DNA from: Spinacia oleracea
Taxonomy: Eukaryota > Streptophyta > Magnoliopsida > Caryophyllales > Amaranthaceae
Direction of reading: 5' to 3'
NCBI RefSeq assembly: GCF_020520425.1
Contig: NC_079492.1
Location: 38,691,542-38,755,541, forward strand
Length of the DNA stretch: 64,000 bases
Numbering within the stretch: position 1 is the stretch's first letter; each line of letters opens with the position of its first letter. The position numbers and the translations under genes are program-made. A model generated the notes under the pieces. That model was not told the DNA's origin, did not search any database, and saw nothing but the letters and a program-made list of their open reading frames with translations. Shown here in pieces: positions 1 to 64,000 of the stretch.

Positions 1-422
1 CGTACCATGTTTCCGTTTCCGGCAACATCTACGACTTGGATAATATTTATATTTCCGATACGATATCGCGATCCATATTTCCGTTTCCGGCAATATCATC
101 GTTTCCGGAGTATTCATTTCTTGCCTTTGACGATCTCAGCTCCCACTGAAACCAAGATCCGTCGATTTCGAATATCCATAGATGGAGTATTATGCCATTA
201 AATACTTGATCCGTTTACGTACTATTTGTGTGACCCTACGGGTTCAGTCAAGACTAAGCTGTGGATTAATATCATTAATTCCACTTGAACTGAAGCGGCC
301 TCTAGCTAGGCATTCAGCTCACTTGATCTCACTGAATTTATTAACTTGTCAATTAATACTGAACCGCATTTATTAGACTTATCATTAAATGCATACTTGG
401 ACCAAGGGCATTATTTCCTTCA
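1..422 (-). mobile_element. LTR of a Ty1-copia family element, cut by the window edge
   Basis: The reverse complement begins TGAAGGAAATAATGCCC at 422 and matches the first ~420 bases of the LTRs seen at 26368 and 45231, including the GGAAAC-rich stretch. The sequence beyond 422 has no polypurine tract like the one before the 3' LTR at 45231, so this is the outer end of a 5' LTR or a solo LTR. The rest lies left of the window. It is a fossil copy of the same family as the element at 26368-46609. Confidence 0.85.
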
Positions 423-792
423 AATTAAAACCCATTAGTTAAGGCGTAGCAGTGTGTTGAACTCGTGGGCCCGTTTACTTTCCGAAAACATATATATTAT
501 ATTAAGCAATCGGACACCAGAGGCCCGACTAGTAGAAATCGTTTTAGCAGTTTTCGACGATTTGCTTCTTAATTTGTCGAATCGTGCAGCCATCCTTCTT
601 ACGTCAGTCACAAACTCGAACCGACTCGGTTAAACGACGGAGGTCCACTAGAGGATGCCTCTTGCTACATCACTTATTTAAACAAGGTAAATCTCCTTTC
701 CCTTTCAATAACGAGGGACAAGAATTTTCCAAAAATAGTAAGAAGGGGAAAATGCTTTCACCGATTTTTGCATTATGATTTATGTCAAACAG
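423..792. other. Unassigned spacer
   Basis: No convincing gene or repeat structure is visible. Short open frames here have no recognisable domain. Confidence 0.5.
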
Positions 793-1250
793 TAAGAGCA
801 TGTTTATCAAAAACTAAGAGTTTGGCTTTCAACCCAATAAAATATAATATTTTATGTTTTCTCTCTCCCAAACACCAAACCCAACACCAATCATATTTAA
901 CAACATTTATCAAACACCATTTCTAAAATGCATGTAACTTTGCAATTAAAACACCACCTATAAAATTTCATTTTGCATTTAAAAAAAGTAAACAATATTG
1001 TTTGGTCCCCTTCATATGTCACATGTCAAGTCTTCCATGCATGGAATTGGTTTTTCATTTGGTGTTCATGAACACCAATTCATAATTGGTTTCACTATCT
1101 CTCTCTTCTTTTTTTTTTTTTGCTAGGCAAGTAAGGATAATATTAAGCACAAAAACCAAATTACAACCTAAGCTTAACTTCAAGAGGCACGAACCAACTA
1201 GGTTGGACCTTACCACCAAGAAGCAAGCAAACAGAAACACCTATACAAGC

Positions 1251-4200
1251 TCACAGAGCCAAAAACCAAGTACAATCCCTTCTACTAACCTTCTTAGGCA
1301 TTACAACTTTGATTCTATCTCTCACAGCATGCTTAATGCTCTTTACAGAATTCTGCACTGTAGGAACATACTTATCCCAAAAGCTACCATTTCTGCACTG
1401 CCAAACTACATAGACAATTGCTGCAAGGCCTGCATACCAGACTTGCTTCTTGAAATGAGAATGCCTGCTATGATCAATCCCCCTTGTGATCTGCTGAAGA
1501 TCAGAAGAAACACCAGGGATACTCATCCAGCTTCTAATATCATTAAGGCATTGCTGACTGTAGGAGCAAGAGAAGAACAAATGATTATGATCCTCATCCT
1601 GTTGTCCACACAATAAACACAGTGGGGACACACTAACACCAATTCTAGCAAGCTTTGCTGTGGTTTGAAGCCTAGCTTGAACAGCCATCCAGCAAATAAA
1701 TCTATGTCTTGGAACATTTAGCCTATTCCAAACTAACATGTCCCAGGTGACCAAAGGTCTAGCCTCAATTAATTTCTCATATACCACTTTAACTGAGTAC
1801 TGAGCAATAGTACTAAACTCATTCTGAGAGTAATATTGCTTTAAAATCTCCTTAGTTTCACAAACTTTCCTCCAATACCAGCTGGCTGAAGCATTAGGCT
1901 GGTAATCCCACCAAACCCCATCTTTAACATATACAGCATTGACCCACTTAATCCAAACATTATCCTGTTTGGAAGCAACAGCCCACACATATTTGCCCAT
2001 CAGTGCAATGTTCCACTTAACAACATCTCTGAAGCCTAAACCACCCTCTTTCTTGTGACAGCAAGACTGTGCCAAAGAGATATTACTTGGTTTTGTGTTG
2101 TAAGCTTTGCCACTCCAAAGAAAAGACCTGCAGATCTTATTAATCTCATATAAAACTTGCTTAGGGAGCACATACACCTGGGCCCAATACATATGCAAAC
2201 TCAATAAGACTGAATTGATCAGTTGCATTCTAGCTGAGTATGAGAGATTCCTGGAGCTCCAAACTTTAATTCTTGCAATCATCTTGTCCACCAACATATC
2301 ACACTGAGCTGTGGTGATTTTCTTAGAACAAATTGGTACCCCTAAGTACTTGAAAGGCAAAACACTTCTGGTAAAACCAGAAACCAATTCTACCCTATTA
2401 ATATCAGAATCAGACATCCCATAGCAATAGATAGAAGATTTCTGTTTGTTAGGCTGTAAACCAGAAGTATCAGAGAATAGCTTGAAAGCCTGTAGCAACA
2501 GATAGATAGAAGCAAAATCACCTTTGCAGCACAAGATCAGATCATCTGCAAAGCAGAGATGAGTGAGCTTTACAGCTTTACACCTTGGATGATACTGGAA
2601 CAAAGGCAGCAAGCTCATGCTGTGCAGAACTCTGGACAAATATTCCATGCAAATGACAAAGAGCAAAGGAGACATGGGATCACCTTGTCTTAGCCCTCTC
2701 TGAGATTTAAAAAACCCATGCATAGTGCCATTGATCATCAAGGAGAACATAGGAGTGGTGACACACTCCATCACAAGATGCACAAAATGTTCAGGGAAAC
2801 CCAATTGCTCCAACATCTCCTGTAAGAAATTCCAATCCACAGTATCATAAGCTTTTTGTAAGTCAATCTTCATTAAGCAACTAGGTTTGACATCCTTCCT
2901 ACCATAATGCTTCACTAAGTCCTGCACCACCATAATGTTATGGACAATGTGCCTTCCATGAACAAAACCACCCTGATTTTCCATGATCAAATCAGGTAAG
3001 ATTTGTCTAAGCCTATTACACAGCACCTTAGTAACACACTTATACAGTGTGTTACAGCAAGAAATGGGTCTAAAATCACTCACTGTATTAGGACATTTAA
3101 TCTTAGGAATAAGAGTGATCACTGTGTGATTAAGCTCTTTCAAAAGCTTCCTTTGCTGTAGAACATCTAAAACAGCAGCCACCACTTCATCACCAACAAT
3201 ACTCCAGGAATCTTTAAAGAAAAAGGTACCAAAACCATCTGGACCTGGAGCTTTAACCCCAGGAATAGAGAACAAAGCCTTCCTTACTTCATCTGCAGTG
3301 TATGGACCATTCAGAATTGCTCTATGTTGATCATTTATGAGAGGACCTAGCTGGACCACTTGACTGAGAACTGCTTTCCTATTGGTCTGAGTAGTACCCA
3401 ATAAGGAAGTATAATACTCCGAGAAAGCCATAGACACCTCAGTAGAATCTTCTTTCCAATTGCCATGCATATCATAAATACTATAAATCTGATTCAGAGT
3501 TCTTCTCTGTCTGATGCTCTGGTGAAAAAGAGTAGTGTTTTCATCACCTGCTTTGAGCCAGTCCATCTTTGCTTTTTGTCTCAAAAAATCCAAATATGCC
3601 TGATGTTTTAATCTATATTCACTGATAGCCTGTAGTTCCAGATCAGCCAAAGTTACATCAGAAGGATTCAGATGCATAGCCTGTTGAGCTGCATTCATAT
3701 CATTAAATGCCTTAATATCTGCAGCCTGAATATCAGAGAAACCCACTCTATTCAGATCCTTCAAAGCACCCTTAACTTGCTTCAATTTGTTAACAACCAC
3801 ATACATCTTTGTGCCATGAAATTGCTTGTTCCATTGATGCTGAATGATAGAGAGAAAATCAGGAGAACTCTTCCACATAGTGAAATATTTAAAAGGCTTC
3901 TTTCCCCCTCCAGTTCTAGGTTAAACAGTAAGAAAACCAGGGGAATGATCAAAAGTGCCCTCATTCATAAAACAAACCTCAGCTGTGGGAAATTGAGTTT
4001 GCCAATTAGAATTTGCCATAATTCTGTCAAGCTTTGAAAATACTCTGGCAGCACCTTGCTGTTTATTATTCCAAGTGTAATAATTCCCCACACTCTTAAT
4101 ATCTTCCATTCCACAGAAATGCATACATTGACATATATCCACAATCTCAGCATTCCTAACAGGAGCCCCAATCTTCTCTTCAGTGGTCATTACACAATTA

Positions 4201-4619
4201 AAATCACCACACATAATCCAAGCATCCTGAGTGTATAAAGCTTTGAGATTACTCCAAAGATCCAATCTCTTATGACTTTCATTGACGTCATAGATGAAAG
4301 TACAATAAAAACTAGAAGAACCACCCACTGGCTTAACCAGACAGTGAATAAGCTGGCTTGTAACTTGTAGAATAGTCACAACAAAACTGCTAGGATTCCA
4401 AGCAAGCACAATCCTACCCCCATCATGATAACTGCTATTACTAGTGAAACACCAATTCAAAAATACTTTTTGGTAAAGATTCCCAAGATTAGGAACCTTC
4501 ACCTTATGCTCCAGAAGTCCTACTAGCCCCACATGGTGTTTGTGAATGAATTGCTTCACTACACCTTGCTTATGAGCTAAATTAAGACCCCTGACATTCC
4601 AAGTTACAATTCTATCCAT
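1251..4619 (-). pseudogene. LINE ORF2: endonuclease plus reverse transcriptase, one stop
   Basis: ORF2 starts MDRIVTWNVRGLN at 4619, the standard opening of the AP-like endonuclease. GDFNCVMTTEEK and FDHSP are the later endonuclease motifs. After a single in-frame TAA at 3921-3923 the same frame continues to 1251. It carries RT motifs: PGPDGF, LIPKIKCPNTVSDFRPISCC, GFVHGRHIVHNI, KIDLQKAYDTVDW, QGDPMSPLLF and the catalytic FADD in LCFADDLIL. The C-terminal zf-RVT region includes CLLCGQQDEDHNHLFFSC. The total of about 1,120 codons is near full length for plant L1. ORF2 mediates nicking and target-primed reverse transcription. Confidence 0.95.
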
Positions 4620-5895
4620 AAGAGTGGGAGGAGTTCCCTCCTCCTAGCTCACCTGCCCCATCTTCAATGTCCACCTCCACTACTACATGTTCAACTTCAC
4701 CAATTTCCTCTTCATTTAACAAATGAAAAGTGTTTTTCAAGTGTGTTGGTGCTGCAATTGAGTTTCTCACCCTGATAGGCCTAAGAGCTTGTTGAAAACC
4801 CTCTTGATCAACTGCAGGAGCTTGCACCATTGGTTTCACTGGCTGCATTGAGTGTTTCTGCACCCAAGCTTTCCTATTACCTTGCCTACATTCAGCATCT
4901 TGGTGTCCCACCATCTTACACACCCCACACTTACTAGGTTTCCATTCATACTTTATGTCTACCTTAATCAATTCACCATGTTCATCCATGAAAGAAACTT
5001 GATCAGGCAAACTGTGAGTAATAGGCATGTCCACTAAAACCCTAGCAAAGTGAAACTTATCCCTATTAGTAGTGGCAGAATCTCTTTTCACAGGTTTCCC
5101 TATTTGATTCACAATTTTGAAGAGTGCCTTTTCCCCCCAATATTTGATATTAAGTTTTAATTGGATCCATATAGGAACAGACCTAATCTCCTCCTTCTCC
5201 ATGTCCATATCTACACTCCATGGCTTCATGATCAATGGTTTACCATCAAAGAAAAAGTGTCATGTTAACACCTTATCCCTCATGTCCATGGTGTGAAATC
5301 GAACTAGGAACATCCCTTTTTTCACCATGACTACCTTATCAAGCTTGTGATTCTTCCATATTCGTCTAACAAAACCCTCCATAACATGAGCAGGTGGATT
5401 AGCACCAACAACATAGCACAAAATAGCAGAATTCCAGAATTCTATTTCTTCCTGAATGTCATCCAAATCAATCTGAATATGGTCTAGATTTTCAACCGAT
5501 TTATTCGAAACTGATTTATCAGATATGCTACCAACTTCATCATTATTATGCACAGATATCTCATCCAATTGCTGCAAAATAGGGACAGAAATTGTACCTA
5601 CATCCATGTTTGCTCTGTTTTGACGCACCAACTCAGAAGAATGGTGAATCTCCTGCATCCACTCATTGAATGAGTGTCGCACCTCTGATCTCAGTTGAAG
5701 ATGTTGCACACTTGATTTCGGAGTGAGAATTTCATTCTCCATTCCAAAATCCAGTGCCTCCACGCCTAATAGTTCCTCAATCGGACGCGTTCTGAGAGCC
5801 TGCGAATCCGATGAAGGTCCACGAGGCTTCGTCGTCACATTTCCATGAGAATTATGCTTGCTACCTTGCCCTTTGCCCCCAGTTTTTCGTGCCAT
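4612..5895 (-). pseudogene. LINE ORF1 (nucleic-acid-binding, zinc knuckle), one stop
   Basis: The frame starts MARKTGGKGQGSKHN at 5895 and ends at 4612. The N-terminal 200 residues are polar. A DUF4283-type region follows (FVRRIWKNHKLDKVVMVKKG), and a CCHC zinc knuckle (CGVCKMVGHQDAEC) lies near the C-terminal third. A TGA at 5260-5262 interrupts the frame after KVLT, and translation on both sides stays in the same frame. Plant L1 ORF1 proteins bind the element RNA during target-primed reverse transcription; that role is inferred from the family. The last codons overlap the ORF2 start. Confidence 0.88.
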
Positions 5896-6104
5896 GGCAA
5901 CGGAGCACGATAAGGCTATCGTGCACCGAGAGAAAGCTTGGGGAGATCAATGATTTGTTTGTATTCGAGTAGCCAACACTATCTCTCTCTTCCTTTCTCT
6001 CTCTCTCTCTTCCTTTCTCTCTTATCTCTCTAACTATTTTATTGTATTTTATTCAATTCTCTCTCTTGAACACCAAAAATTGGTGTTTGATAAACATGAT
6101 CTAA

Positions 6105-7484
6105 ATGCATATGGTACATGGATTTCTCCAGTTATAAGCAAAATTAGGCACTCTTGGACTGTAATTTATCAGCAAAATAATTTGAACGATTGACGCAAAT
6201 ATGGCTATTCATAAACTAATTTCCCTCAAAAAGTTATATTCTTCGAGTAATTTTACGTTTTGATGTTAAGGGAGTCAAAAAGTTAAATTCGAATTTCGGG
6301 TGGTAATTCGAATCAATGGGTTGGGGTCGGATTTGGGATTAGTTTTGGTTCAATAATGGGTTGTGTTAAATAATACTAGTATTTTATGCACGCGATGGGT
6401 GCGTGGATTATAAAATGCATATAAATCAACATTAATAAATAAATATTTATTATCGTAAAACGACTACCTCTTTATTTTTTTTCAGAAAGTATTTTAACCA
6501 ATAGTTTAATACCTATTGGAATATTTCATCACAAATACATGGTCGAAAAGTTAAGAAATTTGTTCAAGATATCCATATAAAATCCAATTTGTACAGAAAG
6601 AGGTTCTTTTTTTTATTTTATTTTCCTCTCAAAACTAACTCAATAATAAATTTTTTTTTCTTTTTTCTTAATTTCAGGGGATGAGGTTGAGAAAAGCAGA
6701 AATTAAGAGAAAAAAAAAAAGAAAAAAAAGAGAACGTAAAAACAAACACGCAGAAGAAGAGGAGGAGAGAGAAAATACAAAGAAGGCGATTTTAGAGAAA
6801 AAAGGAGCGTAAAAAGCTTGAGATCGTTTGGCTATGGTGGTAGCGCGTTAAACCTTTACTAAGTCAACTCGTTTGCAATCGATTTTAATCGCGCGATTCC
6901 CCATCTATCACCGGGGAAGTATTTCCGGCGACCGTTGTGGTTTGCTTCCAGTTGTATTGAAGAGAAAGAAGAGCAAGATATGAGATCGAGAAGATGACGA
7001 TGAACGGAAATGGATACATCAAACATCGATTCTATCGATAAAATGAACATCAATTAATTAAATTGCAAGCAAATGAAGCAATTATAAAAATGTGAATTAA
7101 GCAAATTAACATAGTTAAGCAATTAAATGGGTATCAAAATCAATACGTACACTGCAATATTCTGAATGAGAATGCAATCCAAATAAATTACAGCAAAGAT
7201 TAACACTATATAAAAGAAAATAAAACTTAGGGCTAATTATAATGGAGGAGAAAGAAAGAGGACCGGAATAGAAGAGGAAACGGTGCACTAGCAACAATGG
7301 AGAAAGGCAGTCACTATTTTAAATAATTAGATTTGTAATTGAATTATATTGTAAGATAGTAGAGGGTATTTAAGTATATTTCATAGGGGACACCAAAAGT
7401 GGGATTATCGAAATGCCCCTCACTCTTCCCTTATGTAATAGAGATTAGAAATAATATAAAAGTACGTTGATATTAATATAGTAC
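6105..7484. other. AT-rich intergenic stretch, no gene recognised
   Basis: Sequence is AT-rich with homopurine runs near 6660-6790. Open frames of about 60 codons show no domain. I see no RNA gene or clear transposon ends. Confidence 0.5.
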
Positions 7485-7500
7485 ATATAGGGGTGCAAAT

Positions 7501-7672
7501 AACAATTGCTTGTTGGTTCAGTGGTGATTGAGGCTGAACTTGGTAGGGAAGACCGTGTGTTCGTTCCCCCTCAACAACTATTGTGAGGGGACTGGAACTT
7601 ATTCACCCAAAACTCGCCCCGAATCCGGATTAGCCACAAGAGTGAACCCGATGGTAACACCAAAATAAATAA
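7501..7672 (+). mobile_element. tRNA-derived SINE
   Basis: An A-box-like (GGTTCAGTGGTGATTG) and a B-box-like (GTGTTCGTTCC) pol III promoter sit in the first 65 bases. The ~170-bp body ends in an A-rich tail (CACCAAAATAAATAA). A 16-bp target site duplication ATATAGGGGTGCAAAT flanks it at 7485-7500 and 7673-7688. The same body occurs inverted at 7828-8000, which defines a family. Confidence 0.85.
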
Positions 7673-7827
7673 ATATAGGGGTGCAAATGAATCGAGACTC
7701 CCAATAAACTACTCGGATTTAGGCTCGGTTAAAGCTCGTTCATGTTCGTTTATTTAATAAGCAGAGCTTGAACAACTTTGAAGCTTACTTAAGTTCATGA
7801 ACAAGCTCGCCTATTTATATTCATAAT

Positions 7828-8000
7828 TAATTATTTTTTTGGTGTTACTATCCGGTTCACCCTTATGGCTAATCCGGATTCAGGACGAGTTTTGGGTGGA
7901 TAGGTTTCAATCCCCTCCCAATTGTTGTTTCGGGGAATCGAACACGGGGTCCTCCTTACCAAATTCAACCCCAATCACCACTGAACCAATATACAATTGG
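7828..8000 (-). mobile_element. tRNA-derived SINE, second copy, inverted
   Basis: The reverse complement matches the SINE at 7501: TTGGTTCAGTGGTGATTGGG, then GTGTTCGATTCC, then GAATCCGGATTAGCCATAAG. The A-rich tail is at the low-coordinate end. The target duplication TATATTCATAAT lies at 7816-7827 and 8001-8012. The pair, only 155 bp apart and head-to-head in sequence similarity, could fold as a hairpin in a read-through RNA. Confidence 0.85.
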
Positions 8001-8520
8001 TATATTCATAATCAAATTTGCTATAAATAATTATTTAATTATCGATAGACATCGTATTTTTACTTTAACATTCAAAATACACCAACACAACAAATGAACG
8101 TTTCTTTTTTAAGTGGCTACATGAAGGTGGGCCTGGTGGCCCATGCACCAAATATGGATACATGTGCTCAAATATAAACAATGGCCCGCTAACTAGTAAT
8201 TTTAGGAGCTTTTTTCCTTTTTCTTCTTCTTTGTAAATAATAAGCTAGCACAAATTATTTTACTTCGTACTTTTAACTCAAACTAAGGTCACAACTTTGA
8301 TTTTAATACACCAACTTGGGAGTAGAGCAGTGAAAAATAGGTCTCACAAAGTCGTAGTGAATGTGTTACAACTCTATAAGTTATGGTTTGATGTGCCAAA
8401 ATCATTTTCTACCCGTGATTACAAATACAGCCGAATTTTATCAACGAGGGTAATTTCGGCAATAATTGTGATAGATAATGATTAGTGACGATTGACGCTC
8501 GCGACAAGGAGAGCCAGTTG

Positions 8521-8528
8521 GTATATAC
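8521..8528. promoter_or_regulatory. P1BS-like palindrome upstream of PHO2
   Basis: GTATATAC fits GNATATNC, the binding consensus of PHR1-type phosphate-starvation regulators. It lies less than 450 bp upstream of the first inferred PHO2 splice donor. Short palindromes of this kind occur by chance, so this is only a candidate. Confidence 0.25.
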
Positions 8529-9224
8529 TATCCCAGTTCCCCACTCCTCGAGTCCTCGTACTATTTATTAGGCATCCATTTCTTAATACTCGGAGAACGT
8601 TCATATTCATATTACACTTCCAAAAATACTCATTACTCACAAAAGAGGAGAGATAGGAGAGAGAGAATAACAGCAAAATCTGCAAATCGTGAGATGTTGA
8701 ATGATGATGACATGATGAGTGATGTTTGGGGAGGCCCTCTTTGAACTCCCCAAGTTTTAACTGCTTTTGTTGCTGCTGATTTCTGGGATTAATTTTTAGG
8801 AAAAAGTGTTGATTGTGGGAAATTATATGGGCAACAAGATAAATTATCTGGGTTTCTTTCAATCAATCAGCTTTTTCTGGGAATTCTTTTAGCATCAATT
8901 GTCACTCTTTTAATTGGTCCTCCTGTGAAAGTTAAACTGGTAAATTTCTGAATTTCTTTAAAAAGTTCAGTTCTTTCCTTTTTATTTTCTTTCTGTTGTT
9001 GTGTGAATTTCATGAAAATAAGATGTGGGCATAATGGTTTGTATTCATTGTTTTGGGTATTTTTCACTTCTAGTTTAATTTATACTTGAATTTGCGAGGT
9101 TTCTATGGAGATTTTCGGTTTTCTGCAAAGCCCCAAACAAAATGGAACAAAAGGTATAGTTTTGTTTTTGTAGTATAGGCCGCCTCCAAGGGCACTAATG
9201 TAGATGGGATTTGATCCCGGGTTT

Positions 9225-9368
9225 TGGGTAAATGGTATTATTCCCGACTTTAACTAACTAAGCTAGTTGGCATTATAGAGTATTATTTCCGACTTTAACT
9301 GACTAAGCTAGTTGGCATTATAGAGTATTATTTCCGACTTTAACTAACTAAACTAGTTGGCACTATAA
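9225..9368. repeat. 45-bp tandem repeat, three copies, in PHO2 intron 1
   Basis: Three consecutive copies of a unit containing TATTTCCGACTTTAACT and AAGCTAGTTGGCATTATAG differ at a few positions. No function is apparent. Confidence 0.8.
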
Positions 9369-9980
9369 TCCTTTAGTTCTGTTGATTCAGATAGTGGGAA
9401 GTTGGTAGGCTTTTAGAAATTTTGTTTAATTGAATAAAGGCCTAATTTTGTTTGCAGCATATAATTTTGGAAAGCAAGCTACTTTATTCTGGGTTTTGGT
9501 TGTTAATCTTCCTTTAACTTGTGTTCATACATATGAAAACCTCAAAAAGCATAATAAATTCAACATTCTTATACACTAAATATTTGCTTAAGTCCTATTA
9601 CACTTTTATTGAATTCTGATTAGGTGCTGTTTGGCTGAGTTATATTGGCAACGTTCGAGTTTAAGCAGCATATTTCTTGTTAACATATGTCCTGGAACGT
9701 GAATCAATTTGTGTAAATTGCAAATCTAACTTGTAGTTTGAATTTCTTATGAACAATGAAAGGTAAATTTTATTTGTGCAAACAAAGTAGTTTTCAACTT
9801 TTCAAGATATGGGTGGAATAGGTGTGATCAATATGCTACTTTTTTTTAAAGATTCTTTCTAGCTAGCAACTGAATCTGATAGATTTGTGGTAATAACTAA
9901 GAAATAATGTTTTGACAGGTGAATGGATATTTTTATCTAGCTCCTGTGGCTGTTCTATTAAGGGCTAGTTAAAGTGTTCA

Positions 9981-10073
9981 ATGTTCAAGCTTTCAAGCAT
10001 CAGTGAATTAGTCTACAGGGAAAAGGCGCGGTTGTTATTCAGGCTTCTCATCAGTTTAGGAAAGTGGTTGTGA
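9981..10073 (+). other. Upstream ORF of 30 codons in the PHO2 leader
   Basis: ATG at 9981 opens MFKLSSISELVYREK and closes with TGA at 10071-10073, just before the first miR399 site. A 5-codon uORF (ATGGATATTTTTATCTAG) precedes it in the same exon. Translation is not shown by the sequence. Confidence 0.45.
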
Positions 10074-10106
10074 GCAGATCATCTGCATAAGTGTTGAATC
10101 CCTTTC

Positions 10107-10127
10107 GGGGGCAAATCTCCTTTGGCA
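10107..10127 (+). promoter_or_regulatory. miR399 target site 1
   Basis: GGGCAAATCTCCTTTGGCA is a 19/19 complement of positions 1-19 of miR399 (UGCCAAAGGAGAUUUGCCC). Known biology: phosphate-starvation-induced miR399 cleaves PHO2 mRNA in its 5' UTR. Confidence 0.93.
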
Positions 10128-10191
10128 ATATAGTTCTGGTTTTTAACCAGAACATCAATATCATTATATTTATCCGACGATTCAGCCTCTC

Positions 10192-10212
10192 ACGGGCAAA
10201 TCTCCTTTGGCA
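10192..10212 (+). promoter_or_regulatory. miR399 target site 2
   Basis: The 19-nt core is identical to site 1. It lies 85 bp downstream of site 1 in different surrounding sequence. Confidence 0.93.
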
Positions 10213-10296
10213 ATATAAACTGTGTTTTGAAAGAAGCTATATTCTTTCAGCATAGATTTATACAAATATATACAAAACCTACTTTACTTAGCTCTT

Positions 10297-10317
10297 TAGG
10301 GCAAATCTCCTTTGGCA
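10297..10317 (+). promoter_or_regulatory. miR399 target site 3
   Basis: The 19-nt core is identical to site 1. It lies 105 bp after site 2, with unrelated flanks. Confidence 0.93.
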
Positions 10318-10422
10318 AAATAGTATTCACAATTCAGCTGAGTGACTCTTCGCAAGAGAGGTTATCATCTGTTGGCTAGTGACTGTTACTCCTATCTGTT
10401 TGCTTGTCGCCTATCCCGGCTA

Positions 10423-10443
10423 TAGGGCAAATCTCCTTTGGCA
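10423..10443 (+). promoter_or_regulatory. miR399 target site 4
   Basis: The 19-nt core is identical. This is the first of four sites carried on a 38-bp tandem repeat. Confidence 0.93.
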
Positions 10444-10460
10444 ATATTCAGTCCAATTTG

Positions 10461-10481
10461 TTGGGCAAATCTCCTTTGGCA
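10461..10481 (+). promoter_or_regulatory. miR399 target site 5
   Basis: The 19-nt core is identical. It lies exactly 38 bp after site 4, with the shared spacer AATATTCAGTCCAATTTGTT. Confidence 0.93.
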
Positions 10482-10498
10482 ATATTCAGTCCAATTTG

Positions 10499-10519
10499 TT
10501 GGGCAAATCTCCTTTGGCA
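10499..10519 (+). promoter_or_regulatory. miR399 target site 6
   Basis: The 19-nt core is identical. It lies 38 bp after site 5 in the same tandem unit. Confidence 0.93.
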
Positions 10520-10537
10520 ATATTCAGTCCAATTTTG

Positions 10538-10558
10538 TTGGGCAAATCTCCTTTGGCA
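10538..10558 (+). promoter_or_regulatory. miR399 target site 7
   Basis: The 19-nt core is identical. It lies 39 bp after site 6, because the spacer has one extra T. Confidence 0.93.
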
Positions 10559-10590
10559 GCTAGAGTCATAAACTGACTCTCATTATCTTC

Positions 10591-10611
10591 AAGGACAAAT
10601 CTCCTTTGGCA
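10591..10611 (+). promoter_or_regulatory. miR399 target site 8 (one mismatch)
   Basis: The core reads GGACAAATCTCCTTTGGCA, with one mismatch to miR399 near the miRNA 3' end, where mismatches are usually tolerated. It is the last site before the second leader intron. Confidence 0.85.
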
Positions 10612-10940
10612 TTCTATCTCCAGTTGGAGATACTAATCTATCCCTCGCTCTCCACAGTGGAAGTAAATCCACTAGAACTTACTGTCATCAGGTTACTGCA
10701 GGGAATTCAAATTATTTTCACAGTTTATTAAGCCAATCGTGGTTACTGAATTAGAAGGTATGTCTCTCTCACTAATATCTTTTGTAATTTCTCTCTTGTT
10801 AAGCCTATATGAAATTGTCGGAGGATAAAATTGTTTTTTTTCTCAATAATGTGCACCTACTGAAGTACTAAGTGAGAAATTTGTGTTGTAAATCTTGTTA
10901 TTGTATAATTTTTCTTTTCATGTTTCCAGCTCCTGTATTG

Positions 10941-11006
10941 ATGTGTTTTAATTTTATACAACGTACATACAGAAACAAGGATCATGACAATGGAAATGTT
11001 TGGTGA
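10941..11006 (+). other. Upstream ORF overlapping the PHO2 start codon
   Basis: ATG at 10941 opens MCFNFIQRTYRNKDHDNGNVW and stops with TGA at 11004-11006. It runs past the main start (ATG at 10984, with in-frame ATGs at 10990 and 10996) in another frame. If the leader is spliced as inferred, ribosomes must bypass it by leaky scanning. No expression evidence is available. Confidence 0.5.
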
Positions 11007-14000
11007 TTCTGATGTTGAGAGTTTCAGTGAGACCAGCAGTGATGATCAAGATGATATCTTTTCCATCTATGGCGGACATGCTCAGAGTATCTTGTCTAAT
11101 CTTGAGGACAGCATAGAAAAAATAGATGATTTCCTGTCATTTGAGAGAGGGTTCTCGCATGGTGATATCGTACGCTCCACAGGAAATCCATCTGGACAAA
11201 TGGGTAAAATAGTGAATATCAGAATGTCAGTTGATCTTGAAAATGTTTTCGGTGAAGTCAGAAAAGATGTCAATACTGAAAAACTATTGAAGATGAGATC
11301 CTTGTTGGTTGGGGATTATGTGATTCACGGTCCATGGCTTGGAAGAGTGGAGAAAGTGGTTGACAATGTTGGTATTATATTTGATGATGGAACAAAGTGT
11401 GAAATCTTGGCAACTGACCAAGCACAGTTGTTGCCACTTTCTCCCAATTTACTCGATGATTCACTTTATCCCTATCACCCTGGACAAAGAGTAAGAGTTA
11501 GTAATCCTATGGGGTTAAAATCTGCTGGATGGTTATGCAGGATGTCCAAAAAGAATCAACACGAGGGAACTGTGTTTTCTGTTGATGTGGGACTTGCATA
11601 CATTGACTGGATTTCCTCTGCTATAATTGGTGTTTGCATGACCTTACCGCCTCCAACCCGTTTGCAAGACCCGAAAAACTTGACAATGTTATCGCACATC
11701 TCTCATGCTGACTGGCAACTTGGTGACTGGTGTGTCCTTCCACCAGAAACTGGATTGCAAAGAAGGGACTTGAATTCAAATTTTGATGAGATTTTTTCAA
11801 TTGGAAAGAAAAAAATCAAAGTTGATATCATGTGGCAAGATGGTAGTTGCTCGATGGGGCTAGATTCATATACTATCTTCCCAGTATGTGTTTTGAATGC
11901 GCATGATTTTTTCCCTGAACAGTTTGTTTTGGAGAAAAACAGTTCTGATGATCTGGTTGCTCCAGTAAGTCAAAGATGGGGAGTTGTTCGATGTGTGGAC
12001 GCAAATGAGAGGACTGTGAAAGTGAAATGGGAAAGTACCGACGGTGTTACTATAGGTGTAAATGAGTGGAAAATGGAGGAGACTGTGAGCGCTTACGAAT
12101 TGGTTGAGCACCCTGATTTCTCCTTTAACATTGGTGACATTGTGTTCATGTCAGATAAGAACCATTTTTCTGACCAGTTGAACAAAATGAGTATGGAGGA
12201 TTGCACTACATTCGGAAGTGAGAATTGTAATGCTTATTTGAGTGAAACCCAGAAGAAACATTTCTTGTCCTGTATCGGCTATGTTGTTGGCTTCAAAAAT
12301 GGAGATATTGAGGTGGAATGGGCTAGTGGAGTCTCAACAAAGGTATGAACTCCTTACGAGTTTTGTAATGTTTATTTTGTTTTCTTTCTAGTGCTGATTT
12401 CGTATGGGAGTGTATTTCGGTTTATGTCTGTAATTGCTTTCTACTAGAAATCCTATTGTTATAGAAGTTGTGGGGAATGGTGATTTGAAGCTGGTCCATA
12501 AAATTATATGTACTGTATATTGCATTATTGCATGTAGAGAGTTAAAAAATGATGTGAAATTATTGCAGATATAGGTCCTTATACTTCATAACTATTAAAC
12601 AGAGTATATGTAGATTCCAAGCCTGTTATCAGTATCACTTTCACAATGGTCTGTAAATAACTAAACAGAAAATGACAACACCTTATGTTTTGGAAAAAAC
12701 AAAGTCTAGTCAGTATTAATCAACCCGTTTGTGCTTACATACTTGAAGATTTCAATGATTTTTGTAAATTTTGTATATTTCTGCTGGTTATGTGATTTTC
12801 AGGTGTCTTCAAACATATTGGGAGATACTAATATATGATTAAAGGGCAAGTTAATTAATGTAGCAGACACTTTTAAGAAGTACATATACAAGGGCAAGTT
12901 CTCCGCTATCATTTCATGTGTTTGGCATACCTTGTTAAACTTTTTGTTGTTGTTGTTGTTAGGTTGCTCCTTACAAGATACTATGCATGGAAAAGGATGA
13001 TGGATCAGTTGCAACTCATCTTTTCCAAGAAAGAAATGTTTCTGAATCCAGTGATGAGATGGCTAACTATGAGATACAATCTGCGAACCATCAGGTGAAC
13101 TCTTCTGTCCCCCTCCTATCAGTACTTAGATGTGTTTGCTTTTCTCTGTGATGCTCCGGCTAAAATATCAAAATTTCATCAACCTTATGACTCTTAGTTC
13201 TAAACAGGCTCCTACATAGGCGGGTAGCGTAGGCCAGATATGTCAAACCCTTGATCAAAACTCCGATGAGCATCGTTTGCTTTCACATTAAATAAGAACC
13301 CGTAGATAATTTTAATGAGCTATTTCATTTAGTTCTCTATAATCCAAAGCCAAAGAATAACATGTCTGTTTGACTGCATTGTAAGTGGATTGTATGCTCT
13401 GTCTATACGCAAAGGTAAGTTATGAACTCAAATTATTTTATTTGTAAAAAAACATTACCAGAAAAAGGAGAAACTTTATGAGTTTCTTATATTAGGAAAA
13501 AAATACACGAGTATTGATTATTTTCAACAAAGTAATTGCTGATAAAAAACAGAAAGCAAGCATATGTCTCCTATGGGAATGCAGTTATTCTCCTCCCGTT
13601 TTATATACAGCTCTGCAGACCTATTTGTTTTCACTCTTCAGTTTCTTCCCTTCTTCTGTATGATTTTTATCCGTTGCTAACCTCTCGAGATCACCCTGCT
13701 TTTGTTGAGGCTGAACCGATGAAACTTCCCTCTTCCCCAAGTCTTATTCTGATATTCATTTTTTTTCCTAACGGGGATGCTTAATTCATGTTTACTGGCA
13801 TCCTAATGGGGACGGTTTCACATTTTCCCCATATTTTTTTCCTGTATAAGCTGATGTTATGCATTTAATTGCACTTGTAAAGAAAAAGTCCATGACCTAC
13901 ACTAAAACCAAATTTAATGATTCAAAACTTGTCTATGTTCAGGAGTCATCAGACAGTTCTGGTATCACTGCTGTAAACTGTCAAAGCGACCATAGAAGTT

Positions 14001-16055
14001 CTCATTTCTTCAGCCTTTCTCAAGCTGCTATGGGATTCTTTTCTAGTATTGCTGTGAATTTCTTCAGATCACATGATTCGTCGTTCCTACCACAACACAT
14101 CTCATGTGCCCATATAATTGACGAAAGCAAAATTGGAAGTTTTTGCGAGGAAAATATTGTCAAATCTTGTGATATGTACCCAGATATCCACTCTGTGGAA
14201 TTCAGTGACTTTGATGCTTATGGTAGCATGAATCTGAAGGACAAAGTTGAAAAGAACTCAGAGAATATTGAACTACTGCCTGTAGCTAAAACAAAAGGCT
14301 TAAAACAGTTTAAACAGTTCGACATTGTGGATGATTGCTCTGACCATCACTTTGCTGCTGCTGCTGATGGCAAGGGATCAGCATTGTCTCAGGCAAGGAT
14401 CTTTTCCTAGAAGCTTAAGTAGTTATCTTATTACCAGGAAAGGCGAGGTTAAGTAATCATGTTTTCTACTGCTTTTTGCAGATGAGAAAAGGTTGGTTGA
14501 AGAAGATTCAGCAGGAATGGAGCATTCTAGAGAAAGACCTTCCAGGTAAGACCGTAATCATAGAATTTAATTTTCTTATATTTGTGTAACATATGTACAA
14601 TCTTCGTGTCCTAGTCCTGTACTAATAACATTCGTTTTACCAAAACAGAAACAATTTACGTTCGTATTTACGAGGAAAGAATGGATTTGCTTCGTGTAGC
14701 CATTGTTGGTGCTCTTGGGACTCCCTACCATGATGGCCTTTTCTTCTTTGATATACAGTTTCCCCCTGATTATCCTCATGTACCCCCTGTAAGTGTTCAC
14801 TTCTCCTTTCTTTAATTTAAAATACTGGCACATGTTTCTGTGTTCATGTGTTTCTTTGCACTCTAAGCGTAGAAAAGGCGATAAGGTCGAAGCCAACAAT
14901 GTTTATGCAAATTTAAGTGATACTCTCTACGCCCCTTATTGTTTGCCCCATGCTCTGAAAGTGCTTTATTAAGAGTTGGTTGTGTGAATTTGAGAAGAAA
15001 TAAATATGGTGGCACCAAATGTTTTTATGTGAGAGTAAAGTGGTGGTCCCTATGAGCATTTATAGTAACGGGACAATCTTTTAGGGACTGACTAAAACGG
15101 AAAATGAGGCAAACAAATAGGGACAGAGAGGGAGTATGAAACTATTGGGTGTGACCGTGGCACCATGCAACAAGATACGCCTGACCAGCAAACGGAATTG
15201 TGAAATTGACATTTAATGCTAAATTTCAGTAAATGACATAATGGAAATCTGATACAACATTGTGTTGTGTATTTTGACACAGATGGTGCATTACCATTCT
15301 GGTGGTTTACGTCTGAATCCAAACCTTTACGAGTCAGGAAAGGTGTGTCTCAGCCTCCTCAACACGTGGACTGGCACAGGATCTGAAGTGTGGAATCCAG
15401 GAAGCTCGACTATTCTTCAAGTCCTCCTCTCTCTTCAGGCCCTTGTCCTTAATGAAAAACCCTATTTTAATGAGGCAGGCTATGATGAACAGATAGGTGG
15501 AGCTGAGGGAGAGAAGAACTCTGTCAGCTACAACGAAAGTGCTTACCTGGGTACTTGCAAATCTATGCTATACCAATTGCGAAAGCCACTCAAGGTATGA
15601 TATGCTGATTTGTTCAGAACTTCTGAGTTGCAAGTTTCTCGTTGCATCCTTATATTTAACCTCAACATTATGAATCTCCTCAAAATTTGCTTGCAAAGAT
15701 GAACTTTTATGCATGTCTCTCGAATCTGATTTGATTTTGTATGTTAATATTTGAATTTTTCATCCCAATGATATATTTTTATTCCGAGAAGTCGATACAT
15801 GATTGTTTTACTACAATTGTGCAGCATTTTGATGAGCTGGTGGAGGAGCACTTTGAAAGACGTTATCAGCATATTCTATCAGCTTGCAAGGCTTATATGG
15901 AGGGGGCACATATTGGTTTCTGTACCAAAGTTGATCATGAAAAGGGAAACTCCATGGGTTTCAAGATTATGCTAGCTAAGCTCTTTCCCAAACTTGTGCA
16001 AGCCTTTTCTGACAAAGGAATCGATTGCAGCCACTTTCTCGAGTCAGAGAAATGA
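10984..16055 (+). CDS. PHO2: PHO2-type ubiquitin-conjugating enzyme E2 (UBC24)
   Basis: The spliced product is about 895 residues, close to Arabidopsis PHO2 (907). Exons inferred from frame and splice signals are 10984-12342, 12963-13094, 13943-14392, 14482-14545, 14649-14788, 15283-15594 and 15825-16055. The N-terminal half has the PHO2-specific region (FLSFERGFSHGDIVRS, LLVGDYVIHGPWLGRVEK, WQLGDWCVLPP). The UBC fold spans roughly residues 645-830 (ERMDLLRVAIVGALGTPYHD, VHYHSGGLRLNPNLY), and the catalytic Cys in GKVCLSLLNTW is near residue 737. PHO2 ubiquitinates phosphate transporters and PHO1 at endomembranes to restrain phosphate uptake and loading. Intron 14393-14481 appears to use a GC donor. 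The eight leader miR399 sites strongly support orthology. Splicing is predicted, not observed. Confidence 0.95.
14393..14481 (+). other. PHO2 intron with GC-AG splice sites
   Basis: The exon ends CTCAG and the intron starts GCAAGG, then ends TTTTTGCAG before ATGAGAAAAGG. Joining here keeps the frame (ALSQ then MRKGWLKKIQ) and matches the PHO2 family sequence. CAG followed by GCAAG is the typical strong context for rare GC donors. Confidence 0.75.
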
Positions 16056-16400
16056 AAACCTGGTGACAGAACACTCAACAGTGTTGGCCAGTGAGACTAT
16101 CTCGCGGTGTTAAAAGTCATCGTTTGTACAACATGTATGATAGAAATTTATTTGTTGTGAGCATATGACGAGAGTTGCGTGAAAGTTGTGTGTAAGATAG
16201 GTGAATAATATGGAAAAATTGTAGTGTGAAATTTACTTTTGCCTGTGTGTACTTGTCAAGTGTGGATAGTATATTTACGCTGCGTCTGTAATGGTCCGTC
16301 TGTTTTCTGTAAGAACTCTATACTTTCAGGGTAGAGTGTGTTTCCTACTCCCTAATTGTAATATATGAAGAATTCAAGTGTGAAATAAAAGAAAGTTGAT
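16056..16400 (+). terminator. PHO2 3' UTR with poly-A signal
   Basis: AATAAA lies at 16384-16389, about 330 bp after the stop, in T-rich context. The exact cleavage site cannot be read from sequence. Confidence 0.5.
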
Positions 16401-17000
16401 GTATGATTATTATCTCCAGCTTCTTCTTTTGCATCATTTTAGTATTGCATTAGCTTGAATAGGAAAGATGGAGAAGCAATTGACTTTGAGGATCACAATG
16501 ATATGGAAGCTTAAGGGGAAAAAATAGAGCTCGAAATATATCAGGAACTACATAACCCAATTTTGTCTCAAATCAACTTGATCTAAAAAACCACGTGACG
16601 AATAATAAAAGAAATAGACATGGAGTAATTCTAAATACATTTTCTTAACAAGTAGACTAGTAAAGCTTTTTTCCTTTTTAGAAAATAAAAGTAAAAAAAT
16701 TATAATCTGGACACCAAGGTGGAATTACCAAACCTCATGGCAGTATGACATCAAAGTGAAACAAAGTTTAAAACTTACGACATCAATTTGGGAAAAAAAA
16801 TTTAAATCTCACAACTATCAAGTTGAATTCATATCAACCAACCCTCATTATATAAAAGTAATTTTCCTTTGATTTATTATAACTACTTCGTATAATTTAC
16901 TTTTTTTTTTTTTTTTTTGTTTTAAGAAACTATAATTAACTTAATGATGCATTGGATTTATTAATCACACAACGTCACATGCCATTTATGATAGACTTGT
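16401..17000. other. AT-rich intergenic spacer
   Basis: Nothing recognisable beyond A/T homopolymers (for example a T run near 16902-16920). Confidence 0.5.
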
Positions 17001-17689
17001 TTGAACACAATACACAAAATCTTGTTTATAATGGGTGTACAGTAATTTATTGTACACCAAGCCCAAATAACCGGGTTTCCTTACTGTGGGCTGGACTCAC
17101 ACGTGTGAGTAAAAAAGCGTTCTTTTTTTCTGTTTTTCTCTCGACATTCTCTGTCTTCTTTCTCTCCTTCTATCCGAAGATTTTTGTGCGATTTTTTTCG
17201 ATCTATTGATGCGATTTTTGGCTGCTATTTTCTCTGCGATTCTTCTCCATAATCAAGGTCAGCTTCCTTCTTTTTTTTCTTCGATTAGTTTCATGTTAGA
17301 ATCACAGGTCAAAATTCTTATTATATGCATCGTATTGGAAACAGAGAAATGCATCACCATGATAATGAATCATGCGTATAAAAGCAAAGGAACAAGAGAT
17401 CCAAAATAATGAAGAAAGTATTAAGACCTTGCTGCTAGCAATCCAACGCAATGGAGACGTACATCACGTCGTCAAATTTAGGTATAAGTCAATTTTTTAT
17501 TTTTTATCTTTTCGTATTTTTCTATTTAGGTTTACAAATTTTAGTTTTAATTTAGGTTTTCTAGATTGTGTTTTCACTTATTGTTTGCGATTAGGCTATG
17601 ATGATGTTATGCATATCATTGTTTAGATGTTGCGATTTTGTTTTTTAGGTTTTTTATTTTATTTTATGCGATTAGTTTTCATGTTTATG

Positions 17690-19800
17690 TGAGTAAAAGT
17701 TAAGAAACTTAAATGTGAATCTTGCATTCTTTTTATTTCACACATTGTACATTTCTGTGTTAAAGTTGTGGTTCGATAGGTTAAAGTTATGGAAATTGTT
17801 TTAAAAGTTAAGACAGTCTTCCGTCGTCTCAAACCTAACTTTTACTTTTATTAACTTTAACTGCTAAAAGTCTGACTTTTATGTTTCTACCTTTTTTCCG
17901 CTAATGCGAGTCCGTCAATCTTTCTATTGTACACATTGTAGTTTTATGTGTATTTAGTTGTAGTTCTGCATGTTAATGTTATGAAAATTGTTCTAAAAGT
18001 TAAGACAGTCTTCCGTCATCTCAAACCTAACTTTTACTTTTAATAACTTAACTTTAACTGCTAAAAGTCTGACTTTTATATTTTTACCTTTCTTCAGCTA
18101 ATGTGAGTCGTGCATTCTTTTTATTTCACACATTGTACTTTTTTGTGTTAAAGTTGTAGTTTCATAGGTTAAAGTTATGGAAATTGTTCTCAAAGTTAAG
18201 GCAGTCTTCCGTCATCTCAAACCTAACTTTTACTTTTATTAACTTAACTTTAACTTCTAAAAGTCTGACTTTTATATTTCTATTTTTCTTCCGCTAATGT
18301 GAGTCCGTCAATCTTTTTATTGTACACATTGTAGTTTTATGTGAAAACTTTCAAATTCAGAGAAACCCTGGATACTGACGAACCATTTCAATAGTACGGG
18401 TGTTGCCGTGCCACAAGGTGTATTTAGTTATAGTTCTGTATGTTAAAGTTATGAAAATTGTTCTAAAAGTTAAGACAGTCTTCCGTCATCTCAAACCTAA
18501 CTTTTACTTTTAATAACTTAACTTTAACTGCTAAAAGCCTGACTTTTATATTTTTACCTTTCTTCAGCTAATGTGAGTCGTGCATTCTTTTTATTTCACA
18601 CATTGTACTTTTCTGTGCTAAAGTTGTAGTTTCATAGGTTAAAGTTATGGAAATTGTTCTAAAAGTTAAGGCAGTCTTCCGTCATCTCAAACCTAACTTT
18701 TAATTTTAATAACTTAACTTTAACTGCTAAAAGTTTGACTTTTATATTTTTACCTTTTCTTCAGCTAATGTGAGTCATGCATTATTTTTATTTTCACACA
18801 TTGTACTTTTCAGTGTTAAAGTTGTAATTTTATAGGTTAATGTTATGGAAATTGTTATAAGTTAAGAAAAGTTTTGTACCAGTCTACCCAATATGCAAAT
18901 GTTTGAACACTAAGGCTATTAGCTCAAATAGTAGAGCAATGTGCATTTATGTACATGGTATGGGTTCAAGTCCCATATAGCCTACATACTATTGGGTTGT
19001 GTTTTGATATATTGTGAAACGACTATCAAACCTAACTTTTACTTTTAATAACTTAACTTTAACTGCTGAAAGTCTGACTTTTATATTTTTACCTTTCTTC
19101 CGCTAATGTGAGTCGTGCATTCTTTTTATTTCACACATTGTACTTTTCTGTGTTAAAGTTGTAGTTTCATAGGTTAAAGTTATGGAAATTGTTCTAAAAG
19201 TTAAGGCAGTCTTCCGTCATCTCAAACCTAACTTTTACTTTTAATAACTTAACTTTAACTGCTAAAAGCCTGACTTTTATATTTTTACCTTTCTTTAGCT
19301 AATGTGAGTCGTGCATTCTTTTTATTTCACACATTGTACTTTTTTGTGTTAAAGTTGTAGTTTTCTAGGTTAAAGTTATGGAAATTGTTCTAAAAGTTAA
19401 GGCAGTCGTCCATCATCTCAAACCTAACTTTTACTTTTAATAACTTAACTTTAACTGCTAAAAGTCTGACTTTTATATTTTTACCTTTCTTGGGCTAATG
19501 TGAGTCGTGCATTCTTTTTATTTCACACATTGTATTTTTCTGTGTTAAAGTTGTAGTTTCATAGGTTAAAGTTATGGAAATTGTTCTAAAAGTTAAGACA
19601 GTCTTCCGTCATCTCAAACCTAACTTTTACTTTTATTAACTTAACTTGAACTACTAAAAGTCTGACTTTTATATTTCTAGCTTTATTCCGCTAATGTGAG
19701 TCTGTCAATCTTTTTATTGTACACATTGTAGTTTTATGTGTATTTAGTTGTAGTTCTGTATGTTAAAGTTATGAAAATTGTTCTAAAAGTTAAGAGCCTA
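17690..19800. repeat. ~195-bp tandem array, about 11 units
   Basis: The landmark CACACATTGTA/TACACATTGTAG recurs about every 190-200 bp. Each unit also carries GTTAAAGTTATGGAAATTG, CAGTCTTCCGTCATCTCAAA and CTAAAAGTCTGACTTTTAT. The array is interrupted near 18345-18420 and 18850-19020. It is noncoding. Confidence 0.9.
18914..18982 (+). other. tRNA-like module
   Basis: A 69-nt segment opens GGCTATT and closes ATAGCC, which pair as an acceptor stem. It has a D-arm-like CTCA...GAGC and a perfect T-arm (ATGGG-TTCAAGT-CCCAT). The anticodon arm has only a 6-nt loop and the D-loop lacks GG, so a working tRNA is doubtful. It interrupts the tandem array. Confidence 0.45.
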
Positions 19801-19835
19801 ACTTTAATTTCTGAAGTTTCATAATAAAACAAATA

Positions 19836-19904
19836 GCCTATGTAGGATTTGAACCCACATCTCCGCGCAAGTTGCACGGTGCTCGCCCAGTTGAGCTAAT
19901 AGGC
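19836..19904 (-). other. tRNA-like module, opposite strand
   Basis: Read on the minus strand, GCCTATT...ATAGGC forms an acceptor stem, CTCA/GAGC a D-stem, CCGTG/CGCGG an anticodon stem and GTGGG-TTCAAAT-CCTAC a T-arm. The anticodon loop CAACTTG lacks the invariant U33, so function is unlikely. It shares TATTAGCTCAA with the module at 18914 and sits at the end of the tandem array. Confidence 0.45.
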
Positions 19905-20303
19905 TTTAAAAAAATTTGGTATAAAAAATTATGAGATACAATACCTATGTAAACCATCTCCCATATATGCATCAAGTGATGAAATCACTAGTGGTAGATG
20001 CTGTAACACCCTAAGCAATTCAGAATAAAAATTTGAGCTCAGGCTTGCAACACTTGCAAAGAATAGGTAACCACAGTGCTAACAACAGTAGGATAAAACC
20101 AATTCAAATCGGACTCTCAGAAAGACATAGATCAGAACAAGGAGCAAAGTGTATTCAACATATGAGGTCAATTCACAGGTACAAAAATATCTCCTACACA
20201 GCACCACTAACATCATGAAATCCATTTGAAGGAAACAACTGATTCAAGCCTTTTAAACAAGAGCCAACGTTGAACTTAAACTCAATTTGCTGTAATTACA
20301 AGC

Positions 20304-20551
20304 CAGAACTCATCCCAGATATAAGGCAAGCCATCAATGAACTTAAACTCAACATAAACAAGGCAGAGATTTCCACTTTGGAGGGCAGGGTGAAGAATGT
20401 TCTTATTGTTACTGGATATAAAGAGGACATTAGTGATGAAAAAATAGAGCGACTCTCAAAGTGTATACATGGAGTCGAGAAGATCTGCATCATAAGAGAG
20501 CTTGGCAACGACAATGTTCCCAAACAAGAGGCGAAAGGTTTCCTGCTTTGA
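20304..20551 (+). pseudogene. Captured bHLH transcription factor fragment (C-terminal exon)
   Basis: The translation PELIPDIRQAINELKLNINK, then AEISTLEGRVKNVLIVTG, resembles the region after the helix-loop-helix of plant bHLH30/32/106-type factors (consensus PELIPDL...AEI.TLGGR.KNVL..TG). No bHLH DNA-binding part is present nearby. The fragment begins at an AG acceptor-like position and lies inside the transposon-like unit, which fits transduplication. Downstream residues do not match the family. Confidence 0.6.
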
Positions 20552-21922
20552 GTCCTCGACCTCAAAATCAATAGCAAGCAAAGAGGTATCCATGTTTAAG
20601 TGGATATCCAGAAGTAGCATCTCAATGAGAAAGCACTAAACTGATTTATGCCTATACATTCTGTGATACTTTCTAAAATAAAACTACTCTCTTTCTCACT
20701 AGTCACTGTCATCTAAAAACCTAATCGCCGGTTCACCAATCAATAATACCCTGCTACAATTCCTGCAACAGGCACCCCAAGACACACAAATACACAATAA
20801 GCCAGAAGGGCCAGAAGGGGGGAACGAGGAAGAGAACAAATAATCAAAACAATCCTATTTACAATATGTCAACTACCATAGGAGCGATAACCATACCCAC
20901 CTAAATCACACCCTCGCCACCAAAAGACCCTGATGCACATTGCAGCCCAGAGTGCACCTCTTAACTCCACCAGTCCGTGATGCTATGATCCCATATATCA
21001 TTGCCCCACCCAGGGGAAGATAAGATATTGAAAAATCCCTAATTACGTGATTGTTAAACTAACATATTTTTCAGCCACTTCTCCAATGCTAAACAGGGTA
21101 TTAAATCCAATTTCAAACCAATTTCAATTAGAACGATGACATCCGCCAATAGAGACAAAATCAAGCTCAATAAATTGACCTTAAGAATGGCAAGAACAAC
21201 AGAGCAGAATCAAGACAACAACTACTTAGAAAATCAATCAAAATCAAATCAACTAGGCATAAGAATAGATCAACAATTTGTTACTATCAATCTATCAAAA
21301 CAATAAATAAATCCAAACATTTTGATTGTATAATTGTATACCTAAATTGCTCAATCTATAAAAAACTAAATTCAAAGAGGTTGAATACATACCTGATACC
21401 TACACCATGATCCTCTACGAATTGGAGCGAAGGTCAAGCACATGAGGGATTCAAGCTCCAATTCCGATCGCGATCTATGCGTTTTCTCCTTTCTCCCCTT
21501 TCTTCTCTGCGTTTTTCTGTCTTTCTCTCTCCTCTGGTTTTTGCTGGGTTTTTTTTAATTTCTTTCTCCTCTAGTTGTTTGGGAGGTAACTATGAAATCA
21601 GATTGCGTGGAAGAATTTGCATATTCCGCAGCTGTCTAACTTTCACACGTGTGGAAGTTTAGTGTACGTTAATATTAACGTATACCTGTTGCGCGCAAGA
21701 TCGATTGAACACAATATACCTCAAAATTACGCAAAACAAAATCAAATCGTAACTCATTCGGATCAAGAAGAACCTCATTTTACCTTTATGAACAACTCGT
21801 TTGCCACCTATCCATATTAAAATATCTTCCCGGTAAAATTATAAAAAAAACAATAGAATGTGTATAAGCCAGATCGCCTGATGCGTGAATCAGATTCTTG
21901 TTTTTCTCACTCCAACAAAACA

Positions 21923-24745
21923 ATGGACACTCCTCCCTTCTTCTTCTTCTTCTTCCTCAGGAGGGTTTATTTCACCAGTTTCTCTCTCCTCATTCTCACT
22001 CTCATCTCAACCTTCATCACCCAAACCACCTCTCGCGAAATCCTCCCTTCTTCTTTCCGCACAGACAATCTCCCCCAAATTCCTTACTCTCCACACTGCG
22101 GTCAACTCATCCCTGAGTCAACGCCAACTCACCCTCACTTCACCGCCCAAGTACCCACCTTCTACTCCGCCTACGTCACCAATGGCGACCAATTCCTGGG
22201 TACCACTTCCCAGATCACCGCAAATCTCATCCCTCAGACCGTTTCCAAAACCTCCTCATCTGGGGTTTTCAAAATTCAATCCGTCTTGACTATCAGGATC
22301 AATTGGTCTCGGTTTCGTAACCAGAGGAACTTGCTCAGCGTTCATGGAGGCCCGAGGTTTCGAGGTTCCCGGAGGAATATGAGGTTTCAGCTCTCTGGGT
22401 TTTGGGATTCAGCTTCTGGACAGCTTTGTATGGTGGGATCAAGCACAAAGCGTGTGATTGGTGGTAATTCTTTGCATTTTGATGCTGTTTTTAAGTCTCA
22501 ATATCCTAATAGTACTGTTATTAATACTAGCTTGATTACTGGAACTCTTGAGAGCTTGGATTCTGAGGGTAGTGATGTTTATTTTAAGCCGATTTCGATT
22601 ATGAGTTTTGCTAAGATGAACTATGGTTATACATTGATTAAGGATGAAATGGCTGAAGGTGATGTTGATGATAGTGTTAATAATAGTAGTAATAACAATG
22701 ATAATAGTTTGGTAAATGGGGTGAGTAAGTTAGGGAATTGTTATCAATTTGCAAGCTTAGAGGAGAATTTTGAGTTGGAGTATAATTGTGATGATGGTAG
22801 GAATTGTACTTGGATTGATAGGATTCTTGGGTTCTTGCCTAAGTTCATGTCATTAAATGAAATTGATTGTTCCGGGCAAAGGAGGGTTCGGGTTTCATTT
22901 GGTTTTTCGAATGTTAGTGATATTCGGAATGGTTATCGCCAACCATTGGATCCTAGTAGGACATTGGTTGCTGAGGGATTATGGAATATAGGCAAGGGTC
23001 AGCTTTTCTTTGCTGCTTGCCGGATTTTGAATTTCACGAAAGATCCATTGAATGCTACAATTGGTGATTGCTCAGTTAGGGTGAATTTTACATTTGCTGA
23101 TACTTTGTCCATTAGAGATTCGGGTGTGATTACTGGGGATATTTGGAGCACCAAGAGTGTTGATGAACCGGATTACTTTGATAGAATTGAAATTAGTGCT
23201 TCTGGGTCTAGGAGAGCAGCACTTCCAGACATGAAATACAAGTATACTGAAATTGACAGAGCGAAGAAATTTTGTACAGAAAAGAAAGACAGTAAGAAAA
23301 AAGGAAAGAGTTTCCCTGATCCCTATTCCCAAGATATGAAATTTGACATGGAAGTGAAAAACAGCAAGGGTATACGAGCCTGGGGCAAGGCCTATCCCGT
23401 GTATGTTGGTGATCGTTTTGTGCAGAATATTTATCCATATTTCCATTCTCGCCTAGTTCCAACTCCAAACTCTGCTGGTAATAATAGTTACCATGGCTTT
23501 CTAAATGTTTCCTATCGGATAATGTTTTCTCCTAAAGCTGAATTTAAGGTGGGTGGTAGGTTATTCACTGTGAATGATACAATACGCATATCTGCTGAAG
23601 GTATTTATGATACTGATGCGGGACGCCTTTGTATGGTTGGCTGTTGGAAACTTAAAAATGATGTCAGTGCTGCACTAAATGCCAGTAAACTAGACTGTGA
23701 TACTTTTATCAACATTCAGTTTCCTCCACGTGATTCGAATGTTAAAGATGTCGCCAAGGGGAGTATTGAAAGCAAACGTAAAAACTCAGATCCATTTTAC
23801 TTTGACCATCTTGATTTTACTGCAACTTCACTCACAAAGTTCCAAGTAAAAAGTGCATTTTGGAGGATGGATTTTGAGATCGCGTTGGTTTTGATTTCCA
23901 ACACTCTAGCATGCGTCTTTGTGGGATTGCAGCTATTCCACGTGAAAAGGAATCCAAACACCCTTCCATTCATTTCAGTTGTAATGCTCGTTGTAATCAC
24001 CTTGGGACATCTTATTCCCTTGGTTTTGAATATGGAAGCATTTTTCTTGTCAAGTACTAGCAAGAGAACTGTACTTGTTGGAAGTGGTGGATGGCTCGAG
24101 GTGAATGAAGTTTTAGTCAGGGTTATAACCATGGTAGCATTTCTTCTGGAGTTCCGTCTCCTACAATTGACATGGTCCGCAAGAGGTGGTGGTGAAGAAG
24201 ATAGCCAGAAAACCTTATGGGAAACTGAAAAGAAAGTAATATGTTACACTTTGCCTTTATATGCAGTAGGGGCTCTGATTGCTTGGCTTATACAGTTACT
24301 AAGGAGTAGACCTACAATGCCATTCCAGCCTAGTAGCTACATAAACTCAAACCCTTCTCTTCCATTCTGGCGTGATATGAAGTCATATGCTGGTTTCATT
24401 CTGGATGGCTTTCTTCTTCCTCAGATAATCTTCAATGTATTCTCTGATTCGAAAGAGAGGGCTCTTGCTGTTCCATACTATCTCGGAACTACAGTTGTTC
24501 GACTGTTGCCACATGCTTATGATTTGTTCAGGGCTCATAGTTCGTCATGGAGCTTTGACCCGTGGTATATATATGCAGACCCAAGAATGAATTTTTATTC
24601 CACTACATGGGATATCCTTGTTACGTGTCTTGGACTGCTGTTTGTCGTTCTTATCTTCTTGCAGCAGTGGCTTGGTGGAAGGTGGGTTATTCCGACGCGA
24701 TTTAGCAAGACCGTTCAATATGAAAAAGTCCCCGTAGGACTATAG
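21923..24745 (+). CDS. DUF2921 family integral membrane protein, intronless
   Basis: The protein is 940 residues from the ATG at 21923; the frame is open upstream to 21860, but the ATG at 21923 directly precedes a signal-anchor-like segment (VYFTSFSLLILTLISTFIT). The extracytoplasmic part has three related modules marked by SGFWDSASGQLCMVGSS, AEGLWNIGKGQLFFAACRI and AEGIYDTDAGRLCMVGCW, and several N-glycosylation sequons. The C-terminal ~270 residues contain about six hydrophobic helices (FEIALVLISNTLACVFVGL, ISVVMLVVITLGHLIPLVL, VITMVAFLLEFRLLQ and others). The family includes FLY1/FLY2 E3 ligases, but no RING domain is present here, so a ligase role is not supported. Biochemical function is unknown. 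Confidence 0.9.
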   Translation: MDTPPFFFFFFLRRVYFTSFSLLILTLISTFITQTTSREILPSSFRTDNLPQIPYSPHCGQLIPESTPTHPHFTAQVPTFYSAYVTNGDQFLGTTSQITANLIPQTVSKTSSSGVFKIQSVLTIRINWSRFRNQRNLLSVHGGPRFRGSRRNMRFQLSGFWDSASGQLCMVGSSTKRVIGGNSLHFDAVFKSQYPNSTVINTSLITGTLESLDSEGSDVYFKPISIMSFAKMNYGYTLIKDEMAEGDVDDSVNNSSNNNDNSLVNGVSKLGNCYQFASLEENFELEYNCDDGRNCTWIDRILGFLPKFMSLNEIDCSGQRRVRVSFGFSNVSDIRNGYRQPLDPSRTLVAEGLWNIGKGQLFFAACRILNFTKDPLNATIGDCSVRVNFTFADTLSIRDSGVITGDIWSTKSVDEPDYFDRIEISASGSRRAALPDMKYKYTEIDRAKKFCTEKKDSKKKGKSFPDPYSQDMKFDMEVKNSKGIRAWGKAYPVYVGDRFVQNIYPYFHSRLVPTPNSAGNNSYHGFLNVSYRIMFSPKAEFKVGGRLFTVNDTIRISAEGIYDTDAGRLCMVGCWKLKNDVSAALNASKLDCDTFINIQFPPRDSNVKDVAKGSIESKRKNSDPFYFDHLDFTATSLTKFQVKSAFWRMDFEIALVLISNTLACVFVGLQLFHVKRNPNTLPFISVVMLVVITLGHLIPLVLNMEAFFLSSTSKRTVLVGSGGWLEVNEVLVRVITMVAFLLEFRLLQLTWSARGGGEEDSQKTLWETEKKVICYTLPLYAVGALIAWLIQLLRSRPTMPFQPSSYINSNPSLPFWRDMKSYAGFILDGFLLPQIIFNVFSDSKERALAVPYYLGTTVVRLLPHAYDLFRAHSSSWSFDPWYIYADPRMNFYSTTWDILVTCLGLLFVVLIFLQQWLGGRWVIPTRFSKTVQYEKVPVGL

Positions 24746-25260
24746 GTTCCAATAAAGATGAAGTGGTTAAAGCGCAGCTTTTGGTAGTAGTGCTTCGAAG
24801 CAATTGTGTTCATAATTCATAGCCCCTGTTGTTGGGGAAACAGACGTCCATTCTTGTTATGTTACCAAAGGAAAAGTCTGGTATGAAACTGCTTGAATGG
24901 GAACAAAATGTTAAGACAGGAGTGATGTCTTTCAAATTTTTTGGATAACGTTCTTACCTCTTGGAATGTTTTTATTGTCTCATAGAAGACTGAGGCAATT
25001 ACGGTCTCATCGAAGACTGGGCAATGACGGTCTCATCGAAGACTTGCTCTGTTTAGATCAAACAGTATTTGTTATAATGGTTGTTAGTATTATCACTTCA
25101 TCTTCTAGGCTGTGTTTAGCTGGAGGGACTAATCCTTTTCCAAGAAAACTAATTCTCCTATTTTTATCTGTTTAGCTTCTGTAATAAAAGCTTCTTAGGG
25201 GGCGTTCTGTTCACCTTAAAAAAATAAGTTTCGGGTCCAATAAGTACAGATAAGTTTCAA
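24746..25260 (+). other. 3' region of the DUF2921 gene
   Basis: Probable 3' UTR with AATAAA near 25182. A short tandem repeat (ACGGTCTCATCGAAGACT) lies near 24999-25046. Confidence 0.4.
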
Positions 25261-25267
25261 TAAGTTT

Positions 25268-25270
25268 GAA

Positions 25271-25307
<37 letters not shown>

Positions 25308-25400
25308 TTATATTTATTATTATTATTATTATTATTTATATTTATTATTTATATTTTTAAATTAATTATTTATTGTTTATACTTATTATTTATTACTTAT
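25268..25400. repeat. ATT/TTA microsatellite and AT-rich tract
   Basis: A long (ATT)n run is followed by degenerate TTATTTATA sequence. It forms the left flank of the mariner-like element. Confidence 0.85.
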
Positions 25401-25499
25401 TACTCCTTCCGTCCCAGATTAGTTGTTACACTTTCCTTTTTCGTCCGTCCCAGATTAGTTGTTACACTTCTAAATTAGGAATGACCCCACAATTATTAT

Positions 25500-26367
25500 A
25501 TTATAAAATTTTAAATCAGACGGTCTGACGTGTCAGACGTGCCCATGTGTCAGGGTGCGGGTCAGGACACGGGTCAGGACGCGGGTCAAAAAAACCGTGG
25601 TTTTCAATTCGGATCATATAAATACCTATTTTTTCATTTCTCTCTCCTCAAACCCTCTCCTCAAACCCTCTCTCTCCTCAAACCCTCTGCGTCTTGAAAT
25701 CGCGAACGGCGGCGAACCTGAGCTCGCCGCCTGCGAGTTTCTCTCTCCTTTTGATACTCTCCGGCGCCGGCGGTCGTCGTAGGTGAGAATGATTGCCGCC
25801 GGAGTTGAAGATCCGGAGATTTGGCTGCTGAACGAGCGAGGAAATGGAAGATCGACGAAGGAAGGAGAGGGGGGAGAAGAGTCGTATACGTACACAACCA
25901 CCTCGTCGGACAACCAGAATATTGCGCTGGTGGCTCTAATCTCGCGGTGGCTGCGATATTGGTAGGGTATGCGCTAAATCAGCCTTGAGAATGTTGCCTC
26001 CTTGCCGGCGTCGCCATAGGAGGTTAGGATTTTTTAGCTTTTTAATTAATTTTGTTGATTTTGCAATTTTAGGTTTTAGATTGATTTTTTCGATTTTGCA
26101 ATTTTTGTTTAATTATTTTTGTTTATTTTATCGCCGTAGTTGGTGGCTTTGATGGAGGCGGCGCCGGTGATTCTCCTTGTCGCAATAGCCGTCGGAGATG
26201 GACGGGGAACGGAACTGGAACGAAAGACTAAACGGGAGAGAGTCGCGGGAGGAGAGGCGACGATTAGCCACCTTGCAATCTGCCTCGTTCCCTCGGTGCG
26301 GCCAGACCTAGTTCAGTGTGGCTGGAGGTTGTCGGCTCCTCTTCGCGAGGCTGGTGGTGGTTGTGGT
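25500..26367. other. Left inner part of the mariner-like element, leader-like sequence
   Basis: A CT-rich stretch (repeated CTCCTCAAACCCTCT) is followed by GC-rich sequence with short open frames. It resembles a captured 5' leader and first exon, but no domain is recognisable. Confidence 0.35.
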
Positions 26368-26675
26368 TGAAGGAAATAATGCCCTTGGTCCAAGTGTGCA
26401 TTTAATGTTAAGTCTAATAAATGTGGTTCAATATTAATTAACAAGTTAATAATTCAGTGAGATCAAGTGAGCTGAATGCCTAGCTAGAGGCCGCTTCAGT
26501 TCAAGTGGAATTAATGATATTAATCCACAGCTTACTCTTGACTGAACCCGTAGGGTCACACAAATAGTACGTAAACGGATCAAGTATTTAATGGAATTAA
26601 ATACTCCATCTATGGATATTCGGAATCGACGGATCTTGGTTTCAGTGGGAGCTGAGATCGTCAAAGGCAAGAAAT
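26368..26675 (+). repeat. 5' LTR of the Copia element, first part
   Basis: It matches 45231-45538 of the 3' LTR. It stops at the CACTA insertion with the trinucleotide AAT, which is repeated after the CACTA element. Confidence 0.95.
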
Positions 26676-28143
26676 GACTAGAGGAAAAAACTTGATAAGT
26701 TGCTCTTAAAAGTGGCTTATAAGTTGCCCTTCGTAAGTGCCACCAATGGGGGGGGTCACTTTTGTAAAATTATCAAAAGGTGCCCTTAACAAAGGCAACT
26801 TATAATCTTATAAGGTGCCCTTGTTTGCAACAAGGGCACCTTATGTGAAACTTATAAGGTGCCCTTGTTGCAAACAAGAGCACCTTATGTGAAACTTATA
26901 AGTTGCCCTTGTTGCAAACAAAGGCACCTTATAAGCTGCACATAAGTTGCTCTTGTTGCAAACAAGGGCAACTTTTGAGTTTTTTTTTTTTTTTAAAAAA
27001 AAAAAAATCTGCAATATAATTCCTAATATTCTGCAATATAATTTCTGATTTTGCAATATAATTTCTGTTCATCAAACATCAGCTTGACATTCTCAAAAAT
27101 GATATAAATTTCAAATTTCCAATAATATTACCGAATTAATTTAAATGTAATTAATTAAATCGATAAATAACAAAATAATGTAAGAGTCACGAATAACTAC
27201 AAGCCTTCTCCATTTATTACACTGAGGGTAGTTCACAATCGTTGAAGTAAGTAGCCCACTTGTCTCGAACTTCATCCAACTCCTTTTTGGTAAAGGGCCC
27301 CTCCCTTGGAGTTTTGAAAACCTTTAAAAGAACACCGTACATGCAAACCAATAAATTAAATTAAGTTTCATATGCGAAAACAAAAATTATATTGGACGCG
27401 AAAACAATTATCACTAGAGGAAAAAACTTGATAAGTTGCTCTTAAAAGTGGCTTATAAGTTGCCCTTCGTAAGTGCCACCAATGGGGGGGGTCACTTTTG
27501 TAAAATTATCAAAAGGTGCCCTTAACAAGGTCAACTTATAATCTTATAAGGTGCCCTTGTTTGCAACAAGGGCACCTTATGTGAAACTTATAAGTTGCCC
27601 TTGTTGCAACAAGGGCAACTTATAAGCTTTACATAAGTTGCCCTTGTTGCAAACAAGGGCACCTTATAAGCTGCACATAAGTTGCTCTTGTTGCAAACAA
27701 GGGCAACTTTTGAGTTTTATTTTTTTTAAAAAAAAATCTACAATATAATTCCTAATATTCTGCAATATAATTTCTGATTTTGCAATATAATTTCAGTTTC
27801 ATCAAACATCAGCTTGACATTCTCAAAAATGATATAAATTTCAAATTTCCAATAATATTACCGAATTAATTCAAATGTAATTAATTAAATTGATAAATAA
27901 CAAAATAATGTAATAGTCACGAATAACTACAAGCCTGCTCTATTTATTACACTGAGGGTAGTTCACAATCGTTGAAGTAAATAGCCCACTTGTCTCGAAC
28001 TTCATCCAACTCCTTTTCGGTAAAGGGCCTCTACCTTGGAGTTTTGAAAACCTTTAAAAGAACACCGTACATGCAAACCAATAAATTAAATTAAGTTTCA
28101 TATGCGAAAACAAAAATTATATTGGTCGCGAAAACAATTATAT
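26676..28143. repeat. Tandemly duplicated CACTA terminus (two ~736-bp copies)
   Basis: Copy 1 is 26676-27411 and copy 2 starts at 27412 with an intact CACTAGAGG. Both carry the TIR, the AAGTTGCCC palindromes and the stretch ending CATATGCGAAAACAAAAATT. The copies are highly similar. Confidence 0.92.
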
Positions 28144-28199
28144 TGGCCAAAAATAACATTTTTGAACCCAACTACCAACAAACGAACCTCTTTCCACAT

Positions 28200-29410
28200 T
28201 CTAAACCATTTTCATGATTCATATGATTAGTTATATGTTTATGAAACTCATTTCAAGTTCGTTATGCACGCGTATGGGTCATTTGGGTCGATATAGGTCA
28301 TTTATGGCCAAAAATGGCATTTTCCATCCCAACTACGAACAAACAAACTTATATCCACATTCTAACCCTTTTTCACGATTCATATGATTAGTTATATGTT
28401 TATGAAACTCATTTCAAGTTCGTTATGCAAGCCTAAGGGTCATTTGGGTCGATATAGGTCATTTATGGTCAAAAATGGCATTTTTGATCCCAACTACCAA
28501 CAAACGAACCTATTTCCACATTCTAACCCTTTTTCACGATTCATATGATTAGTTATATGTTTATGAAACTCATTTCAAGTTCTTTATGCAAGCCTAAGGG
28601 TCATTTGGGTCGATATAGGCCGTTTATGGCCAAAAATAGCATTTTCGATCCCAACTACCAACAAACAAACCTATTTCCACATTCTAACCCTTTTTCACGA
28701 TTCATATGATTAGTTATATGATTATGAAACTCATTTCAAGTTCGTTATGCAAGCCTAAGGGTCATTTGGGTCGATATAGGACGTTTATGGCCAAAAATGG
28801 CATTTTCGATCCCAACTACCAACAAACGAACCTATTTCCACATTCTAACCCTTTTTCACAATTCATATGATTAGTTATATGTTTATGAAACTCATTTCAA
28901 GTTCGTTATGCAAGCCTAAGGGTCATTTGGGTCGATATAGGTCATTTATGGCCAAAAATGGCATTTTCGATCCCAACTACCAACAAACGAACCTATTTCC
29001 ACATTCTAACCCTTTTTCATGATTCATATGATTAGTTATATGTTTATGAAACTCATTTCAAGTTCGTTATGCAAGCCTAAGGGTCATTTGGGTCGATATA
29101 GGCATTTATGGCCAAAAATGGCATTTTCGATCCCAACTACCAACAAATGAACCTATTTCCATAATCTAAACGTTTTTCATGATTCATATGATTAGTTATA
29201 TGTTTATAAAACTCATTTCATGTTCGTTATGCACACCTATGTGTAATTTGGGCCGATATAGGTCATTTATGGCCAAAAATTGCATTTTCGATCCCAACTA
29301 CCAACAATCGAACCTATTTCCATATTCTAAACGTTTTTCACGATTCATATGATTAGTTATATGTTTATTAAACTCATTTCAAGTTCGTTATTCACACCTA
29401 AACGTTTTTA
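28200..29410. repeat. 161-bp tandem array inside the CACTA element
   Basis: CATTTGGGTCGATATAGG recurs at 28280, 28441, 28602, 28763, 28924 and 29085, exactly 161 bp apart, with a diverged copy at about 29245. Units also contain GATTCATATGATTAGTTATA. It is noncoding. Confidence 0.95.
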
Positions 29411-29869
29411 GTAAAGGTCACCCTGTAAAACCTGTCAAAGTACATGGGTAATAAATTTCAAGGCATTTCTTCAAAATTGTCATAAGTAGGAGGGCAAAAC
29501 AGAAATTTCTGTAACATGTGTTTTTGAAAGTTAAATAAATTGACCACCAACTTTAATCTTCACATATTCTTAGCAGCTAGCTCAAAGTAGCCAAAAAAAG
29601 GGTTTGAAAGTCTATGGGCAAATATAAATCATAGAAAATCAATGATAGGCATACAAATTACACACCTTTAGATTTAAAGCGTTCATTTCCTTGCTGCGAA
29701 CCACAAGATAAAAACTCATGTTTGTCCCATGCTCTCTGTGCCTATCTTTCCTCCCATAACTAGTATCCATGTTTCACAATTTGGTTATTATTCACGGTAC
29801 CTAGGGTGTTCCTGCATCAAGTAAAAGATACAAAATATGGTGGTTAGAACATTCACACAAGTGCAGCAA

Positions 29870-30125
29870 CCAGCAACAAAAAATACAGCAGCAACAACAA
29901 CAATAATCAAGCAGCAGCAACAACAACAATAATCAAGCAGCAACAACAACAATAATCCAGCAGCCAGCAACATTGCACTAGTGCAACAACAGGGTAGCAG
30001 CAGATCAGTCAGCAGCAGCGCGCGTATCAGCAGAACAAATCATGCAGATCAGTCAGCAACAGATCATGCAGATCATTCAGCAACAGATCATGCAGATCAT
30101 TCAGCAACAGATCAGTCAGCACAGA
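29870..30125. repeat. CAA/CAG microsatellite followed by a CAGATCA minisatellite
   Basis: Runs of CAACAACAACAATAATCAAG lead into repeats of GCAGATCATTCAGCAACAGA. It is low-complexity sequence. Confidence 0.85.
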
Positions 30126-31301
30126 TCAGTGCAAATCAGCCTCAGATCAGTCAACAGAATGGTGGTAAAAAGACATCGATTTGAAGCTTAGCCATTGTTT
30201 TGGGTCGGTGGAAGAAAGAGCAGGTAGGTTTGTTTTAATGAAATGAAGTACTATGAATCTGAGATATGCCTCAGTTAAGGAATAAGAAAATAATAGAAGT
30301 TCAGTGACAGATAACTGAAGCATGATGCAGCATTTGCAAAAGCCTGAACTAGTTGTAAAGGCCACATAGTGTATATTTAAGGATGAGAAAATAGAAAAAT
30401 GCACAGATGTTGATGGTGAGGTGGGGTATTACACTATTCCTACCCGAAAATCACCAATACTTCATTAATTTTACTTTAAAGATGTTCCCAGAGTTTGTAC
30501 TATTTTTGAACTTCCAGCTTGATGTGAAATCTTGCCTTTAATAGATGTTCTACCAATACAAACTTATCAAATTTCCAGTTTGTGTTGGTAATGGTATGCA
30601 ACAAGCTAGCAACTATGGAGGATCACAGTCATTGGAGATGCTCTAATAAGTAATAATCACAGATTGCTCCCCAAACATCTCCTACATGAGTCAGTAGATA
30701 ACAGAATCTAGATCATGGACCAGCGATTTTTTTTCTTGTCCGAGTCTAGATCAATAGGCCAAGAAACTCGTATATTCTCAAAACAAACTCGTACCTCTCT
30801 TTTTTAGCCAGGACAACACTTGATATATCATCAGGAGCACTTGATATATCATCAGGAGATCCTACCAATGACGAATAAAAAAACATATAGCAATCAGAAT
30901 CAAACTAACCTATCCCATGTACTGATGACTTTGCATCTTGCAATCCGAAGAACATGAATAATGCTATTGAAATTCCAAGACAAAACCAAGTGACAATTAG
31001 CTATTTAGCTTCATTGCTCAAGTGCATGGATATCTACAAGAAAGCACTAAACATTTTGTATCTTGTGAGTAGGTGAATTCTATATTATTTTATTATTTGA
31101 ATGCACAGACATACTATTATCTTCAAAGTTTATATGTTAATGTCTATCTATCAAACTGAACAAAATAGATAGAACATGGAACAATTAAATCAAGGGACAC
31201 AGCAAGAAATGTATGGATAAGCAATAAATGCAACAAAAAGGGGCGAGGCGACTGCCACTTACTGAAAGCTTAATATACACAGGAACATGTGGGGTTCCAG
31301 A

Positions 31302-31394
31302 GTAATCATTCTTATCAGGATGGAGTCGCAACGCCAACTTGTGGTACGCCTTTCTAATTTCCTGTTGAGATGCAGTGCTTCCCACACCAAGAAC
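31302..31394 (-). pseudogene. Captured DnaJ-domain exon (DnaJ6-like)
   Basis: The minus-strand translation [20 protein letters not shown], then ALRLHPDKN, is the start of a J-domain including the HPD motif. An AG acceptor sits immediately before GTTCTTGGTG at 31394. After DKN the sequence departs from DnaJ. It is a genomic exon fragment, not a retrocopy. Confidence 0.8.
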
Positions 31395-32565
31395 CTACAC
31401 ATTTATGAATTTCAACCATCAAAACCAATATCTTAAAAGACAAAAAGGGAGAATACACCGCAAAACTGCTCAAACAACAGAATTGCACAAATAAGCAGCA
31501 ACTTCATTACCCCGCCCTGTATTTCTAGTTTTTCCAGAAGAAAATTTAGATTTTCCTTTTGAGTGCATACATAAAAACTAATAAAACGATATTAGCCATA
31601 ACAAGACCAAACTCTCCAGTTTCCTCTTAATATTTTAATGTATAATTGATATAGCCATTTGGAAATCAATCAAATACCTTCCCCGATGGACCCATGGGAT
31701 TTAGGAGCTGCGATTTCAGCAGCTCCGACTTCTTATATTATAAATAACTACAACCAACAGATGCATCGATCCTCAAATCTATGGCCATGCAATGAGAACC
31801 TTAACTAGTTTAATCTGACATTTGTTGAGATTAAAACATGTTCTGGAAAACCGAATGTTGTTAGAATACCATATTCAATCCCAAAATAACCCAGAGATTG
31901 TCAATAATCAAATAAAAAATTCGCATAAATAATAGATCTAATACCCTCAAGAAATACCTTTAATCAATGCTCAATCATAAAAATAAAACTAAAAAAAAGT
32001 TAAAAATTACCAGAACAAATCTTCCTTGGAATAGAGGTATTGTAATCACTGAAAATCTACAAAATACCCAGAAAAATTTAATCTCATTAATCATCATAAT
32101 GTTACATTTATCAAAATCTACGAAATCCAGAAACTTAAAAAGCCCAATAATCATAAATATGAGATTAAAATCAAATAAAAACATATATAGAAAACCCAGA
32201 ATATTAACACACTATTAATGATCACGAATCCTCAAAAAAACACAAAGTAAAATTTCAAAGCTATTACGTTATCAGAGAAGAACAATTGGTCATAATAGAA
32301 GATTTACAAAGCGACATAAGATTCTTGGATTAGAATTTGACTTTTAACACATTTGTTTAGTAGCTTAGTACCAAAGTTCTCAATTAGGTAATGTAACAAA
32401 ATGGTAAATAATGTTCTGTAAGGTCCCTTAATTGATTGTAAAACGTCATTCTCTGCTAAAGTTGTGATCAATGAGCAGTTTATAGAGACTATCTTCCATT
32501 GGACTAAAATAAGCCTGGTGACAGTAAACTTCAAGATTGATTCTAAGCTAACATTTTAGAGACAG

Positions 32566-32668
32566 GCCTTTAAGAGAAAATGTGTCAATATCGGGCACTG
32601 TGAATTGCAGACAAGTACTTGTATTCCTACTAGACTGCTAGTTGATTCTGACGAGTATTGTCCCGTTG
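32566..32668 (+). other. Exon-like open segment, unidentified
   Basis: A 103-nt open stretch (AFKRKCVNIGHCELQTSTC...) is bounded by GAGACAG and GTAAGT, good acceptor and donor sequences. Unlike the other fragments it lies on the plus strand. The family is not recognised. Confidence 0.3.
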
Positions 32669-33986
32669 GTAAGTTATTACTGCTACTATCCTATTTGTAC
32701 ATACATTCAAGTTAGGTTGTAGTGATGTGGGAGCCTTAAGTTGGACAATGACATTAATCTTGCACTATGAAGAAGAATCATACAATAAGAAAAAGAAAAC
32801 AAAATCTAACATACACTTTTCTTATGCTTATTGAAAAGAATCATCGTTTTTTATTTTATGATCTTTTTTGTGAGATCGCACACACACTAGACTTATTATT
32901 TGGATGTCTTAATTGAAGAAAGAGTGGAGTGAGATAAAACCTTCCATGAAGCAAACTGTTCAGCTAGGTATCAATCTTGTATTTTTCTTTTTTTTTTTGA
33001 AAAAAAATTCTATTTAAATTTGTCACATTTTGTGTTAAGTGATAATGAATAGTATCCAAGGATTATTTAAAAATAGCTAATAATCGCTGCTGCAATCAAG
33101 TCTATATCACTATTGTCTTCTTTTCTTTATATATAATTCTGTATAACTAAAGAATTTTAAATTTTTCCACATTGTAGAATCATTTAATTGTGGACAGCGG
33201 CTAAACCAAATTAATTTTCAACCCTGAAAAGGTCAGGCTACAGACAAAATAAAAACAGGGAGCTTAAATGCATACATGCATAACATGATAAAAAGAAAAT
33301 TCTGAAATCAGTGATCACAATTCTTAATATATGCTAATCATTTTTTTTATTTAAACATGGGTAAAACAGAAAAGTGTAAGTGAACCTAGTAGGTTTCCTG
33401 TATCTCGTTTATTCTTCAAACTCCAGCTCCAAGTGGAGGGAAGGAAGGAGGTTAACATAAGGAGAGGGGGTAACCAGGAATTGCAAGATGCAAATACCGA
33501 AAACATTGACGACTGCTAGCCTAGATGTAATAGAATATAAATCATCTTCCAAACTAAAAACAAAAGAGCCAAGAGGCCACTCAGACAAAATGTCAATGCA
33601 GTTACCATTATGAAACTCCAATAGTATTTGCTGGAACATTCAGGCATAATTTAAACTCAAATAATTTAAACTCCAATAGTTTTTCGAATTGAAACTTTAG
33701 ATTATATGATGATTAAATTCCTTATAAAGAAATTACAAATCAAACAAAAAAGCTACATGAACGAACAAGTATATTTGTTATCCTTCTATTAGAGTAATAG
33801 CACGAAATTTGGAAATCAAACTTTAATACTTTATATTCCATTAGTGGCAATTTTAGATTTTAGTAGCGTGTAAAATATTAATTCCGAGTTCGTTGCTGCC
33901 TAGGTTAATTCAAGGGGCAGAGAGCCGTCAGGGATATTCCATTGTGTACAAAAATAATAAAATAATAAAAAAAATGAAAAAAGTAC

Positions 33987-34257
33987 CTGCAACAGGGATC
34001 TCAACATCAAACTCGGTGTAACATAAAACAGAGAGCATAGCAAAGACACCGGAAACAGCAAAATATAAAATAACAGCAGGACCAGCATCTTGATTAGCCT
34101 CTTGACCAGTAAGTACAAAGATACCAACACCAATGACAGCATCAATACCGAACCAAGTAAGATCCCACCAAGTTAATGATTTCTTCATATCATGGTTGCT
34201 TTCAGCCTTCACTTGGTTGAGTTCTGTATCATCCAGAGACCGTGTCGTAAGCCTATT
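33987..34257 (-). pseudogene. Captured cationic amino acid transporter exon (CAT type)
   Basis: The minus-strand translation includes TELNQVKAESNHDMKKSLTW, then DAVIGVGIFVLTGQEA and CYTEFDVEIPVAG. This matches the first membrane helices of plant CAT transporters. The exon ends at GTTGCAG followed by a GT donor and begins just after an AG. A few residues invariant in the family differ (GIDAVIG for GIGAVIG), consistent with relaxed constraint. Confidence 0.85.
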
Positions 34258-34456
34258 CAAAACAAACTAAACAGACTAAGAACATACAACACACTATTGT
34301 ACAACAGCAAAACAGACTGCAGCAAAACAGAATTACTGTATTGTACAACAACAAAACAGACTGCACCTGGACACCAGCAAAAAAGACTGCACACCACAGA
34401 ACAAATTGCACACCAACACGCAACACACCCGCACACTAAAAAAGCTGCATACTAAC

Positions 34457-34584
34457 CAGCAATTGCTTGTTCCTGGTGGCAGATACGCCGAGCATGTTCT
34501 CCAAGAGGAATAGATCGAATATGAAGCTTCTGAATATCATCAATGGTGCCTATTGTGAGTTCACCTTCTTTTGCGATCGCAAGG
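34457..34584 (-). pseudogene. Captured DDB1 exon
   Basis: The minus-strand translation [20 protein letters not shown], then [20 protein letters not shown], is characteristic of DNA damage-binding protein 1 (the CUL4 adaptor). A CAG acceptor precedes it and a GT donor follows within a few residues. Confidence 0.85.
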
Positions 34585-35798
34585 CTGTTGACAGAGAAAA
34601 CAGAGGATTATTAGCACAAAAGCACCAAAGTTTATATTACAGAACTTATGGTTAGCTCCATTAACATGCACAAGAATAAAAGAGAGCAATAATGCATGTA
34701 AGTTTAAAAAAGAAAGACCATGTAAGTTAATAAACAAAAGAATTAAACAAACGAAATAAAAGACAAGAGAATTTCAATTTTCATTGACTAAATAAAAACA
34801 CTAAGCATTTGAAAGAGTTGGCTAGCTTTCTTTTCAGAGGGTCAGTAACTAAAACAATGCACTTGGTGTTCACATCTATGTAGTTGACACTAAAGACAAC
34901 TGTTGACTGAAAAGGGTAAGCACAGCTCATGATTCATAGCTATATACTGACAAATAACTCTTAAACATCCACCATCAATAGTAAACTAGATAGGTGATCT
35001 AAACCCATTGTTTTTAATTCTGAGACAAGAACAGAGAAGATAAAAAAATAGCTGACTCGCTTCTCTGAAATGCAGAACATGAATTATTGACAAGTAAAAA
35101 GCGGTTAGATTCAGATCATCAATTTATACGTGACTTACAAGAGCATGTCATACCCGTACTGACAACAAAAAGAGTACAGGTGCACAAAATACAGCGTGAT
35201 TCTTGGACAACAGAGAATGAAGGATAACACAGCATCAAATAAACCAATTCAATGACAACTGCATAGTAAGCTTCGAAGATTTTTTCAGAATGCATTACCA
35301 TATTGAGTATTTTTGATAAAGATTCAGAAAATCTACTTAGAATGTGGGTATAGTGAAACCTTAATATTCCACATTAAGCACGACAATAACTTAAATAATT
35401 TCTATTAAAACACCCTTAAACATGAAGACAAAGACTGAAACAACTTGAAAAATGCAGGAAATTAAATATATATATACAGTTAGAGCTTAAAGTTGGATAG
35501 TAAGAGTACTTTTGACATCGACCTACCACTATTGCAATTAGATTGATGACAACAATTGATTTAGATAATCCAATGCCCCTAACTTCTATAAAGCAACCTT
35601 ATTATGTTATGTCCACCCTTTTAATCAATTGTATACAATTCTCAATTACAACTGACTGAAAAAAGAAAATTAAAAACAAATGATTACAAGTACTCTGTGA
35701 TTCTTTATTCAGATAATGAAACAACCAAATTCTATAATAAGGCAAAAATTACGTCTCAGATGCACGGGATTCAAAATTTAAGACAGGCAGAATCATAC

Positions 35799-35896
35799 CT
35801 TGAGCCAGAAGGAGAAGGAACAACTATAAAGCAATTCAGCTCATTTAATTTGGCAAGACTGGTACCCCCAATGTGATGGTCTCTGAGGTATTTGGT
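35799..35896 (-). pseudogene. Captured exon, unidentified
   Basis: A 98-nt open segment (TKYLRDHHIGGTSLAKLNEL, then NCFIVVPSPSGSR) lies exactly between TTTTAG and GTATGA. Its composition is protein-like and it is on the same strand as the DDB1, CAT and DnaJ fragments. I do not recognise the parent gene. Confidence 0.5.
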
Positions 35897-36129
35897 TCTA
35901 AAATCATCAACAAATTCCAAAATCAAATCCAAAACCCTTAACAAATTCCAAAATCAAACAATCCAAACCTAGAATACATCACCAGGGAACACAATCCCAA
36001 TTCGAACAGTAAAAAAAGTTCAAAAAAATCAAAAGAAAAACCTAAAAAATCAAAAGCTAAGAGAAATTAACAATAATTACATACAAAAAACACAAGAATC
36101 GAACTTGAATAACATTTGACTCATAATTT

Positions 36130-36540
36130 ATTGAATAATTAAGCATAAACTAAAAACAATAAAATCAATAAATTTAGGGTTATTTAACCTGTGAGAGAAG
36201 CAGCTAGCGGCAGAGGAAGGGAAGTGGAAGCAGCGGCGGAATTCAGGGTGCCGGCGTTGAGAGCAGCACAGAGAGAGAAGAAAATCAGGAGGAGGAGAGC
36301 TCGAAGGAAGACCGACATCAAATAGAAAGAGGAGGAAGGATAAGATCAGCAACGAAGAATGAGGAAGAGAGAGAAGAGCATTGGTGGTGATGGGGGTGGC
36401 TGTGCAGACTGGACAATCGTCGGCGGCGGCTGTGCGGACTGGAGACGCGAGAGAGCGCAGAGACAAGTGATATGGAGAGTGAAGCGAGCAGCGAGAAGAG
36501 AAGGGGAGAAATATCTGGTTTCAGTACAAAATATTTAATA
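36130..36540 (-). other. Leader-like region near the CACTA right end
   Basis: On the minus strand this is CT-rich sequence with an open frame (MSLRSLASPVRTAAADDCPV...) and a plausible donor at CTCTCACAG followed by GTTAAAT near 36190. It could be a captured promoter or first exon for the minus-strand fragments downstream. Transcription is not shown. Confidence 0.35.
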
Positions 36541-36692
36541 TTTATTTTTTTTGTTTTATTTTTTGTCAATTAAAAGATGCTCTTGTTAGATAAGGGCAGC
36601 TTTTAAACTTTTTTTTTTAAACCATTATAAGTTGCTTTTGTTGTATAAGGGCAACTTTTGATGAGCAACTTATAAGATTTTTTCCTCTAGTG

Positions 36693-37751
36693 AATGAATA
36701 CTCCGGAAACGATGATATTTCCGGAAACGGAAATATGGATCGTATCGGAAATATAAATATTATCCAAGTCGTAGATGTTGCCGGAAACGGAAACATGGTA
36801 CGTATCGAAAAATATTATTGGAAATGGAAATATTGCCGGAATCGGAAATATTGCCGGAAACGGAAATATTGTCAGAATCGGAAATATTATCGAAATCGGA
36901 AAATAATTCCGGAAACGGAAATATTAAATATTTGTTCGAAACGGAAATTAATTCCGGAATCGGAAATATTAAATATTGTTCGTATCGGAAATGAATTCCG
37001 GAATCGAGAATTTAATCGGAAGCGTATCGTACGAATTAGCATCGGACGAGGCCTGCCAGACGAAGGCTCAGCACGAAGCCGGGCCATCGCCCAGCAAGCC
37101 GAAGCGCACCAAACACACGCTGCCAAGCCACGCCAGGCCCAACAATGGCCTTGGCGCGCGCGCGGGGCTGCGACGAAATGGGCTGGCGCTGTGCGTGGGC
37201 CGCAAGGCCTGCGTGCGGTGCTAGCGTATCACTCGAAGTGTGTTACTCGAATCCTAAAGCTACCAGGATTCGTCATATGATTAAATCCTAATCCTAATAA
37301 AGATAGAATTTGTTTAATAGAGTTTTAATAAGATTCTAATTAAATAAATTAGTATCCTAATAGGATTTCAAGTCCTTTTCCATAAACTCTATAAATAGGT
37401 GCCTAGGGTCACATATTTACATCGAGAATTGAAGTATTCAAAGGTAAGATTTTCAAGCAAAAATCAACCACAAACACTTGCCCTATTTAGCCGAAATCTA
37501 TAGTACCTTAAGGGCGATTCTAGTTGGTAAATCTTAAGGCGGATCCGGACGTGCTGTGGACTATCTACGGAGGGACGACACTTGGAGTCCTAAAGACTTG
37601 TTCTTGTTCGGTTCGGGCGCAGCTAGGGAGGGCACGCTACAAAGTGTATGCATCTGAATTATGCTAAATGATTATGTGTTAATAATATGTTTCCTGGCTT
37701 TATGGTTTTTCCGCATGATTTATGTTTATTCATATGTATCATAACCTAACA
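36693..37751 (+). repeat. 5' LTR of the Copia element, second part
   Basis: It continues the LTR after the CACTA insertion and ends CCTAACA at 37751. It contains a TATA-like CTATAAATAGG near 37389 and a stretch rich in CGGAAA/CGGAAT. Confidence 0.95.
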
Positions 37752-37752
37752 G

Positions 37753-37765
37753 TGGTATCACGAGC
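37753..37765 (+). promoter_or_regulatory. Primer binding site of the Copia element
   Basis: TGGTATCACGAGC directly follows the 5' LTR and resembles the complement of the initiator Met tRNA 3' end (TGGTATCAGAGC). Confidence 0.75.
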
Positions 37766-40428
37766 TTCTTATTATTTTCATAATCTAAATTGCATGAACA
37801 TGGTTAAATTTTACAAATTTGCAAGGAATTAAAGGGGTGATTAGTTTTCGTAATTAATTGCAAATTGCGTTTATTTAATTATATGTACGCAGTTTTTCGG
37901 CAGTTTCTTCGTTACTCATCCAAATCGAGTGATTTTTGTGTCAATTCCGCATGTAAAAGGCATTCTAAAATTTTGACAAAAATAGTGTTTTTCGCCGAAA
38001 CCCAGAATTCCCAAATTCGAAGCCTAACTATGACTTTTCGGAGGTTTTAGTTTTTCGAACGCAAAAGTTTGTAAATTTAAGATGTTAAATTAAGTATTTG
38101 CGATTCTTGTTGATAAATCTTGAGTTTTTTATTGACCTACATTTATGTTTAACAATTATGAATGCCTAGACTTGTTAATTATACAACCTTATTTGTAATT
38201 ATGATTAATTTGTTGAAATTCGAATAATTTAGAATTGATTTGTTTTTCATAATTAATTAATAATTTAATTAGGTATCCATGATTAAAATCCACCCTAAAA
38301 ATTGTTAATTTATGTTAAATTTTAAATTTTTATGACCTAGATTTGAATCCATGTTGATCGGAAATTAATTGATTAATAAATTTTCGATTTTTCGCCCTAA
38401 AATTATGAAATTAATATGATTTATTAATTTGTCATTAATTTTGAATTAAAAAATTTTAAATTTTTATAAAGCACGCCCATAAATCTTGCACACACAACAC
38501 AATGGACGCTACGTGTTACCCTTAAGGGGTGTTGTATAGTGCGGGCATGCGATGACGAGCAAGGGAGCTCGTCGCCCATGCGGTACAACGCAGCGAGGAA
38601 GGGCCATGGCACACGAGGACAAGGCAGCACGCTGCCCTTGTGTCGAGTGTTGTGCGAAAAGTGGGCGAGTAGGCAAGGGCGATGGGCCAAGGCGCAAGCC
38701 AGAGAGCAGACGCGTGTGGGCAGCAAGCATGCTGCGCCACAGCGCGCGCTGCCGCGCCCAGCGAAGCAAGCAGACGCGAAGCAAGCAGGCGCGACGAGTG
38801 AGCGGGCTGCGCGCAGCGTGGCCTGTGCTTGCTGCGTTGCGTGTGGCCTGCTTGCGTGGTGCTGTACGATCGGTCGAGGGGCGTTAATCCTCGTGCACTC
38901 GACGGGGCTTGGGCGCAAGCCCAAGTGCTCGTCGTGTTACGATTGAGTCGTTTTGAATTTTAATTTGAAATTTTCAGTTCGGAAATAATTTTAATTAATT
39001 TTAAAATTAATAATTTAAATTGTTTTCTCGGATTTTAATTTTGAATATTATAATTATTATAAATTTTTATTTATACTAATTATTTTACTAAAATTAAACA
39101 TTGAATTAATTTAAATTCATTTAATTCAACTGAAAAATAAATTAAATAAAATGGATTCAATTATAAATTTATATGAGCTTTAAATTTTAATTAAATTTGT
39201 ATGTTTCCGGTTAGACTAGAAATACATTTTTATGTTTAAAATTAGTAAAGCATATGAATTTACTGGTTTAAGTGGGAGCAATTTTAGTCATAAACTCATG
39301 ATTAGGTCTACAAATCCTTTAAGGTTAAACAACTTGATTAGAATTAATAAGGACTGAATAATTGGTAGATTATTGGTGCCCTTGATTAATTGCTTCAAAT
39401 ATTTATGTGATGCATACAATGTGTTTTAACTAACCAATTATGTGGGCCATTCATAATAATGAATGGATGAATGGTATATATTGTATATGTACTGTTTTGC
39501 AGGTTATGAAGTGACTAGTATGGCCCAAATAGGACAGAAAATATGGTCTGCGTACCATTAATTTGAATGTAATTGGTCTAAAGCACCAAATTTGTTTTTC
39601 AATTCAAATATGGTCTGCGTACCATCAAATAGTTGTAATTAGTTTAATTATAGCTTATCCTATTTGAAGAAAATGGCGCCTCCCACGGTGAAATTCAAGA
39701 CGGAGTTTCCAATCCATTTTCAAGACGGACTTTGAAGTTGAAGCTTCAAGATGAAGTCGGGCCATACTAGATCACATTTATCTTATGCATGCTTTAAGTT
39801 ATTTATTGCTTTTAAATATGTCTTAAATATGCATGAGATTGAAGCTTGATTATGTTGCATGATTAAGGATTTTAGTTCACTTAAAATCTAACCAACATAG
39901 TAAGAGCCTTAAGTTCCAAACTTTAAAATTGAGTTAAAAGGTGCCATGCCAAAATAACACTTACTTGGATATCCTTTACATCGATCTTAGTAATAGGTTT
40001 CCGCCATAGCGAGGTGTTACTTATCGATACTAAAGGGGTAAGGTACACAAATAATTGTGAGTACATGTTAGTTTTGGTGAAACTCAACGATATAAGTAAG
40101 GAGTCCTTTTAGGTCGTGGCAAAATCGATAGGTTTACCTAATAAGTTCTTAGACGTACCTATCAACCAAGAGTAGTTTCTAGACTATTAGCAAAAGGCTT
40201 TTGCTTACCTAAAAGATTTTAGAATTGAGTCTAAATACATAATGTGCTTAATTCTTCAATGTATTTTAGGATCTTGGAATCATTTTATTCACACCTGCCG
40301 GAACACATAACTTGAATAAAATGCTTAATGAACATTGAATTATGCATGTATGCTAGAATTTAAGTTTATTAAGAGAAACTGTGAATGATTATTTATTTGT
40401 TTATTCTTTTTCAATTGTAGTTTTAATT
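37766..40428 (+). other. Long untranslated leader of the Copia element
   Basis: About 2.6 kb lies between the primer binding site and gag, mostly AT-rich. A GC-rich block at 38530-38945 stands out. Its open frames on both strands look compositional rather than coding. Confidence 0.6.
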
Positions 40429-43400
40429 ATGGCAAACAAAAATTCATTCAACATTCGATCAATTCTCGAAAAGGAGAAGTTGAACGGGAAAAACTTCCTT
40501 GACTGGCAAAGGAACTTGCAAATAGTTCTTATGCAGGAAGAAAAGGAGTATGTCTTGGAAGAGGCGATGCCCGAAGCCGCAGGCGACGGGGTCACTCAGG
40601 CAGCCCTCAATCGTTGGATTGATGCCAACAAGGATGTGAAATGTCTAATGCTTGCAACCATGAGTGCAGATCTACAGAAAACATTCATCAACTCAGATTC
40701 TTTCACGATCATCAGTGAGTAAAGAACATGTTCCAAGATCTGGCTCGGGTTGAAAGATTCGAGACTCATAGGCAAATTCTTGAGACCAAACTTAAGAAAG
40801 GCGAGCCCGTAAGTCCACATGTTCTCAAAATGATTTGACTCATTGAGAATATGAGTTGGCTGGATCAGCAGTTCTCTGAGGAAATGGCTGTAGACACCAT
40901 CCTCCATTCTCTTCATAACGGGTATGATCAGTTCAAGTTGAACTATAGTATGAATAGTCTGGACAAAACGCTCACTGAGCTTCACGGTATGCTGAAGACC
41001 GCTGAAAAGACGCTCAAAAGTGATAAGCAAGATGTGCTTATGGTGCGTGGGGACAAGTTCAAGAAATCTGGAAAGAAGAGGAATGCTAAGAAAGGTGGCA
41101 AGAAGGCCAGCCCAACTAAGCAAATTGGCGCCAAGTCTGAAAAGAGGAAGGTCAGTCAACCCACTTCTGAATCCGAATGCTTCTACTGCAAGAAGAAGGG
41201 GCATTGGAAGAGAGATTGCTTGAAGCTAAAGGAAGATCAGAAGAACGGAACAGTCGTTCCATCTTCAGGTATTTTCGTTATAGACTGTATACTTGCTAAT
41301 TCAACTTCTTGGGTATTAGATACAGGTTGTGGCTCACACTTATGTTCCAATTCACATGGACTAAGAAGAAGTAGAAAGTTAAGCAAGGGTGAAGTCAACC
41401 TACGAGTGGGAAATGGAGCACGGATTGCTGCATTAGCTGTAGGAACTTATTATTTGTCGTTGCCCTCTGGGCTAGTTTTGGAACTAGAAGAGTTTTTCCA
41501 TGTTCCAAGTCTTACTAAAAACATCATTTCTGTTTCTTGCTTAGATGCTAAGGGATTTTCCTTTTTAATAAAAGACAATAGTTGTTCGTTTTATTTTAAA
41601 GAGATGTTTTATGGATCTGCTAGATTAGTCAATGGACTTTATTTATTAGATCACGACAAACAAGTTTATAACATAAATACCAAAAAGGCCAAAAAGGATG
41701 ATTCAGATCTCACCTATCTGTGGCATTGTCGATTAGGCCATATTAACTTGAAACGCATAGAAAGATTTCAAAAGGAAGGAATTCTAGAACCATTTGACTT
41801 AGAGGATTATGGTAAGTGCGAATCATGTTTACTTGGCAAAATGACAAAGCAACCTTTCTCTAAAGTTGGAGAAAGAGCAACTGAACTATTGGGTTTAATC
41901 CATACAGATGTATGTGGACCAATGAGTACAAATGCTAGGGGTGGTTTCAGCTACTTTATCACTTTCACTGATGACTTCAGAAGATATGGTTATGTCTACC
42001 TAATGAAGCATAAGTCTGAATCCTTTGACAAATTCAAGGAATTTCAGAGTGAGGTAGAGAATCAATTAGGCAAGAAGATTAAGGCACTGCGGTCTGATAG
42101 AGGCGGTGAATATCTGAGCTATGAGTTTGATGACCATCTTAAAGAATGTGGAATTCTATCAGAATTGACTCCTCCTGGAACACCACAATGGAACGGTGTG
42201 TCGGAACGGAGGAACAGAACCTTGCTAGACATGGTTAGATCAATAATGGGTCAGGCCGAACTTCCAATAGAAATTTGGGGACATGCACTAAATACAGCCG
42301 CACTCACTATAAATAGAGCTCCGTCGAAAGCTGTTGAAAAGATTCCATATGAGTTATGGTTTGGAAAGCCTCCAAAAGTGTTTTTTCTTAAGATTTGGGG
42401 ATGTGAAGTATACGTCAAACGATTAATTTCAGACAAACTTCATCCGAAATCTGACAAATGTATCCTTGTGGGCTATCCAAAGGAAACAAAGGGGTATTAC
42501 TTCTACAATACATCTGAGAACAAGGTGTTTGTTGCTCGAGATGGTATCTTTTTGGAAAAGGATCACATTTCCAAAATGACAAGTGGGAGAAAAGTAGACC
42601 TCGAAGAAATTCGAGTCGAACAACAAACTCTAGAGAATGCTCAAGATGACATTCAAGATGAAACTCAGGGATCTTTAGAAGTTTCTGGTGAGAATCATGG
42701 ACAATCTAGGGATGTAACCCCGCGTAGATCGCAGAGATATAGATCTCAACCGGAAAGGTACTTAGGTATTTTGACGAACGAGAGTTATGATGTTCTATTA
42801 CTTGAAAGTGATGAACCTGCGACTTACAAGCAAGCTATAACGAGCCCTAGCTCCAAGCAATGGCAAGAAGCCATGCAATCTGAATTAGACTCCATGTCTG
42901 AAAACCAAGTATGGGATTTGGTCGATTTGCCAGATGGCTACCAAGCCATTGGAAGCAAATGGGTTTTCAAACTGAAAAAGGACAAGGATGGGAAACTTGA
43001 AGTTTCCAAAGCTAGATTGGTTGCAAAAGGTTACAGGAAAGTCCACTGTGGATTACGATGAAACCTTTTCACCAGTTGCAATGCTAAAGTCTATTCGGAT
43101 AATGTTAGCGATCGCTGCATATTACGATTACGAAATATGGCAGATGGATGTCAAAACTGCTTTCTTAAACGGCGTTTTAACAGAAACTATGTTTATGACA
43201 AAGCCTGAGGGTTTTGAGGATCCAAAGAATGCTAAAAAGGTATGCAAGCTAAAGAAATCAATCTACGGATTGAAGCAGGCATCGAGGAGCTGGAATATAC
43301 GTTTTGATGAAGCAGTCAGTGACTTTGGTTTCATCAAGAACGCAGACGAATCTTGTGTATACAATAAGGTCAGTGGGAGCAAAATTTCTTAGTATTATAT

Positions 43401-44390
43401 GTCGACGACATATTACTTATCGGAAATGACATTCCTATGTTGAACTCTGTCAAGATTTGGCTTGGGAAATGTTTTTCGATGAAGGATCTAGGAGAAGCAC
43501 AGTACATATTGGGCATCAAGATTTACAGAGATAGATCTAAAAAGATGATTGGATTTAGTCAAAGCACTTATATCAATAAGGTGCTTGATAGGTTCAAGAT
43601 GGCAGACTCCAAGCGAGGCTACCTACCCATGTCTCATGGAATGACTCTAAGCAAGACTCAGTGCCCAAAAACACTTGATGAGCGTAGACGAATGAATGGG
43701 ATTCCATATGCATCATTGATTGGTTCAATAATGTATGCTATGGTATGTACACGCCCGGATGTTGCGTACGCACTCAGTGCTACGAGCAGATAACAGTCAG
43801 ACCCAGAAGAGGCACATTGGACTGCTGCCAAGAATATTCTGAAGTACCTGAAAAGGCACAAAGATGACTTCCTGGTCTATGGTGGAGATGATGAATTAAT
43901 TGTTAAAGGCTATACGGACGCAAGTTTCCAAACCGACAAAGATGATTTAAGATCACAGTCTAGGTTTGTCTTCTGCCTCAACGGAGGTGCAGTAAGCTGG
44001 AAAAGTGCTAAGAAAAACACTATTGCGGATTCTACAACTGAAGCGGAGTACATTGCTGCACATGAAGCAGCAAAGGAAGCTATATGGCTAAGAAAGTTCA
44101 TAGGTGAACTTGGTGTAGTCCCCTCCATTAAAGGACCATTAGCCCTGTATTGTGATAACAACGGAGCTATTGCACAGGCAAAGGAGCCTAGACACCACCA
44201 AAGAGTCAAGCATGTACTTCGTAGATTTCACCTTCTACGAGAGTTCGTTGAAAGAAAAGAAGTCGAGATAAGAAAGATTGGAACTGATGACAACATATCA
44301 GATCCATTGACTAAACCTCTGCCGCAGGCGAAGCACAACTCGCACACTGCAGCTATGGGAATCAAGCATATTGGAGAATGGCTTTGATGT
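40429..44390 (+). pseudogene. Copia gag-pol coding region (fossil)
   Basis: The gag part (about 40429-41230) starts MANKNSFNIRSILEKEKLNG and carries the zinc knuckle CFYCKKKGHWKRDC. Protease shows LDTGCGSH. Integrase (about 41700-42300) shows the HRLGH-like zinc region and the core motifs HTDVCGP, SDRGGEY and GVSERRN. The RT region (about 42780-43790) shows KWVFKLKKDKDG and MDVKTAFLNG. RNase H lies at about 43800-44390. The region is broken in about four places, so the copy is defective. Confidence 0.9.
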
Positions 44391-45214
44391 CCTTGTTTAA
44401 TGTTTTAAAGTTTTAAAGTTTAATACTTTGTAAAACATTATTGGTTAATCATTCACAATAAATGAATAGAATTTATTTTGCCATTTAATTTGTGGTTTAT
44501 TAAATGATGAGTCCCTTCAATTTGACGAAATATTCAAGATAGACTAAGAAATGTCTATCAAGTGAACTTGAATGTCAAAAGTTGAAAATGTTCCCTGGTT
44601 GGAGTTTTCTATAAATATGGACGCATAGAAAACGTTAGACGACTAGAATGCAAGATGACTAGTAGTTCTGTTTCTTGAACTATGTGGACATGGCAATGTC
44701 GTAAGCATTTGCATAGATACTTACTTTGGGATCACTAGTATCGGACAGACCTATGAAACTTTACTGTAAGAGATGAAAATCTCTCATAAGTAAATTTCAT
44801 TAAAATTATTAGACACTAAATCCTCAATACCTGAGTGATTTGAGATTACTTGTTTGAGAACTGGTTACTTTGACGTTGACCAACCGTAGCACCGTAAAAG
44901 GAGGCTATAAAGGCAACGCTCAGGTATTCACCTATCAAACGAAGTCTAATCTCAAGATCGTAAGATTGGGATTGTCCTCCCATAAATCGGGATGAGATGC
45001 TTAAAAGTTGTACAAGGACACTCGGAGAGCTAGAAACTGTAAAATGCATGGCCGTGCTCGGATGAATCATAGGCTATGATTATCTGTTTATTTGATCAGT
45101 TGAACTCTGAAACCGAGAAAAACCTCTGGACGATATAAGGATGACAACTCTTACCTTATGTTCAAGAGCAAGCATCGAGCGACAAAGGAATTAGGAAATG
45201 CACACTTGTCCCTA

Positions 45215-45230
45215 AGGACAAGTGGGAGAC
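45215..45230 (+). promoter_or_regulatory. Polypurine tract of the Copia element
   Basis: GGACAAGTGGGAGA immediately precedes the 3' LTR, in the usual position for plus-strand priming. Confidence 0.7.
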
Positions 45231-46609
45231 TGAAGGAAATAATGCCCTTGGTCCAAGTATGCATTTAATGTTAAGTCTAATAAATGCGGTTCAGTATTAA
45301 TTAACAAGTTAATAATTCAGTGAGATCAAGTGAGCTGAATGCCTAGCTAGAGGTCGCTTCAGTTCAAGTGGAATTAATGATATTAATCCACAGCTTACTC
45401 TTGACTGAACCCGTAGGGTCACACAAATAGTAGGTAAACGGATCAAGTATTTAATGGAATTAAATACTCCATCTATGGATATTCGGAATCGACGGATCTA
45501 GGTTTTAGTGGGAGCTGAGATCGTCAAAGGCAAGAAATGAATACTCCGGAAACGATGATATTGCCGGGAACGGAAATATGGATCGTATCGAAAATATAAA
45601 TATTATCCAAGTCGTAGATGTTGGCGGAAACGGAAACATGGTACGTATCGGAAAATATTATTGGAAATGGAAATATTGCCGGAATCGGAAATGTTGCCGG
45701 AAACGGAAATATTGTCAGAATCGGAAATATTATCGAAATCGGAAAATAATTCCGGAAACGGAAATATTAAATATTTGTTCGAAACGGAAATTAATTCCGG
45801 AATCGGAAATATTAAATATTGTTCGTATCGGAAATGAATTCCGGAATCGAGAATTTAATCGGAAGCGTATCGTACGAATTAGCATCGGACGAGGCCTGCC
45901 AGACGAAGGCCCAGCACGAAGTCGGGCCATCGCCCAGCAAGCCGAAGCGCACCAAACACACGCTGCCAAGCCACGCCTGGCCCAGCAATGGGACACGCTG
46001 CCAAGCCACGCCTGGCCCAGCGGGGCTGCAACGAAATGGGCTGGCGCTGTGCGTGGGCCGCAAGGCCTGCGTGCGGTGCTAGCGTATCACTCGAAGTGTG
46101 TTACTCGAATCCTAAAGCTACCAGGATTCGTCATATGATTAAATCCTAATCCTAATAAAGATAGAATTTGTTTAATAGAGTTTTAATAAGATTCTAATTA
46201 AATAAATTAGTATCCTAATAGGATTCCAAGTCCTTTTCCATAAACTCTATAAGTAGGTGCCTAGGGTCACATATTTACATCGAGAATTGAAGTATTCAAA
46301 GGTAAGATTTTCAAGCAAAAATCAGCCACAAACACTTGCCCTATTTAGCCGAAATCTATAGTACCTTAAGGGCGATTCTAGTTGGTAAATCTTAAGGCGG
46401 ATCCGGACGTGCTGTGGACTATCTACGGAGGGACGACACTTGGAGTCCTAAAGACTTATTCTTGTTCGGTTTGGGCGCAGCTAGGGAGGGTACGCTACAA
46501 AGTGTATGCATCTGAATTATGCTAAATGATTATGTGTTAATAATATGTTTCCTGGCTTTATGGTTTTTCCGCATGATTTATGTTTATTCATATGTATCAT
46601 AACCTAACA
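45231..46609 (+). repeat. 3' LTR of the Copia element
   Basis: It is 1,379 bp, TGAAGG...TAACA, uninterrupted, and provides the empty-site reference for the CACTA insertion in the 5' LTR. Confidence 0.96.
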
Positions 46610-46949
46610 GTGGTTTGGGGCTCCTCTTCACCCGTACCAGGCTTTGGTGCTGCTGCATTTTTTTTAGTTAATAGTTGTAATTTTTTATCCTTTTTGTTAC
46701 ATTTTTTTGCGTAAATATTTTGTTTAGTCAAGAATAATTCCCTTTTAGTTAAGAATAACTCTATGTTAGTTACAATTTTGGTTCATCTCCTCTGATTGTG
46801 AGCTTCGGTTTAGTTATTCATATTCATTGTTTTAGTTAAGAATTTTATTGTTTTAGTTATGTTTTAATTATATTTAGTTATAAAATAAAATGGATTAGTT
46901 GCGGTTTTTTTTCAATTATTATTTTACTTATATTTTTTTTGTATTTAGT

Positions 46950-48490
46950 TAAGAAATAAATAGTTTTAGTTATTTATTATTTTCAATTAGTTTTGAGATT
47001 GAAATCGGTTAGTTAATCAATAAAACCAATTAGTTGAGGAATAGATTCAATTAGTTATGGAATAGATTCAATTAGTTAAGCAATAAAACTAATTAGTAAA
47101 ACACTGAAACTATTTGGTTTATAGATTTTTTTAAGAAAAATTGTTAAGCCTAAAATTCAATTAGTTATTCACTTGAACTAATTAGTTAAGCAATTGAACC
47201 AATTAGTTTAGTTTGAAATTCAATTAGTTAAGGTTGAGATTCAATCAATTAAGCAATCGAACTAATTAGTTAAACATTTGAACCAATTAGTTAAGCACTT
47301 GAATTAATTAGTTAATCAATCGAACTAATTAGTTAATCATTTGAACCAATTAGTTAAGCAATGAAACCAATTAGTTAAGCACTTGAATTAATTAGTTAAG
47401 CAATCGAACTAATTAGTTAAAGCAATGGAACTAATTAGTTAAGCCTAAAATTCAATTAGTTAATCCCAAAATTCAATTAGGTAAGTTTTGGAACCAATTA
47501 GTTAAGCAATGAAATCAATTAGTTAAGCATTGTAATTAATTAGTGAAACGTTGAAATTCAATTAGTTAAACATTTGAACCAATTAGTTAAGCAATCGAAC
47601 TAATTAGTTAAGCATTTGAACCAATTAGTTAAGCAATGAAACCAATTAGTTGAGCACTTGAATTAATTAGTTAATCAATCGAACTAGTTAGTTAAGCATT
47701 TGAACCAATTAGTTAAGCAATGAAACCAATTAGTTAAGCACTGGAATGAATTAGTTAAGCATTTGAACCAATTAGCTAAGCAATGAAACCAATTAGTTAA
47801 GCACTTGAATTAATTAGTTAAGCAATCGAATTAATTAGTTAAGCAATGAAACCAATTAGTTAAGCAATCGAACTAATTAGTTAAGCATTTGAACTAATTA
47901 GTTAAGCAGTTGAACCAATTTGTTAAGCAATGAAACCAATTGGCTAAGCACTTGAATTAATTAGTTAAGCAATGAAACGAAATGGTTAAGCACTTGAATT
48001 AATTAGTTAATCAATCGAACTAATTAGTTAAGCATTTGAACCAATTAGTTAAGCAATGAAACCAATTAGTTAAGCACTTGAATTAATTAGTTAATCAATT
48101 AGTGAAACGTTGAAATTCAATTAGTTAAACATTTTAACCAATTAGTTAAGCAATCGAACTAATTACTTAAGCATTTGAACAAATTAGTTAAGCAATGAAA
48201 CCAATTAGTTGAGCACTAGAATTAATTAGTTAATCAATCGAACTAGTTAGTTAAGCATTTGAACCAATTAGTTAGCAATGAAACCAATTAGTTAAGCACT
48301 AGAGTTAATTAGTTAAGCATTTGAACCAATTAGTTAAGCAATGAAACCAATTAGTTAAGCACTTGAATTAATTAGTTAAGCAATCGAACTAATTAGTTAA
48401 GCAATGAAACCAATTAGTTAAGCAATCGAACTAATTAGTTAAGCATTTGAACCACTTTGTTAAGCAATGAAACCAATTAGTTACGTGCCT
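46950..48490. repeat. 21-bp minisatellite with higher-order units
   Basis: The monomer is AATTAGTTAAGCNNNNGAANC. Variants marked AATGAAACC, ACTTGAATT, AATCGAACT and ATTTGAACC recur in a preferred order, giving higher-order units of about 63-84 bp. It is AT-rich and noncoding. Confidence 0.93.
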
Positions 48491-49142
48491 TTGAGTTAAG
48501 GTTTTGCGAGTTTTAGTTACCATTTTATTAGGTTTAGTTAAGAATTATCATGTTTTAGTTAAGAATTATTTTGTTGATTTTACATTTAGGTGCCATCTTT
48601 AAAAAAAAATACGTAACTAAAACTAAAAAAACATTAACTAAAACTTATAAAATCATAACTAAACCTCAAAATTTTTTATCTTACATAAAACAAATTTATA
48701 TTTAACCAAAACAAAAAATTTCCGAACTAAAACAAATATATTTATAACTAAAATGAAAATTATCTTAACTAAAAACAAAATTAACCAAAACTTTTACATA
48801 GTCACTACCAAAATTCATCTAACTAAAATTTCAATCAATTTCTTGAGTTGTAATATGGAGTACAATACTCGGCATAGACTGACCAAACAAGCCAATTCAT
48901 CAATTTAGCAGCCACAACATATGTTACAGTCAGATCTTTTTGTGGTTTGCACTCTATTCAGCAATGCCACGCCCTTTCAAGCAATAAAGTAACGTAAGTG
49001 TGCCTTCAGCAATCAAAAGAGATTTTTCAATTGGCCTGGTCATCCCTCTAGCAATTAACATAGCACCTTCTTCCAAGGTGCTCAAAATACCCAACATCCT
49101 CGATCACCGATCTACGTTAATTAGCAAACGGTAATTCTCTGT
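48491..49142. other. Right inner part of the mariner-like element
   Basis: TTAGTTA-rich sequence switches to the reverse-complement motif TAACTAAA from about 48610 to 48830. After that nothing is recognisable. Confidence 0.5.
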
Positions 49143-49560
49143 CTACAACCTCACCGGAATCTCTTTCTTAAATTCAGAGAGAACGCTGACGAGTTTGAGA
49201 TCGCCGTACACCGCCGTCGCTCCTCCGCCATCGCTCCTCCGCCGTCGCTCCTCCACCGTCTGATTTTCTTTGGGGTTTTGAGCAGAGGAACGAGGAGGAG
49301 CTCCTCTGAATCTTCTGATGGTGGTGGTTGTCTCCGGCGAGAAAGAGGAGCGCAGAGAGGAGAGATAGAAATGAGAGAGAGAGGAGCGCATAGAGGAGAG
49401 AGAGTGAGAGAGCAGGAGAGAGAGAGGAGCGCAGAGATGAATGAAGGAGGAAAGAGAAATGAAATTTCTTATTTGTAAGCGCGTGAAAGAACCTGCGCGT
49501 GGGCAAATACGCTGACGTCATCATGGTCTGACGCACACGCGCGCGTCAGGCCGTCTGACA
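49143..49560 (-). other. Leader-like region at the right end of the mariner-like element
   Basis: On the minus strand this is CT-rich with open frames rich in Ser and Leu, similar in character to 25620-25780 at the left end. No domain is visible. Confidence 0.3.
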
Positions 49561-49965
49561 CAAAAGCAGCTGTTATTATATTGTCTCTCTCTTCCAACTA
49601 AATATTTTTTTGTCCCCACATCCTCTCTCATTCAATTAAAAACATATCCCACTAACTCCTATCACATCTACTTTTTCAATAAAATAACAATTGATAACCA
49701 AACAACCACTTATCACCTAAAACTTTGTGCAAAGGTAAGTGTAACAACTAATTTGGGACGGAGGGAGTATTTATTATAATGAGTATAGATAAGTTCAGGT
49801 CAAATAAGTTAAATAAAACTTTTCATCAAAATTGATCGTCCTTAATTACCGTTCTACGAAATCTGATATTTGCTTGTTCTATTGTACTTACATTAGCTAA
49901 CGCCATAAAGTACCACAAAAATTAGCATGAACTGCTTATAATTAACTCAAACGAAGTACCCCGTG

Positions 49966-51723
49966 TTACCAATAATCAGCACAAGTGCATACTCCGTCTT
50001 TAAAATGGTGAAAACGAAGTTTATCTCGAACAATAATTTCCCTATTAGTAACACGAGAAATAAACTTAATAGCCAAATGACAGTCCTCACACATTCGCAA
50101 ATTCTTGACAATTCTAATAACAGACTCATTTTTAGTCTTCAACAACCCAAACGCTAACGCAAGCTTCTCACTGTGGTAACGAAGAGCATACTCTCGCTCC
50201 TCTTCTTCCAACTCATGAAGTACCGATTCCTGTGCTGATACATACCCAACTTCACTAATCTTCCTCATAAGTTCATCCAAGTACCTATACACTTCACTTG
50301 TTACAAAATTCGACTTATCTCTCATGCTAAACAAATAAGTCCTTTGATCAACCTCTATTATGCTATAACCAACATGTTTCTTCAACCGTTTCTTGATCAT
50401 CACATTCCTAACTTTTTCCACTCTTTCCATTTTACCAGCCAATGCGTATACATTCGATAACATAACATAATGCCCTGGATTTTCTGGTTCAATAGCTAAG
50501 AGTTTTTCAGCAGCTTCAACACCCAAATCGAAGTTCTTGTGCATCTTGCAAGCTCCAACCATTGCAGTCCAAACAGCAGGGGTTGGACTCTTCAGTTTAA
50601 GAACATAATCGTATGCTTCGTTGAGAAATCCAGCTCTACCCAGCATATCAACCATGCAGACATGATGTTCGGTTCCAGGTACCACACCATAATCATTTCT
50701 CATGCTCGAAAATATTGCTCGACCTTCATTTACCATCCCGGCATGAGCACAAGCTGATAGCATAGCCACGAAAGTAATCTCATTAGGTGATGGTCCATTA
50801 CATTGCATTAATTTATATACCTCCATTGCTTCTTTACCATAGCCATGAATTCCATATCCTGAGATCATCGCAGTCCATGCCACAACATTCTTCTTTCTCA
50901 TTGCATCAAAAACTACCCTCCCTTTTCTGACATCCCCACATCTACCGTACATGTTTATCAATGCAGTCCCAAGAACAACGTTCAATTCAAACCCATGATT
51001 AACTATGTAATCATGAACCCAATTACCTAACTGAAGTGCACCTAATTGAGCACACGCCGATAGTACCCCAACAAAGGTAGCCGAATCAGGATCGACACTT
51101 GACTTTCCCATCAAACGAAACAAGTCAACAGCATCTTTAGCAAACCCATTTTGCTCGTACCCTGAAATCATGGCATTCCAAGCAACAATACTTCTTTGAC
51201 GCATTTTATCGAACACCTTGCGTGCAACACTAAGCTCACCGCATTTCGCATAAAGAGCTACTAAAGAAGCCTGAACAAAAGAATCTGACATAAACCCATT
51301 AACCAGAGCATGTGAATGTACAGATTTGCCCAGCTTGACGGCGGAAACGTCGGCGCAAGACTTGATTAAAGAGGTGAAGGTGTAGTTTGATGGAGGGATG
51401 AGTGAGAAAAGCATACGATTGTAGAAGAAAACGGCGTCATACAGAAGGCCAAGCTTGGAGGAGAATCGGATGAGGGAGTTGAAGAGATAGGAATCTGGGT
51501 TTGGGATGGAGACAGAAAGCTTCCTGGCGTAAGCTATGGAGGAGTGAGAAGAACAGGCTAAAATGGCGAGTTTAGTGAGGAGGGATAGGCTGCGGTGAGC
51601 TCCAGTGGTGATCAGGTGGGCGTGCACCTGATGAAGCTGTTTCAGACGTGGGCCTGCTCGTACGAGAGCTTCATAGGCTGATGATGGAAATGGTGATGAT
51701 CGTGAATTATTTGTTTTGTCCAT
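49966..51723 (-). CDS. PLS-class PPR protein with DYW domain (At2g33760-like)
   Basis: An intronless 585-residue protein starts at the ATG at 51723 and ends in the tripeptide DYW. Tandem PLS repeats fill residues ~50-400 (for example VAWNAMISGYEQNGFAKDAV and VAWTAMISGYGIHGYGKEAM). E/E+ motifs follow, then a C-terminal DYW domain of ~95 residues with the deaminase-like HSE (YHSEKLALAFGLL) and the zinc-binding CEDCH and CTC. Such proteins act in mitochondria or plastids and edit specific cytidines in RNA. Length and order match the Arabidopsis At2g33760 group. The edited site cannot be predicted reliably here. Confidence 0.95.
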   Translation of the reverse strand: MDKTNNSRSSPFPSSAYEALVRAGPRLKQLHQVHAHLITTGAHRSLSLLTKLAILACSSHSSIAYARKLSVSIPNPDSYLFNSLIRFSSKLGLLYDAVFFYNRMLFSLIPPSNYTFTSLIKSCADVSAVKLGKSVHSHALVNGFMSDSFVQASLVALYAKCGELSVARKVFDKMRQRSIVAWNAMISGYEQNGFAKDAVDLFRLMGKSSVDPDSATFVGVLSACAQLGALQLGNWVHDYIVNHGFELNVVLGTALINMYGRCGDVRKGRVVFDAMRKKNVVAWTAMISGYGIHGYGKEAMEVYKLMQCNGPSPNEITFVAMLSACAHAGMVNEGRAIFSSMRNDYGVVPGTEHHVCMVDMLGRAGFLNEAYDYVLKLKSPTPAVWTAMVGACKMHKNFDLGVEAAEKLLAIEPENPGHYVMLSNVYALAGKMERVEKVRNVMIKKRLKKHVGYSIIEVDQRTYLFSMRDKSNFVTSEVYRYLDELMRKISEVGYVSAQESVLHELEEEEREYALRYHSEKLALAFGLLKTKNESVIRIVKNLRMCEDCHLAIKFISRVTNREIIVRDKLRFHHFKDGVCTCADYW

Positions 51724-51832
51724 GGAAGATCTGCCATGGAAGAGAGAGAAGGCAATCTCGAATTCCCGATACCAAAATTAAATTAAGCCAAACATAACCT
51801 AAAGTAAAAATTGAATTATTTGGCGCTATTTG

Positions 51833-53100
51833 TGATAGTTCAGTAAGAACACTTGACAAGAGGGGGGTGAATTGTTTCTTGGGTAAGATTCTTGCGGAAT
51901 TTAAACAATAAAGAGGACTGAGAATAATGAGCGAAGAAAGATATAAAATGGAGGAACTTTCTTGACCCTAATCAAGAAGAACCTCACTACTCTTTTGTAT
52001 TAATGCAATAACTCTATTACAAATACACTCTTTAACTCGAGTTCCTCTCGAACACGAGTTCCCCACAGCAATCCCCTTTGATTACTGTGCTCCTCTTTCT
52101 CTCTCTGACTTAACTCTAAGTCGCTCATTTTCTCTTTGACTTAACTCTAAGTCGCTCTGTTTCTCTTTGACTTAACTCTAAGTCAATTAAGGATCACTCA
52201 ACCCTTAAACCCAAAATACAATTTGATATAAAACTCTATTACGTAATAAAGCTCAAAGTAATAAGGAACTCAAGGGACACTCTTTTGAAAACTGATTCTC
52301 TTTTAAAACGTTTAAGCTCTTAAGATATATTTTGCAAAGATCAGTTGTGTGTTTTGAAAAGCTAAAACTCTTCTCCTTTTATAGGAGAGTTTTACTTAGG
52401 GTTGGGTACCCATGTTCTCCTCAACTACCCACTAACAGTTACTGCTCAGTAACATGGGCATAGTTGGAGAGAAACAAGGGAGACCAAATCAAAACACTAA
52501 ATGTACGTTAAACAGAAATACGTGGGGAGAGTTTCAAGGAACGTGGAAAAACTTTTACTTGAGAAACAAGGAGAATAAATCAGAATCCTATGTTTCATTT
52601 ATTAATTAAATATATTTTATTTATTAAAAAGATTTTCCAAGTTAAAACTCTTTTATAATTACAGTTAACATATTTCATTTAAAACGTACCAAAATACTAT
52701 GTCCCTTTCATACCAAATTACTTATAAACTTTATTAAATACTTACATAAATCCTAAAACATAAACTCATATGTTGTAGTCTTCATGTCGCACCTTTAGAA
52801 GCTTCACTCGAAGACTTCCCAATTTGTTCCTTCTCTGGAACGTCGAGGATCCACATAATATATGAGGATCTCGCCTTAGGAACTCGCCTAAGGATCTCGC
52901 CTTGCTTAATGATTATTTCTTCAATGTAGTGTCTGACATGGATCAATTACTTGCTTATATTCCACGTTGCTTAGTTTATCCAACTCAGGATCTCCTTAAC
53001 TTAGCATTATCCCTCTAAGGATCTCGGAACCTATTATGCAACATAACTTAACCAATTGTCAGGAGTTTGTTTTGTCATCATCAAAACTTTAGGGTCAACA
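51833..53100 (-). mobile_element. Solo LTR
   Basis: Read on the minus strand it begins TGTTGACCCTAAAG and ends ACTGAACTATCA. It is flanked by the perfect 5-bp duplication ATTTG (51828-51832 and 53101-53105). No internal retrotransposon region is present, so it is a solo LTR left by recombination. The family is not certain. It sits about 110 bp upstream of the PPR start codon. Confidence 0.8.
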
Positions 53101-53149
53101 ATTTGACAATTAACTATCTAGCGCAAGACCGTAAAATTTCCTAGCATTT

Positions 53150-53280
53150 TTTTAGGGGAAAATTACCTAGCATTTGATACAAGCAAAGCTTTCGAAAAAA
53201 TTTAATATTAGTTTGTGATTGCATGGGATATCTATTTTTTTTGAGGGGAAAATAACCTAGCATTTGATACAAGCAAACAT
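53150..53280. repeat. Short direct repeat
   Basis: The motif AACCTAGCATTTGATACAAG and its neighbour GGGGAAAAT occur twice, about 90 bp apart. Confidence 0.8.
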
Positions 53281-54035
53281 AGAAATAATTTTTGTGATTT
53301 TTTCTTACTCTGTATGATAATGATTCTTTCAAAATGACAAAATATTGATTAAAATCGATGAAATTGAATTTGTCTAATTAGCATGCGTATTATGCAGATT
53401 GTCGTATAATGTGAAATAATATTTTATTTTTGCTTACCACAAATTGATGATATATATAAATATAAAATATTGATCACCTAAGATGTAATAATACTTTGAT
53501 CCCTTTGTTTTCTTTTGTTCTTCTTGCATTTTGTTTAGGGTCAGTGGCGTATACAAGATTTTGAAATAGGGTAGACATTTTCTAATTACTATTAATATGA
53601 AATATGTAATAAAATAAAATTAGTTCTTCATTAAAAAATAGCATGCAAATTGAAATTTCTTTTTGACATCGGCTCAATTTACATTGCGTTAATAAAAAAA
53701 ATATAATGATTAGAAAAATAAATAGTTAAAATGTGACCGTGACTTATAGTCCTTGAGCCCATGACCTCCCATAGTCCCACTAAACCAATGGCATATAAAC
53801 CATTGGGATACAAGTTCACATGTGGTTTAGTTGTTCTTGATTTTTTATTTAATGCAAACTACTAATTACTGCTTCAGTTTCTTTTATGCATCCGCCTCTG
53901 CTTAGGGTATTTCTACTTTAGGTATACTTTATTTCACCCTAGTACCATTAAAGTTTACTAACATCTGCTTTGTCCCTTGTTTGGTAACCATATGTGGTCT
54001 GTGTGGACTACTAATTCATAATATTAATTTCACAC

Positions 54036-54362
54036 TCCCTCTGTTCTCATTCCGTTCAACATATTTGGTGAATAACACAGATATTACGAAAAGACAAATA
54101 TATATAAAAAAAAACAGTCATAGTTGTGTGCTTGTATTGGGAATGTAAAAAATTTAATTGTTGTTTAATGAAAAAAAAAAACTAAGGGATGTCGGGATGG
54201 TTAGGGGAAAAGCAATCATGTTTTATTTCTTCATTGTATTTTCACAAATTTTTGGAAAAGCGAGAAGAATTATGTGACTCGACACAGAAATAAAGTGAAA
54301 CATAAAACGTTTATTGGGGTACCCGATTAGTAACAAAAAGTGTAATAAGGAACGGCGGAGTA
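54036..54362. mobile_element. Stowaway-like MITE, degenerate
   Basis: The left end CTCCCTCTGTTCTCATTCC and the reverse complement of the right end CTCCGCCGTTCCTTATTAC are similar. The element is about 330 bp and noncoding. The TA duplication is clear only on the right. Confidence 0.5.
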
Positions 54363-55082
54363 CCATATTTACTCCATTTTTGTTTTTACATTTTAACGGT
54401 CCTTTTTATTCTTTATCAACAACTATTTAATTTCTATCACATCCAAACTTCAAATTTAGGACCATTAACCTTTGCAAAAATTATTTATGTAAAAAATTCC
54501 ACCATTGCCTACGAGAAATGCGAAGGAACCTACACGTCCACTGCCATGAATTACTCATTGTCATCTAATAGAAAACCCACTATCGTCTTCTCTTCTACAC
54601 CACTACCCTCTAACGTTACGACATTTTCTTCGTCTACCTTTACCGCCAGATATTCTCCTAGTAAAGTTTCCTTTTATTAAAATTTTGGAACGAATATGTT
54701 ACCGATTGCATCCAACATAACTGAGACATTGACTTCATTAGCTTTTTATCAATTTTTTCTTGTTTATTATGCATTTGCCACTTGATTGACTTGTTTTTCC
54801 ATGACAATTGCCCCATACGAGCAATAAGCCAACGTTTTATAAATGTTATTTTTCAACAAATTTAAATTCTTAAGGATATTATCAGTATTTTCACATAGCC
54901 ACCAAACTACTCAAAAGTAATAGCACTCTTGCTACAAAGATGTGAATGAATGTGCGTAATGGATGACTGCCATAAAACATGGTTGCAAATAAGATAGCTA
55001 AAAATACACTAACTTGTTTTGCATCTTACTTAATGCACCTCGCTATAGTTTGATCAAGTAACAAAAATGGTTTCAAAGTATC
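54363..55082. other. Intergenic spacer
   Basis: AT-rich sequence with no recognisable gene, RNA or transposon end. Confidence 0.5.
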
Positions 55083-55320
55083 TCAGGTAGCATCCACCGG
55101 GAGGATTTCGTCTATAAGCATCACACATTTCACGTAGAGCCGTAGATCAGCAAACAAACAGGTGTCAACACTGTTTATCAGCTCAGACGTAAGCAGCTGA
55201 ACATTTCCTGATAGGCTACTCATCTGCATTCTCCGGAGGTGGTTTTCCAGACTATCAATACTAGATTTCTGAAACACAAGATATGTTCGACTTTGAAGCA
55301 GCTACACCGACTGAGCTGAC
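55083..55320 (-). other. Exon-like open segment, possible end of an unknown gene
   Basis: The minus-strand frame LLQSRTYLVFQKSSIDSLEN continues through HLRRMQMSSLSGNVQLLTSE to LPVDAT and a stop at 55083. A TTTCAG acceptor lies at about 55269. Its codon composition looks protein-like compared with surrounding sequence. No partner exon or domain was recognised. Confidence 0.3.
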
Positions 55321-58300
55321 TGTTGTTTTGAATTTCTCTGCATTCACGAGATTAAGAACAGAGTTTCAGAGAACAAAAAAACTAATCCAAATATGAAGCA
55401 AAATTAACAAACTTCATTCCAATGCAATGGCACAAATATGTGCTAAATGCAGAAGACTAGTGTCTGTACACCTATACATATAATATGTGATGATTTGGTG
55501 GTAGATATGAATCTTAACAAATCCAATATCAGATACAAATCCTTACAGTTCCGAATTTCCATTACACTCTCCACACAATACAACTGATCGAATATCTTGC
55601 TGCGAGTTTTTAAAACTCTTTCACACAAAATATGAATCAGGTATACTGGGAAGGTAGCTAATGCAAAACAATATAACACTGTATTACCATGCTCAACATT
55701 TGATCATGGAGACCACTTGATTGTCCATAACAGCAGGCAACACAATGAACAATACATCAAAATTAATTTGCATACATTTTCTTTTTTCCTGCAATACCCT
55801 ATTAATCCATATAATCCGACTCTTTGTTCACCTCAAATACCTGTTTCGAATACTCTACACTCAGACATTAGTATGAGTCGTATGACACTTAGATTCTTCA
55901 TTTATGACTAAAATCATGAAAAAGCTTCATAGAATGCTGGCTGTCTGACCCTTGGACACAAATCTGTGTCTGATACTTCTAGCCAAGTCTGAGTAACATG
56001 TGGCCAAAAGCCCATGGAAGTTACATGGGAACAAATTATAAACAAAAAAGAATACTTACCCTGTCTTTAGAGCAGACTATAAGAAGACCTTTGTTGCCAA
56101 TTGATATCCGCTACTCTCCAAATCCCAGCTTCATCCACAGCCGAAAGAACTTTCTGATGCACTATTATACTCAATTGTATCACTGAACTTCATGCCGAAA
56201 CAACCACATAGAACATAACTTCTACTGATGACCTAAAGATAGACCTTACTACTGTAAGTCTGTAAGGCACTGTTATACTCTTAGACTCTTAGTTGTATCA
56301 TTGAACTTCACGTTGAAACAACCACATAGGACATGACTTCTACTACTGCAAGGCTTGCTGTGTATTAGTTGTAAGCGTAAAAGTTGCAGAAACACTGTTA
56401 CAACACTGAAGACCTGATTTACCTGAATGACAGAAGAAACAAAAAGAATCTAATATGTTGCCACTATAAAAGGGCGTTACCAGAATCTAAGCAGACATTT
56501 TATAGTTAAGATTGAAGTTTGGGAAAATATTTGAATTATATCCCCTTGCTTTCCCAAACATGCAAGACAATTAAATACTATTCCTGCCTTTGCAGAGAAA
56601 CAAATCCATAAGTCCATAACCACAACGTCCATTACAAACTTGAATCAGGAACTCTCATGTTCAGAAAAACAAAAGTAAACTGTGAAATCAAGAGACAAGA
56701 AATGCAACAGAGAAGAGTGACGTGAAAATCCCAGCAAATGGATTGAAATAACGCAACAGCCTTTTTTTTTTGTGAAATCTTATCATAATCATAATGTTAC
56801 ACTAATTCCAAACGGAAGGACTAGTTCCTTCTTCAAATGCATAGATACAATCCTAAAATTATTTACAACAAATCTAGCAATGCTCCACTTTTTGTAGTGT
56901 GTGTGTGAGAAAAACTACTACAGGAGGACACACCTAAAACACAGCACATAACACAACAAAACTCCTAGTGCAATTAAACGCTTAAAACAACTACCTGGCG
57001 ATAAATTATCCTTAGGCATTACAATCAGACTTCAGATAGGACTTGCAACCAGATTTAGTCCAAAAAAGACTGAGGAGAGATTGTGAGATATATTGCTTGT
57101 CGAAGAACTGATACTATCCAGCCAGTCGTTTGACAAAATCATGAAAATAGTAATGCAGAAATTTAGTGTTACGCCATAATTGGATGCTCTAAGATAACTT
57201 CCTCCTTCCTGCACTTTGATAACAATCATAATTCATACGGAGTACATCAACTTGATGCTTAGACTCAATGCTGCAATTTCAGACGTGCTTTCGATTCAAA
57301 TAATTCTATCTGTCATATTGGTGCCTTTATTGGACTTCAAAATTTGAAAAGGTGGATTAGATATACAAAAAATTGGCCACAAACTACAGCATGAGAGGAT
57401 GTGCAAGGCAATATCCATCCTAAGAATGACTATTATGATATCAGAAATTGATATTTTATTTACGGGTGAAACAAAAATTAAATAATACTAATAGAAAAGA
57501 TGCATATTACTTCACAAAGTTGACTAAAATTAATTTAATTTCCTTCATCTCACATTTAGGTTCGCGGTGAAGGGTGAATCAAGTGATACAAACAGCAGCT
57601 TCCTCAATCAAAGAAACATATTGCATGTCTATCTACATTCACTTCCATACACTTCCGATGGTGCAAAATCTGAGAAAGAAACACAACAATAAATAAAATC
57701 AATAATAGGAAAGATTCCAGTTAGATAAGTAACATGAAGGATACCAAAGCAATACAGTATTTCTAATGTAATGCACATATTACTCCGTACAGAAAAACAC
57801 TATAAATCTCAGAGGTAATGACCAATAAAATATTCAATTGGTATGGCACTAATATTTGAGAGTGGATGACATTACATTTTAATAAATACAAAAAGGTGTC
57901 ATGAGGTTTAATAATAGGCAGGGGGTAGCCGTTGGCTAACTAGCTTCCAACATCATGAAAGAATATACCCCTGACAAAAAATAAAAATAAAAGCATAACT
58001 AGTGGTTTCGAAACCATTATTATTATTTAATGTGATTAGGGTCATTGCTAGTCCGGATTCAAGGGTTCCTCCCATCTTCCTAATATGGGCACAATTGCTA
58101 TTTTAAAACCCCGAGCTTCATAATTCAGAGTTCCAGACAGTGCTGCAGACCTGCAGTTATCATTAATCAAGAAAAAGATCCGAAAGGATCTAATACTACG
58201 TAACTTTTTTGCGGTTGCCTAGCACTTGACAGTTGACACGTAACTTCACTAAAAAATAGTTTCAGTAGCTCTTGAGATATAATAAGATGAAAAGTAAAGG

Positions 58301-58790
58301 ACTTCATAAAATAGCAGATTCTGTTTATCAAGTGTTTAAACTATTAATATTTCTTATCAAAAAGAAAAGATTTAACTATTAACACTCCTTTTTAACAAAA
58401 AAGTATTAATAAGCTAATAAGACTGCATGTTGATAACATCAAATTTTGGTGGCACCACAGATTTCAGTTCAGCATGGGTTGTGACACTTTTGAAATATAA
58501 TAACCTTTATGGCTTTATATGAAATGCTGACGTTAACAGAAAGGGAACGGTTTGAAATTTCGAAAAGTATCTACTAATATAGCCAAAAACGTCGTTGAAA
58601 TACTTTCACAAGGGCATTATTGCATTATGCTTGAAAGCATCAAGGAATCTTATATTTTATGGGTCTAAACTCTTTTTTTTTAAGCTCTATCTGCATTAAA
58701 AAAACTCAGGCCCCTATCTAAAAAACCATTCTACAAAATTAGGCAGTAAGAAGAAGAATATTACCTCTATTCACATTAAAAAAAGTGATT
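55321..58790. other. Mostly noncoding region downstream of the callose synthase gene
   Basis: No domain-bearing frame was found. It probably includes the callose synthase 3' UTR near 58790 and degenerate repeats. Confidence 0.45.
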
Positions 58791-58792
58791 CA

Positions 58793-61700
58793 TCATTTGG
58801 CAGTAAGAAGTTGAGAAATTTGGAGGCCTCTGCTGAAACCTTCATTGAAAAGGATCCTAGTTTGCATTGACTGGAATCCAGGCATCCAAGACAAGAAAGC
58901 CACGGGAGCCATAACGATGATGCCAAATGTTAAATCATAGAGTCGAGCCAAGGAAACCACAGTATCCCAGACAATAGATGTTTGCAGAAAGGGACGGAGC
59001 ACCTGAGCAATTAAAAGAATGCCCCAGCCCGTAGGGATGAATGCCAGAGAACTAGTCAGGAGATCGAGAACTTGAAACCTCGTGAATCTAAATAGAATGA
59101 TCATCACCAATACAGTGACAGATATGACAGAGAACTGAATCATCCTGAAGTAGATATGTTTTGTAGCACCATACTTGTCCCGAGCAAATGCTATGATTAC
59201 ACATATCGCAACAAGTCCAAAAAAGTAGAGCCAAGAAAGCAAATACACGCCAATAGAGGTATGGCCACCAGAAATATGGAGCTGGTATACAATGCCATAC
59301 TGAAAAAAGAAGAAACGTAGGTCTAATATGATCTCCAATAACTTCCCCCATAAACCAGTAGTTTTTAGATGTTCCTGCTCTTCATACCACCAGGTTTCCC
59401 AGCTCCTCTCTGCCTTAGTGGATACTCCACTACCGTACCATATCCAGGTTGTGAAATCTTCAAAGTCATACACAGTCTTCAACCAATCAAAGCCAGATGG
59501 GTTGAAAACAAATGGCGCCATAATCCATGAAACTACAAGGAACCAACTAGAGATTGACATGACTATGTATACAAATGTATTCGTGGCCAGTGGGCTGTGA
59601 GAAGCATAAACAATCAATATTACCCCAAGCTCAATCGCCTTCACAAAATGGCTTCGAGAATAAAGTCTATAGTTCTCCGAGAAACTCTTATGCTCCACAA
59701 CGAAACCACGTCCAGTAGGTCGGTATTTAGCACCTCCATGAAGAATTGTTCGGCCAAAATAATGGCATCTAGTTCCCAATGAGAAGGTGTAAAACAAGGA
59801 CGCTAGCTGCAACTGCATTTTCAAGAAGTCCCATATTGCTGGAAGAAAACCATGCTCCAGAGAATTCTCTACAATCATCGGGAGAGCAGTGAAGAGGCCG
59901 ATTTGAATGATAAACTGCTGGTTCACAATAGCACCTAGGGCTGCATTATTGCTGCTATTTCTAACGGCATGATCCTCCACACCACTAAGAGCAAGATACA
60001 GTCGGCCCCACAAAAAGGTATAGACAGAAATCACCACCATCATTGTATTGAAATAGAAACCAACTGTGGTATAGAAGACTGAAAGCATTCGGAAGAAATC
60101 CAGCCGATGGCCCAACCTATACACATCCCTGCTGAGTACTTGCTCCCCATTCCCACTAGCAACCTTAGCCTCAAACATGGCAATCTGATTCAACCCTACA
60201 TCCCTTCCTTTACCCACCTGTATGTACTCGTGATGTGTTATATTACCACCTCGAAGCGTGCAGTTGAAACCAGCAAATATGTCCTCACTCAAGTTTATCA
60301 ATTTAGAAGCCTTGCTCACTCCGCCACGAGTAAGAAACCAAAATCTGTCAAACACATCTGGGTGACCATAGTGCATACGCACCTTGAGAGGATTTGCCAG
60401 AACACGTTGACCAAGAGTGACAAAACTCGTCTCCTGAGCAGACATGAACCAAGCAAGAGAGGACACAGAACCTGTGAAGATGTTTTCTCTAACTCCGAGA
60501 ATGGTTGGCTTCCTGATCCCATAGTATATGTTGAATTCTTCCAAGAGGTTGCGTATTTTAAGAGCTTCCTCAAAGTAATTGTCCTGATTCATGTCAATTG
60601 CTTGAAGAGCATCACCTCGAGTAAAGATAATTGCGTGATTCTGATTCTCGGGTTTTCCTTCTCCCAACTTCACAGGACCAGGCAGCTTGATTCTATATAT
60701 CTCCACTTCTCTCTGCAACTGCTGATCATACTTGACAAGAACCGAATAATACTCCACTTCATCCCTCCCCAGGTGTACCTCGTCAACATAAGCAACTCGA
60801 AGAGCCTCGTTATTTTTCATTAAATACAAGATCTCCTCAGCACGCGAGTCCCCTGCCATTTTGTGGATCCCATATACCTGACAAGTTACCACATAAGTGA
60901 ATTTCATCATAGCAGTCCCAAACTCATGGCCTTTGTATAGGATACTCATACCACTAGGTGCTCTTCCAAGGTTGCGTGAAGATGGAACTCTGATTGAGCC
61001 TAATCCATCCCAGTTGTTACTCAGAGTCAATGAACCATGTGAGGCAATTTGTTGACTTCCGGCCCTTATATCCACTTCCGATGCTGAATCCAGAAAAGCG
61101 AGCATCTTGAGCGCATGATAATAATACATCATCCCCCTCACAGTACGAGAAAGAGTCTGGCCTCGGTAAGACGCCCAAAGACGTAGTTCCTTGACCTTCG
61201 TCGTCCAAATTTCTCTCTCGTCTTCTAAGCCTTCCCTCCTCATCCGCTCCATGAAATTATTCCATTCATCCTCATAAATTTTCTGCAGATAGAACAAGAT
61301 GGAAATGCCATCCTCGTTCGGGCTTTGGAGTTTGCTGGTCCCGTAAATTACGTCTTCATCATAGTAAGGAGTCATTACACTGAAGGCCATCATCTTCTCC
61401 ACCTGAGGAGCGTGGGGCATGTTCATGAACACAGAGTTGCTGAAGAAGGCAATGCGTCTTCTGGCCTCTTTATTTACAGGTACATTGTGCATAGAATCCC
61501 TAGAAGTCATAAGCGTATGCAAACGACGCAGCTGTCTGTAATAGAACACATCCTCCTCATCAGGAAGTTCAACAGCATTCTCAAAAAGAAATCCTGCATC
61601 TGTGGCGGGATTTTGAAGTGCCAAACCTTCCGCCCTCAAGTCATCCACCGTCCTCTTAACTCTCGGGAATTCACGAACACAAAGCTCATATAACGCCTGC

Positions 61701-64000
61701 AACACATTTATTATTCCATTAGTATCCTTTTGGGGACTCAGCAGGAGCTCTGTAAGAGTTACCAATTTCTTGTGAATCTTCGGTAGCAAAGTCAACTTAT
61801 AGAATGCAGTAAACTTCTCAATCCCCATATAGTGTTCCATCTCGAGGAAAGCTCTAGTAACAATTGAATGTTCTTCGGTACCATACTTAACAACTTGATG
61901 AAGCAGCAAATATTTGATGCTATCATAGGCCTCTATGATTGCACACCGTCTGTACTCACTCTTGCATACCTTATACCAAAGCCACCTGTCTTGATTATTT
62001 GCCGTCTCTTCCGCCTGACTAACAGAGAGAAGAAGCTCATTACACAGTAGAATACATGGCCAGCGAATAACCCTGATATCCCAACAATTAGGAGAAAGCT
62101 CCAGAAGTTCCACTTCCCGGTCACTAAGAAGATCTTCTTCCCTCATATATTTCATTATCTCATTCCATAACAACGCAAAGCGTGTTGCCTCCACCTGGCT
62201 AGATTCTATCTTCTTGTAGGGCTGACCGAATCCATAACGCAGCCTCAACCTTTGTACTGCATCCCTAAGCTTGTGCACGATGTTGATCACCGGAACAGTG
62301 GGAAGCTGCTCCTCTGGCATGAGATTGAACTGCATTGCACTAGCGAAGAACTGAAACCTAAGCCTGAGCTGCCAAATGTTCCTAATCTCACCCAAATGCG
62401 AGAATAATCCAACATATGCACCAACCATTGAGGAGTAGACAGAATACCATATCTGTATGTCCACAAGATAAATAACAATAACAGGAAGCCACATCAACAC
62501 AACTGCTATTCGGTTTGTGTTACTGAAAAACTCATGCCAGTTATACGGAACGCCCGTCATCCTCAAGAGGGCCCTTGTCGGGGCTATCAACGGCCTGATC
62601 TGAAGAAAATAGCTAAATGCAAATTTTGAAGCCAAAACTATAACCCAAAATGAAGAATACTTAATGTTGTTGAACAATCCTTCCCTCACACCACGACCCA
62701 CAAACGTTCGCCTATGAAACCACCATGTTACCATGTACAGCAAAGGAAAATTGACCTCCTCTACAAAGTTCCTGATCCACGGAAGAACAAAAAGAACCAA
62801 TGCCAACAATTCCGGGATGACAAACACAAAAGCCGCCTTAAGAAACATAAATATCCTTTGATCTGCTTCGAATGACCACCTCCCACGAAGGCGGCGATCC
62901 CTATCCTTCTGACTCCAAATCCTAGCATAGAACACAGAGAACACAACAATCCAAGCCACAGCCACCATGCTTTTAAGTACCATCCTCGCACCCAACAACC
63001 ACTTTTCTCGAGTCACCAAACTATACTGAGTCCCTGCATCAAGGACAGCCTGGATAAGCCTAAGCCCCGCCCACGTGATAAAAACGGTAAGCAACTTCAC
63101 CTGAACATGCTTCCTCCCTAATGCATCCCACGGCCACGTGGTCCCCTCCATGGCAACAATAACCATGGCATGTAAGAACAACACCAACATCACCCACAAC
63201 CTATCAAAACTCCGAAACACATTCCAAAACGACCGTTGCTCCACAAACCCCGTCTTCCCTACCCTCGTCCCTTTACTGGCCGTCGAAAAGTACTTACTAC
63301 TCAAATCCAAAGGCCATTTAAGGGACTTAAAACACTTCCTACTCCAAAAAAACTCATTCAAATCATCATAATTCCGCCACGCGGAATGTGGCTTCCTCCC
63401 ACCCTTACTAAACCCTACCTCATCCTTAATCGTGTCGTAAAGTGGTTTAACAACATGGTTCAAAAACGCATTCTCCCCACTAATTATAGGCAAATAAGGT
63501 CTACCCGTTTCCGGGTCATCACGGTCATCAAGAATTAAGTTAAGCTCATGAGCCATATGATGAAAAATATAACAAATACATTCAGGCATGAACTTCAAAT
63601 TAGCAGACTCACCCCAAATTAGCAAGTAAAGAGATACATACAGTAACTCCCGCCGGAGTTCATCGTTACCTTTTCTGAATGCGTGGAATCGAACCCGCGA
63701 CCTCTTCCCCACATACGAGCACCAAGAGGAGTAGTTGCCCAGAAGCTTTTTCCGAAACTTTCGCACAAGGTTGAAGTCCAAAACGGCGGCGTTTTGAGGA
63801 GGTGGGGTCATCCGCATTTGAGAGTTAGCCAAGTGAAGGACGAGGTGCTCCCGTTGATTCCGAACGCTGTCGTTTTGGAAGCCGAAGAATAGACCCAACC
63901 AGTCAAGGAGGTCGTAGTGGTTGTACCACGTGTGGAACGGGGGTTTACGGAGGTCTTCGACGGCGCGTAGAGCTGAAGAGGCGGCGCGTACTTCGGGGTA
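58793..64000 (-). CDS. CALS11: Callose synthase, CALS11/GSL1 type (5' end outside window)
   Basis: One uninterrupted frame of 1,735 codons runs from the window edge to TGA at 58793. The first visible residues YPEVRAASSALRAVEDLRKP, then DLLDWLGLFFGFQND, are internal, and about 30-45 N-terminal residues lie beyond 64000. Features in order: Vta1-like/FKS1 N-terminal region (LRRELLYVSLYLLIWGESAN), a first block of about six membrane helices, a long cytosolic glucan synthase domain (YYSVLVKYDQQLQREVEIYR, KPENQNHAIIFTRGDALQAI, RGGNITHHEYIQVGKGRDVG), and a second multi-helix block ending SWMPGFQSMQTRILFNEGF. Callose synthases make beta-1,3-glucan from UDP-glucose at the plasma membrane. Wording such as KPHSAWRNYDDLNEFFW favours CALS11 over its relative CALS12. 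The gene has no intron in the visible part, as expected for this subclade. Confidence 0.95.
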   Translation of the reverse strand, partial: YPEVRAASSALRAVEDLRKPPFHTWYNHYDLLDWLGLFFGFQNDSVRNQREHLVLHLANSQMRMTPPPQNAAVLDFNLVRKFRKKLLGNYSSWCSYVGKRSRVRFHAFRKGNDELRRELLYVSLYLLIWGESANLKFMPECICYIFHHMAHELNLILDDRDDPETGRPYLPIISGENAFLNHVVKPLYDTIKDEVGFSKGGRKPHSAWRNYDDLNEFFWSRKCFKSLKWPLDLSSKYFSTASKGTRVGKTGFVEQRSFWNVFRSFDRLWVMLVLFLHAMVIVAMEGTTWPWDALGRKHVQVKLLTVFITWAGLRLIQAVLDAGTQYSLVTREKWLLGARMVLKSMVAVAWIVVFSVFYARIWSQKDRDRRLRGRWSFEADQRIFMFLKAAFVFVIPELLALVLFVLPWIRNFVEEVNFPLLYMVTWWFHRRTFVGRGVREGLFNNIKYSSFWVIVLASKFAFSYFLQIRPLIAPTRALLRMTGVPYNWHEFFSNTNRIAVVLMWLPVIVIYLVDIQIWYSVYSSMVGAYVGLFSHLGEIRNIWQLRLRFQFFASAMQFNLMPEEQLPTVPVINIVHKLRDAVQRLRLRYGFGQPYKKIESSQVEATRFALLWNEIMKYMREEDLLSDREVELLELSPNCWDIRVIRWPCILLCNELLLSVSQAEETANNQDRWLWYKVCKSEYRRCAIIEAYDSIKYLLLHQVVKYGTEEHSIVTRAFLEMEHYMGIEKFTAFYKLTLLPKIHKKLVTLTELLLSPQKDTNGIINVLQALYELCVREFPRVKRTVDDLRAEGLALQNPATDAGFLFENAVELPDEEDVFYYRQLRRLHTLMTSRDSMHNVPVNKEARRRIAFFSNSVFMNMPHAPQVEKMMAFSVMTPYYDEDVIYGTSKLQSPNEDGISILFYLQKIYEDEWNNFMERMRREGLEDEREIWTTKVKELRLWASYRGQTLSRTVRGMMYYYHALKMLAFLDSASEVDIRAGSQQIASHGSLTLSNNWDGLGSIRVPSSRNLGRAPSGMSILYKGHEFGTAMMKFTYVVTCQVYGIHKMAGDSRAEEILYLMKNNEALRVAYVDEVHLGRDEVEYYSVLVKYDQQLQREVEIYRIKLPGPVKLGEGKPENQNHAIIFTRGDALQAIDMNQDNYFEEALKIRNLLEEFNIYYGIRKPTILGVRENIFTGSVSSLAWFMSAQETSFVTLGQRVLANPLKVRMHYGHPDVFDRFWFLTRGGVSKASKLINLSEDIFAGFNCTLRGGNITHHEYIQVGKGRDVGLNQIAMFEAKVASGNGEQVLSRDVYRLGHRLDFFRMLSVFYTTVGFYFNTMMVVISVYTFLWGRLYLALSGVEDHAVRNSSNNAALGAIVNQQFIIQIGLFTALPMIVENSLEHGFLPAIWDFLKMQLQLASLFYTFSLGTRCHYFGRTILHGGAKYRPTGRGFVVEHKSFSENYRLYSRSHFVKAIELGVILIVYASHSPLATNTFVYIVMSISSWFLVVSWIMAPFVFNPSGFDWLKTVYDFEDFTTWIWYGSGVSTKAERSWETWWYEEQEHLKTTGLWGKLLEIILDLRFFFFQYGIVYQLHISGGHTSIGVYLLSWLYFFGLVAICVIIAFARDKYGATKHIYFRMIQFSVISVTVLVMIILFRFTRFQVLDLLTSSLAFIPTGWGILLIAQVLRPFLQTSIVWDTVVSLARLYDLTFGIIVMAPVAFLSWMPGFQSMQTRILFNEGFSRGLQISQLLTAK

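Follow-up and report, generated by a model that had tools for sequence, protein, structure and literature searches.

PHO2 is a plant gene that limits phosphate uptake, and its loss-of-function phenotype, over-accumulation of phosphate in shoots, is a criterion of the PHO2/UBC24 class. Targets of miR399 are recognized by their near-perfect complementarity to the miRNA, with miRNA positions 2-13 paired, and by cut ends between positions 10 and 11 under low phosphate. A leader with more sites is a natural dose series for asking why PHO2 keeps several miR399 sites though one cut suffices.

According to the published excerpts, five miR399 sites are present in the PHO2 leaders of Arabidopsis, rice, common bean and poplar as well as in those of three Medicago and three wheat genes, five or six, depending on the source, are given for barley, and four for N. 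benthamiana. Cleavage is confirmed in these excerpts at just two sites each in barley and N. benthamiana, and one perfectly matched barley site is among those not confirmed as cut; for soybean one cut position is reported, and structure probing has been done around one PHO2 site region of rice.

Structures adjacent to miRNA sites have been described in other transcripts as well. PMC6508833 states that structure flanking the miR159 site is needed to silence MYB33 (Zheng et al. 2017, cited in PMC6508833), that the miR399 site of IPS1 has a predicted stem-loop next to it, on whose necessity results are mixed, and that the stem-loop studied in that paper has no simple relation to efficacy. The Target Adjacent nucleotide Motif (PMC7470952) consists of two unpaired bases 3' of the site.

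Here we describe a putative PHO2 leader found in a window of 64 kb (the window is the whole stretch of DNA that was analysed). It differs from the PHO2 leaders known from the published excerpts in having eight sites, half of which form a 38/39-bp tandem array, and seven identical cores. The remaining organization is familiar from the same partial accounts: the sites lie in the second exon as in PHO2 of wheat, barley and bean, two leader exons precede the coding exons as in wheat and bean, and the exon number of nine equals that of Arabidopsis and bean, whereas wheat and barley have ten. An earlier note on this DNA had set its eight sites against five in Arabidopsis PHO2, and the latter number agrees with the counts in these excerpts. 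Among the literature matches listed there is no PHO2 leader with seven or eight miR399 sites, nor any report of stem-loops or of start-codon absence around PHO2 sites. Eight is the highest count found in these partial sources, which is no proof of a record. We consider it likely that the locus represents a miR399-sliced PHO2 leader with an array-expanded set of sites. The site number is modestly unusual and its origin is simple; the more interesting part is the predicted architecture of the leader, as judged from one sequence and from tests framed after looking at it.

Gene identity and exon structure

Seven joined coding exons, from 10984 to 16055, yield an open frame of 895 amino acids. The Pfam search placed UBE2O tSH3-B (E=9.9e-35) and UBE2O SH3-B above the cut-off and SH3-C barely above it (21.3 versus 21 bits), and located the C-terminal ubiquitin-conjugating domain UQ_con at residues 656-786 (E=1.5e-23). 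The best relatives of the 895-aa protein among PDB sequences are UBE2O chains (E=1.4e-73). The UBE2O-type domains, the UQ_con domain and the UBE2O structural relatives all uphold the identification as PHO2 made in the earlier note, and the combination of UBE2O-type SH3 domains, an E2 domain and two leader exons with the sites in the second leads us to take the gene as PHO2/UBC24. The gene model comprises nine exons, two of which are leader exons:

8600..8939, plus strand: leader exon 1; donor GT at 8940; start guessed
9919..10757, plus strand: leader exon 2, with all eight sites; acceptor TTTTGACAG/G, donor AAG/GTATGT
10973..12342, plus strand: exon 3, with 11 nt of leader followed by the start codon at 10984 and the first coding exon
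12963..16055, plus strand: span of the further six coding exons (12963-13094, 13943-14392, 14482-14545, 14649-14788, 15283-15594, 15825-16055)

The exon 1 start at 8600 is a guess, set 38 nt past a TATA-like TATTTAT at 8562. The third coding exon of the model ends at 14392 and is followed by a GC instead of a GT donor. Intron 1 contains a 45-bp tandem repeat at 9235-9367 (3 copies, 94% matches). P1BS-type elements (GNATATNC) at 8000 and 8521 were dismissed, as a rough estimate gives about this number by chance in 3.3 kb of AT-rich sequence.

miR399 sites in the leader

The search was done with a 19-nt pattern having N at position 13, with at most three mismatches, on both strands of the 64-kb window. 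Eight matches were obtained and all of them lie within the PHO2 leader at 10109-10611. Seven are exact copies of the core GGGCAAATCTCCTTTGGCA and one is a copy with a single mismatch:

10109..10127, plus strand: miR399 site 1, exact core, pattern search
10194..10212, plus strand: miR399 site 2, exact core, pattern search
10299..10317, plus strand: miR399 site 3, exact core, pattern search
10425..10443, plus strand: miR399 site 4, exact core, first site of the array
10463..10481, plus strand: miR399 site 5, exact core, inside the array
10501..10519, plus strand: miR399 site 6, exact core, inside the array
10540..10558, plus strand: miR399 site 7, exact core, last site of the array
10593..10611, plus strand: miR399 site 8, GGACAAAT..., one mismatch, facing miRNA position 17

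This is exactly what the earlier note had read by eye, namely seven perfect cores and one with a single mismatch within 505 bp; its span of 10107-10611 is correct too, because site 1 in its 21-nt version starts at 10107. Since none of 100 dinucleotide-preserving shuffles contained a match to the pattern, a chance origin of the sites was rejected. Outside 10109-10611 neither strand of the 64 kb has a further match with up to three mismatches, which speaks against a MIR399 gene or a target mimic in the window; as to the former, Rfam at gathering scores gave one snoRNA and two tRNAs only.

For the pairing we used what we take to be the Arabidopsis forms of the miR399 isoforms. Sites 1-7 pair faultlessly with miR399 a, d and f over positions 1-19, miR399e has a wobble at position 19, and miR399b/c have a mismatch at position 13, which is their one mismatch within positions 2-13. 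Positions 2-13 of isoforms a, d, e and f are fully paired at all eight sites. The sites cannot be read as target mimics, as they have no central bulge. One would argue that the leader serves mainly as a miR399 sponge or is translationally repressed with little cutting, and translational repression of PHO2 has been suggested in published excerpts. However, the lack of an IPS1-type central bulge and the pairing at positions 10-11 make us regard this as quite improbable, and slicing is preferred.

Origin of the site array

Sites 4-7 belong to one tandem array, not mentioned in the earlier note, with a period of 38, 3.5 copies and 98% matches:

10425..10558, plus strand: 38/39-bp tandem array, (site + ATATTCAGTCCAATTT(T)GTT) x3 + site

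The array is 134 bp in full length; there is no difference between its units 1 and 2, and unit 3 has an additional T. There is a site at both of its ends, and the outer flanks are dissimilar. Since four of the eight sites are parts of one array, the eight do not represent eight independent gains, and arrays with such borders require two ancestral sites about 38 nt apart. The sequence is best read as a history of six sites plus two recent array copies. A history of five plus three was rejected, because an array that is bounded by sites and has dissimilar outer flanks does not result when a unit with only one site is simply duplicated. The near-identity of the array units is explained equally well by recent origin and by conversion. 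Tandem repeats abound in the window (86 rows in the repeat list), thus the expansion of the array needs no special cause. As the duplication looks recent, the copy number is likely to vary within the species.

The copy number could also be wrong due to an assembly error, as short perfect repeats may be mis-sized in short-read assemblies. We find this highly improbable, since the whole array, with its 134 bp, is roughly as long as a typical short read and unit 3 is marked by its own extra T.

Start codon depletion of the site exon

The exon at 9919-10757, on whose presence in the PHO2 message the earlier note depended, behaves as a spliced 5' leader according to its AG/GT limits and the near absence of ATG. 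The latter is seen in the following tract:

9984..10757, plus strand: ATG-free leader tract, still free of ATG across the 11 nt of leader in exon 3, up to the main start codon at 10984

The gap between the ATGs at 9981 and 10760 is the longest on either strand of the window, the next-longest gaps being 483 nt on the plus strand and 450 nt on the minus strand. The tract owes its sharp 3' end in part to the splice signal, because the ATG at 10760 belongs to the GTATGT donor (third intron base). The spliced leader from 10002 to the main start has no ATG, with 11.3 expected (0 of 2000 shuffles). When the sites and the redundant array copies are removed, the remaining 583 nt still have none, with 7.1 expected (1 of 5000 and 0 of 3000 shuffles), and ATG is the most depleted of all 64 trinucleotides there; TAA (7 versus 13.7) and GTA (2 versus 7.2) are low as well. 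CAT occurs in exon 2 at 14.3 per kb, similarly to its neighbours (9-16), and the density of ATG is 15 per kb in intron 1 and 23 per kb in intron 2. Upstream of the tract, eight ATGs with short uORFs lie inside exon 1 (with its guessed start); together with the first 65 nt of exon 2 this makes ten upstream ATGs, and all ten predicted frames stop before site 1. The ATG depletion is sequence evidence which suggests that the site exon has been kept as a leader.

The same exon structure allows for a message free of sites. Skipping of exon 2 would drop all eight sites, which are confined to this one non-coding exon, and would keep the reading frame; the exon 1-exon 3 splice would leave a leader of 351 nt (with the guessed start), and a shorter site-free form of PHO2 is mentioned for Arabidopsis in a passage citing Scheible et al. 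2023. We nevertheless consider it unlikely that such an isoform dominates, as the depletion of ATG in exon 2 points to a long-standing leader.

Predicted structure and openness of the sites

Stem-loops are predicted just 3' of four sites:

10133..10153, plus strand: stem-loop after site 1, perfect 9-bp stem, 3-nt loop, gap of 5 nt between site and stem
10214..10262, plus strand: stem-loop after site 2, bulged stem from 1 nt past the site, perfect 8-bp core at 10228-10249
10562..10580, plus strand: stem-loop after site 7, perfect 7-bp stem, gap of 3 nt between site and stem
10615..10632, plus strand: stem-loop after site 8, perfect 7-8-bp stem, gap of 3 nt between site and stem

In folds of the isolated spacers, the structures begin 5, 1, 3 and 3 nt past sites 1, 2, 7 and 8, respectively, and the perfect core of the second one lies 15 nt past its site. 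The stem thresholds were picked after the folds had been inspected, and the tests of stem-loops and of openness are post hoc. Four stems of at least 7 were counted in 581 bp, with 0.28 in shuffles (0 of 1000); 108 other tiles of the window have a mean of 0.77, and three of them reach four. The threshold of at least 6 gives five stems versus 0.94 (1 of 1000 shuffles; reached by 8 of 108 tiles), and that of at least 8 gives three versus 0.06 (0 of 1000 shuffles; 2 of 108 tiles). Five segments outside the array were tested, namely four spacers and the sequence downstream of site 8, which was cut at 10680 by choice. The longest stem exceeds those of the shuffles in four of the five (p 0.0005, 0.02, 0.01 and 0.003, with post hoc thresholds), and in the spacer between sites 3 and 4 it is no longer than in shuffles (p 0.40). 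Structure of the array spacer is not claimed, as 50 of 200 shuffles fold equally well.

Local folding of the exon predicts that the seed-facing ends of the sites are 3-5 times as open as in shuffled or grafted contexts. The mean open probability of the segment facing miRNA positions 2-8 is 0.101 in the wider folding window, versus 0.033 with shuffled spacers, and 0.224 versus 0.071 in the narrower one (0 of 300 shuffles in both cases). The eight sites grafted into 250 window segments of similar GC content reach 0.025 and 0.048 (0 of 250 each). Openness of the whole site is a weaker signal, being reached by 2 and 17 of 300 shuffles and by 6 and 16 of 250 grafts; the mean unpairedness of the sites is reached by 5 and 3 of 300 shuffles. 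Taken one by one, sites 2, 4, 5 and 6 show a clear seed-facing gain in both folding windows, sites 1 and 7 show it in the narrow one only, and sites 3 and 8 show it in neither; the predicted openness of the seed-facing segment peaks at sites 5 and 6.

Of the four sites that precede a stem-loop, there is a gain in both windows at site 2, in the narrow window at sites 1 and 7 and in neither at site 8. Since sites 4-6 gain without a significant stem-loop and site 8 does not gain with one, the openness does not track the stem-loops. These predictions suggest that the spacers as a whole favour open sites. That the stem-loops are responsible cannot be shown, and a role of theirs in keeping the sites open is a conjecture. 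The likeness to MYB33 and IPS1, as those are portrayed in excerpts, is a predicted stem-loop near a miRNA site which is proposed to keep the flanks from pairing with the site. The differences are that here such predicted structures follow four of the eight sites of a single leader and that predicted openness does not go along with them. Similarly, the 1-5 unpaired bases before the stem-loops of sites 1, 2, 7 and 8 (spacers folded alone) resemble the Target Adjacent nucleotide Motif. However, when the eight sites are taken together, the openness of the two nucleotides that follow the site is significant in the narrower window only (2 of 300 shuffles; 6 of 250 grafts) and non-significant in the wider one (48 of 300 shuffles; 44 of 250 grafts), and it falls below the shuffles at site 2 (wider window) and at site 3.

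Proposed mechanism and modelled effect of site number

We propose that under low phosphate AGO1-miR399 slicing would repress the PHO2/UBC24 message via its 5' leader. Any of the eight near-identical sites could be cut, between the target bases facing miRNA positions 10 and 11, and one cut would remove the cap side and thereby destroy the message. The number of sites would have risen from about six to eight by slippage, or by unequal exchange involving two adjacent sites with a spacing of 38/39 nt. The inter-site sequence would leave the seed-facing end of most sites unpaired, and the ATG-free tract would keep translating ribosomes off the sites, as the predicted uORFs terminate before site 1. 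Because of the unpaired seed ends and the exclusion of ribosomes from the tract, we propose that the sites may work as near-independent units; the stem-loops directly downstream of four sites may contribute to this independence. The analysis shows the sites, the gene identity, the array and the ATG depletion, along with the predicted stem-loops and the predicted openness; cleavage, folding in the cell and the effect of site number are what we infer. Eight sites need not mean eight working ones, because in barley and N. benthamiana two sites each are reported as cut in the published excerpts.

The effect of site number was calculated with a dose model in which either independent cuts or titration of RISC is assumed; the parameters, including four sets for titration, are our own choice. 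With independent cuts, the half-dose is 0.202 for five sites, 0.169 for six and 0.127 for eight, and the Hill slope is constant at 1.0 from five to eight sites. With titration, the change from five to eight sites raises the Hill slope from 1.83 to 1.92, from 2.01 to 2.03 and from 1.30 to 1.47 in three sets, the fourth set giving no slope as its repression never amounts to 10%. The corresponding half-doses are 0.105 and 0.103, 0.101 and 0.101, and 0.142 and 0.126, and the floor is lowered from 0.038 to 0.024. The earlier suggestion that more sites make repression steeper is hardly supported, given a slope of 1.0 with independent cuts and a slight rise with titration. The companion suggestion of more robust repression survives in the form of the lower floor in the model (0.038 to 0.024). 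The safest claim in the model is that more sites would make repression more complete; that they would make it more sensitive holds for independent cuts only, and the case for steeper repression is weak.

These small shifts bear on the possibility that the two extra array copies are neutral minisatellite passengers, that five or six sites already saturate the response and that the number drifts, to which we give an even chance. The array units are almost identical and tandem repeats are abundant (86 rows, including the 45-bp repeat in intron 1 of PHO2); the modeled gain from six to eight sites is small with independent cuts (half-dose of 0.169 to 0.127), and the titration shift is about nil in two sets out of the three in which half repression is attained. 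On the other side, an intact site is present in each unit without any substitution among the three, though youth explains this identity equally well, and it is at sites 5 and 6 that the seed-facing segment is predicted to be most open.

It might also be that multiple hits trigger RDR6-dependent secondary siRNAs, so that the extra sites would amplify silencing instead of adding cuts. The two-hit rule of TAS3 counts for this. In published excerpts, antisense small RNAs occur at the PHO2 sites of phosphate-starved barley, some of which could be miR399 itself, and silencing of a PHO2-leader reporter by exogenous miR399 requires RDR6 and AGO1. The miR399 length of 21 nt stands against it, and we judge amplification to be improbable.

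Beyond the slicing of an array-expanded leader, one may speculate that the leader is a modular miRNA sensor: each module would combine a site with a short unpaired stretch and a spacer that folds on itself, within an ATG-purged tract, one unit would spread as a 38/39-bp minisatellite, and the repeat number would be a heritable dial of phosphate sensitivity that varies between individuals. We hold this to be doubtful. If the spacer structure and the ATG-free tract do matter, they could help to account for the cutting of some matched sites but not of others, which excerpts on barley indicate, and would offer a rule for tuning phosphate uptake.

Surrounding sequence

Upstream of PHO2, a LINE-like element occupies 1251-5946 on the minus strand, with reverse transcriptase and zf-RVT domains in the frame at 1251-3920. 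Downstream, a DUF2921 membrane protein is encoded at 21857-24745 (plus strand). Two oppositely oriented tRNA genes, at 18913-18984 (plus strand) and 19834-19905 (minus strand), lie between and directly behind stretches of a tandem repeat with a period of 196 bp. Palindromic repeats of 44 bp occur in two blocks, at 26807-26974 and 27524-27709, and form perfect stems of 16-19 bp, which are the longest among the stems listed. A Copia-type polyprotein lies at 40839-43061, with another frame to 44387, and on either side of it there are very similar CGGAAA-rich repeat arrays (36778-37006 and 45618-45849), perhaps inside the two LTRs of the Copia element. A C/D box snoRNA of the J33 family was found at 61064-61143 (minus strand). 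Finally, a DYW-type PPR protein is encoded at 49966-51777 (minus strand); a similar PPR gene presumably adjoins Arabidopsis PHO2, which would be a case of conserved gene order.
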